Assembly: GCF_963675165.1 (NCBI RefSeq)
Contig: NC_087387.1
Span: forward strand, 1,849,501-1,913,500
DNA length: 64,000 nt
Source of the DNA: Halichondria panicea
Lineage: Eukaryota > Porifera > Demospongiae > Suberitida > Halichondriidae
Reading direction: 5' to 3'
A program made the translations under genes and the position numbers. Under the pieces are notes generated by a model, which saw only the letters and a list, made by a program, of their open reading frames with translations, had not been told where the DNA came from and did no database searches. Numbering within the stretch: position 1 is the stretch's first letter; every line of letters starts with the position of its first letter. Below, piece after piece: positions 1 to 64,000 of this stretch.

Positions 1-552
1 TTGAGGTGGGGAAGGTATGCATGACGCAGTAGTGGCTGTACATAAACTATAGCCTCAAAGCATTACAAGTTAGCTGCCACTCGAGACCATAGTGGAATTT
101 TAGTACCAAAGTATGTGAAAATCTTAATATTCCACGAGAAGCCTACACATTGTAGTGACGTAGCAGAGGCCCAATGTCATCTCCAGTGGCAGTTGTATAC
201 CGTGCTCTACCGAGATTACGCCCACGTCCGAAATTACGCCCACCCCCACTTTTGAGTGAAAGTTCCTGCATAGGCGAGAATACGCCCACCAGGAAGTGAT
301 ACATTTGTCAGTGCAGTTTATTGTGTAAGCTGGTTAGCTCTGAATATAGCGCTAGATTACTCAGAGACCGAGACAAGAACAATCTTTTCTAAATCTCTGT
401 TGAAGAGCATCGAGGTGCCTAATGGTGCTTAATCGGTCAGATTTTCTGCATGACCAATCAAAATTCACACTGGATCATACTTGCAAGTATTATTAGCTAG
501 GAACCTCTAATATAGTGCGAGCAAGGTAGATTTTGTTACTGAGTGCGTGTGC
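1..552. other. non-coding stretch, repeat debris
   Basis: No supportable exon is seen. Around 205-290 the motif ATTACGCCCAC or a close variant recurs several times, probably debris of an inverted-repeat element. From about 460 the sequence resembles 9485-9540 (shared CACACTGGATCATAC), so the repeat that carries the hammerhead ribozyme begins upstream of the ribozyme core. Confidence 0.4.
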
Positions 553-615
553 AGTCCACTGATGAGTCCCGGCACAATAAACATTAGGGACGAAAAGGTC
601 TAGACCTTCTGGGCT
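553..615 (+). ncRNA. hammerhead ribozyme, apparently intact
   Basis: All parts of a hammerhead fold are present in order. The core CTGATGA lies at 559-565. Stem II is GTCCC (566-570) with GGGAC (587-591), closing a 16-nt loop. GAAA follows at 592-595. Stem III is AGGT (596-599) with ACCT (604-607) around a CTAG loop. The A595-U608 pair and C609 form the expected cleavage site. Stem I is AGTCCA (553-558) with TGGGCT (610-615), six pairs including one G-U. Stem I is open-ended, as in the type I hammerheads known from Penelope-like elements and metazoan retrozymes. No flanking reverse transcriptase was found, so its host element is unknown. A degenerate sister copy lies at 9542. Confidence 0.8.
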
Positions 616-1430
616 ATACCAATGATGGATGATCGACATGATCAATCTCCGTTCTGTAAGTGTATGGCTTTTTGTCACAGCCTTTTCTGCAGCTCAAGCA
701 CACCTGTCCAGTAAATGTTTCTCCATAGCAATGCCTTCTCATGGATCTGACCAATCAGGTTGCGTAACACCAGGTAGAGGTAGCAGGAGTATGGCTGCCC
801 AGTTTTCCCAGATTGAGAGCGACAAATGTCGAGAGAGAAGACTTATAAGAGAGAGTGCGTCAATGTGTTCTACATGTACGTATGGTAAGTACTTACTGTA
901 AGTACAAAACTAAACTTTACATGCTCATCTACATGTATGTTCAGATAATTTTACTCCCTCACTGTAAAAATTTAGTCTACAGTAAGTACAAAACTATGTC
1001 CAGAACAGTGCAAGCTAGGATAATTAACATGCCCTATTAACATGCCGATTTACCTTAGGTTTTTGTTTCTCACATACATTTCACTTGGTCCATTTGCCTA
1101 TTCGTTCTGCAGGTGATGTACAGTTTGGATTCATTGAGAATGACGCTATTTTGATGTGAGGAACTGAACTGGCAGTATTTAAACAGTTACAGTCAAGAGA
1201 TGTGAGTCGTGGTGGTGATGTGTATTCTGATCTAAATAGCAGCTGTTGTATATGCCCCCCCCCCCCCCGCTCCATTAGACTATAACTTTCACTTTCAGCA
1301 TTAACACACACACACAAACGGACTACCGTATACCTCGCTTGCGCATGCGCACCGAGAGCATAATTATTCTCGGCCACAGCAATTATGTCTGCATGCAGTC
1401 ACATGGTATTCCTCTGATCTGTTCCTATAG
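616..1430. other. non-coding, contains a dispersed repeat
   Basis: Nothing gene-like is seen. About 676-850 is similar to about 3085-3225: both have TTTTTnTCACAGC near the start, CATGGATCTGA/CATGGATCTAA in the middle and an ATTGAGAnCGACA motif near the end. A C homopolymer sits near 1255-1270. The stretch 1323-1365 matches the terminal motif of the repeat at 20072-20945 (CGCTTGCGCATGCGCACCGAG). Confidence 0.4.
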
Positions 1431-1524
1431 GACCATAGAGGCCTCTCTTCCAATCGAACGCTACCAAGGTCACACACAGGAGGTGTGCAGGCTCAGATGG
1501 TCACCTGACGGTCAGCTCCTATGA
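1431..1524 (+). pseudogene. relic exon of a Cdc20/Fzr-type WD40 protein
   Basis: After a plausible acceptor (CCTATAG at 1424-1430) an open stretch encodes GHTQEVCRLRWSPDGQLL and then stops at TGA (1522-1524). The GHxQEVCxLxWSPD pattern is the signature WD40 blade of Cdc20/Fizzy and Fzr/Cdh1, activators of the anaphase-promoting complex. No neighbouring blade was found upstream or downstream, and the frame ends where the family would continue with LASGGND. It is therefore read as an orphan or transposed exon fragment. It could be one exon of a gene whose other exons lie left of the window, but the in-frame stop argues against that. Confidence 0.55.
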
Positions 1525-1776
1525 TGTTTTCAGAGTACGAAGCTTGCACGTACATGTACGTGTACTTTAGATCGAGTCATCCAATGCAAATGTTCCTACA
1601 CAAAGATGCCTCTCAATCAGCAAATAAGCAAATAAAGCCTCTCTATAGAAAACCCGTTTTCAGGTGCACCTGCACAGCATGTATATCTCCCACTCACTTT
1701 TGGTCGCATCATTTATAATAGGGTCACAGGCCAATGTTACGTGCTCAATTAGACACTAACGTACTTTTTGTTAAAC

Positions 1777-2303
1777 CATGCATAGATACAGGAAGAGAGG
1801 GATTGGCAACAAAAGCGCCTCGAATAGCCATCCGTGTTTCCCTGCGGTTTAATTGAGGCCGCCTACTTTCAACGTTGGGAAAAATGGCCAGACACAAAAT
1901 AAGAGACAAACGATTGTTTTACTGTCAGTATAAGCATTTTGCTGCTTAACTTTCAGTTCAATGCAGCTAGTGCTTTAGGCCATATATGCTACACAGTACA
2001 CTACTTAGTTAGGCAGCTCTAGCTATATTATAGTAGCAGGAGGTACATAGTGTCGCATGTACCTCTAGCTACTTCACAACAATCGAAATTATGTTTTTGT
2101 CATCTCTAAATGATGCCTACAAGCAAGGGGCATCGAATAGAAGTGTTTTGGGGGCTTGGAAAGGTTCGTAAAAGTTGTTCTACCGCGTTGGGGAGGGAAA
2201 CACGGATGGCTTGTCAAGCTCTGTATTGATTTCATGTAATTTTATATGTGGCTTATGGGCGCACGTGATCCGTTGCCAATCCCTCTCTTCCTGTATCTAT
2301 GGT
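1777..2303. repeat. nested inverted-repeat element
   Basis: Two nested inverted-repeat pairs are visible. The outer pair contains ATAGATACAGGAAGAGAGGG (near 1783) and CCCTCTCTTCCTGTATCTAT (ending near 2300). The inner pair is CCATCCGTGTTTCCC (from 1828) and GGGAAACACGGATGG (to 2209). The inner part is the same family, in opposite orientation, as 27867-28705, sharing the motif around TTAGTTAGGCAG and GAGACAAACGATTG. No transposase is present, so it is non-autonomous. Confidence 0.6.
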
Positions 2304-2311
2304 TAAACAAG

Positions 2312-2480
2312 CTGTTGCATACGCTGTGCCCCCCCCCCCCCTGTGTTCCATTAGACTATTATAATAACGTACTTTTTGTATGTTGTATACGCTGTGCCCC
2401 CCCCCCCGTGTTTCGTTAGACTTTTTATGTGTTGTATATGCTCTGCCCCCCCTGTGTTCCATTATAGTGTTATAATAATG
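2312..2480. repeat. short tandem array with poly-C tracts
   Basis: About three copies of a roughly 65-bp unit, each reading TATACGCTGTGCC or close, a run of C, TGTGTTCCATTAGACT, then an AT-rich spacer. A related single unit lies near 1245-1285. Poly-C lengths in such runs are prone to assembly error. Confidence 0.6.
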
Positions 2481-2640
2481 TATGATCGACCCTTCAGAGA
2501 TAGGACCTCCGTCTCACATAGTGTTTATTGTCTAGTGGGTGGGTCTTTACCGGCTGTTTTGGCTCATTGTGACTGTTACTTATCCATTCTAAAGTCTTTA
2601 CCCACTAATCGAGGCACGCATGTCGTATACCTCCTCTGCT

Positions 2641-2780
2641 CTTGAACTGTGACATACATTCGAGAATAATGGTATAACAAGTGCAAAAAACATTTTTGGG
2701 AGAGTAGGGTTGGAGGAGCATGTGCTCTTGAACTGTAACATACATTCGAGAATAATAGGTATAACAAGTGCAAAAAACAA
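2641..2780. repeat. tandem duplication of about 79 bp
   Basis: The segment starting CTTGAACTGTGACATACATT near 2640 recurs starting near 2728 (CTTGAACTGTAACATACATT), both running through ATTCGAGAATAAT and ending AACAAGTGCAAAAAAC. No gene is associated. Confidence 0.6.
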
Positions 2781-2790
2781 AAATGGGGAA

Positions 2791-4270
2791 GAGTTATTGG
2801 ACAGAGTTCAGATAACAATAGAGATCACAGAAAGACGCACAAACATGAGTGAAATAAGCTTCATCATAGGCAGATAATTATACAATGTGACTTATATGCA
2901 GGAAGCGGCTTGTTTGCCAAGGTGGTTTGAACACCAATACTCGCTGGGGAAATCTGCACTTTATTGTGTCCACATCATCATGCTATATGTAGGTGGTTCC
3001 ACCCAATTTCATAGCTCCGTGGAGGGTCACAGCGATCCCTACTCAACTGGTAGTCAGTGACCGCCTACGACGTTAGTATTTAGCTTTTTTTCACAGCAAT
3101 ATTTTCTTTTTTGCAGCTCTAGTGAGTTTCTCTATAGCAACACTTTCATGGATCTAATTACCAACCAGGAATTTGGCTGCCCGATTCACTCACATTGAGA
3201 ACGACAGAGACAAGACTCGATCAGAGTAAGTCAACGTGTTATACGGTACCCTCTTCGATGTGGGTCATTTGTTTCTCACGTTTAATTCTTAAGTTTCACC
3301 CCAAAAGCACTCTATATGTGTAACTATACACGACAATGTATAGTTACGTCCCAAAGTTAGCTACTTGCTTGCACCATAATCATCAAGGTGAGATGTATTG
3401 GCCTACAGTATTGCCCAGCAGTGACAGTTATTGTAGCCTTTAAGGAATGGATGCATGTAAAGTACTTAGTACGTACAATTAATCCTTAATTCGAACCGTT
3501 GCCAATATCATAAACAGCATTAGTCATTAATCTTTGTATGCATGTACATTATTATTGTCTTTGTGCAAAAGCACAAAGATATACTGTAACATGCAGCCTA
3601 TAAGCATGTGTCATATACACACACACAGCACATACACCACTCCAGGTATGGCAAAGACCAACTCGTTTTTTTGGGATGATTGTACATATTGCTAGGTTGT
3701 ACAAAGACGTTATCTCCTCCGCAGTGGGAGCCTAGGGTTTGGGATCACCAAGCACCTCCAGTGACTGGCTGTAAAAGGTGAGGGTTACAAAGTAATGTGT
3801 TAAACCAGCATGTATGTAAATTTATAATGCAATACTAGCCATGCGTACGTACATTTTATCTCCAAATTATCCCTCTGTCATAATCCATGTACATGCATGT
3901 ACCTAAAGTGTCTGTTTCGTTATATACGTTATATACGGTGTCCATTACAAATGGTTGTGATCCTCCAACTGTGTACCTCTAACTCTAAACCATTGGTTAT
4001 CACCATCCCCTCATGTCCTTCTACCCACGCATTTTTTCTGCATGTGTCTTACATGTAGCTAGCCAGACCAAGAAACCTGGTTCAGAGCTAGCCTCTTTAT
4101 ATATACATGTCGTCGTGTGTGCTAACAGTAGTACTGCTTTTAGTGTTATGTATTGCATCTCTTGTCCTTGCAGAGAACAAATTAGCTTGTGAAAGCGTGA
4201 CCCTATATACCCATTTGCAGATGAAGCCAATTTATTGTGTAGGGGGTATTTACCGTATTTTTTGTCTCAG
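2791..4270. other. non-coding stretch without recognised gene
   Basis: Apart from the repeat match at 3085-3225 to 676-850, no coding signal or named element could be supported. Frames are short and broken and no conserved motif was recognised. Confidence 0.4.
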
Positions 4271-4399
4271 TGTGTTGTGATTCGTGTCCCAACGACAGTG
4301 CTGGCTGCTTGACAGAAGTGATTGACCAATGGATGAAGGGTTGGTCTAGACGATCAATTAACATGGAGTGAGCTGGCCAATCTCGTCTCAGTAACATAG
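4271..4399 (+). pseudogene. relic exon resembling a death-domain C-terminal half
   Basis: After an acceptor-like CTCAG the first frame gives NDSAGCLTEVIDQWMKGW. A one-base shift then gives TWSELANLVSVT followed by a stop. The order 'CLTEVIxxWxKG ... TWxxLxxxV' is typical of helices 4 and 5 of invertebrate death domains. The need to change frame and the early stop suggest a dead copy. The death-domain exons at 14352 and 27098 are clearly different sequences, so this is not a recent copy of them. Assignment rests on a short motif only. Confidence 0.45.
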
Positions 4400-5231
4400 G
4401 AGAGGAGCAAGTACATGTAGCAAAGGAACGTGTGACCAGCTACGAGTCTGGTGAGTATACAGTGATAATAATTGTGTTAGGTTGTACAATCAACCCTTTA
4501 TCAGAGCTACGTAGGACTCGTGTGTCGCTTAATGTTTATTGTCTAGTGGGTCTTTACTGGCTCAGTGTGACTGCTGCTTTTACCCAAGTGCTCTAAAGTA
4601 TTACCCACTCTGAGTAGAGAGGATGTGTTTATTGGTTGACTGATGCTTCCATTTACAGCCCCTTTGTATACTTTATTGTTTCTTGAGGTGGAGAATGGTA
4701 TGGCAAAAGCTTGTCAATTGCTGTACCATCAGGAAGCAGCAGATAGCTAGATTGTTTGTTGCTGAAGCTACTACATGTTTGGCCCGAGGGTTGTTGATAG
4801 ATTTCAATTCACTGGAGATGTGTCGCTGCTTATAAAGCCAGCCCAAGGTCTAGATGATCTCACGATGAATTGAAATTATTTGTGAAAAGCCGACTACCTA
4901 AAATTCAGATCCAATTGCTTCAGAAGTTCAGAGATCTAAAGTGCTGCCACATTATGCTGTCTACTTAAATGCCTAGGATTCACTCAAAGAAGGCTAAACA
5001 CATCAATACATGCTCTAAAAATAGATGTAGGTCTTGCACAACCTTTACAATTTGAAACTATGAGCATCCAGCTCTGACCATTACTATATGTACACATACC
5101 TGAGGTCAATTAGTGGTAGTTTCTTTTTATTTCAAGTGAGGTGAAAAGGTTGTACTTGAAAAGCTTTGCAGGTTATACTGCAAAAGCACTGCAACCACAA
5201 TGTAGTAAATACAGTTGGCTTCTGTTATAAT
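4400..5231. other. non-coding, nothing recognised
   Basis: No exon, RNA gene or clear element was identified. The segment 4541-4615 resembles 2525-2600 (GTGTTTATTGTCTAGTGGGT and flanks), so part of it is a dispersed repeat. Confidence 0.4.
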
Positions 5232-6250
5232 GTCAGCAAGCCAACAAAATAATTTGGAATTGCATAATTATAGCTATTGCCAGTGGCTGCCTCTATGCCC
5301 CAAGTCATAGCTGTTGCCTGCAATTCATATAGGTAAAGTTTCACAAAATGAAAAGCAGCAGTAGCAGCATTAGTCCTTGATTCATTGTCTGTGTGAAATG
5401 TGAATTAATCAAAACCAGGAGGCCTTTATTAAGAGAACAAGCTGAATCTTGTCTTAGCCACATGATATCTTGTATACCAATTAAGGGTATGAAGAGAAGC
5501 ATAATTATGTCCTTGCTAGTACCACATAACAAACTAGTGCTGCAAGCTGAATCTTGCCTTTTAGCAGGCCACAGATTCATTGTCTGTCAACAAGGTGACA
5601 TGACTTGACAGCCTCAAGAATTCATCCAGTGGTAGTAGTATGGTGTATCACACTGGGCAGACAATGAAATCAACACCCCTATCTGACCATCTACCAAGGC
5701 AACAAGGCTCACTTGGAATCAACACCTCTATCTGACCATCTACAGCAAGGCAACAAGCTGAACAAGCTGAAGCTTGCCCAGATTGCCACCTAACCACACC
5801 TGACTGAGTGGCTCCACAGTTCCACTACAATTAGTGGTTTTCCAAACCTTGCAAGGCTATGCACAATGTAGTGTATGTAGTCCACCCACACATCACAAAA
5901 CTCAAAGTGAAGTAAAAAAATACAGACTACTGCTGACTTTCCACACAACTCAGTACATTTACTACTCTACTTTCACAGCATTCAATTCCTTCTATATATC
6001 ATTTATGCTTGATTGATGCTCAAGGTCAACAAGCTGCTGAGCCTATAATAGTGTGGATAGTAAATACAGGCCCTCAGCTCCAATACATACAAGTTTTAGC
6101 TCCCATCATTTTGCCAAAATGAACCGAGCAACAAGTTAGCTGAGCACATTCAGACAAAATGTGAGGAAAGTTGATGTACCTACACCTGGAAAATTTAATT
6201 ATAATTACTTGGGAATGAGCTATTTGAACTTGGGGGTTTTAAATAATAGT

Positions 6251-6379
6251 TAGACACTGTTTTGTCATGTCCATGTGATTTAGAAGCCCTTAACCACTTT
6301 AGTACCCTGCTATGCTCAGGATACTAAATCAGCCTTTGGGCTTCTAAATCCCCATAGACCACCTCCAAAACAGTGTCTA
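6251..6379. mobile_element. foldback (hairpin) MITE of about 129 bp
   Basis: The ends TAGACACTGTTTT and AAAACAGTGTCTA are perfect inverted repeats. The next segments GATTTAGAAGCCC and GGGCTTCTAAATC also pair, giving one long imperfect hairpin. A target duplication could not be decided. Confidence 0.6.
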
Positions 6380-6467
6380 TCTAGACACTAGATCTACATG
6401 GGAAGTACTACTACACTACATCACAAGCCCAAATTTTACAGTTAAAATTTTAGTGTGCATTCATTTA

Positions 6468-7078
6468 CAGGGTTTTGCAGAATTCTTGCAACAGGGCTAA
6501 ACAGACACAGCAATGACTTCCATATATGGAAGTCACCTGCTGACTTATAATAATATTATTATGCAATGGTTATCCTGAAATGTTGATGAGACAGGAGCTG
6601 ACAAAAGAAATTGCCAGAGGAGATTTGGTTACAAGACCTTCTGTCTTCACGCTTATCAATATCAGCCAATACCACTGTTTGGAGGGTGTTTCGTTTATCA
6701 ACCTTATGAATGCTTACAACCTTATGAGCTGACGCTCTCTGGACATCTTTCAATTCAAATAACTATACACATACCAGGGTGTCATACAGGATTTTGAATT
6801 AGAGGGGATTTTAAAAAGTCACCAGAACATTTAAAAAAAGGTCAACAGTTATTTAAATACCCTGCCGGCTATGGACACTCAGTCTTACGACTGAGTACGG
6901 AGGGGGGGGAGGGGGTTGGAGCCAGAGGGGGATAATCATGTATCCCTGTATGCTGCATATACAATACATGTACACAAAATACATGTACACAAAATATTAT
7001 AGTCAGCAGTTGACTTCCATATATGGAAGTCATTGCAGTGTCTGTTTAGCCCTGTTGCAAGGATTTTACAAAACCCTG
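6468..7078. mobile_element. 611-bp TIR element with TA target duplication
   Basis: The ends are long inverted repeats of roughly 80 bp: the left runs CAGGGTTTTGCAGAATTCTT, through GCAACAGGGCTAAACAGACA, to a palindromic CTTCCATATATGGAAG. The right arm mirrors this. TA dinucleotides flank both ends (6466-6467 and 7079-7080), which fits a Tc1/mariner-type or other TA-targeting non-autonomous element. The interior has a G-rich run near 6900 but no transposase. Confidence 0.65.
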
Positions 7079-7492
7079 TAGGTTGGACTTATCTGGTTTG
7101 TGGATACAATATGTAAGCAAATCAGTAGCTACACCTATATGTTATGTTCTGGACCCCAATTAATTGTCTATATTTTGCACATCAGGAGTGCATGAATTCC
7201 AGGCAAGCCAACAAAATAATTTTGTAATTGCATAATTATAGCTAATGCCAGTGGCTGCCTCTATAGCTGTTGCCTGCAATTCAAGTTTCACAAAATGAAA
7301 AGCAGCAGTAGCAGCATTAGTCCTTGATTCATTGTCTGTGTGAATTAATCAAAACCAGGAGGCCTTGATCAAGAGAACAAGCTGAATCTTGCCTTAGCCA
7401 CATATTCATCTGATATCTTGTATACCAAGGGTATGAAGCATAATTATGTCCTTGCTAGTACCACATAACAAACTAGTGCTGCAAGCTGAATC

Positions 7493-8167
7493 TTGCCTTA
7501 TTGTGGCATGACTTGTGGCATGAGTTGAGCAGGCCACAGATTCATTGTCTGTCCACAAGGTGGCTCATTAGCTTATCTATTGACAGCCTCAAGAATTCTT
7601 GTATGGTGTATCACACAACACCTCTATCTGACCATCTACCATGCAAGGCAACACAGTTTGTTGGATGTGGTAGATGTCAGATAGAGGTGTTGATTCATTG
7701 TCTGCCCAGTGTGAATCCAGGCAAGATCCAGCTTGTTGCCAGCTTGTTGCCATGTGGTAGATGTCAGATAGAGTGTGGGGAGCTAATGAGCACCTTGTGG
7801 CTAAGGCAAGATTCAGCAGCACCTCTCTTGCCTTATTGTGGCATGACTTGTGGCATGAGTTGAGCAGGCCACAGATTCATTGTCTGTCCACAAGGTGGCT
7901 CATTAGCTTATCTATTGACAGCCTCAAGAATTCATCTAGTGCTTGTATGGTGTATCACACAACACCTCTATCTGACCATCTACCATGCAAGGCAACACAG
8001 TTTGTTGGATGTGGTAGATGTCAGATAGAGGTGTTGATTCATTGTCTGCCCAGTGTGAATCCAGGCAAGATCCAGCTTGTTGCCAGCTTATTGCCATGTG
8101 GTAGATGTCAGATAGAGTGTGGGGAGCTAATGAGCACCTTGTGGCTAAGGTAAGATTCAGCAGCACC
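7493..8167. repeat. two-copy tandem array, about 335-345 bp unit
   Basis: The unit starting TTGTGGCATGACTTGTGGCA at 7501 recurs from 7836, nearly identical apart from an 11-bp insertion and single changes. Each unit contains an inner inverted pair, ACACCTCTATCTGACCATC and its near-complement GATGTCAGATAGAGGTGT. Open frames of 120-130 codons run through it on both strands but show only repeat-derived low-information sequence. Confidence 0.7.
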
Positions 8168-9076
8168 TCTCAAACCTGCCTGGTTATGATTAATTCCAGA
8201 CAATGAATGTAACATTAAAAGGAGCAGTGGTGTGCTGCACAGAACCATAGATTGAAAAGGAAGGGGATTGGAAGTGACCAGGCCTCCCTGTGTAAATGGT
8301 TGAAACACTCCACGTTATGATTTCGCGCTCGCGATTATTTTTGTTTTGACCGTACTCTGGTTGTATTTCAACTGTTTCTAGCTCTCCTATCCGCTGGGAG
8401 GTTACTCTAGAGAAGTAAGTTTACACCACTGACAAGCTCTAACTTGTCTAAGTCCGCTGTCTTTACTCTGTTTTTAGTTTTTGTTGAGTATAGTTGAATT
8501 ACTCCATGTCAACTTTTCTCTTTCCCTGCTGCGAAGCCTAAACAGCAAAAGACATTGCTTGACTTGGTTATTATGTATCTATATAAGTGCTATATAGAAT
8601 GGTTTCATGCCATGGATAAGCTTTACTGTTCATAAACGTTTGCAGTATAGTCTATACTTTTAGACACACCACAGGCCTTGACCTCTCACGACTTCATAGT
8701 AAGGGCTATTCCTTCTTTTATAACATTTATTTGTTTAGTGATAGTGGTTGCGTTGCTTAGTCGACCTTTTAGAGCTATATTTTCTTTACTTTAGAATATT
8801 CAACATTAAAAGTGATCAATTTCACCATTTCTGTGTACAGCACATTGTATGGCAGCCAAGACCTTACACCACATACACCACATACATGTTACCATTGACA
8901 TTCACCGTTTCACATACAGTTTGCCCAATATCCCTCACTCTAGATCTCCACTTGTTCCCCTACTATCCCCCAACTCCTCCCCACTTTACTCATGTGATGT
9001 GATAGACCTCCTTTAGAGCTACTGAATGTATGTGTTAATGACATACAGTACACATCAACCCCACCCCCTCACACAG
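8168..9076. other. non-coding, nothing recognised
   Basis: No gene or element could be supported. The C/T- and A-rich sequence at 8860-9070 contains several open but low-information frames just upstream of a possible two-exon fragment. Confidence 0.35.
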
Positions 9077-9458
9077 ATCCACCCCTCTCTTGTCTCACGC
9101 ACGACTGACCAGAGACGAACCTCTCGGATTGACGCCTCTTTACACTCTTCATCATTCATGGATTACTTCGCCCACCCACCAGTGGTCCCTATATTGACTA
9201 TAGTTACGCTAGAGAAGCTGGCTGTTGTTACAACGACTGCTACACGTACATGTAACAGTGTGTTTCTGCACTCAAGAATTTCAACGGACAAGTAAGTGTT
9301 AGAGCGACAGTCACATTGCTGGATTATTGTGTTCATTGAACATTACTAACCCTCCTCTCAGGTACATGTACCATGTGGCTGAGGGTGTGGGCTCTACTCT
9401 TAGGAGACCTGGGGAGGGTGGTCACACAGACCAGTGGGCACTTGTCAAAAGGTCAAGG
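9077..9458 (+). CDS. possible two-exon coding fragment, unknown
   Basis: Two open segments join with proper splice sites and matching phase. The first is 9077-9291, after acceptor CACACAG and before donor GTAAGT. The second is 9362-9458, after CTCTCAG and before GTAATT. Joined they give about 104 residues, including MDYFAHPPVV and HVAEGVGSTLRRPGEGG. No family is recognised, and no start or stop exon was found. It lies about 80 bp upstream of the second hammerhead, so it could belong to the element carrying it. It may be chance, because the region is repeat-rich. Confidence 0.25.
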
Positions 9459-9541
9459 GTAATTACGATTAATCAGAGGAACCACACTGGATCATACGTA
9501 CGTGCTCGTAATGATAGACTGCAAACTAGATTTAGTTGTGC

Positions 9542-9604
9542 AGTCCACTGATGACTCCCGGCACAATAAACATAGGGGAAGAAAAGGTCTAGACCTTCTG
9601 GGCC
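9542..9604 (+). ncRNA. degenerate hammerhead ribozyme copy
   Basis: Same layout as the copy at 553-615: CTGATGA (9548-9554), the GGCACAATAAACAT loop, GAAA (9581-9584), the AGGT/ACCT stem III hairpin and the TTC cleavage triplet (9596-9598). Stem II has decayed: the first base after CTGATGA is C rather than G, an extra base precedes GAAA, and only UCCC/GGGA (9556-9559 with 9576-9579) can pair. The outermost pair of stem I is lost too (A against C). Cleavage is therefore probably weak or absent. Confidence 0.65.
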
Positions 9605-10913
9605 ACATGCGCCATCTACAGGGGATTTTGCTATAAAACCAATTTGCACATGGCGTGATGCACATTATTTTTTCACTAACTGTGCATATCTTATTGCTAG
9701 AATGTTTTGTGAGCCATATGTGAACTTTGTGAGTGTTGATCAATTCCCAAAATAAAATCCCAAAACCTCAATTAGTATTATTAGTGTCAATTACACACAA
9801 TCCGTAGGTCAATTTTTCTGCTGATTTGGCTTGCAAAATAATTATTCTAGTAATACGAATAACTATTTTGCGGAATTCATGTGTACGTCTGTTATAGCTT
9901 ACTTTATTTTCTGGGCTAGTTAGATCCTGTCGGTGTGTATTGTGTGCATGCATGCTATAGCTCTATACCCCAATACACTTACTAACACACAGCTTCACTC
10001 TCTCAGCCCCCCCCTGCACACGCACACACACACACACACAGCTAACACTTGGCCTGAGGTGCACGCTCGAACTCGTGCATAGTTATTGCTCACTACCCCC
10101 TGCGTCTTGTTCATTATTCAGCTCGGACTTCAAAGGTGAGTACATTGAGAAAGTTCAAGTTTTTGGGTGAGAATTATGCTGGTATAAAGGGGTAACTATA
10201 TACAGGCTTTGGAAACACATGTCTGTACGGAAACATTAGTTATGGGTGATTCCTCAGACTACATGGCTATAGTGTAAACAGAATCTCTGTTATGTGCCCA
10301 TTATAAAGTTTGTGAGGTTGCTTGTGTGATGGCAATGATGTGGTCTATGTTGTGCTCGTGGTTTACATGAGGGCTGTTATTTTGAGAATAAAATACAGGT
10401 CAAAATTTTCTTGAACATAACTACTTTGGAGTGCAACATAACATGTACAATGTAGCTGTCAAGAAGGGCTTCACTAAACCCGGGTTTGTAATTGCACACC
10501 TTGCACGTAGGGGTTTAATCGAGTGACCCCTGTGGCTAGCCGTCAGTCGTGTCTAAGGTGGCCGGGTGCCCTCACCAGGAGCTGGGGGGGGGGGGTATAG
10601 CTCTAAGAATCGCGATCATTATGTATAAACATTGTACGTATTTTAAGCAGTACATTAGCTATAAGCCTGTGTGTGTAGGGGGGAAGGTTGTGTATAGTAT
10701 ATTAACTATGAGCTTGTGTGTGTGTGTGTGAATGAGGGGGTTGTACATGCATGTCATTTGAGAAGATGAGATGAGGAGGTGAACAATGTTTTAAAATAAT
10801 TATTTTGATTACAGTTTTTGTTGACACTCTATGAGTAAAAGTACTGCAGTCGCGTATGAGCACAGACCACAAACCACATATAGTTCATTAGGTGAGTGGG
10901 CTAAATAAACAGG
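9605..10913. other. non-coding, simple repeats only
   Basis: Short CA and TG runs (10020-10040 and 10718-10731), a poly-G run near 10586 and AT-rich sequence. No exon or element was recognised. Confidence 0.4.
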
Positions 10914-11862
10914 GTTTACATGAGGTTTGGTTTGATGGCGTCTTTCATTAGAACAGCCAGTGCTCACCGGTTGCTACTTTGCAAGGTTATTAGTGTGAAA
11001 GGCTCACGTATAGTACTGGCCATAGAGATATCAAACAGGGTCTGAGGGTTATAGGGGGAATGGTGATTGGTGCTCAAGACAAATCACCAATAAGTGACCA
11101 CTATATGTGGTATACAATTTTTCTTGCACTGCACAACTTTTTAATAGTGAGAACAAAATAATAATGATCTCATTTCATCATTCAGGATGATAAATACGAT
11201 GTATAAATGACTTTTTGTTAACAATTAATCATAGCTTGGTTGACTCAGAGGGTTGGCTACCTGGAACCAGGCTAAAGTGGTACTTGAGGTATCCTGTATT
11301 GATAAATGGTGGTACTGAAAGACAAACTGTGGGTTGTGTGTATAAACTTGTGGTATGCTGGTAAGATGATATCCACGCACCTCTCTGCAGTCTTGCTTTT
11401 GACCGATTGTGATCTTACTTTGCAAGGTTATTAGTGTGAAAGGCTCCCATATAGTACTGGCCATAGAGATATCAAACAGGGTATGAGGGTTTAAATTAGG
11501 GGGAGGAATGGTGATTGGTGCTCAAGACATCCATCACCAATTAAGTTAAGGCTATAGCAAGTATGTTCACAGTGTATATAGAGCACACTTTTTCTTGCAC
11601 TGCACACTGTTTTTAAAGTGGTACTAGGGTATCCTGTATTGAAAATGGTGGGTACTGAAAGACAAACTGTGGGTTGTGTGTAGGGGTATGCTAGTAAGAT
11701 GATATCCACTTACCTCTCTGCTGTGACCTTTCTCAGCTTGCTCTGACTGATTGTGATCTTACAGAGATAGCGATCGTTGTTATCCATGCATGAGCCTGTT
11801 CCAGGTGATGGTGGAGGGGTCAATGTCGACAGCACTGCTCAGATCACCAGAGTTCCTGCATT
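10914..11862 (-). pseudogene. broken duplicate of MTHFD1 exons 13 and 12
   Basis: Minus-strand copies of exons of the intact MTHFD1 gene. 10914-11044 matches exon 13 (25236-25443), including GGTTTGATGGCGTCTTTCAT, with an internal loss of roughly 75 bp. 11417-11481 repeats the 5' part of exon 13 (TATCAAACAGGGT). 11376-11413 is a scrap of exon 12. 11712-11862 is a longer copy of exon 12 (26072-26231), keeping GATAGCGATCGTTG and GATGGTGGAGGGGTCAATGT with several small losses. Indels break the frame. Intron pieces are also conserved, so this is a DNA-level duplication, not a processed pseudogene. Confidence 0.8.
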
Positions 11863-13103
11863 TAAGGGAATTCTACAACACATACCATAATAATTTAACG
11901 TATCTTGCACCAGTTCATTTATATGCCGGTTCTCTAAAACTGCGTGTGTGGGAAATGCGTGCAATTTCAATGGTACTTGTGTTGAGTTTGACCTTCATAT
12001 CGTTGTCATAACTGTTACTTCACTGAAATTCAACCATTGGATTTCTTGCTAAAACACGCTTCTTCAGCTAAAAGTTGGCATTTTCCGTATATAGTTGACC
12101 ACATAACTTTCGGGGCCGAACTCAACACAAATACCTTAAGGTGACATATTTTCACATGTTTGACATATTTTCACATATTGACATATTTGATATAATTAGG
12201 TAGATTTGTTTGCTGTTTAACTCATTTTGCTGGTATTAAATTCTTGCTCAAGTTGTGAAATTAATGTTATTCATACTCGCAAGTGGTTTTAGATATCTGC
12301 GAGTACAGAGATTTTACTCTCATTCACAGAAATAGCAGAAATTAATACTCGAAAATATAATAATACCTTTTTTTTATTTTGGCTACTGCTACTACATTGC
12401 ATGTGGATAGGAGGCAACCTGTCACATGCAGAGATATGAACCACTGTCTTGTTTTGGTGCATTTTTGTGGGACAATTTTCAGATAACTTTAGGCGGGTTG
12501 TAATTGAACAGTATACGTATCCACCTACTCACAAAATACGATTCCACCCCCTTTTATATCAACTATATATAGTCCCAAAGAACACATGCGTTCCCAATCC
12601 CTTTCCTTTACTATCTATGGGTATACTTTAAAGTGCAGCAAATGATCTCTTGACTAAATCATGAAAATCGTAAGTAGGATTGTACCACCCAGACTCAATT
12701 GAAAACATTGGCGCACGTGATGCATTTCCAATCCCTTTCCTATGGGCAGGGTTTAATCTATAGGATTAAATGTTTGGGGGGTAAGATTTGGCGCGCGTAA
12801 ATACACCGCAAATGTTCCCTTTTTACATGCTAGTGCATCACAGTAGATGTATTTACATATTGCACATCACAGACAGTACTAGTGTGATGAATGTCATTGT
12901 TCTACAACATTTGGGGGGTGGAGGTTCACTCCTGCCCCCCATTAGAGGGTAGGTATACTACTATACTATAAAGTGGTACCTGCATGGGGTATCCTGTATT
13001 GATAATGGTGGGGTACTGAAACGGCCAGACAAACTGTGGGTTGTACGTACATGTGTGGATAAGATATGAACATAATTAATATGACTCATGTATATATAGT
13101 TAC
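11863..13103. other. non-coding, repeats and displaced caspase upstream DNA
   Basis: No gene is seen. The segment 12380-12585 (CACCCCCTTTTATATCAACT and flanks) is similar to the DNA just upstream of the second caspase gene (26880-27030). The motif CAATCCCTTTCC occurs twice (12596 and 12730) next to inverted repeats related to the 1777-2303 family. Confidence 0.5.
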
Positions 13104-14256
13104 CTCTCCGTTTTGACCTTTGACTGTTGGTGTCCATGACTCTGCATGGTGATGATGCATGGAAGGGTTAATATCTAGTTGGGAGAACTGACCAATCAGC
13201 AATGCTCAGATCTCCCGGGTTCCTGCAGCATGTGAGAAATTAATCACATGCACCAGCAAACATCACACTTCCTGACTGAACCGAGAACTATGCATGCATG
13301 CACAATAAATTAGTATCACAAAGTGTCATCAGAGTTTTGCAATATATATTCCTATAAAAATTATACTTTCATCCGATTTGGTGTCTTTCATTAGAGGTTC
13401 CACCAAACTGTAATGCTGCATGCTGATGATTAACCTTGTTGACTATTATATAAATTTAAAAGGGTTTCTGACAGACTATGGCAAGTCTTTGACTTTGTGC
13501 TTCCAACTGCAACCATAGGACCATCGTAGAGAGCCTCTTTTGGCTTTAGACAAGTGTGTAAGCCTTCTTGACAACACAATAGAGGGCATAAAGCCACAGG
13601 AGACAAGTATTTGTTAAAAATAATACGGAAAGAAACTAGTAAACAAACTAGTTTACGGTATAATTTTACAAAGGTTTACTAACGTGAACGAATTCCCCAG
13701 ATTCTGGGGAACTCAGTTCGCGCATGTGCACTATCACCCATGTAATAGAGACCAGGCCGTATTTTAATCTATCTATGCTCAGATCAAGACGGCCGATGGA
13801 ACCTACACTCGTCCCATTACCAAGCTCACGGTAATACTACCGATTGACAAACAATGAGTAACTGTTGAACAATGGCAATGTACCTAAGACCATCCGGTCT
13901 TGGCCGGCCGGCGGTATGTTGATGTGTACAAGCTAGGTGTTTAATTACTTAATGTTATGCAATATTTACTAGGTTCATAGTTTAATGAGTTTGTGGTAAA
14001 TGTGTTGTTTTGTTCAATTTTCTTTGTTGTGCGCAGGGCCCCTTGCTCTGGCCCTGCCCCCTTTGTTTTTATATTTGCCATCACCCACTATCTTCCTCAG
14101 TTGTTGTTGTTATTTGTCTAAACTCACTAAGAATTGTTGTAAAGGGTCAAGTCAACTTGTACTCTAGGATAAGTAGGAGCCTGTCTCCCAACAATAGCTA
14201 ACTCTGAAACTAAACTAGCCTGTCTAGTTCTTAGTCTATACAAGAAAGAGCTCAAC
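12586..14256. other. 1.7 kb insertion splitting the caspase 1 upstream region
   Basis: The word AACTAT...AGTCCCAAAGAACAC occurs at 12561-12585 and again at 14257-14277. Around 27020-27040 (the intact second caspase locus) the corresponding sequence is continuous. The material between the two words, including the exon 12 relic at 13104-13228, therefore looks inserted or tandemly duplicated. 13229-14256 otherwise contains no recognised gene. Confidence 0.5.
13104..13228 (-). pseudogene. third broken copy of MTHFD1 exon 12
   Basis: The segment keeps the exon order of 26072-26231 (TTACCTCTCCG, TGTCCATGACTCTGCATG, GGGAGAACTGACCAATC, GCTCAGATCTCCCGGGTTCCTG) with many indels. It lies inside the insertion that separates the caspase upstream DNA into two parts, so the left block was rearranged after duplication. 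Confidence 0.65.
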
Positions 14257-14351
14257 AACTATAGTCCCAAAGAACACCTGCCAACAAAGTGAGTAACCTA
14301 GTACAGTAGCACTAATTAGCGAACAAGTACTAATTACTTTGATATATACAG

Positions 14352-17300
14352 ATGTCCAGCAAACTGACAATTACAGATCTTCAGTGGATAGCAACAGAGC
14401 TGCTACTAGCTAAAAACAAATGGCAGGATATAGGATTGGCACTAGGTCTTGCAGATCACGACATAGAGGGAATAGACGGCATAAACCCCCAAAAAGGACT
14501 AACAAAAATGCTGTCTACTGTTCTCCAAAGGAGAGCTGATCTCACCTGGGAAAAAATTATTGCCGTCTTAAAAACCCCATTAGTATCACAAGATGCTCTA
14601 GCAGACAAACTAGGTAAGTTTTTTTTCTCAATGCCATGCCAGCTGGCACATAAATTGTTATCTGCAAAACAAACCTAAAAGGCGATGAGATAAAAACAAA
14701 TGTTCTTGAATATGCATGGTAGAGTAATGTGTGGTTGACGCAAATATGCGGCATCCGCGGTTACCAGCAGCTTATTCCGTAATGCGTCAACCGCGGGAAT
14801 CGGAATAAGGTAATTACATGTTTCACGGATGCAACTGGGTCTCTTTAAAAACAAAAACAAAAAACCCCATGCGTTACCCTTATAAGTTTATTTTGTTACC
14901 ACAACTTACCAGTGTGGTTTAGGGAAGCCTAACAATTTCTTTCAGTGGCAGAAACTATCTAAAAACTCCTTCTCTCCCTTAATATTTTTACTGGTCTGCA
15001 TGGTCCCCACAATGGTTATGGAAGTCCGTGAAACATGTTCATTTTCGCTTAGCCTAAGTATTGCACTGAAACAAAAAATAGCACTTGATCGAAGCAGTAC
15101 CATGGTCCTACACTACTATAATTATTTGTGTCTCTGTGCACCTGCAGAATTAAACCCAAAAATAGGCAAGCCAAAGGGTCAAGGTAAGTGATTACGTTTA
15201 TTGAAACACACACCTTGACTATATCCTTCTCTCGTAGGAGCCTCAAAGAAGCCAGAACTGATTCAAAAAGGTATAACATTATAAAAAGTTAGTGCACACC
15301 ATTCATACTATCCTATACACTATAGACTCAAGCTCTAAAGCTAAATATGACTCCATTGATGGTGTACCAAACAAAGACCCTGGTAAGTACATGCATGTAA
15401 TGTATTGTAAGCCTTCCATACTATGTCAGCATGGATATATAGGTCTACCCAAATTGAATGCTACGCAAAAGCAATGGTGGAATACATGCAGGGTTCTATT
15501 TAATTAATGATTTGGGGGGAAGAATATGAATTAAGTGAGGGGGGTGAGGGGGTTCTCCCTGGAAAGAAAAAATATTTTAGCCTTCTCACAATGCAGTTAT
15601 AAAGTAAGACTAGTGAAGGGGGAAGTGTACCATCGGCCAATTTCCGTGCAATTAACACAAATGACCTAGCAAAAGAGCACACGGTCAGCCCTTGTGACGA
15701 CCGATCGATAATTGGGGTGTGGCTCAATTTATCCAAGCATGCGCAGAAGAGTTAGCAAACACATGCTAAAAATTGCTAGTCCGAGATTAGCCTCTGTTGT
15801 GTGTAGCTATGTAGATCTAGCTACATGTTTAAACAGCTAGTAAAGGGGACGTAGTTCAAGTTCTCTAGCTCTAGTCTTATAAGTCTAACCTCTAGGAAAA
15901 GAAAAGTATATTTAGTTGATGATTAAAATTGCAAATTTATATAAACAAGAAAGACTCGTACACAGTTTAAAGAGTATACTTACGTGCATGTATAGTGCTG
16001 TGCACGTCCTAGCAAATTAGTAATTATGTCCAAACAATATGTTGCTTGGTCTGACAAATAGCCAAATAGCCAAGCAAACTTTAAAAGTTATTTTGTACAC
16101 TGGGGGGGGAGCTAGGGATAGAACCCTGGTGGAATGGGCTTATTTTTGAAAAACAGTAGATTTGTCTTGAATTTTCGTCCACTAATTGAGAAACAATGGG
16201 CTACATGCCAGCGCTTGAAATTCAGTTATACAATGAATGCAATATTTTAATAGTCAATATACAACGAAGGGTAATACAACTTTTTACTGTCTGAAATAAA
16301 TTATACACATGCAGATATAGGTAGTCCACAACCATATGCAATGAAAAATCGACAAGCTCTGATCATCAACATCATCCGGTACAATGATCCAAAATTTAAA
16401 GATCGACGCGGCTCAGACAAAGACCAAGATGCATTGGTCGAAACGTTGTGTGCATGTCCAAACAAACCTAAAAGACGATGAGATAAAAACAAATGTTCTT
16501 GAATATGCATGGTAGAGTAATGTGTGGTTGACGCAAATATGCGGCATCCGCGGTTACCAGCAGCTTATTCCGTAATGCGTCAACCGCGGGAATCGGAATA
16601 AGGTAATTACATGTTTCACGGATGCAACTGGGTCTCTTTAAAAACAAAAACAAAAAACCCCATGCGTTACCCTTATAAGGTTATTTTGTTACCACAACTT
16701 ACCAGTGTGGTTTAGGGAAGCCTAACAATTTCTTTCAGTGGCAGAAACTATCTAAAAACTCCTTCTCTCCCTTAATATTTTTACTGGTCTGCATGGTCCC
16801 CACAATGGTTATGGAAGTCCGTGAAACATGTTCATTTTCGCTTAGCCTAAGTATTGCACTGAAACAAAAAATAGCACTTGATCGAAGCAGTACCATGGTC
16901 CTACACTACTATAATTATTTGTCTCTGTGCACCTGCAGAATTAAACCCAAAAATAGGCAAGCCAAAGGGTCAAGGTAAGTGATTACGTTTGTTGAAACAC
17001 ACCTTGACTATATCCTTCTCTCGTAGGAGCCTCAAAGATGCCAGAACTGATTCAAAAAGGTATAACATTATAAAAAGTTAGTGCACACCATTTATACACT
17101 ATAGACTCAAGCTCTAAAGCTAAATATGACTCCATTGATGGTGTACCAAACAAAGACCCTGGTAAGTACATGCATGTAATGTATTGTAAGCCTTCCATAC
17201 TATGTCAGCATGGATATATAGGTCTACCCAAATTGAATGCTATGCAAAAGCAATGGTGGAATGCAGGGTTCTATTTAATTAATGATTTGGGGGGAAGAAT

Positions 17301-19235
17301 ATGAATTAAGTGAGGGGGGGTGAGGGGGTTCTCCCTGGAAAGAAAAAATATTTTAGCCTTCTCACAATGCAATTTAAATGCCTTAAATACCATTTATCGT
17401 TAAGACTAGTGAAGAGGGAAGTGTACCATCGGCCAATTTCCGTGCAATTAACACAAATGATCTAGCAGAAGAGCACATGGTCAGCCCTTGTAACGACCGA
17501 TCAATAATTGGGGTGTGGCTCAATTTATCCAAGCATGCGCAGAAGAGTTAGCAAACACATGCTAAAAATTGCTAGTCTGTGATTAGCCTCTGTTGTGTAT
17601 AGCTATCTAGCTACATGTTTAAACAGCTAGTAAAGGGGACACAGTTCAAGTTCTCTAGCTCTAGTCTTAAGTCTAACCTAAGAAATGATATGATATTGAT
17701 GATTAAAATTGCAAATTTATAAACAAGAAAGACTCGTACACAGTTTAAAGAGTATACTTACATGCATGTATAGTGCTGTGAACGTCCTAGCAAATTAGTA
17801 ATACCGTATATGCTCGATCAGAGGCCGCTCTTGTATAAAGGCCGCACTCAAATAGTAGCCTCCCTTGCTAGTAAAATGAAACATTTAGTAGCCGCTCTCA
17901 AATAGTAGCCTCAGTAAAATTTAACTCTAGGATTTCTGCACGTGGCAGCCAAAAAAATTAATACTAGCAGCTAGCTACATGTACGTAGCTACAAGTAGCA
18001 GCTTGTTAGTGCTTCACAAAGACTTTCTCATGACAGTGTTCAAGTTTATGCAGGTGAACACAACTTTTGATGACAAACTAAATTATCTGGAGCTTAATAA
18101 ATGCCGCTCTTGAACAGTGGCCTCTCTTGAATTGTAGCCTCCTCTTCCATATCAGCAAAATGAAACATTTAATTAGCCGCGGCTCCTGATCAAGCATATA
18201 CGGTATGTCCAACCAATATGTTGCTTGGTCTGGCAAATAGCCAAGCAAAAATTAATTTTAAAAGTTATTTTGTACACGGGGGGGGGGAGCTAGGGATAGA
18301 ACCCTGGTGGAATGGGCTTATTTTTGAAAAACAGTAGATTTGTCTCAAATTTTCGTCCACTAATTGAGAAACAATGGGCTACATGCCAGCGCTTGAAATT
18401 CAGTTATACAATGAATGTAATATTTTAATAGTCAATATACAACGAAGGGTAATACAACTTTTTACTGTCTGAAACAAATTATACACATGCAGATATGAGT
18501 CCACAACCATATGCAATGAAAAATCGACAAGCTCTGATCATCAACATCATCCAGTACAATGAAGAAATGAAAACGAGACTCGGCTCAAACAAAGACAAAG
18601 ATGCACTGGAAGAAACGTTAAAAATGCTGGGATACACTGTGCATATTGAAACAGACCTAAAACGCGATGAGATAATTCCAAAAGTTCTCGAACATGCAGA
18701 AAAAGACAAACACTGCGACAGTTTTATCTGCTGCATCTTGGCACACGGTAATCAGGGTGTGGTATATGGGTCCGATGGAGAGAAATTAGAGATAAAAGAC
18801 ATTTCAAAGGCACTTAACGAGGTAACACAATTGAGAGGAAACCCGAAAATATTTTTCTTTCAAGCTTGTCAGGGAAGTGATATTCCAATAGCTCTGGCCG
18901 AGGTTGATGATTGGTCCAGTACAAGCAGTGCTAAGCCTATAGAAATAGATGCAGCCATTCCGAAACTGCCTCGAGATAGCGATTTCTTCTACGGCTGTGC
19001 ATCGTCTTTTGAAACTGCCTCCATGCGAGACACTAACGAAGGCTCACTGTACATACAGGCCCTTTGCCGAGTCTTGAAGAGCAAGTACCAAGAAGAAGAT
19101 CTTCTAACCATGGTTACCAGGGCCCACTATCTAGTTGCTGAGGATGAACGACAACTTAAAAAAGGGAAAAAATATGTCTACTACCAACAGCAACCACAGC
19201 TAGTATCCACCTTAAGGAAGCAAGTGCACTTTTAG
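14352..19235 (+). CDS. death-domain caspase 1 (cysteine protease)
   Basis: Predicted initiator/adaptor-type caspase. Exon 1 (14352-14613) is a death domain starting MSSKLTITDLQWIATELL, with a probable 5'UTR intron ending TATACAG just before the ATG. Small linker exons follow as two near-identical sets: 15148-15183, 15238-15270, 15326-15382, and 16939-16974, 17027-17059, 17105-17161. The last exon (18493-19235) is a full caspase domain: p20 with ILAHGNQG (catalytic His) and QACQG (catalytic Cys), an inter-subunit linker with candidate cleavage Asp (IEIDAAIP), and p10 with GSLYIQALC. All junctions are phase 1, giving 418 aa with both linker sets or 376 with one. The p10 S-W-R substrate motif reads S-M-R. 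A broken caspase exon lies between the sets. Death domains suggest recruitment to a signalling complex; the partner is unknown. Confidence 0.85.
16315..16490 (+). pseudogene. truncated caspase exon between the linker sets
   Basis: After the conserved acceptor (CATGCAG) the sequence encodes [17 protein letters not shown] and GSDKDQDALVETL like the intact exon. It then loses about 18 bp after the ETL codons and reads through a degenerate segment into a stop. Both catalytic residues lie downstream of the break and are absent. If it were spliced in, translation would end prematurely; if skipped, the frame is kept. Confidence 0.8.
17814..18203. mobile_element. MITE with CCGTATATGC ends
   Basis: Inverted ends CCGTATATGCTCGATCAG and CTGATCAAGCATATACGG are flanked by TA on both sides (17812-17813, 18204-18205). 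GGCCGC/GCGGCC-type motifs recur inside. It is absent from the first copy of the 1.8 kb duplication, so it inserted after the duplication. Related ends occur at 25637, 42693 and 49209. Confidence 0.7.
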
Positions 19236-20071
19236 TACGTATAGAACACACAGATGTAGCAACGTAAGAAATGCTTAGCACATGTATATACATGCATGTA
19301 CAGTAATATAATTATAGTTTTATAATTACACTCACATTTGTTAATTTGTACATGTAGTTTCCTTCTCAATCAAATTACTGAAAATCTTCTCTTTCCATTT
19401 TGTGGGCACCAATCAATTCAAGACAGCCTGAGGGCACATTTAAAGCATTATACTTACATAAATAGTGATGGCAGGTTTGGGGTAAGCGAGAAAAGCTATC
19501 ATCACTGATTGAGTACGCACAATATTTTAAAGTGTCATGCATGTGTAGTATACTATATAAGTGGTTATGCTATAAACAGCTTAGGAGGTTGCACAAGGGT
19601 TTGATTGATCTTTTTACCCTTTGATTGGCCTTTCAAGGTCTTAGAGGAAACTGGAGTAGATTTAGCTTTGGTGCTCATCTTCAAGAAAGGAATCATAATC
19701 ATGATCGATGCAGACGACTATATACAGTAATAATTTTGTACTTTATTCGAAAGAGTATATTCTTGTGGAAGATCCGGGTGTCAATATAAGCGGCTAGGAG
19801 GTTATTGGCAGCTGTGATTGCGTGGATGTCACCCATCAGGTGGAGATTGAAGTCTTCCACTGATGGGGATCACCTGAGAGTATCCCCCACCGGCAGCACC
19901 CCCTGTGATGATAGTGTGTGTGTGACTGCATTATAGTTAAATTATAAGGCTTACTTTTAATATAGAGAAAGAAAATTAGGAGTCACATATACATGTATAT
20001 ACCATTAGATCGCGTGATTTCCTCAAGCATGTGTATATACAGTGAAACAGGGAAACATAATACAGAAAAAA

Positions 20072-20945
20072 AAATGAAAGCACCGCTGGTGCTGATGCCT
20101 CGGTGGAGGTGCCAAAGCTACATAACATAAATCTACTAATAGCTAGCTTTTATACACATTATAATTATCATGATGAACATTTTTAATTTTGCTGCATCTA
20201 TAGAATCACAGATCGAGAGTGGGTAATGATTGATGATGATGATTGTTGTTAAAAACGATCGATGCCAAAAGTTTTAAAGTCTAAATTAATGGCTGCAAGT
20301 CAGCAGAGCCTAGACGGGAACCAAGCCTATCTACAGTACAGTTTTGTTCTGGCTGTTACGCAATAGCATTATGAATCTCATTATTTTTAAGTGGGTTTTA
20401 GCCAATAGCGATGAATATCACTTGTGTTGCCCACGCCTCTCAGTCAATCCAGCGTGTGCAAAATTCACACGTGGTAAAGTTAAGTGGGTGTGATCAAATA
20501 CTGCAATCTGATTGGAGCCGGTGGAATTTCACTGGCAGAATAAAACTGTAGATAAGCTTGGATCCCGTCCTCCTTCCGTACAACGGTCGAGGGCGGCGAC
20601 GCCCGTCTAAGCAGAACCTTGCAGCTAGCTCTCTGCTCACTTAGTGCAGAGCTAACTACTAAGTAGAGTATAGCAACACTCGGTGAACAAGTTTTGCTAT
20701 GGACTCTTCTGAAAAGGCTGCAATGGCATTCCAAGTAAGCAAAACTAAGCATAACTCGAGAACGAAGCTTTATTTTGCAAATCCATGAATTAAAATCCAA
20801 GATAACATGACTAGAAGCCTATATAGAAACTCTTACTTGCACTTCATTGATCCTTGAACAGCTGTAGCAGTCTACACACACACGTACACACGCGTGCGCA
20901 CGCACACCTCGCTTGCACATGCGCACTGAGGCATAATTATTAGAT
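20072..20945 (+). repeat. dispersed repeat of about 0.87 kb
   Basis: Similar in reverse orientation to 38327-38890, and in part to 42040-42270. Shared landmarks are CTGATGCCTCGGTGGAGGT, TTGTTGTTAAAAACGAT, AACTCGAGAACGAAGCTTT, and an end block with GCTTGCACATGCGCACTGAGG. No protein is recognised. It has inserted between the exon 10 and exon 9 relics. Confidence 0.6.
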
Positions 20946-21046
20946 CATGCAGAGAATATATTACACACATACATGCAGTGAACAACAGATAAAGGACCTC
21001 GGTTACTTCTTATATGTACACACATTGAAGAGTGCACACCCAAAGG

Positions 21047-21107
21047 TAGTCTCATGAATCAGCCGCACCTTTGGTGTCCCCAAAGGTGCGGCTGATTCAT
21101 GAGACTA
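21047..21107. mobile_element. 61-bp perfect hairpin with 9-bp target duplication
   Basis: Left arm 21047-21074 starts TAGTCTCATGAATCAGCC; right arm 21080-21107 is its exact 28-nt complement, with a 5-nt loop TGTCC. The flanks ACCCAAAGG (21038-21046) and ACCCAAAGG (21108-21116) are identical. At the intact MTHFD1 exon 9 the same site reads once (ATCCCAAAGG), so this is a clean insertion into the exon 9 relic. Confidence 0.75.
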
Positions 21108-21479
21108 ACCCAAAGGTTGGTCCCTGTATGGTTGCCTCACACAAAACACATTGAGCTAGCTTGAGGTGAGCTCCCAATGCCTGCGTCAGACCAATGGTAG
21201 AGATTGAAATCCTCCATGGGGATCACCTGAGAAGACCCACTAGCACACCCCCTGTGATGATATATATAGGGAAGGTGACTGTTTTATCAGGGGAAGTATA
21301 CCGTATAGCGAATAACTTTCAAACTGAGGTTCGCAAAAATGTATGTTCAATATACAAGTACGTGTACTAAAAAAATGCTATCCTCGAAAATATTACATGC
21401 AAAATTTACAAATACAGCTGTTTCTCGAAAAATTAGACCCTCAAACATTACCTGCTATATAGAATACGATGCTAAATTA

Positions 21480-22288
21480 CGTACATGTATATTGAACTAC
21501 TCTGTCTGTGCACTTGGTTATGCTGACAATATAGCCCTTCTGGCCCCCTCACCATCTGCCATGCGTATCTTAGTGAAGTATTTGCCTCTGAATTCGATAT
21601 AACTTTTAATGCCAGCAAAACTCAACTTATTTGTTTCAGCAATCGTCCGATGACACTACCTAACGGAGTATTCAGGTTCAATGGAGTTGCTCTTCAATTT
21701 ACAGACATAGTGACCCACCTTGGCCACACTCTTCATCGCAAGTTGGATGACGGAGTTGATATTGCACAAGTAACTTCCGCTATGTGCAGGAAAGCTAACT
21801 ACCTGCTCCATACATTTAGTGGGTGTGATATGAGAGTGAAAACTAAGCTAATTGTGACCCACTGCCTCTCACTATATGGTTGTGTTTTGTGGAGAATTGA
21901 CAGTAAGAAAATTCGTACTCTTGAAACTGCTTTTAACAATATTTTAAGAAAAATTTGGAGATTGCCTCGTCAATGTCACACAAGAATTCTCCACTGTGTT
22001 GCTGGAGTTCAGAGTTTGTTTAATAGAATACCAGATCTTTTTTCTAACTTCATTTCACGTGCTTTAGCATCGAAATCCACCCTCATTAGATCGGTTTTCT
22101 CGTGGGCGTCTAGCCATGCATTCACAGCAGTCGGGGCTAACAACCTGATCAAACGGAATTTTATAAAAGTTTATAGCAGTGACGACATGGTTTGTGCGGA
22201 CTTTGTTCGGGATGTCAGGCTTGGCCGCATTTCATTCAACTCGCGTGAAGATACATCAATGATAATTAACTCTATCTGCTGCGATTGA
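21480..22288 (+). mobile_element. dead non-LTR retrotransposon fragment (reverse transcriptase)
   Basis: The frame at 21480-21575 reads LGYADNIALLAPSPSAMRIL, matching the catalytic YADD block of LINE reverse transcriptases with D changed to N. A frameshift near 21575-21600 follows, then an open stretch to 22288 (ASKTQLICFSN, HLGHTL, KTKLIVTHCLSLYGC, WRLPRQCHTRIL) typical of the thumb and C-terminal region. The upstream fingers and the endonuclease domain are missing. The frameshift and altered catalytic motif make it inactive. Its clade is not decided here. Confidence 0.75.
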
Positions 22289-22599
22289 CTTTAAGTTGGA
22301 CTAACTATTCTTGCACTATAGCTATAGTACTATACTATTACTATACATGTAATATAATATGTACACCTATTCTGGTGTGTTCAATGATAATAATAATAAT
22401 AATTATTATTATTATAAGGCATAATTCTATACTGAACAAAAGTGTAGCCTCAATTCCAAGCCGCATTTAATCAGCCTAGTATATATCCATGCATCAATGC
22501 AGTGCGCTTAGTTGAGGTCAAAGTTCAATTGCATTCCAGCAATACTTGCTTGTACATCCTCTGGCCACTCCAAATTTATTTTTTTTGGCCACTCCAAAT

Positions 22600-22995
22600 C
22601 AGAGGAGGTCGGACATCACTTGAACTTTGCACTGTGTCTGTTCCAGCTGCTTTTCTTTTTTGCTGACTCAGCAGTAGCGTCTACTGTACTTATTATTTTT
22701 TTTTATTACTTCTGCTAGTCTCTATTAATTTTTAGCCGCCCTATAAAAGTGACTGATTCATGAGACAATATTTCTGCACGGTTTCTGTCACTGAATCTGT
22801 TGACAGCTAGTTGTGCTTGGTGTCTATGATGGTTACTGGACCTAACCCTATCAGTACATAATACCCATCTAGCTAGATCCGCCTAGATCCAGTCATGTTC
22901 TATTGCTGAGTCAGCAAAAACGAAAAGCAATTTGACCGGAATGTCATTAAAAGGTCATAATTAGTGAAAGTTCAAGTGATGTCCGACCTCCTCTG
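22600..22995. mobile_element. 396-bp Mutator-like MITE, 9-bp target duplication
   Basis: Ends are CAGAGGAGGTCGGACATCAC and its complement; longer inner arms also pair (GCTGACTCAGCA region). Exact 9-bp duplication ACTCCAAAT at 22591-22599 and 22996-23004. No transposase. It sits in an older repeat whose flanks read CTCATTTGGAGTGGCC. Confidence 0.75.
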
Positions 22996-23358
22996 ACTCC
23001 AAATGAGACTCGCTACCTCTAGTCATTATGGCCATTATTTCTCTAATTATCCAATGAAATATTGAAATCATTTTTTTTCTTGTTCTTTGTTGCCTCTATT
23101 GGGCTCTAAGCACATGGTTGGCTGAATTTTTGTAGCTAATTCATTGATGACGTAACAATTTATATGATTTCATAGTAATGAATAATGATAATACTGCTCA
23201 CATCCGTTTATAATTTACTGGAGTCTCTGACGGAAAACTACAGTCTCATTTGGAGTGGCCTAACCAACTGAGTCTCAAAAATATATACTGGGTATTGTAT
23301 GCAACAATTAACATGCACGCACTATACTTAAAAATCTAAAATGTTGTCCCCATACTAT
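22996..23358. other. 3' flank of MTHFD1, no gene
   Basis: AT-rich sequence with the repeat word CTCATTTGGAGTGGCC near 23250. It should contain the MTHFD1 3'UTR and polyadenylation site (minus strand), but no unambiguous AATAAA on the minus strand could be fixed. Confidence 0.4.
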
Positions 23359-26300
23359 CTAAAACAATCCATCAATCTCTTCAGTAACAGGGTCAATGTC
23401 TATATCAAAGAAGCATGGTCGAGTGGGTAGCCCAGGCATAGTACTGATATCTCCCACCAGGGGGTATATAAACCCCGCCCCTACACTCGCACGGATATCT
23501 CGTATCGGGACCACGAAATCTGACGGTCGACCTTTGAGTGACGGGTCATGTGACAGAGAGAGGTGTGTCTTTGCCATACAAATAGGGAGTCCACCGAACC
23601 CTAGTTGCTCATAGCGATCCAGTTTGATCTTGGCTTCTTCAGCAAGGGTAATGTCAGATGCTCCGTAGATCTTGCAAGCGATAGTGCGTATCTTCTCCTC
23701 GAGGGACAGAGAGAGGTCGTAGAGGAACTTGAAATTACTGGAAGAAACGGATGCTTTCCTCACGGCCTCGGCCAAGTCCACCGCACCAGCACCTGTGTGT
23801 GTGTGTGTGTGTGGGGGGGGGGGGGGTGAGGGTAGCATGGTAGGTATAGGTACTTTGTATACAGGCAAATACAAGTTGATACACTGTACCGTACTACATG
23901 TACATGTATGAGTATATGTACACGTGTAATGATAACATGTTTAGAGACTCACGTATACGTATATACGTCGGTACTGAAGGAAGACTATACACCCAGAGAG
24001 TCAATAGACCAGAGTAATTATGTCCCTAAATATTAGAGTTAAGAGCTAGGCTCATATAAGTCACGCTCCAGTTGATTTACACTATCTCACCTCCTGTTGC
24101 CCAGTGACTGCAGATGATGGCATCGAATGCTCCAGAAGCTCGACTGAGCCTCTGTACTAGCTCCTGCTCAGCTAGACTATCTGTAATAAATCCATTGATT
24201 GCCACGACAACAGGGACACCAAATAATAGAACATTCTCAATGTGTTTCTGAAGATTTTGGAACCCAGCCTCGACCAGCGGCAGGTTCTCCTGTGAGGGTG
24301 TGCGTAGTGTGAGGGCGGCTAGACACTGTGACCATAAGGCATAATTTAATTACACATGTGTGTATTATCAAAAGTTCATTAGAAAGGGTACGCAACTCCA
24401 CTTAAAACCGTAGTAGGCGTTTCTTCTAACCTACGTCACAACCACATGCTATGAACTGTGAAATCAAATTTGCAAGAGCATTTTACACAGTCATATCAAG
24501 ACAACTAGACTTTGTACTTTCTGTAAATGGAGTGTTTCGGTAGGTAATAACTGACCTGAGAGTAGACAGGGTCTAGCGGCTGCCCTGAGGTGACAGTTGG
24601 CCCACCACCATGCATCTTGAGAGACCTCACTGTTGTTACCAGGACAGCACAGTTGGGAGCCAGATCTGCACAAGGAGGGAAGGTAGTCTGTGCCATTGTG
24701 TTCATTCATTTATCATGCAACCATGCACATACTCTTTACACATGCAACACAGTTATGTAAGCAATCCCTGTACGTGTGCTAATCTTTATGCGTACACAAT
24801 ACATTTTTATGATCAAAATATGAATGTACACACTTGTATAGGCAAGGACCATTAACATGCAATACAGTACTACCATGCACAATACACTACATTTTCCCAC
24901 CCACCACTGTATCTGCACTTGATGTTGAAGAATTTCTCCATGCCAATGTCCGCTCCAAACCCCGCCTCTGTGACCACAAAACCCTCCTCTCCCACTAGCT
25001 TCAACGCTATTTTGTCTGCCAGTATGGACGAGTTGCCGTGGGCGATGTTGGCAAATGGTCCAGCGTGCACAAATACAGGTGTGCCCTCTGAAAGTAAAAA
25101 GACTTAGGACATGGTATGCAGTTTTGTTTAAGTTATTTACCACACAGAATTCACATCACATAACCACAAGTAAATCTCATTAGTAGCTAAACAATGTTAG
25201 GGGTAAGTGGTTAAACATCATAAGTAAATTCTCACCCAGGGTTTGCATGAGGTTTGGTTTGATGGCGTCTTTCATTAAAACAGCCAGTGCTCCTGTTACT
25301 CCAAGATCATCTGCCGTTATTGTATTGCCCTGGCTGCTACTGGCAACCACAATCCGTCCAATCCGCTCCTTCATATCCGCGAGGTCATTAGTGAGAGCGA
25401 GTATTGCCATCAGCTCGCTGGCCACAGAGATATCAAACTGGGTCTGTGCATGGGGTTAGGGTGAATGGTGATTGGTGTCTACCACTGAGTTAAAGGCTAT
25501 ATAATTGGGGCGTCGCCCGATTTCTGTGTAAGTTTGTTTCATTCGTTTCACGGAAACCGGGCGTTGTGTTATTCACAGTTCGGTACAAAACATATCAAAT
25601 TTTCTTGCACTGCACAACTATTTTCCAGCCTTAATACCGTATAGCGGGTAATTTTCGGGGGACAAAATATTTGTGGTTCAGACATTTCATGGGTAATATC
25701 GAGCTTGCACTGCAGGTAAAGGTAAGCAAGGTCGTGGGTAAAATATTCGTGGTCAGACTTTCAACCACAAAAACCACGAATATTTTGCCCCACGAAAATT
25801 ACCCTCTATACAATAGTGAGAACAAAAATAATGGTCTCAAAATAATTATGGCTGTAAACGTTAAGAATAAATCATATGTTGGTTGAAGGGTTGGCGAGCA
25901 GTGTATAATTATACTTGGAATTCAGGCTAAGTTTAAGGGATGCAAGTTAGCCCTATACTATGAAGTGGTGCTTGGGGTTCCTGTATTGATAATGGTGGGT
26001 ATATACTGAAAGATAAACTGTGGGCTGTGTGTATAAACTTGTGGTATCCTGGTAAGATATGATCCCCTCACCTCTCTGCTGTGACCTTTCTCAGTCTTGC
26101 TCTGACCGATGGTGATTTTACGGAGATAGCGATCGTTGGTATCCATGACTCTGTTCCATGTGATGGTGGAGGGGTCAATGTCCAGTCGGGAGAACTGACC
26201 AATCTCAGCACTGCTCAGATCACCAGGGTTCCTGTATTTAAAGGAAATTATGCAACAATTAGCATTATAATTATAGTGCATGCATAATTATGTAAAGAGT

Positions 26301-29300
26301 CTTGAATACGTACACAAGTTCATTTACAAGTTCTCTTAATTATTATGTCATAAAAATGTGTGAGGGTATAATTATAGCTAGAAATATGCAATTGTTATGT
26401 TATCATCTTGGGTATACATGCACATGCTAGTCTCGCGGGCCATACTCAAGTATCAGATTGTGGAGTATGGGACTATACATATGCTGGCTGCTACAGAGTA
26501 CATGCATAATTGTAATTTGCTAGCAGCCTTGACATCAAACTCAAAGTGCACAAAATGTATAATTATAATTATTGGCAAAATAATTATAGTGCAATGTACT
26601 ATTATACACCGTATAACAGGAAAATTTGCTGGGTATTATATTTGGTGAATGAACCATTTGAACTGACTTGGTGTTTCTTAATTTGGCGTCTCAGGCGTGG
26701 CTACTACAGCAATGACGTTGTATCCACCGGAAAACTTTAATTTTAGGTTTTAAATTTGGTGGTCTTCTGTAAAATTTGCCAAATCACCAAATTAAAACAG
26801 CCACCAAATATTTTCAGTTATACGGTTATACCCAATTTAGGGCAGACACATATAGTGGACAGCAGCTGTCACAACACAGAGATAATAAATAAACCATAGT
26901 GTGCATATTGTGGGCGGGGATCATTTATTCAGACAAATAGGCAAGTTGTGTGTGTAATATTGAACAGTGTGTTTATCCACCCACTAACAACGATTCCACC
27001 CACTTTTATATCAACTAGCCACAAAGAACACTGCCAACAAAGTGAGTGATCTAGCACATTAAGCAATAATTAACAGTATAACTATAAACATACACAGATG
27101 TCCAGCAAACTGACCATTGATGATCTCCATGAGATAACAACAGAGCTGCTACCAGCTAGAAACGAATGGCAGGAAATAGGAACGGCTCTAGGTCTTAAAG
27201 CATCCGACATACAAGGAATAAACAGCACAAAACCGCAACGAGCACTTTCAACAGTGTTGACTACTGCCCTCCAAAGGAGATCAGATCTCACCTGGGGAAA
27301 ACTTATTGACGTCTTAAGAGAACCATTAGTATCACAAGATGCTCTAGCAAACAAACTAGCAAAAAAATATGGTGGGTTGTTTTTTTAATTCCCCGTGCCA
27401 GCTGACACAATGTTACTTTGAAATTCTATAAAATGGCTACCTTCTCTCGTAGGAGCTTCAACGATGCCAGACAGTCGAACACTCCCAAAAAGTATAACAT
27501 TATGAACAGTTAGTGCACACCATTCATACTATCCTATACATTACAGACTTAAGCTCTAAAGAAGACTCCATTGATGGTGTACCACCACCAGACGAAGACC
27601 CTGGTAAGTGCATGCAATTAAGCCTTCTGTGCCAATCCATACTACGTATATCTGTATGGGCAATACACGATATACTATACACACTCTACCGAGATTACAC
27701 CTACTCAAATTGAACGCTACGCAAAAGCAATGGGTGCATGGAATATGAAGAGTTCTATCTTAATGGTTTGGAATTAAGCATAGATATAACTATATAGAGG
27801 ATATGGATTGAAAACAAAAGTCAAAATGTCTACTTTTACACAGGGTGTGTGGCTTAATTCTGAAACCATCCGTGTTGCCGGCCAAACCCCGGGAACCACT
27901 ATTATATTTTGAAGGCCTTATGCAGAACTTTTTAAGCCTCGCACCCCTTGATGGTGGGTATATTATGTGGAATTATCAATCAAATTCTCGATTGTTGGGA
28001 AATAAGCTACAGGTACACAGCGTTTTGTTCACACTTCTGAGATACTTCTGTATCAGAGGAAGTCCGACATGCGTGCACGAATCACTACAAGTTCAGTGCA
28101 TTGATGTCATTGCGGTGTCATGTGATAATGCCTGGCCACAATGCACTGAACTTGTAGTGATTCGTGCACGCATGTCGGACCTCCTCTGCTTCTGTATATA
28201 TACCATACTGGAAACCACTCCCCTTCTCTTGAAGAGAAAGGGACTGGAAAGCTGCAGTGTTGAGAGTTGTCCCTTTGTAATGCAATTGCACGTAATGCGT
28301 AAAGTATGGGTGATATTGCTTCAGCCTCGAGAACAGACCATCAGTGACGTACTTATACTCGAGGCCGATATATTTTGTGCCAGCGCGTGGGCGGTGGCAC
28401 ATGACTATTTGTGACGTTTGCATTCTTGTGGGAGTGTGACATTCTTCATGCAGCACTGAGACACTCTCAACATGACAGCTTACCAGTCTCTTTCTCCCCA
28501 AGAGAATAAGGGACTAGTAAGCTGCCAGTATATAAGTATTATAGTATAGCTAAGACTGCCTAACTAAGTAGTGTACTAGCTGTATGACTTCAACAATGGA
28601 AAAAAAGTGCACGTTCAGCAGCAGGATTGTTGTACTGACAGTAAGCCAATCGTTTGTCTCCTAGCCTGAATATATAGGCCTCGAAAAACCGGGGCAACAC
28701 GGATGACAATTAGAGACCGAATCCATTCCCACTCCATCTTTTCTTAATCTACGAATGAAGCAAGGGAAATTTTTCTTTTAGTTTCTCAGAATCAATTTAA
28801 ATGCCTTGAATACCCCCATTAAATAAATTTAGTGTTTTAAATTTTTAGACTAGTGAAGGGGGAAGCTGAATTGTTTGGGGGGAAAGCTTCCTCCCTGGTG
28901 GAATAGGCTTATTTTCGAAAAACGGTCGATTGGTCGAATTTTCACCACCTATAATTGGGTTACATATCAGTGCTTGAAATTCGCATATAATTATAGTCAA
29001 TATACAACAATGGTAATCGAAGTGTATTTACATGCAGATAGTCCACAACTATATTCAATGAAGAATCGACAAGCTCTGATCATCAACATCGTCAAGCACC
29101 CAACGAAAGAGAGACACGGCTCAGACAAAGACAAAGATGCACTGGAAGAAACGTTAAAAATGCTGGGATACACTGTGCATATTGAAACAGACCTAAAACG
29201 CGATGAGATAATTCCAAAAGTTCTCGAACATGCAGAAAAAGACAAACACTGCGACAGTTTTATCTGCTGCATCTTGGCACACGGTAATCAGGGTGTGGTA

Positions 29301-32300
29301 TTTGGGTCAGATGGAAAGGAAGTCGAGATAAAAAAAATTTCAAAGGAACTTAACACGATAAAACAGTTGAGAGGGAACCCGAAAATATTTTTTTTCCAAG
29401 CTTGTCAGGGAAGTGATGCTCCAAAAGGTATAGCTGCGACTGATAATGTGTCCAGTGTAAGTGGTGCTAAGCCTATAGAGATAGATGTAGCCATTCCGAA
29501 ACTGCCTCGAGATAGCGACTTCTTCTACGGCTGTGCATCGTCTTTTGAAACTGTTTCCATGCGAGACCACAACGAAGGCTCACTGTACATACAGGCCCTT
29601 TGCCGAGTCTTAAAGAGAAAGTACAAAAAAGAAGATCTTATAACCATGGTTACCAGGGTCCACTATCAAGTTGCTGGGGATGAACGACAACTACCAACGG
29701 GCGAGTCCTACCAACAGCAACCACAGCTAGTGTCCACTTTAAGGAAACTAGTGAAGTTTTAGTTCGTAGAACATGCATACAGACGTAGCAACATCCAGTT
29801 AGTTTTAACAAGAAATGTACGTATATAAGGCAATTTAGCACAAGGTTAGTGTAGGTAGGAGATAGTATCATTATAATTATACATGTACATGCATGCACAT
29901 GTATAATTATAACGATACTGACATGTATAGTACTACATACACACACTTACGTTTTGTTAATTCCCAGTTTTTTTAGCCTCCTCAATTGAATTGCTGAAAA
30001 TGTTCTCTTTCCATTTTTTGTGGGCACCAGTCGATTGAAGAGAGCCTGAGGGCAAGACAGTCACTAATTATAGTAGGAAAAGAAATTCAAAGCATTATAA
30101 TTATACAATTGTGCCGACAGGTTTGGGTAAGCGAGAAAAAGCTATCACTGATTGGGCACAATACTTTAAAGCTTCATACTAGGTGGTTACGCTGTGAACA
30201 GCTTATAGTGATCATAATTATTGAAGCGGACTACATGTAAAATATTATTATGTACTTTGTTCGACTGGGTGTTCTCGTGGAAGATCCTGGTGTCAATCTG
30301 AGCAGCTAAGAGATTATTAGCAGCTGTGATAGCGTGGATATCACCCGTCAGGTGGAGATTGAAGTCCTCCATGGGGATCACCTGAGAGTATCCCCCACCG
30401 GCAGCACCCCCTGTGATGATAGGGTGTGTGTGACTGCGTTATAGAAAAAATGAGGAGGAACGGTATCTATAATTTTATAATGTAATTTGATGAAAGGTCA
30501 CATATATACCATTAGATCGCGTGACGTCCCCAAGTATGAAAATATTATATCAAGAACAACAGATAAAGGACCTCTGAATAAGGGACACTGTATCCCATCT
30601 ATAAAGGACAGAACTTCTGTCCCAGTTTACATACATAATAATACCTGAGGCTACATAATAGTTATTATAGTACACGCATTGAAGAGTGCACACCTACCTT
30701 TAATCCCAAAGGTTGGTCCCTGCGATGGCTGCCTCACACAAGCAAACACATTAAGCTTAAGGTGAGCTCCCAAAGCCTGGGCCAGACCAATGGTGGTGGT
30801 GCTCTTGCCCTCGCCAAGGGGGGTGGGCGTCACTCCAGTCACAACCACGTACCTGTGACAGTGTGAGGTGCATGTGTGGGGTGAGGATGCATACGAAGTG
30901 ACGATGCAAGAATGGCTACTAGAGAAAAAGTGTGCAAAATGAAAGGCAGAATGAAATGAGCTCATGCAATAATTATGCTTAGCCAGTTCGCTTGCATGTA
31001 CATGCACAGTAGATAGTAGAGTAGAGCACTGAAGTGCTAACCCCCCTTGGCAGTCAGTAAAGTCAGCAAAAAAGCCTGGAGTTTTAGAAATATATGGCTC
31101 CTATAGTATATGTTTTGGCAACAACCCCACATCATAATTATAGCTCTAGAGATCCTTCCATTGTTCCTGGTACGGGATCACTTCAAAAAAAGTAAAGACT
31201 GCATGCGTGTAGCTAAACCCTCGGCTGTTGACATGAATAAGAAAAGTAATAAGACCTATAGAAACCAGAAGAGTGTTATATGAACCTATATATGTGAACA
31301 ACATACACATAATATACATGCATGTACTGTGACAGTGTATCTATATATATAGATAGTCACCTTCCATTGGGCCTTTCTTTGAGTCTTTCCAGCACAGAGA
31401 GTGAGACCTTCGCTTTGTGTGTGCCATACAGCTCCGTCTGCAGGAGGGAGGAGATAAAATATAGCCGAGTCTTGGGCAATGTCTACTTAAATTGCTCGAA
31501 TTGTGTCCTAGGTAGACTTCATGTATTATATGTCATGTACAGTACACGTCAATAGAAGCATTGCATGGCCATATGTTGTAAAACGAGGAATACGGAATGG
31601 AATGCATGCATGGAATATGGAATGGAATATATGGAATGACGTAATGAAGAGTAAAAACATATTTTTAGCGGACACATGCTAGCAGAGCTGCATGTATAAA
31701 AGAATTAAGAGAGGGCATGCAACAGCAAAACAGCAGAATCCACGATGAAGGTTTCTATAAACTTCTCTGTCGTTATAACATGACTGAGCCGTGGCTATGA
31801 CTGGTGGCTAAACCATGTTTTTAGTCTCTCATTAGGGGAGCATTAGAAATGCCTAATTATTATTTAACTAGCGGAGTTGAGGGCTAATTAACAGTCATCA
31901 GTCATAGTCCGGCTCACCCTCCAAGGAGCGTTGCGGTAATTATGGGTATGTATAGTTGTACTTTATGAACTGCCTCATGTTCTTGAATGTGTAGTTAGGG
32001 TTAAGTGCAAGGCATGCACTTAGCTATGTTTCTCGGAGCATCGAGAATTAAATGTGCATAAAGTGCTAAAAATAGAATTTTTTCTTTTTAGTACTTTTTT
32101 ATTTTTAACACTTCATGCAAATGCACAATCATTCATCCGCACATTGGCACCCTAAACGCTAGTGGTAGGATTTAACTTCAAAATGATACCAAGATTGCTA
32201 AATGCGTGTTAATTCCCAGCTTGAGATATAGTATGAAACGATATTTTGATTTCTCCATACAAAAGATGATCATTCAGTATGTCTCTTCAACACTGAGGTA

Positions 32301-35300
32301 TAACTTGTTTATAGCATATATCACCAATGGTTAAAAAAGCAAATAAATGTAGGAGAAAGATTAATATAAGCTTTGGAGCCTAGACTTTCACTCCACCTAT
32401 TTGGGGGGACTAAGCCCTATCACGTATGTGTAATTGCAGAAATTTTATGTTGGACTATGTAGCTAACTAGTGTTAGACAATAGACGTTTTTATTCTCGTC
32501 TATAAAAGCTTTTGTAACACTTTTACTTGTAAGTCATACATACTGCACTATAATGATGAAATGAATGCTCTATAATAACAAGTACTGAAAGCTGCGCTGT
32601 GCTAATGCCTCTCGAAGAAACAGATCAAGGTCAGAATACATGTAGGTTGTAATGTGCGTGCACGTGCACTTAGGGCATTGAACTGTGACACGTATTGTAT
32701 GTACATAGGCCGGGAAAAAACCTCAAAATTGCTAAGCTCTCGCAGATACCCATGCATTTTTGATGATTTGTACCCATAAACCAATTAGTGACTGTAATTA
32801 GCTAAGGTCAAGTGGTTCCAGCCTCCTCTGTGCCAGGCCCACACGATTGTTTCTTATCAATCAACAGTCAGGGTTTCATCTAGTGGGGGGCTGGGGTGAA
32901 CCTTCCCCCCAAAATATTCGTATAATAATAACATCATCACATGAGTACTGTCTATGATGTGGAATCAGAGGAGGGAGGACACGATTAACCTTTAGCTCTA
33001 ATTAGCTAATTATCGCGACCTTTTAATGAAATTCTTTGAACGATTCATCTTTTCTTTCTTTATAACCTCTACACATTGGGACACACAGAACAGTACTGTA
33101 GTATGAGTGACAGGCAATTCTTGCAGGCACAGAGCAAACTATAAACATAAAGGGGTGCTAGAAGCTGAGACTGTTAGTGTCATTGATGTTCTTCATGTTG
33201 GAGACACTCTGAACTAAACAATTCCATGTTGCAGCTTTATCACAAAGACAGGAGTGCCTGGGGTGCTTCTCACAGGGATCTTGGAGACAGGAGTGCTCCT
33301 CATAGGGATCCTGGAGACAGGATCAAGAGTGCTTCTCACAGAGACAAGATCAGAGTGCCTGGGATGCTTCTCACAGGGATCTTAGAGATAGAAGTACTTG
33401 AGGTGCTTCTTATAGGGGTCCTATTACCTTCAGGTCGTGACAACTTGGCCATAGGGGTACCTCCAGTAGGAGAAAAGGCTTACTTTGCTCTAGCTCTTGT
33501 GTCCAATATGTAGAGGTTATAAAGAAAGAAAAGATGAATTGTTCAAAGAATGTAATTAAAAGGTCGCGATAATTAGCTAATTAGAGCTAAGGTTAATCGT
33601 GTCCTCCCTCCTCTGATGTGGAATATGTAACTAGATCTACTGTGATGCACTAGCATGTAATAGGGGTGTGGTCAACAAATGTGGGAGTGGCCAAACATTT
33701 TGCAGCGTGCGTAAACCTTCCCCCCAAAACTTTTAATCCTATAGATGAGAAACCCTGACAGTCTATTGTATAGAACACAACCAGAGACAGTCAGGCTGCC
33801 TCTTCTTTATTATGGATCAGGGGGACTCACCAAGGACTTCCCTAATTGTATATCATAGGAGGTTTTCCAGGAAAAATTAATTACTGTTATAGTACATACA
33901 GCGCAATACAATAGTAATTATATGCATGAGTAACTTGCATTCCCTCAACCTACCTACCTGAAAACCTGTTATTATACTCAGCAATCATCTTTGCCCTATA
34001 GAAAGATGACTATAATGTCACTTTTAGCTGCTATGCTAGTGTGTGGACTGTTCAATCAAATTGGATTAGCTCAAGGTAAGAAAATTATTCATGGAGTACA
34101 CTGAAGAGCAGGAAAGTCTTTTGGAAGGGCTTTTGCTGAATGACTATAAAAGACCATGCATTAGCAACTCTATTCATTTACCTATAATTATAATAGCTAT
34201 GTATGTATATTATGTGTATGCCAGACCATTGTATTAATCCTACGTACCCTAACCCAACCCCCCTATTAAATGACATTGACAATAACAATTAAATTGTCTC
34301 CCTAGTTGCTACGAACCTTCAATGCTTACAGTTTCGTTACTAGTACGAGATGAAAGTTCAAAGTCATTGTCAGATTGAAATATTTGCTTGCCTACCGGGT
34401 CCAAAATGTTGACTAAAAATCAGTGAAACAGTCAATTTGGTCTGACCTTGTTATGACAAACGAGTTAGTCATTTTATTCTATGCAGAATCAACTCAAGAT
34501 CATCAGAAGCCCATATGTGTTATACATGGCTATACCATACAGGGTGATTTCATATACGTATGCGAGGCTGTACAATCTAATGTACAGATTATGCACGTAA
34601 CAGTGGGCGGTGGACAGCAGTATCGAAACTTAACACAGCTAGTCGATTATGTTCGACTGTCTAAAGGAAAAAATTGTCTATACGTTGATTCATATACTGA
34701 GCGATGCACCAGACTCCGCGTTGAGTTAGGAAAAGAACTAAAAGGGGCCAATGTATCGGTGTGTGTACTACATGGACCCAAGAATGATACTAAAAACGAC
34801 TGCAGCACCCAACTTGATCTGACCAGTATAACAGGTTAGTAATAATGTGTCAGGGGAGTATATAATTATACGTAAGTGGACCAAGGGAAGCAAGGGGGTA
34901 GTTGGAGCTAGGGAAGGAAATGGATAATTGGAGGGAAGTAGGTGGATAGTTGGAGGGGTTTATAAACCGGAAGTTAAATATATATACACAGATTTATACA
35001 AGTGCATTTTTCTTCTCAGATGAACCAACACAAACTAATTTAAATAACAGCAATACAGACTCAGGTAAGTAGTACAGCTTAATACTATACGGACACAGAA
35101 TAAGACACAATCCATCACAGGAGTACCCGGGGAAGACTGTGCAAGGAATTTAACTATCACTGGTGTTTTACTAGGAGCTGCAATTGTCGTCCTCTTCATT
35201 ATTATTAGTGCTCTATGTATCATCTACGTTTATAAGAAGCGTGTGGCTCTACTACACAAACACAGCCAAATCGCAAGAGAGGTAAATAAATTGTACCTAC

Positions 35301-38300
35301 TAACTAAACAGTTAAAGTTAAAACAACCTGTTGGTGGGTGGAGTTTAAAAGTGGAGCTTAAAAATGACTATAATTTATAGTCTGAGCCTCAATTATCTGA
35401 AACCACATGCATGCATGGTTCATTTTGGTATCCGAATGAGCTCAGATAATTGAGTATGTGTACAAGAGTCTACTTTTTTATACTCAATAATGTGTGTATA
35501 GACTACTGGGGTATACACGTATGCATGATCACATTCACTACTCGCATTTCCCCCGTACAGGAGATGTGCAACATGTATGAGGATGAACCTATTATGGATG
35601 TTAACTCTTGACACAACAGTAATTGCTCGAATTGTGTCCTTGGTAGACTTAATGTAATTGATGTCATGTACAGTAAAAGTGTGATCGTGTACACAAATGC
35701 CTAGCTGGGTTTAATCTAAAAATTTATTTTTTATTCATAAAAGCACTGCATGGCACTGCATGGCAATTATTTGACAATACTTTATAATTATATAGGCCCA
35801 GAAAAAACAAGCTGGTCAAATACACCTGTATAGTGGAAAATGACTCGTACGTTTTTCTCGTTCAAACTGTATATTCAACTGTACAGGACGAGCTCAAGAA
35901 GTGGTGGTTTGAATAATAGCTATAGCCAATAACTCTTCCTATTACCCTATAATTATGTTATAGATAGTACATGGGCATGAGGTATCTCTATGTGTTATAG
36001 TGTCCCATATCACGAGGGCTTTGCCCGAGGGATGAGGGACACTATAACCATAGATACCGAATGCACATGTGCTAACTGATTTAGATCCCACTTTTAATTG
36101 GCTGCCTCAGGCAAGAAGTGTATCTATAAAAGCAGCAAGCCTTAGCTAACAACAGCTTTATATTTTCGAAAATGTCCTGTTCTGACAAGCTAGATGATTT
36201 CTGCTTCTCTGCTAAAAAACCTTGCATTGGCCTTGCTTCAACATTGGAATGGACAAATTAGTGACTCCACCTTGTGCAGGAAGCGCTCTGCAACGAATGA
36301 GCCCAGCCTCCTCTTTTCTCTGCACTCAAGCCCCACCCCAGCTCAAGCTTCTCAGTAAACTGTTCTGATCTGTACGGCTAGCTAGCAAGGAACAGCTTGC
36401 AGCAATGCTACAGTGCACTATCGTTCCCAAAAAGACACAAGAGTCTACTGAAGTAAACAATTTTGAAACATGGCTGCAGGATAGAAAAACAGAAGTCAGG
36501 AGGACGAAGTTGACAAATGCTACATGTAGAAGACATGCTTTCATGCTTGTGACAATGGACCCAGAACTATTAAAATCATTGGCTCTTAGCGTTCCTCGTA
36601 GAGACAAGAAAAGATACTGATGAACCCTACCATCAACCCAGCAAACGCTATAAAAACTGGTAGTGAAAAAACTGAACAGCCATAGCTATTTATCATGCAG
36701 CTACAGCTTTATTTATCAATTCTGTACATTCAAAAAATTATACTTGCACTTTATACCCTCAAGCTTATAATTCCCTGGGAAACTATGAGATTATGGCTCA
36801 TAATTCCCTGCTAAAAAACACACAAGTGGGATCTAAATAATAGTTAGAGTACAGTGTAGAGGGGTTTATGACAGTAAACCTCCCGACTACGAGGGCGTGA
36901 GCCCGAGGGGGGTGTGTGGTTTACTGTCATAAACCCCGAGGCACTGTGCATTAATTGATATATGTCCCATCTGATTGGCTGACTGGTTGCTATGCATCAA
37001 GCTGCATGACTACCACATAGCAACACTATTCAAACAAGAAGACAACTAGGAAAAGAGAACTCGTCCACACACCAGGGCTGCTGTCCACACTCAAATCCTT
37101 GCGCAGCCTGGACAGAATATGAGCAGCCAGCCCCTCCCTCAAAGCGAACGTACAGAGCCACTCCCCCTCTCTGTTCAATTAGTCAGCCCCTCCCTCCACT
37201 TACTGCGCAGCAACCAAACAACACAGCTAGCTCTAGACGGTGTCTAGACCAGCTCTCTTCAGCTATGCCAGGCTAGTAGGCAAGCAAAGGTAAGCTTAAA
37301 ATAGCCACTCCTATATTATTACTAAACTGGCTTCTTTTTATTTAAATACAGAAGCTGAACAGGCCTAGTGCAGTGCGTGGTGCTAGTGAGCAAGGCTCAG
37401 CCTGAGCCCTAGCCCTCTCCCAGAGTGTCTCTAAAGCAGCCCCTTAATTCTGCAAGCACACAGCAGAATTTTTGATGAACTAGTATAGTCTACAGACTAC
37501 ACCCTCTGTCTCTATGTTTTCATTTATGACATTTTGTTTCTCATGCAAGACATTTTCATTCATCGAAAACACAATTAATTTATTTTTAGTTGCATATGCT
37601 TGAGTAGCCTCGATTCCAGGCCGCTCTTGCTCGAAGAGCGAAGAGAGGGCCTGGTATCGACTGTTTGCGCATGCGCCACCTATTACCCAGAAAGTGGGTA
37701 ATTCGGATACCATTGTATTTGCTCAGTAAAACAATGACGTCACAACAAACGGAAGTGGATTGAAGAAAGTGGATAGAAGAAGGTTTCTAGCCCGTGTTAT
37801 AGCATTCTAATAGCTACCCTTAGCCTACTATGTTAACAAAGGACTCACAGCCTGCAATAGTGTGGATAACAATCCTCTGAACGGAGGGGAAGGCTGACCA
37901 ATAGCCTATATGGATAGGCCACGCCCATCTGACACTAACCTTGGTGAAATTCGACTCTATCAGAAAGAAATTGCTGCTGTAACCAATACAGCTCTGTCTC
38001 TAGCTAGCTAGCTATATAGCTCTGTGTCTGACTTTTAATATGAAGAGTATTCTTTGTCTGTATAATAATTATGTTATTCAGGATATAATTCGGGTAAAAA
38101 TTCAGTTTAATGGAAAACATTACGGGAATATTATCCAATAATTTTGCGCATGCGCAAGCAGTCAGTAGCAGGCCTAATAATTAGGCCTTGTGAAGGAGGC
38201 TAATGCTTGAGGTGCCAATTTATGAGCCATTTTTCCCTTGTAGCCCTGAGGTGCCAATTTATGACAGTTAAACCCCACTAGACTACATAGCAAAAGTGTA

Positions 38301-41300
38301 GTAGGTGGGAAATATATAATTATAATTATGCCTCAGTGCGCATGCACTAGCGAGGTATACGGTAGTGTGTTTGTGTGTGTGTTGACTGCTACAGCTGCTC
38401 AAGGATCAATCAAGTGCAATTAAGTAAGAGTTTCTATACGCTTCTAGTCATGTTTACTTGGATTTTAATTCGTGGATTTGTAAAATAATGCTTCGTTCTC
38501 GAGTTATGCCTAGTTTTGCTCACTTGGAATGCCTTTTTAGAAGAGTGCGTAGCCAAACTTGTTCACTGAGTGTTGCTACTCTACTTAGTAGTTAGCTCTG
38601 CACTAGAACGCTAGCTATTGGTAGCTGCAAGAGTGAGAAGAGAGGTGCAAGGCTCTGCCGATGCAGCCATTAATCTTAGGCTTGAACTTTTGAAATCAAT
38701 CGTTTTTAACAACAATCATGGTCGATCATTACCCACTCTTTGAGTTTCCCTTAAGATTCTGGACTCTGCCTGCATGCAGCAAAATTAATCAATGCAAAAT
38801 GATATAATGTGTGTATAAAAGCCATTAGTAGCTTTATGTTATGTAGCTTTGGAACCTCCACCGAGGCATCAGCACCCGCGGTACTTTCATTTAAGGACAT
38901 TGTAGAGGTGCATGTGTATATATGTAATAGCAGGAGCAGATTACAGAAGGAGCGTCTAACTCTACATGGGTGTGGGAATCACATCTCGTGTGTTTTCCTA
39001 ACGCCGCATTGCCTTATAAGGAAAGTGTATATAAATTACAGACCGCGGTCAGCCTGTGAATATCATTATGAACGGATTTTGTATGTAGTGCAGCAGCAGG
39101 AGAGCTAGGTTGAGCCAGAAAGAGCTAAAACGAATAGCTAGGTCCTTGATGGATGTTGGTATACATCATGAAAGAGACTGTCATTGGTGAGGTACAGAAA
39201 ATTCTGAAATAGGAGCATATCCAGTCACTTCGTACAGAGAAAGTTTGCTAGACTTAGACTAACACGTCATATACTAGGCGTTTTGTTTTTGCAGTAGGGA
39301 GTCTTACTGGGGTTCTTAGAAGAGAGAGCTTACTACCAGGCCTATAGCTAGCTAGCTAGCTAGCTGTAGCTTTTCACTTTTATTGACCTATGCCAAAGGA
39401 GGTTGGTCACAATTAAGCGGAGGAATATGCGTGCATGGAGAAAAAAGAAAAGATATACGGAAACCTACAGAGAAAAGCATGAAAAGTAGCTATCCTAGCT
39501 AAAGCCAGAAGGCTGCAAACGATTGTAACACTCTATACTAGTAGCAGATGATGCTAACAATACCCAGTAAGTGAGTAGCATAGTCACACTCGAAGCAATG
39601 AGCCAGAAACTAAGTTAACCACAAACTTCCAGTTGTTGCTGCACTTTCCTTGGTTCTTTGACTCCTGTCTTAGTGTAGCAGGTATAGCTGATAGGTTTAC
39701 ACTACTACAATTTTTAAACTAACAAACAAGAGAGATAACATAAGATAAATGCTCAGGAATGCAAGAATGAGACAAAAGTGCTGACTCAGCGGATTGAAGA
39801 ATGGTTAAAGGTGAATTCGAGGCCAAACACTGTTTGCATAGCATGTCTCGCCGCGGTTTAAATCGTGACCAACCTCCTCTGTACCTATGCTTGGTAAAAG
39901 TGCACCGTCAGCTCAATTAGCACTCGCCCGCAGATGATTATCACCCACTTAGAGGTTTTGCATATAAGGTCATGCTTTACAAACTTGCACGAGATGCGAT
40001 TCCCAACGTAAGACGCTCCTTCTGTAATCTGCTCCTGGTAATAGTTATTACATGTTACATGGCTATGAGTGCCACAACTGGAAAATTTCCTTTGGAGGTT
40101 GGTACCTATGCAGACTGGTACTATGTGTCTGCTTTGGATGCACTCAACCAGTATTTGGCTGGTAGTAGATGTAGTCCAGGGCCATCACTACATATACATG
40201 GCCAATAATCCGTTTGTGCAGGCAGAAAGTGACTACTTCCTTGCCTTGAAGCCATTTGCTGCATAGAAACTAGCTGGGTGTGGCCTGACCTCCCGTCAGG
40301 TTTCAAGCTAATGTCAAGACTTATCTTTGCCAATCAGATCACAGCATTTCTAATGTGGTCGGTGTCACTTCCAGTTGCGCAACCACAAGCAAGGTAAAAT
40401 TGGTTAACACCCACTTAGAAAAATAATTTATAACTGCTATCAGCGTGTTACATAATGCAGCAAGACAAATCCTGACATTAGCTTAAAACCCGACCTCCCG
40501 TCAGGCCACACCCAACTACATAGAAACCAGAGGAGGCTGGACACGCGTCATCAGTATAGTCATTAATAGTCAATAATCACATGAATAGGCTTAAAGTTGA
40601 TCCACTACTAAGTTTCTGGCTCATTATGCCTTGGTGCGCATGCGCAAACGAGGCATACGGTAGTGTGTGTGAAGATTGTTGTAATCTAATTGAACAACCA
40701 CAGACAGCTGGCCTCACGCCACGCCACGCCAGGGAGATCACCTGGGACTTTCCCCACCCTCCCACTCCATTAACTAAGTGCATGCTACATATTATACACT
40801 CTATTCAGCATTCACTCAAAGATGTCTACAATGTCTATAAGGTCACTGTTAGTTGCTTTCCTAGTGTGTGGACTGTTCAATTTGATTGTAATTGGACTAG
40901 AACCAGGTAAGAAAATGTGTGGAGTACATGCAGTATTATACAGTGAATTAGAGCTTGTTTTGAAATTTGCTGATTGACTATAATTATTATATATAAGACC
41001 ATGCATTAATAACTCTATTCATATTCACCTAATATCTGTATATTATGTGTATGATCATAATTATGACCAATTGTGTTAAGTTACGGTGAACCGTTTGCTC
41101 ATTATTCATGAGCTAGATCTATATTAGCCTTGGTCCCAGGCCGGTTTTGTTTTAATAGAACGAAGTTGAAAAATACGGCCTGGTATTGATTGTATCCGGG
41201 CGTGGCAGGAACCGGAAACCAAAGCAGAGATTCTTCACACTTTGTTTCCTTCAGTTTAATACCGTAATTTAGCTCCGTGTATGCTCTTAAGTAACTGAAA

Positions 41301-44300
41301 TCTAGCCATAGATAATCTACCTAGCTAGCTACTGCAAGTTTAAGTTGTTCAGATTAACGTATACATTGTTTGATTCACAAGAAGGCCCCACTCTCATTGC
41401 AGAACAGGCCCAGCTCTTGTCAGAAGGAAGAAAAGTCTTTGCCATGGTTTTCAACATGGTATGGCAAGTCTCTTGCTTTCACTCACTGCCCTTTGTGATG
41501 GACTACAAACTAGTAGGTAGGACCAACACTGCCGGCCCTTGTCGACAGGTGTGTTGTTCTTGCAAATCTCTCTGCTTCTTGTTTTTTGGTTCTTAACCAC
41601 GCCCAGATACAATCAACACCATGCCTAGTTGTCGGCCTAGCTAGAAACAACTCGGCCTGGAATCGAGGCTAGATCTATATAAGCACAGCTAGAACGAGTG
41701 TTGCAAGCTGCGCTGTGCTAATGCCTCTCGCCGTGTTATGCTTTCGCTCAAAAAGTATTAGAGTGTTATAGTAGGGAGAATAATCTATAATGAACTTTAC
41801 TAGCAGAAGTGATTATATCTATAGGTTGTGTACATGTACATGAATCTACTTGAGGTCCTGGTAATTAAGCTACAAAACACTACAAGGATACCATAACAGG
41901 AAAGATGAAAATTTATTCTCTGCCAGGATTGTGGATGAGTGCGTATGCGGATTAGAATAAGGGGTGTGTCTGCAAGAGGTCAAGTTCACACAAAGTTAAT
42001 GGCTACTAAATAGCTAGCTGCTTTAGCAGCTCTTTTCTGACTCTTGTAGCTAGGCTAGCGCTTTAGTGCAAGGCTAACTAATAAGTTGAATAGAAACTTT
42101 GTGCGGACAGATGATGCTATGAAAGATTCTGAAGAGACTGCAACAGCCTTCAATATGAGTCAAACTAGCTATAACTCGAGAAAGAAGCTTTAATTTGCTA
42201 ATCCACGAATCAAAATCTAAGAGAACGTGGTTAGAAGCCTATAGAAGCTGTTAGTTTTCGTCGCATTGTAACCGTTGAGCAGTTATAAAATACAGCTGGA
42301 ACAGACACACAGACATTATAATACACTAGAGCTTATAGCAGTTAATATTGTCTTGAAAGATGTCACTGTTTATAGCTGTTATACTAGTGTTTGGACTGCT
42401 CTATTGCAATCAATTTGCTTCATTGAAACAGCATGGGCGTGGTTAATCTCTATAAGTGTATCTGGATAATAGGCGCATAGAGGCCTGCTCTTTTCCCTAT
42501 AGGCTAACCGGTATATACACTGAAGAGCAGCAAAGCCATGCAGCTCTTGTTTTTTGTTTTGAAAAGGCTTTTACTGATTGACTATATAAGACCATGCATT
42601 AATAACTCTATTCATGACCATAACAATCCCACCTAGCCCCCTGCTCACGATGCTAATAACTATATTGTCCCTAGTTGCTAAGCACCCTAATACCGTATAG
42701 CAGGTAATTTTCGTGGGTTGAACGCAGTGATTTTCGTGAGTAAAAGATTCATTTAACTCTGCGTTTATTTGTTGAGGTCAGCTTACCCACGAAAATAACA
42801 AATTTTACCATTACCCGTTATATGGTAGTCTATTCCACACAACGGTGCTGCGGAATTTAATTACCTTTTCCAGCTATCTGGGGGACAGAGACGCCCTCCT
42901 GAGCCCTAACAATCACTCATGCATTATTCAATAGCTAAAAACTTCACAATTGGTTATGCAGTCTGTTATAATAGATCAAGCACATGACAGTACAGAATGC
43001 AATTGCAACTAAAGTGATCATTTTCATGCACAGTTGGTAGTAAAATGGGCGTGGCAGAGGCACTTTGCAATGTCAGCACATTCTATCGCGTTAAGCAAGA
43101 AGGTCATTGCTTACAGACAAACGAGTTAACCATTAATTTTTATTCTATGTAGAATTGACTCAAGACTATCAAAAGCCGATCTGCACTGTACATTGCCAAA
43201 GCATACCGCTCATAATATGCGAGGCCAAGCAACCCAATGTACAGGATATGTACGTAACAGTGAACAATGAACTGCAGTATCTGAACTCATCACAGCTAGT
43301 AGATTATGACATCTTCATGGGGAAAAAATGTGTTATCGATTGTGGCGATTCATGTCCTGAACGATGTACAAGATTTATATTAGAGTTAAAAAATCAAGTA
43401 CTACTAAAAGGGGCCAATGTATCGGTGTGTGTACTACATGGAGACGGGAACGACACTAAAAATGACTGTACCCAACTTGATCTGACCAGTACAACAGGTT
43501 AGTAATAATGAGGCAGGGGAGTATAAATACGTAAGTGGAGGGATTGAAGCAAGGAAATACTTGGAGGGAAGTAGGGGGATAGTTGACCGGAAGTAAAAGT
43601 GGATAGTTGGAGGGATAGTTGGAGGGGAAGTAGGTGGATAGTTGGAGGTGTTTACAAACCAAAGTTTAATTGTATACAAGTCTACTTTTCTTCTCAGATA
43701 AACCAACACGAACTTGTAATAATAACAGCAATTCAGACTCAGGTAAGTATATAATACTATGCATACCGAATTAAGACACAATCCATCACAGGAGTACCTT
43801 CTACAACAAATTTAGCTGTTCCTGTTATTGTAACTGTTATTCTAACTGTTATTATTGGAACTGTTTATAATTGTCATGATCTGCGTTTATAAGTGGAAAA
43901 AACACAGCAGAAAAAACACAGCAGAATTTAAGGTACACTTTATACTCACTATACACATTAAACATACTGTGTTGGTGGGTAGGACTTAATGTGCGTATAC
44001 TGATTAATGCATGCATGATTACATTCACTACTCGCATTTCCCCCTTACAGGATAAATGAGGATTAACCTATATAGCTAGCTGTCAGCTCATAACACAACA
44101 GTAACATCTATCCCTTAACTGTCACATCAAACATCAATAGCATACAGTGGCTAATATAATTATAATCACAGATATTAGAAAATGATATTTGTTGCTAATT
44201 CATAAAGATACCATTATTATTCAGCGTGATAAGCTCATGATAATACATGTACTTAGTTACAATGCATATAATTGTACTCACATTGCAATCTTTGAGCAGT

Positions 44301-47300
44301 CACAACTGTAATACACAGACACACACAAGCAGCTACCTCATGCAAGTCTATACTGAGGCATAGTGAATGGGTGTGGGGAATAGTGCCTACACATTAGACT
44401 CTGGCATCTTATGCTCTTTTTTTCTCCCTTTTATGCTTTTAAGCACGGCCCCAAATTTAGCCAGAATCCAGTATCCCCCACATTGAAGTCATAATTTTTT
44501 CAGTAGTATCAAAAACTTTTGTTGCATTGTAAGATTCAACATAATGTTCTACATGTAAAAGAGGGGAAAAACACGTTCAGCAGCAGCAGCAGAGGACTAT
44601 TTGCAGCAAACTGACCACAATCACAATTATATATTACGGCCCAATGCAATTATGACAACATAATGACCTAACCTATTATGCCATAAATTATGACCGCATA
44701 ATGACCCGGCCATGTGACCTATTATATGCCAGCATAATTTCCAGGGCCTATTATTAATCTCACCTCTGAGGCAAGTAGACCGACTTCACTGGCCACGTCT
44801 CTCACGTGTTTGGGGGTTTGATTACGAGCGACCTCTATGTCCGAGGGTACGGGAGACAGGGGAGAGAGGGGGAGGTACCGGATGGGCCACTGACCACACC
44901 CAATCATCTATAGATAGCAAGAGGTAATGAGCCATTTAGCAAGTCAACTGTAATGTCTTTAAAAATACTTCGATGAAGTTGATGAAAATTTCAACATTGC
45001 ACTCAATCATCAAATCACCGAAAATTCTGGGCACAAATCATTTAAAGTTATAATATCACAGTCAAAAATGAGTATCTATGAGAGCTTAGCAATTTTGAGA
45101 TAGTTTTCCCGGCCTATGTACATACAATACAATACATGTCACAGTTCAATGCCCTAAGTGCACATCACAAGTCTACCTACATGTACCCTGACCTTGATCT
45201 GTTTCTTGGCACACGTGAGTGTGTTTCTCATGAGCATGGCAACAGTCATTGGCCCCACCCCTCCAGGGACGGGGGTCACCCAACCCGCCACCTGACACAC
45301 CCCCTCAGTGTCCACATCTCCCACTAGTCGATGACCAGACTTCTTACTCGCATCTGGACGTGTGTGCGTGTATGAGGGGGGAGCTAATGCAGCTATACGG
45401 TTGACTATATTAATAACAATAAAACTGTGGTCCTATATCATACATGAGTAAAGTACTGTAAGTCAATAAAAAAGTAGAGTCAATCATATTTCGCCACCAC
45501 ATCAGAAATACAGTGTACACTAAATTGAACTCTGAAATTCTACAAAGCAATAAATCAATCCTGGCGAAATAGAGTTGAGCGCTCAATTGAATAGATAACT
45601 TTTCTCCTTTCTAAACACCACAATCTATATTGATGCAACGTATATAATTATACTAAGCTCAATTCTTCGAGCCACCAAACTTCCTAGAGCCCCGCCTACC
45701 TGGTATGGAGTTGATCCCAACGTCAATGACCACTGCTCCTTGTTTTACCCACTCCTTCTTCACCATCCTCGGCTGTCTAATGGCTACCACCAGAATATCA
45801 GCACTCCTAACCTCACCCTCCATGTCAGTTGTTCGTGAGTGGCATACTGTTACCGTAGCATTGTGGGCACGGAGAAGGTCCGATATGGGAGCACCCTGTG
45901 CGGGGTGTGTGTGACAAGTGTGAGGAGTGGAGTGCCATCATGTGACATTGGAGAGTCAACTACTAGTAAGGAGACATGAAGTATATTGTAGGTTGTTATG
46001 AGATATGGCCAAGGGCGTATAAAAAGAAAGAGGGCATGCAATAGTTTGCGAGTAAAAACTAAAGTGGGCGGCGGAAAAGTACAAAAATCTATTTTTGTGT
46101 ACAGTACATAGTCTGTGGTTTTTGTTTTTGCTCACACGTAGGGTTGATAAGTCAGTTGCATGCATGCCTTCTCTCTTTTTATACGCCCTTGATATGGATT
46201 ATGTCTAATTTTCAGGGAGGGGCATGTGGCTAGAATAAATGCAGCAGCGAGACTAATCAATCACAACTCACCACAATCTTGCTGCGACCCAGCACTATAG
46301 CCTTTTTCCCACTTAGCTCCAGTCCAGTGTGTCGGATCAGCTCCAGACAGCCGAGGGGGGTACAGGGGACCATGGCCTCGTCCAGGGACCCCCTGGCCAG
46401 ACGACCAGCACTCACATCAGTCAGACCATCGACATCCTGAGAGGGGGTGGGGTTATTTATCCAAGAACAGCATTTTGTAAAAGTGATGGAGTGTTGCTTC
46501 AATGGTGATGGCTGACTATATATAATGCAATTATCTAAACTATTCTATACGTATGTACATCCATTAATTAGAAGCATTTTGGAGTGTGATGATCTATAAA
46601 ATTCTTGTTTGAGCCTATAATTATACTGTATGTACTATAAGTAATACCTTATTGACTGCTATGGTGTTGGTACAGCGGTCGGCATCAATCTGATTGGTTG
46701 AATCCAGTGGTAGTTGCAAGAGGATAGCATTGACTCGAGGGTCCTCATTCAGCCGCTGAATAGTCCCCACCACCTCCTCCTCTGTCACCTGGGTCGACAT
46801 GGCCGTATGGGGTATGAGGTGTACACAGTTGATAATTCCCAGAATGTCTAAGGCCATAATATTTACAGCTAGTGGAGCCTCTGAACGAGATTAATTTTGG
46901 ATATGGGAGCAATTTCAGCATTGCACACAGTGGTCAATCTTCAAGGAATCTAAGTGCACTATACGTATACCTATAATGCATGAACAACCAAACACGGTGT
47001 GATACTATGTACATGCAGCAATAGCATTCAATGGACACGTGATTTTTACATTCATCTGACGTTGTATACACGCCCACTAACTGACGTACCTCCCTCTGCA
47101 GCTTGATATGATCCACTGCAATACCACACTGAGTAGCCGCCTTACTCTTCATGCGGATATACACATTAGAATCTTCATTACCCCCAACCTGCAACAGACA
47201 CACAAATCAAGGACCTTAGTCATATTAAAATAGCTGTCAAGCCACGTACGTAACGTACATACCTGTACAATGGTGAGATGAGGCTTGAATTTGGAGTTAC

Positions 47301-47382
47301 TCTGTTGAAGATCCTTCAGTTCTTTGGCTACTTCACTCCTCACTTTTGCTGCAAGAGCCTTGCCGTCCAAGATACGAGCCAT
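23359..47382 (-). CDS. MTHFD1: C-1-tetrahydrofolate synthase (trifunctional, cytosolic type)
   Basis: Interconverts one-carbon tetrahydrofolates: methylene-THF dehydrogenase, methenyl-THF cyclohydrolase and formate-THF ligase. Seventeen exons join in phase: 47263-47382, 47090-47188, 46648-46788, 46272-46436, 45700-45895, about 45187-45353, 44764-44889, 31361-31437, 30698-30852, 30256-30410, 29951-30045, 26072-26231, 25236-25443, 24905-25087, 24556-24665, 24091-24289, 23359-23792. Total is about 929 aa, against 935 in human. The dehydrogenase active-site YxxxK (YIRMK), LLQLPLD, VDGLT, GRSKIVG and [10 protein letters not shown] are present. The ligase P-loop [22 protein letters not shown] and the end [14 protein letters not shown] are intact. 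The start [11 protein letters not shown] and the lack of a presequence indicate the cytosolic enzyme. Intron 7 (13.3 kb) holds two genes and intron 11 a caspase gene, all antisense. The exon 6 donor is ambiguous by 6 bp. Confidence 0.95.
25637..25812. mobile_element. MITE with CCGTATAGCGGG end in MTHFD1 intron
   Basis: Left end CCGTATAGCGGGTAATTTTC; right end GAAAATTACCCTCTATAC is its imperfect complement. Inner CACGAATATTTTG words also pair with the left arm. Same family as 42693-42825 and 49209-49430. Confidence 0.55.
26880..27097 (+). promoter_or_regulatory. upstream region and 5'UTR intron of caspase 2
   Basis: This stretch is conserved in the left caspase locus (12380-12585 plus 14257-14351), which is more than expected of neutral intron DNA. 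AACAAAG followed by GTGAGT (donor near 27039) and ACACAG just before the ATG mark a likely 5'UTR intron. The same pattern precedes caspase 1 (AACAAAGTGAGT near 14286 and TATACAG at 14345-14351). No TATA box is claimed. Confidence 0.4.
27098..29762 (+). CDS. death-domain caspase 2, nested antisense in MTHFD1 intron 11
   Basis: Paralogue of the gene at 14352. Four exons join in phase 1: death domain 27098-27371 ([20 protein letters not shown]), linkers 27453-27491 and 27547-27603, and caspase domain 29038-29762, giving 364 aa. The catalytic dyad is intact ([15 protein letters not shown]). The inter-subunit linker has [15 protein letters not shown] as candidate processing sites, and p10 has GSLYIQALC. 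As in caspase 1, the S-W-R motif reads S-M-R. It lacks the 36-nt linker exon of caspase 1 and its internal duplication, so it is probably closer to the ancestral layout. The whole gene sits between MTHFD1 exons 12 and 11 on the opposite strand. Expected role is apoptosis or innate signalling through death-domain partners; the ligand is unknown. Confidence 0.9.
27867..28705. repeat. inverted-repeat element, same family as 1777-2303
   Basis: Ends CATCCGTGTTGCC and GGCAACACGGATG are inverted repeats. Inner words TGCCTAACTAAGTAGTGTAC and CCAATCGTTTGTCTC are complements of words in 1828-2209. It lies in the last intron of caspase 2 and contains the younger element at 28054-28188. A frame of 189 codons crosses it but is only repeat-derived. 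Confidence 0.6.
28054..28188. mobile_element. 135-bp Mutator-like MITE, 9-bp target duplication
   Basis: A near-perfect foldback: the left arm CAGAGGAAGTCCGACATGCG and the next 29 nt are complementary to the right arm ending CCTCCTCTG. Exact 9-bp duplication CTTCTGTAT at 28045-28053 and 28189-28197. Same family as 22600, 32966, 39394 and 59584. Confidence 0.8.
32608..32775 (+). pseudogene. inverted copy of MTHFD1 exon 6 end and adjoining intron
   Basis: This segment is the reverse complement of about 45040-45220, which covers the 3' end of exon 6 (AAGAAACAGATCAAGGTCAG) and the start of intron 6 (GGGCATTGAACTGTGACA; CTCAAAATTGCTAAGCTCTC). It lies in intron 7 of the same gene. It carries only a few codons and cannot act as an exon in this orientation. 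Confidence 0.7.
32966..33615. mobile_element. 650-bp Mutator-like element, 9-bp target duplication
   Basis: Inverted ends of about 115 bp begin CAGAGGAGGGAGGACACGAT and mirror the end at 33500-33615. Exact 9-bp duplication ATGTGGAAT at 32957-32965 and 33616-33624. The interior has a short tandem repeat of a roughly 30-bp unit (CACAGGGATCTTGGAGACAG), giving an open frame of SHRDPGD-like repeats (33226-33513) that is not a recognised transposase. Confidence 0.75.
34006..35611 (+). CDS. small single-pass membrane protein A (unknown family)
   Basis: Five exons join in phase: 34006-34075, 34487-34834, 35020-35064, 35121-35281, 35561-35611 (224 aa). Exon 1 is a signal peptide ([20 protein letters not shown]). 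Exon 2 is an ectodomain of about 115 residues with six cysteines, N-glycosylation motifs (NLT, NVS, NDT) and the conserved [11 protein letters not shown]. Exon 3 is a short polar stalk. Exon 4 has a transmembrane helix ([15 protein letters not shown]) followed by basic YKKR. Exon 5 is a short acidic tail with NMYEDEP, a possible tyrosine phosphorylation site. It is not assigned to a known family; an Ig-like or other receptor ectodomain is possible. It lies antisense in MTHFD1 intron 7 and has a paralogue at 40822. Confidence 0.75.
35612..36078. other. intronic sequence with a small palindrome
   Basis: 35629-35680 repeats 31491-31545 (GCTCGAATTGTGTCC, GATGTCATGTACAGTA). Near 35996-36050 lies a foldback TAGTGTCCC...GGGACACTA around CGAGGGC/GCCCGAGG. 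No gene is seen. Confidence 0.4.
36079..36838. mobile_element. inverted-repeat element with a small open frame
   Basis: ATTTAGATCCCACTT (36079-36093) and its exact complement AAGTGGGATCTAAAT (36824-36838) bound the segment. Each is followed outside by a separate palindrome around CGAGGGC/GCCCGAGG (35996-36050 and 36862-36940), so the true ends may lie further out. A 71-codon frame at 36405-36620 ([15 protein letters not shown]) is not recognised. Class unknown. Confidence 0.45.
37605..38202. mobile_element. 598-bp element, second 9-bp-duplication family
   Basis: It starts TAGCCTCGATTCCAGGCCG and ends GGAGGCTA, flanked by an exact 9-bp duplication ATGCTTGAG (37596-37604 and 38203-38211). The same terminal sequence and duplication length occur at 41125-41671. 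The interior has no recognisable transposase. Confidence 0.65.
38327..38890 (-). repeat. reverse-orientation copy of the 20072-20945 repeat
   Basis: The complements of GCACATGCGCACTGAGGCAT, AACTCGAGAACGAAGC, GTTGTTAAAAACGAT and CTGATGCCTCGGTGGAGGT appear in reverse order. It ends near CAGCACCCGCGGTACTTTCA. No gene was found between it and 39393. Confidence 0.6.
39394..39881. mobile_element. 488-bp Mutator-like MITE
   Basis: Ends CAAAGGAGGTTGGTCAC and GTGACCAACCTCCTCTG. Flanks GACCTATGC and TACCTATGC agree at eight of nine positions. Terminal sequence matches the CAGAGGAGG family at 22600, 28054, 32966 and 59584. No transposase. Confidence 0.65.
40272..40516. repeat. inverted-repeat element of about 245 bp
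   Basis: GCTGGGTGTGGCCTGACCTC near the left end pairs with GGCCACACCCAACTA near the right end, and the arms continue through CAAGCTAATGTCAAG and GACATTAGCTT. A CAGAGGAGG terminus (40526) follows immediately, but no partner end was found for it. Confidence 0.5.
40822..43892 (+). CDS. small single-pass membrane protein B, paralogue of A
   Basis: Exons in phase: 40822-40906 (signal peptide, [19 protein letters not shown]), 43153-43497 (ectodomain), 43698-43742 (stalk) and 43792-43892. The ectodomain keeps the cysteine pattern of A plus an extra pair around [10 protein letters not shown], and shares [11 protein letters not shown]. The last exon encodes [16 protein letters not shown] and then stops (TAA 43890-43892). 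In the next frame it continues as a membrane and basic segment ([15 protein letters not shown]) matching A, so a one-base shift has shortened the helix and removed the tail, or the base call is wrong. As read it has 191 aa. The 2.2 kb first intron holds an element (41125-41671) and a third signal-peptide copy (42359). Function unknown. Confidence 0.65.
41125..41671. mobile_element. 547-bp element, second 9-bp-duplication family
   Basis: Starts TAGCCTTGGTCCCAGGCCG and ends CGGCCTGGAATCGAGGCTA; the ends are inverted repeats. Exact 9-bp duplication GATCTATAT at 41116-41124 and 41672-41680. An 83-codon frame inside (41345-41596) is not recognised. Confidence 0.75.
42359..42450 (+). pseudogene. 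orphan signal-peptide exon of the A/B family
   Basis: [19 protein letters not shown] closely follows the signal peptides at 34006 and 40822. Downstream sequence (ACTGAAGAGCAGCAAAG near 42520) matches the intron after exon 1 of gene A. A clear donor is missing and a stop follows within a few codons. It is either a dead third copy or a decayed alternative first exon of gene B. Confidence 0.55.
42693..42825. mobile_element. 133-bp MITE of the CCGTATA family
   Basis: Ends CCGTATAGCAGGTAATTTTC and TTACCCGTTATATGG are imperfect inverted repeats, flanked by TA on both sides. It lies in intron 1 of gene B. Confidence 0.6.
46007..46190. mobile_element. inverted-repeat element in MTHFD1 intron 4
   Basis: Left arm AAGGGCGTATAAAAAGAAAG and AGGGCATGCA; right arm TGCATGCCTTCTCTCTTTTT and ATACGCCCTT. 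The ATATGG words at both outer edges may be a target duplication. No coding sequence. Confidence 0.6.
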
Positions 47383-47583
47383 AGTACCTAGTTTATATCT
47401 CCTCTGATCTAGCTATCATGTCAAAGGTCGATCAGCAGAGATTAACCCACGTGGCCTGTGGATACACGACCTACAGTTACAAAGAGGGGCGTGTCTCAAC
47501 GTTGGCAACCAGCACAAAGCCCAAGTTTGAAGACAAGTAGTACTCTTCTTGGCAGTACAAAGCAGTACAAATCATCGTCAGAC
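47383..47583. promoter_or_regulatory. shared promoter region, MTHFD1 (-) and coiled-coil gene (+)
   Basis: Only 201 bp separate the two start codons, which point away from each other, so one bidirectional promoter is likely. It contains CCCACGTGGCC (an E-box-type CACGTG core near 47449) and a GTTGGCAAC near-palindrome near 47498. No TATA box is obvious. The 5'UTRs must also fit here. Confidence 0.5.
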
Positions 47584-48798
47584 ATGGCATCCACCGATGT
47601 TCAGCAGCCAGTGTCACTTGAGCCTTCTGATCACTCTGCTTTGGATGGAATCCTGAGGCATCATCTCACATTAGAAGCTCCTCCAAGAACTGGTTAGAGT
47701 CGAAAACACTACTATTATAAAGCTAGCTAGCTAGCTTGACTAGCTATAATCAATTTGGCTTTTATTAATTACCCCCTAAATTATTTGCAGGTGATAGTGA
47801 TCAACAGGCCGACAGTCAAACTAATCTGAAGACGAGCCAAAACAAAGTGATCCTTCAAACACAATCATCAACATCGTCAGGGCACAAAGCAACACGTCAG
47901 GTATAATTTAGCTAAATTTGTGTGAGTTCAAACTCTCAGTATAGTACTGTACTGTGTCCTTTCACTGATTTCCTTACAGTTCTCCAGACCCACTGTTCAT
48001 CAGAACACACTGGAGTCAGATAACAAGCGACGACCAATTGTGCTCAAAAGAAACTCGTCTCGCTACCGACCCCCCTCTCCTGAACCCCCTGACCCCAACT
48101 CTGAGGCAAAGTCTGTGACCATTAGACGCATGCAGAGTAACTTACTCGAGTGGGATAAGAAACTGGACGACATAAATGCCAAAAAACTAAAGGATGGTAG
48201 GGCAAGAGTATATAATGTTTACTATAATATGATATTGGTAGTTGTAAGTAGATCGAGTGCATGTGCGCTCTTTGTGGTATAGTATAATGGAGGGGAAGGG
48301 TTGATGCATAGTAGTTTGCACAGCTATGAAAAATATGGGGACATTACATTCAACCTATCGTTAAAGTTATAATATTATAGCAAGTTCATGATACTGCTAT
48401 TTATCTCAGAGGCGATTCAGCAAGCTGAGATGAGGGAGAGGGATGATCAGATCAAAGAGCTAACGGAGAAGCTGGCCAATGAAACTGAGGGTAGGAAAAC
48501 TGCTGAGGAACATAGGGATGACCTTGAACAACGACTGGTGAGAGACTTAATAAATTGTCAGTTGTGTTTGTAATGTTTTGCACTGCAGGCAAGTACCGAG
48601 GATGAGTTAGGAAACACTAAAGATCAGGTGAATCATAAATACATGCAAATACACAGTTACAAATTTAGCGTTGTTGTACCCCCACACACACACACACACG
48701 CAGTTCACTCAAATACTGTACTCTCTGCTATCTTTTGATACACTCACAACTGCTACTCATACAGCACACACACCTACACCTCTCCTCATTCCCACCCA

Positions 48799-48832
<34 letters not shown>

Positions 48833-49049
48833 ACAGTGCGACCAGCTCCAGAGCGACCTAACCCAATACGAAGCAGCCTATGAGGAGATAAGTGCACAGA
48901 GGATGGAGCTAGAGGAACAGCTGTCGGGGAATAGCCAGCTGCTACAGCAGAGTGAGTCTATGAGGAGGCGACTGGATGACACTGTCATTGAGCTACAAGG
49001 ACAGCTGGCTATAGAGGAGCAACGTTCCAAGTTCTGCTCTATCATGTGA
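47584..49049 (+). CDS. coiled-coil protein with C-terminal CaaX box (unknown family)
   Basis: Six exons join in phase: 47584-47692, 47791-47900, 47980-48196, 48410-48537, 48589-48627, 48837-49049 (271 aa). The first 100 or so residues are polar and Ser/Gln/Thr-rich, followed by a Pro-rich patch (RYRPPSPEPPDP). From about residue 125 to the end the protein is one long coiled coil (MRERDDQIKELTEKLANE and LTQYEAAYEEISAQRMELEE), high in E, Q, K and L. It ends in CSIM, a good farnesylation CaaX motif, so the protein may be membrane-attached. An upstream in-frame ATG at 47458 exists, but the MASTDVQQ start fits the short intergenic space better. The donor of exon 1 is GTTAGA. No named family is recognised. 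Confidence 0.75.
48800..48830. repeat. AC microsatellite
   Basis: Uninterrupted AC run immediately before the last-exon acceptor of the coiled-coil gene; length variation here could affect splicing. Confidence 0.8.
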
Positions 49050-49208
49050 CAATGTTTTTAGTATTATAATTATTGTCTGTCAGGTTTCCCGTTCACTTTT
49101 CTGCTCTGTAATTATATGACATGGATATATGGATCAAAAATTTATAACCCTTTGTGTATACATTATACGTATTATTATTTTACATACCATAATTATAAGA
49201 TTTCACTA

Positions 49209-49430
49209 CCGTATATAGCGGGTATATTTCAAGGGTATAAATGTTCGTGGTTTTTGCGGATTAGGCATGAGCCGCAAACATTTATAACCGCGAATTTAAT
49301 ATTGCCTGCATCAGGAGTGCATGCATGCAGTAAAAAGGCGCTATTCCACGAAAATTTAATCCGTGAAAACCTTTCTAAAGGCATTTCCGCAAAAATGTAT
49401 ACCCTCGAAATAATTATACCCGCTATACGG
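49209..49430. mobile_element. 222-bp MITE of the CCGTATA family
   Basis: Ends CCGTATATAGCGGGTATATT and ATTATACCCGCTATACGG, with TA on both sides (49207-49208, 49431-49432). It lies between the stop of the coiled-coil gene and the RUNDC3-like gene, possibly in a 3'UTR. A 124-codon frame through it is not a gene. Confidence 0.7.
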
Positions 49431-49596
49431 TATTCAAGTGAAGTTGTGTTTTGTGCCAGTGTTTTAAAGAGATTTCATGCTCAAAAATAATATATGAGTA
49501 ATAATTATTATGGTCGTACAAATAAAGAGTTGATGGTCAATACAAATAAATGCGAACAGTAGAAATAGAAATGAAGCACCCATACGTACATGTAGA

Positions 49597-49795
49597 TTAA
49601 TTGTCCAAGCCTAAAAAACTGGAGAATAGCGATGTGGTCCTCTTTCGTGGTGATTGATCGGATTGTTCTTCAGAGGATTGGCCATTTGACGTCGACACTG
49701 AGCTCACTGCTCTGTGAGAGGCCCTCAGCTCAGTTTGCAGGGAGGTGCTGTGTGCATGGAAAAATTTAATAGTGAATCAGAAGGATATCAAATGA

Positions 49796-49840
<45 letters not shown>

Positions 49841-52099
49841 GGGGAGGCTCTGTACAGTGTTCCCTATGTGATACAGGGGGAGGTGGGAGTAAACCCTAAG
49901 TCTACAGTATATTATAACCATGTCAGGGCTGTTACACAGTACACGCATTACCTACCCCAACACTAGTCATACAACTTCAACACACTCACATTTGTTTTTG
50001 GAGCTCCAGGACAACATCCTCCAACTCTCTCTTCTGTTTCTCACTCTCCCGAGAGAGGGAGGTCAACTCGGAGCGAACACTAGACAGCTGCTTGTCCCTC
50101 ACTGACACCAGCTCCTCAAAGTAGTTCTATATAGGGTGGTTAAGTAATCACTATAGTGCATGTGTCACACTGATTTTGAGCTAAAAATGTATGGATGCTA
50201 TAATTATACATGTAAAGTATAATTACAGGAACAAAGCCAAAATGGGGCAATCAGAAGTGAACATATAGGCAGTCTCAAGCTCACTGTTTTGGATATAGAA
50301 AAATGCTCTTACATGTAATACTACAACAGCTAGTAAGGTACGTATATAACATGCATATTTGTAAGTGCATGCAGTAATAGCGTTGTTGGTTCAAGTTCTG
50401 GACTGACTAGCTCAACAAGAAGGTATACTGTTACCTTCTGATCTCGTTCAGCGATGAATGACTCCCTCAGCTGTGACACTGACTCATCCTCCCCCACATC
50501 CTCGTCCTCCTCGCTGATGACCTTTGACCCCAGCTTCCTTGCTTCTCTAGTGTCATCAGCAATGCTTGAAGAACTGCAAGTAAATATAATGCTGTCACTG
50601 ATACCATCATAGACATATAGAACAAAGCTACATGTGTGCCTAAGACAAGTTAATGTCACTATTAAAAGGTACAGGTCGACCACAGAATCGGCAATACATG
50701 GCATGCTATACAGAACACTCAAACCTACATGTACACGTAGTACATGCAGGTTGAACTAATTTACATTGTACTATATAAGTACTGCACTATAGACCATTAC
50801 CTTTGACGGAATCTCAGATAGGGAGTATAGCAGATCTCTTTCCGACTGCCAAAATCGAAGTCTTGTCCTCTTAAACAGAGACTGTAGTTCAGAGAATTGA
50901 TATACACAACTTACAATAAGTTAACCCTAACAGAGAGAAGTAACATGTAACTGATACTTCCATACTCCATTAGCGAACACAGTTAGTTGTGGCCGGAGGT
51001 TAGGTAGCAATTAGCATACTCACTTAAAGTCAATGGCATCCAAACACTTTAGTGTACCCGAGAGCTCTGTCATGAGGTCAGAGGTCAGGAACGCCCCAGG
51101 GAGGTAGAAGCTCTCCAGTTGGGCCCTCTTGGGAAGAAGGGAGGCAACAAACGACGATAGCTTCTTCTGTACAAGAGCCAGTCGTATCCACGCTCTCCCC
51201 TGCATAGAGTTACGTAGACTGTTATTGGGGAGTGCTGTAGAAATGTGTTCAGTACATTTGCTACACAATAGAGCATTCTATAATCTCATTCTCATCTTTA
51301 AGACAAACAGCAATAATACGCAGCTCATTGAAAGATACAATGAATATACAATGATCACCTATACATCACTTATGAGGTGAACAGTCTTTACATGTATGTA
51401 AATAAGTTTGACTTTAAGGTGACTAGCTTAGATCCTACAATAAATCAACAGAGAACCACCTCTCTCCTATCAATATTAACTGTTCGTAAACACAGTGCTT
51501 CTCAACCACCTGCAGCCTTAAGGACATTGCAGTTAGCAATTTTGATGCTACACTTCAATAGAAACAGATTATCGTTATCTCTGCCCACCTTCCCCAGTTC
51601 CGAGTGTATCTCCTCCATGTCCTGAATGCTCGTGATAGTGATTCGGGGAGCAACCCGACACAACACTAGCCAGAACGAAATGGGCTCTCCGCCACTGAAC
51701 AGGCCTCTGCGAACTGTGGTGTATAATTAATTATGGTGCGGTATACTTATGTTGGCTGGGCCGGATGTATAATTTATACTCTTTGTAGAACAGTGTGCTT
51801 GTACGTACAGAGCTGTAGCTAAAATATCATATACTCTTTGGGGCAGGGTACAGTATGTACTACAGCTTATCACTGAGGGTCAACTTACGCTCTATTCTGT
51901 GTGTGAATAGGTGTTCCACTATGGTGCAGAAGTTGAGTAGGTGAGGGCATGTGTCTGTGATGGGTTCAAAGGCTGCCTTGTCCACCAAACTCTTGACACA
52001 CATCCTGCATATCCCCAGCAGGTTGCCACGTTGAACTGACCACTGCTCGCTGATGAACACCGCCGTAGAGGAGCCAGTAGAAGTTACCTCACCCTCCAT
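49597..52099 (-). CDS. RUNDC3: RUN domain-containing protein 3-like
   Basis: Seven exons in phase: 51889-52099, 51589-51713, 51024-51199, 50801-50869, 50435-50573, 49990-50126, 49597-49747 (335 aa). Residues of about 25-185 form a RUN domain: NLLGICRMCVKSLVDKAAFE, FCTIVEHLFTHR, ISFWLVLCR, then GRAWIRLALVQKKLSSFV. CYTPYLRFRQ and an acidic stretch (SEEDEDVGEDESVSQL) follow. A coiled coil contains NYFEELVSVRDKQL and KRELEDVVLELQKQ, matching the end region of vertebrate RUNDC3A/B (YLEELVRLRESQL, KRELEGVILELQEQL). The C-terminus is Ser-rich and ends FLGLDN. RUNDC3A binds Rap2 in vertebrates; RUN domains generally serve small GTPase and vesicle or motor functions. A specific role here is not shown by sequence. 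Confidence 0.9.
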
Positions 52100-52311
52100 T
52101 GATTCTGTGCCAGAACAAAACTACTCACCACGCCCACTTTTCTTGTTTGTCTCAGTTCACACCGCCCTCATTATGAGACCAATGAATAACATAAAATTTA
52201 TAATGGAGTCAAAATACTTCTCAGTTCACTAATCTAAAAGAAATCCATACGACGCTAGAACAGAGAATGATGATGAATAGTTCGTTGTATCATGTATGAG
52301 CTATATAGATA

Positions 52312-53940
52312 CTACTTTGAGTCCACTGGCAGTTTGTGATGAACAACTTTTCTGCTCTTCTTAGCCGACCTGTCTCGCTTTGCCTTGCTCATGTGACCAG
52401 ACTCATAGAAACGAGTGTAGATCCTACAGTAATAGTATATATACCTTCATAGGAACACATTGCTACAGCTACAAACCAATACTGAAATAGTGCTTCCGAA
52501 AATGATGAAATATGAGCAAACAATCTTATGCCAGAAGTTAATTATTATGCCTTTGGAGATTAAGACAGTGGCCTGGATATTGGGTACATGTACATGCAGT
52601 GAAAGTTAGAAAGCCTAGCTACAAGGACGTACAAACTGTTGACTCACTCTTTGTACTCCTCAGTCTTGAGATAGTCAAAAAGTAGTTTGGTGGAGGAGGT
52701 CTTGGCAGCCTGCAGCTTATCCTCAATGGCGTGGATTAGGGGGTTGTCTTGGATGTAGAAAGAACACCCCTCTCCAGTAAAGTTCAGGCGAGCTGGAGGG
52801 GGGGGGGTGTATGTTTGCATAAGTAATAGTACTTTATAACCCTAAAAGTACATGCACAAGTGGGCACAACAGAGTTATAGCTAATTTGCATGCACCATGA
52901 AAGATACTGCATGAAAACGAGTGTACGAGGGCAGTTCCATACGAAATAGTAGCAGACGTTACAGGGTGACTTCATTAGACTGGTACATGCATACACATTA
53001 CACGTACAGTACGTACATCATAATTATGGTGTTATAATGGGATTTAGATGTGCACAGATTATACTGCTATACATTCACATAATGTACTGTCTCGTGTCGA
53101 GTTGTGACTTACTGATCTCTGGAGGGAGAACATTGATCTGATTGACCTGAAGGTGGAGCGTCACCAGTCGAGTGCACCTATGGAGATCCTTAGGAATAGT
53201 CTGAATATCATTGTCCCTCAGGACCAACTGGGCAAGGTGAGGAGAGAGCACAAAATGAACAGCAATGGCTGATGTACTTGATAATTATTATGCAGTACAT
53301 GTACACAGTACTGTTGTAGCCACAGCAAAGCTCAATGTACACAAATTCAAAGAATTTGGGCCATAGACTTGAGCCATTTTAGCAGCTTGATGAAGAACTG
53401 AATAGCTGAATATTGAAGCAAACCGTGCACGAGTAGTAGAGTACATTCTAGAGTGTACATTGTAGGTAGTTTATGGCAGCTAGTACTCACAATCTGAAGG
53501 AAGACAAACTTCTCGATGTTGGGTGGGAAATCAGTCAGGTCGTTGTCGCCCATGTACAAGGCCCTGAGGCACTCCCCAAGGTAGGCAAAGTTGGCAGAGA
53601 AGGAAGAGCTGGTGAGATTGTTGTATGTTAGGTCCAGGATCTCCAGGGCAGGGAAGGAGCCAAAACCACGAGGCAACTCACAAAGTCGGTTGACCCTGTG
53701 GAATTGTAATAATTAATAAGTGCTTGGACCATTACAATAAAAGGAGATACATGTACACACATGCTAGCATGCATATAAATATATATTATATATATTATGC
53801 TAGCATGCATATTATTTAATTATTCCTCAATAAAATTCTGTTTGCATTCACACAGACACATACATATATATATAGTAAGCTTACGCTAGGTTTAGTTCTC
53901 TGAGACGAGGGAGAGCACTTATGGTACTGGGTAGTTCCTG

Positions 53941-54002
<62 letters not shown>

Positions 54003-54697
54003 ACGTGAGGGTTGGGTGGGGGTTTCAGTTAAGTGGGTGTGAATGGTGTGGGTAGAGGATATACAGACACTCTTGCTCACCTCTAGATGGTTGTTGAAAA
54101 GGTTGAGATATTCGAGGCTTCTCAGCTCAGCAATCTCTGGGGGGAGCTTGTCAATGCGATTGTTACTGAGCACTAGACGAGTAATGTTTCCAAGTTGGAC
54201 TGTATGTGTGTGTGTGGAATGCCATGGCCATATTAGGTAAAGACCACTGCATTGTAAACAATGCACAGATTACATGCCAACTACTTCACACCAGCTTACA
54301 ACCCAATAATACAATGCTCAATGCACGTTCATGGAAATGGATAAAGAAACACTCACACCTACACGTATATGTACGTATATAAAACGGGTGACACGTACGT
54401 ACATGTATAGTACATTTAAAATGACATCTATATCTGTAGTGGGCTGACACAATTTCACCTCAGAATGAATTGAGTTTGTCACAACGCATAATGTCTACTA
54501 GAACATCATTTCTTGAAGGATGTCATAGTTTACAGCTCAGTGCTAGTGTACAATAATTATACTGAGTAGTCTAATTACACAGGCTTACAGAGCTCTGGGA
54601 CGTCCTCAAGGTTGGCCACTCCTTCATCAGGCAGGTTTAGCTCAGTCTCCTTCCTCTGTTTGGCCGCCTCCACAGCTTTTCGCAGAGTACGACTCAT
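52312..54697 (-). CDS. RSU1: Ras suppressor protein 1 (leucine-rich repeat)
   Basis: Seven exons in phase: 54589-54697, 54081-54199, 53885-53937, 53491-53695, 53113-53227, 52648-52792, 52312-52423 (285 aa; vertebrate RSU1 277). An N-terminal helix (MSRTLRKAVEAAKQRKE) is followed by about seven leucine-rich repeats: ITRLVLSNNRIDKLPPEIAE, LEYLNLFNNHLE, LPRGFGSFPALEILDLTYNN, LRALYMGDNDLTDFPPNIEK and LVLRDNDIQTIPKDL. The C-terminus has DNPLI, FDYLKTEEYKE and YESGHMSKAKR, as in the family. RSU1 binds PINCH in the ILK-PINCH-parvin complex at integrin adhesions. It lies head-to-head with YME1L (205 bp apart) and its stop is 212 bp from the RUNDC3-like start. Confidence 0.95.
53941..53999. repeat. 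GT microsatellite at an RSU1 exon boundary
   Basis: A long uninterrupted GT run begins right next to the acceptor of RSU1 exon 3 (53937) in intron 2. Confidence 0.85.
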
Positions 54698-54902
54698 TTT
54701 CGACCAGCTTCCAAAAACACACAACTTGGAAGTCTTGGGGTCAAAGGGTCAACTCCGCCTATGTACAATAATATTTTATGCAATGTCAGCACTATAAAAA
54801 TATAAAACTGAGAAGCCGCAACTGAGAAATACTGGTAGTCTTTTATACTTACTATCTACGTACCTACCTGTATATCATCTGTAGCAGGTTCTTTTTCTTG
54901 CT
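54698..54902. promoter_or_regulatory. shared promoter region, RSU1 (-) and YME1L (+)
   Basis: The two start codons are 205 bp apart and diverge. Both genes are housekeeping-type, which fits a bidirectional promoter. No TATA box is evident. Confidence 0.5.
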
Positions 54903-60376
<5,474 letters not shown>

Positions 60377-60604
60377 CCCAACTTAATGTATGTATTTATG
60401 TTGCTGCAAATCATTATTTCAATTTGATCATGTATTTATTGAGGAGTGTCGTACTGCAGAGGTTATTCACTTGAGGTACAGCACTGCTACATGTAATACA
60501 GAACTCGAGGAAAGTAGGTGTGTCTTTTAATCAAATTTAACCGCGTCTATTAATAGAGGGTGATATGGCTGCTTGCAGAAAGTGTAATTCATTGAGCTGC
60601 TGCC

Positions 60605-62072
60605 ATGGATATGACTGGCATAGAGACGTTGCTAGGTCCTATTGGAGCATCTCCACTAGACATGGAGCCCATCTCGTCAGGGGTGACCAGCACTCGTCTT
60701 TCTGCTGATGATGATGGGAACACTCTCTTTCTCCTACCTCTGTTTTGGACTACAAGAAAATGGGGTCAGTTTCTTGCTCTCTTGCATTCTGGGGGTTCCA
60801 CTGTATTAATTAAATGCCATAGCTAGGCTCCTAAGTGTGGTGAGCTCCAGAAACATCTCGTTCTGTATAAGTGTGGTCAACCAAAATATTGTTTTGTAGG
60901 ATTTTAGTCTGTAGTGAAGGGTGCTACTGCTGTAGCTGTGTGTGCAGTGGCACTGCTGGCTTTGAGGAGGTGTCTCAGACAGAGGAGAAGCGTTGCAGCA
61001 CAACAAGCACTGGTAAGCTAACCTTCATGTGTACCGGTAGTGCATCACGGGGAGCTGAAGGCCTAGGCATGTAGTGTTGTAGTGCACCGCATTTCAGAGT
61101 CCACCACTTAGTAGGTATGTAGTGTCAAATGAGAAATTATTAGAACTCTTTTCATGTATGTACATGTGCTTACCGACTGAAACCCTGAAAATACTGTTTT
61201 TTATTAGCCAGGATTTGAATTGAATGACTATTACAAGTCACCATACTAAAGGATTTGCACTTATAGTTTAATGTACACATAATACATGCAGACAGAGCCA
61301 GTGAGCCCCGCCCCCCTCCGTAGTGGCAAATGGATGGTTGTGCCGGCAGTCTCACCCCCACCCCCTCCGGTTGAGGAGAGAGCTGATGTCACTGAGCATG
61401 ACAAGCAAGGTATGTACTCTTCCTACAGTGCATGTTTGGTTGTCAGGGATACCATGATCTGCACAGTGTCTCTATAGCAACCACTATAGGTTAGTGAATA
61501 TTGTGGTTAGACTTCAGTCACTTCATTATACACATGCAACGAATATTGTCTAAAAGAGAGGCTGTGAAGTTATGGAATGTGGGGGGGTATTGTGTGACAA
61601 AATGTTGGCACTGCAATGTGTACACACGTCATTACTCCCGTATACTGTAATCAAATGTTTAATAAGGTATTGTGTTACAACTGAAACCACAGTAATCTTA
61701 CTGTGTACACAGGCTAATTATAATGATAACCACTGCATGTAGCTTCATAAAATCAATTTTATGATACTCTTACCCACCCACCCACATGTACACACAGAGG
61801 AGCTCCCACTGACAGAGCAGCCTCCCATAGAGACCATCCCCCACCAAGCTCCGGCCTCTACACTTCAAGTGAACACACAAACAGCCGGTCAAGCCTCGGA
61901 AGAATTCAACCTATCCTTTGCTGCTGATTCCAGTTCTGATTCGGAACCAGATGGTGATAAATGGAATGGGGAGGACGAGCCCAGTGGGGACGTCCCTAGC
62001 CATCAAGCTGAGATAAGTGATGAGGACAGTCCTAGAATGGTCACTAGTAGAGCAACTATTAGTGTGTCATGA
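60605..62072 (+). CDS. single-pass membrane protein, unknown
   Basis: Four exons join in phase: 60605-60682, 60908-61012, 61292-61409, 61798-62072 (191 aa). The donor of exon 1 (GGG|GTGACC) was chosen because it keeps exon 2 in the frame encoding a hydrophobic helix (VVKGATAVAVCAVALLALRR) followed by basic residues. The other frame is Cys-rich and loses phase with exon 3. Exon 3 has a Pro run (VSPPPPPVEE). Exon 4 is acidic and Ser-rich (FAADSSSDSEPDGDKWNGED) and ends ATISVS. The short N-terminus without signal peptide suggests a signal-anchor or tail-type topology. No family is recognised. AATAAA lies at 62170-62175. It is convergent with the FERM gene, with 156 bp between the stops. Confidence 0.55.
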
Positions 62073-62169
62073 ACACAAGTATCATTCTAGCTTGCAATTG
62101 GAAGTTTTGTCTCTTTTGTGTTCTTATTAATAATGTACTATAATAGCAGTATGTAATTATTGAATAGAA

Positions 62170-62200
62170 AATAAATTGGATTGTTCTTATGAAATTTATT
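62170..62200. terminator. convergent polyadenylation signals
   Basis: AATAAA on the plus strand at 62170-62175, about 100 bp after the stop of the upstream gene, and TTTATT at 62195-62200, which is AATAAA for the minus-strand FERM gene about 30 bp after its stop. The two 3'UTRs therefore overlap or abut. Confidence 0.6.
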
Positions 62201-62228
62201 GAATGAGTCTAAAAAAATTGTTTGAGAG

Positions 62229-64000
62229 TTACAGGTCATACGTTGTAGGAGTGGAGATGGACGACCGCTTCGGCTGGTCTGGAATGGAATCATTCAGTGG
62301 GCTCATAACGGGGGTTGTGGGCGAGGTACTGAGGGAACTATGATTCGGTTGGTCCAGGTCAGAGCCATTCAGTGAACTCCTGATCATGAGGGGAGTTGTG
62401 GGTGGAGTACTATGCTCCGGCTGGTCCAGGTCAAAGCCATTCAATGAACTTCTCACGGGGGTTGTGGGTGGAGTGCCAAGGGGGTACTGTGTGTGTGTGT
62501 GTGTGTGTGTGTGGTTGGGGTGGCGTTATTTATAGTGTGCATAAAAATAAAAAGTGTATTGGTTAATATTTCAAGCCTTTAGAGATGACATAGAGGCTTA
62601 GAGCTTTAATTGTAAGCTTTTAATAGAGTATATAGAGTATCATAACACTCCATGGCCATATATACACAGGGCCTCTGCAACATATAGCATGAGTAGAGTC
62701 AGAGAAATAGGTGGCCTGAAATAGCTATAGATCCACTCACCCCGGTATCAGGCCCAGAGCTGATGCTGGGAGGTTTAGAGGGGGCCTGATCAATTCTCCC
62801 TCGGATGGTCATCTGGATGTAGAGCTCCAGTGTGTTGAGGATCTCTTTTGTCTGGTACGTGTATCCATGGAAATCCTCTGCCCACTCTTTGAAGTTCTGC
62901 ATGTGAGGGGAGGGGAGGGGGCACTGACAGACAGTATGAGCAACGACTACTTTGCTGTCGCTATACTGTACATGTACTAACCAATGTTGAATGCCAACTC
63001 TAGATCTACTAGAAAACCAATTACGGAAATTTATACTGCAGAATAAAAAGAGCAGCTGACTGGCTCACCAGCTTAAAGCTGTTCTCTGTAGAGGTCCACT
63101 TGTATATGTCAGAGAACCGATGAGTGAAAAGCACCTGTGGTTGGTGGAGCAATTGAAGTAACCATGCATGTGTAGCCTACGATTAAAGATATTTACAGTA
63201 GATACAACAACTACGCGTACCTTCAATATAACACAAACGCAATTTACACAATATGCCCAAGGGCGTGTTAAATTGCCTATCAATGCAGTGTGTGTGGTCA
63301 CCTTGCCAGTGTCTTGCTCAACACTGCAGATGCCGTGCTGGTTGATACCAAACCAGCGATGTTCCATCTTCCTCCAGGGAATCACCGCCAATATCTCACG
63401 ACGAACAGGGACCTGTACAGTGATGCCAACATAATTCTCACTCAAATTACAACTGCTAACAAAGAGATACCTTTTTTACTGTAATTAGCGTTTCAGGGTA
63501 CTAATTTTGGTGGATTTGTAGCAAATTCATTAGCACAATATTTGTCAAAAGATGTACATAAAAGTATGAGGAATGGAAAGTTTAGAGTCAGATACAGATG
63601 AAAAAAGGGCTAACTTGCTTAGCATACTCTCAACAGTACAGAAAAAAAGAAACATTTTATAAATGCGTTTTATTATTAGCGCGGACTTAATTTAGCGTTA
63701 ATTACAAATTCGCTAAAATTAGTACCCATTTATAATAGGGTAATTTGTTTGTTGGCAACATTTAAAGTGTTTCTTACAACCAGATCTACGATCATCTCAA
63801 GAATAATGTTTATCCTTCGAAAAATCTTAATGATACGTACGTACTAGACTTATGGGAGTCAAAATGTCTATAATTGGTATAATTATAGGCATCTCGGTAC
63901 ACTTACTGTCACGTCAAAGAACACTCCTTGATGAGTGATCAGCTTCTGACAAGAATCAATGAGGTCGTTGATGCACTCATGCGTTGAGGCCCCACTCAAT
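62229..64000 (-). CDS. FERM-domain protein, C-terminal part (runs off the window)
   Basis: Five exons join in phase 0: 63909 to beyond 64000, 63302-63412, 63069-63134, 62741-62896, 62229-62486. The encoded segment has CINDLIDSCQKLITHQGVFF, ILAVIPWRKMEHRWFGINQH, GICSVEQDTGKVLFTHRFSD, IYKWTSTENSFKL and YTYQTKEILNTLELYIQM. This is the PH-like F3 lobe of a FERM domain. The 'INxHGI ... F(S/T)xIxxW(S/T)S' pattern is closest to MyTH4-FERM tails of unconventional myosins. After the FERM comes a Pro/Ser-rich tail with three repeats of about 28 residues around SSLNGxDLDQPxHS. The start and motor or other domains lie outside the window, so a myosin identity is inference. Confidence 0.65.
62488..62512. 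repeat. GT microsatellite beside the last FERM-gene exon
   Basis: GT run directly next to the acceptor of the last exon (minus strand reads AC run then AG). Confidence 0.8.

Follow-up and report, generated by a model that had tools for sequence, protein, structure and literature searches.

Which kind of element houses the hammerhead ribozyme at positions 553–615 of this sponge locus, and by what route did it spread? Animal hammerheads are described mainly from retrozymes of ~170–400 nt (PMC7229834), and those of minimal form from Penelope elements and Terminons (PMC7761336, PMC6431247), as far as the available parts of these papers go. The initial annotation reported an intact hammerhead with no reverse transcriptase in its flanks, compared its small stem III with that of Penelope-type elements and metazoan retrozymes, and suggested either a retrozyme-like family or a lone locus. 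We analyzed the whole stretch of 64,000 nucleotides, called the window here, together with matching places in the same genome.

The ribozyme at 553–615

553–615, + strand: complete class A copy of a type I hammerhead ribozyme (direct reading, RF00163 alignment and three-stem descriptor)

Direct reading of the sequence identifies each part of the motif. Stem I is formed by AGTCCA (553–558) and TGGGCT (610–615) with six pairs, one of them G-U, followed by the core block CTGATGA (559–565), stem II of five pairs (GTCCC 566–570 with GGGAC 587–591, loop of 16 nt), the core block GAAA (592–595) and stem III (AAGGT 595–599 with ACCTT 604–608) around the loop CTAG. The cleavage base is C609, with the cut predicted after it. 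The site thus contains the elements required of a hammerhead core, namely CTGANGA, GAAA and U16.1-H17 with three stems and an open stem I. The core blocks, the stem I and stem II pairs and the cleavage base reported initially were all recovered on re-reading, as was the CTAG loop; the four pairs given for stem III are correct without A15.1-U16.1 and become five when that pair is counted.

The Rfam model Hammerhead_1 (RF00163), which the initial annotation had proposed to run, aligns with 553–615 end to end (E 0.021 in the 401 bases scanned, 400–800), but at 20.4 bits it stays under the curated gathering score of 34 bits; in the whole window, no Rfam family reached its gathering score. A strict three-stem descriptor (core plus stems of at least 5, 4 and 4 pairs), composed after the site had been seen, gave a single match on the two strands of the window, at 553–615. 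On first-order Markov sequence of the same composition it matched nothing in 9.6 Mb and once in 264 Mb, corresponding to a chance expectation of ~0.0002 per window, and the motif is therefore far beyond chance for 64 kb. The core alone is little proof, because a looser pattern (CTGANGA, 8–36 nt, GAAA) matches nine places in the window against a mean of 3.2 in shuffles.

Predicted folding is less distinctive for class A than for class C, the classes being defined below. The fold energy of the 71-nt RNA 548–618 is ordinary, with 33 of 200 shuffles equally good, and for the 63-nt class A RNA an alternative fold is predicted to be favoured by 2.2 kcal/mol (−18.0 versus −15.8 kcal/mol), whereas for the one class C sequence tested the hammerhead is the predicted minimum, at −19.5 kcal/mol, without constraint. 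Taken together, the sequence confirms a genuine, complete type I hammerhead motif, for which cleavage is predicted. The ribozyme itself is of an ordinary, known kind; its genomic home is unusual.

Copies and sequence classes

466–552, + strand: upstream module common to classes A, B and C, starting near CACACTGGATCATAC (from the A–B alignment)
9542–9604, + strand: class B hammerhead, the second copy in the window, its activity probably weak or lost as judged from its sequence (94% over 67 nt to 548–614)
9423–10001, + strand: class B unit, both bounds taken from comparison with locus L027, where it measures 625 nt

Window positions 540–625 matched at least 30 places, in 16 clusters on nine contigs, of the sponge's own genome (131 Mb, 39 contigs); six of the 30 matches, the window's own included, are identical over 86 nt. 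Since the genome searches scored the best candidates only, the copy counts are lower bounds, and because many ribozyme loci are segmental duplicates of each other, the counts overstate independence. Two ribozyme clusters on contig C2, at ~3.317 Mb and ~8.605 Mb, are apparently near-identical inverted duplicates, either real or an assembly artefact. The established picture is a dispersed family, as one of the two initial suggestions had it, and not the lone locus of the other.

An exact search with the 36-nt core gave 19 genomic matches, the window copy included (6 A, 11 C and 2 D), a pattern that misses class B and accepts two class D copies broken just outside it. With up to three mismatches it matched 22 places, against none for the reversed control pattern, and a degenerate 25-nt core pattern gave no match in viral contigs or in the other genome contigs searched. 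The genome-wide RF00163 search returned two places at E up to 10, neither of them a family member; it misses known copies, so that it provides no count, and it also gives matches in 11 of 14 control genomes. A hammerhead-like site at L036:490–547 (C9:2565689–2565746, + strand; 6-pair stem I, RF00163 26.3 bits at a genome-wide E of 0.019, gathering score 34) is unrelated: present in a single copy and of different sequence, it was rejected as a member.

The 30 places fall into four established classes, A (8), C (12), B (8) and D (2). Class A comprises the window copy at 553, L010–L014, L025 and L026, the last two having lost 9 nt including GAAA. Class C copies have a stem III of six pairs and a loop of 8 nt. 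Class B, in which the pair 10.1-11.1 is broken, comprises the window copy at 9542, L027–L032 and an incomplete second copy in L028, spaced at 144 nt and attached through a short repeated word. In the copy at 9542–9604, C and A replace the G and C of pair 10.1-11.1, and stem I has lost its last pair. The two class D copies (L033, L034) have the core broken on its 5′ side. Judged by reading, the copies that look intact number six in class A and 12 in class C, stem II of L022 having one mismatch. A minisatellite of ~80-nt units lies downstream of the class D copy at L034:7669–8793 and occurs also in L033.

The A–B alignment upstream of the ribozyme scored 20.9, whereas none of 300 shuffles exceeded 12.5, with 61 of 77 aligned bases equal across a 110-nt stretch containing many gaps. 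Within the class A upstream part, window 185–406 is a separate dispersed repeat with 26 further genomic matches at 69–97%, some of them short pieces; these 26 of 48 matches were set aside. In four of eight cases (C2 twice, C14 and C7), a class A copy elsewhere in the genome follows a class C copy on its downstream side with the same orientation.

Conservation of the ribozyme

Within class C, one of 69 ribozyme sites is variable compared with 16 of the 185 sites of the two flanks together (p 0.047; 10 of 12 copies, with L014 and L024 left out as duplicates), or p 0.063 and 0.092 when the 5′ and 3′ flanks are taken singly. Classes A and B agree at 92% in the ribozyme and at 79% of aligned bases upstream (p 0.055), and the A–C comparison gave p 0.051 against the 5′ flank and 0.41 against the 3′ flank. 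In an alignment of six rows, in which the copies are very alike, none of 17 pairs had changed on both sides; one alignment set was made without classes B and D. Damaged classes B and D and two damaged class A copies persist. These values are no more than suggestive of selection on the ribozyme.

Reverse transcriptase, tandem units and terminal repeats

The initial statement that the flanks lack reverse transcriptase held for the reading frames covered: no RVT family was found by Pfam, at E up to 0.01, in 291 ORFs, although such scans could miss short or broken fragments of the enzyme. The set combines 87 ORFs (≥50 aa) of window 1–12500, 124 of the 174 ORFs (≥75 aa) listed for seven loci, scanned from five of them, and 80 ORFs (≥105 aa) from twenty loci, L021 and L022 included and L014, L024 and L030 left out; these last 80 gave one weak Exo_endo_phos match (E 0.0097). 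Some 21 kb from the ribozyme, an ORF at window 21527–22288 resembles, by eye, the end of a LINE reverse transcriptase.

A Penelope element was rejected, as no reverse transcriptase was found in the ORFs scanned and a helix III of 5–6 pairs is wrong for it; the small stem III that had prompted the initial comparison does not fit the minimal helix described in the available parts of the literature. Retrozyme arrays of 150–450 bp repeats, for which a tandem-copy search had been suggested, are absent from the 30 places. Only one neighbouring pair is closer than 1.9 kb, the 144-nt pair of L028, and one of its members is partial; a retrozyme array was rejected, and with it the short-spaced tandem organization implied by the retrozyme-like label. 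We likewise rejected the window copies at 553 and 9542 as a pair of long terminal repeats: apart from the 67 nt of the ribozyme they have in common only a less similar stretch upstream and, downstream, a similarity that is marginal at best (score 13.3, the highest of 300 shuffles reaching 13.0).

Host exon fragments downstream of the ribozyme

661–879, + strand (the ribozyme's orientation): decayed host exon copy, aligned with L035 747–989 at 69% over 254 columns
1327–1521, + strand: WD40 exon fragment, probably of CDC20/Fizzy type (PF24807 E 2.8e-5, WD40 E 0.00027; neither passes its curated cut-off)

The exon-like character of the 3′ flank is established by its similarity to a locus elsewhere in the genome, L035. 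By eye, the match of 661–879 overruns the end of the preceding intron and the start of the next. The exon itself matched no Pfam family and no PDB chain; another ORF of L035 matched RhoGEF (PF00621, E 0.0058, below the cut-off) and four DBS chains (E 0.13), making a Dbl/DBS-type Rho exchange factor gene the probable identity of L035. The 23 matches of window 616–880 consist of 22 that adjoin a ribozyme copy, counting that of the window itself, and L035, in whose 3 kb ribozyme similarity was not found. As intron edges are apparently retained, a spliced RNA intermediate is disfavoured, and a flank that reads as a decayed host exon with its intron edges suggests that copying probably took place at the DNA level.

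The fragment at 1327–1521 matched 26 PDB sequences, the best being other WD40 proteins, with CDC20 and Fizzy-related chains lower. Four class C loci (L015, L016, L019 and L021) have open reading frames that extend across the ribozyme. The ribozyme loci carry genes with caspase, forkhead, T-box and SRCR domains, which mark the genome as that of an animal, and the neighbouring gene families vary by locus. A caspase-like gene occupies L009:4689–5705 (PF00656, E 4.9e-38), and two caspase-like ORFs were recognised by eye in the window at 18453–19235 and 28857–29762. The window further contains a 344-bp unit in two tandem copies matching at 96% (7491–8171) and a perfect 30-nt inverted repeat (1781–1810 and 2272–2301, 461 nt apart) that encloses a second inverted pair and is probably a small inverted-repeat element.

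Association with a Mutator-like transposase

Locus L023 contains an ORF matching the Mutator-like transposase family PF20700 (30.8 bits, cut-off 26.5), which lies 3–4 kb upstream of a class C copy on the opposite strand. We merged the 42 genome matches to its protein by hand into 21 loci, eight of which lie within 10 kb of a ribozyme copy compared with 0.08 expected, the partial ribozyme copy at C7:5289086 being left out of the test. After dropping two loci judged to be duplicated, 6 of 19 remained within 10 kb (p 6e-11), which establishes the association. The arrangement is the same in all eight, with the transposase upstream of the ribozyme and on the opposite strand; the C14 case rests on a 39-residue match (E 2.3e-5), and those at C11:5054559 and C2:4761923 on a 46–50% relative. 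In the control, counted by eye, RVT_1 occurred within 10 kb of a copy once (C8:3756895) among the best 150 of 616 candidates. Like the second copy at 9542–9604 and the captured host exons, this link was absent from the initial annotation.

At larger distances the association loosens. Thirteen transposase loci lie within 50 kb of a copy, three of them otherwise arranged, and eight of the 21 have no copy within that distance; conversely, only 10 of the 16 ribozyme clusters, counted by hand, have a transposase within 50 kb. None of the 42 matches lies near the window copy itself, which we take to be a derivative lacking a nearby transposase, in view of the class A copies described above that follow a class C copy in like orientation.

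The sequence between transposase and ribozyme (L023:3304–3896) gave 42 matches, with 40 of 60 candidates scored. Of these, 32 fall in a common repeat of 71 nt and were set aside; each of the remaining 10, among them the query and its duplicate, is located 0.7–4.2 kb upstream of a ribozyme copy on the same strand. For the downstream flank L020:2200–3200, 34 of 41 matches, short ones near query positions 557–668, were set aside together with two partial ones. Four of the five long matches, query included, are located 0.9–1.9 kb downstream of a class C copy, whereas the fifth (C11:5014029) and the two partial ones have no ribozyme copy beside them. In L038 a PHD-finger ORF follows ~2 kb beyond the transposase on the same strand as the latter, and other transposase families (DDE_Tnp_1_7 and DDE_3) occur singly in the loci.

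Mutator-like transposons have terminal inverted repeats and generate 9–11 bp duplications. Neither terminal inverted repeats nor target duplications bounding the ribozyme unit were found in the DNA analyzed, which stops short of the element ends, and there is no target duplication at L018 and L027, the two of the 30 places whose units were taken as bounded on both sides. A 120-bp inverted pair was rejected as the element ends, since it encloses the ribozyme at C8 and in its duplicate only.

Origin of the family and competing explanations

We favour, with a probability of about 0.58, the reading that the ribozyme at 553–615 belongs to a low-copy family that spread as DNA in large mosaic elements linked to a Mutator-like transposase. 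The fullest copies follow one order, with a transposase gene reading away, the family-specific upstream flank, the ribozyme and a captured host exon fragment, the last two in the same reading direction. Transcription of the rightward strand would yield an RNA predicted to be cut after base 609, just 5′ of the captured exon. Hammerhead cleavage leaves a 2′,3′-cyclic phosphate and a 5′-hydroxyl. The ribozyme may have derived from an older retroelement and then been carried along; cleavage, transcription and DNA-level spread are steps that we infer. Against this reading, repeat-rich islands could by themselves bring transposase and ribozyme together.

The ribozyme might do more than travel with such elements. 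As a working part of a DNA transposon it would trim transcripts, for instance separating element RNA from captured or neighbouring host exons, a role to which the fixed arrangement of the eight close pairs would be suited, as would an upstream flank found, one short common repeat apart, only beside ribozyme copies (10 of 10). The lower variability of the class C ribozyme than of both its flanks and the unconstrained folding of class C point the same way. The single-flank and between-class comparisons are marginal, however, damaged ribozymes persist in classes B and D and in two class A copies, and double-sided changes are absent from all 17 pairs, so that we regard this role as unlikely. That a Mutator-type transposon has the hammerhead as a standing part, cutting the rightward transcript next to captured host exons, is to us a doubtful, tentative proposition. 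Two direct ribozymes could alternatively flank a long interior and release an RNA of several kilobases, as in a retrozyme or an element mobilised by Penelope-like elements, and all eight neighbouring pairs spaced 1.9–12.5 kb are indeed direct, the window pair (9.0 kb) included; animal type I hammerheads, too, lie mostly in retrozymes in the available part of PMC7229834. Two of these eight pairs are duplicates of each other, though, and three of the four pairs 15–30 kb apart are inverted. The interiors seem to differ, L022 sharing little with the window interior, and one member of the window pair, the copy at 9542–9604, is damaged. With reverse transcriptase missing from the ORFs scanned, an exon flank with apparent intron edges and no 150–450 bp arrays, we consider this origin improbable.

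The exon flank could suggest a host gene element, in which the ribozyme would occupy the leader or an intron of a gene family that has been duplicated, like the intronic hammerheads of mammals: host exon pieces come next in the same orientation, and four loci have ORFs through the ribozyme. Yet the exon copies look broken and are only 69% alike to the apparent source gene, no ribozyme similarity was found in the 3 kb of that gene, and neighbouring gene families differ among loci, which leaves such a setting very improbable. Chance resemblance would accord with the score below the Rfam threshold and the competing class A fold, but the descriptor matched simulated sequence just once in 264 Mb and class C retains the three stems despite a different loop III, which leaves its likelihood negligible.

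Relation to known hammerhead systems and transposons

The ribozyme shares with RF00163 the core bases, three stems, open stem I and U-C cleavage site, and departs from it in its low score and 16-nt loop II. In the sources as available in part, animal hammerheads are tied to retroelements or to single host genes (PMC7229834, PMC7761336, PMC6155905, PMC8490949); judged by titles, the literature searched contained no report on hammerheads in Porifera or Amphimedon. The metazoan non-LTR retrozymes of Cervera and de la Pena 2020 (PMC7229834, available part) resemble the present family in having type I ribozymes with a real helix III in animal genomes and a unit without a long coding frame, whereas here about 30 places were found without short tandem arrays and with host exon fragments and a DNA transposase link. 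Penelope-like elements and Terminons (PMC6431247, PMC7761336, both in part) likewise carry type I ribozymes in animal mobile elements, large ones in the case of Terminons; their ribozymes are described there as minimal, lacking helix III or loop contacts, in contrast to the 5–6 pairs here, and no reverse transcriptase was found near our copies.

The closest parallel for a ribozyme in a DNA transposon is provided by the schistosome W elements and SMalpha (PMC8490949), which also place type I hammerheads in an animal genome, in four repeat families. According to the available part of that paper, these families (W25.2, W26.2, W27.2 and W36.2) consist of SINE-like or satellite repeats whose stem III is very short, unlike the present one, and are distinct from W16.2, a further family of the set whose similarity to the Mutator-like DNA transposon Curupira-1 is 81% over 317 bp; that part names no repeat family combining a hammerhead with Mutator-like similarity. 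The isolated amniote hammerheads (RECK and CTCL introns, Clec2 3′ UTR; PMC6155905, in part) are comparable as single, non-tandem type I ribozymes near host exons, but they reside in named genes, whereas here they occur in broken, duplicated mosaics.

With Mutator-like transposons (PF20700) the ribozyme loci have in common the transposase ORF, the PHD-finger ORF and captured host gene fragments, and differ in that ends and target duplications were not found around the ribozyme unit; the part of the literature surveyed gave no report of a hammerhead within such a transposon. If the hammerhead were a standing part, it would represent self-cleaving RNA in the service of a cut-and-paste element, not of a retroelement; if it only rides along, it would still illustrate DNA-level spread of a ribozyme together with host exons. 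Intact class A and C copies make its activity directly testable. Compared with the known systems, a low-copy, non-tandem family in the company of a DNA transposase, with no reverse transcriptase found nearby, represents a different genomic home for the hammerhead ribozyme.
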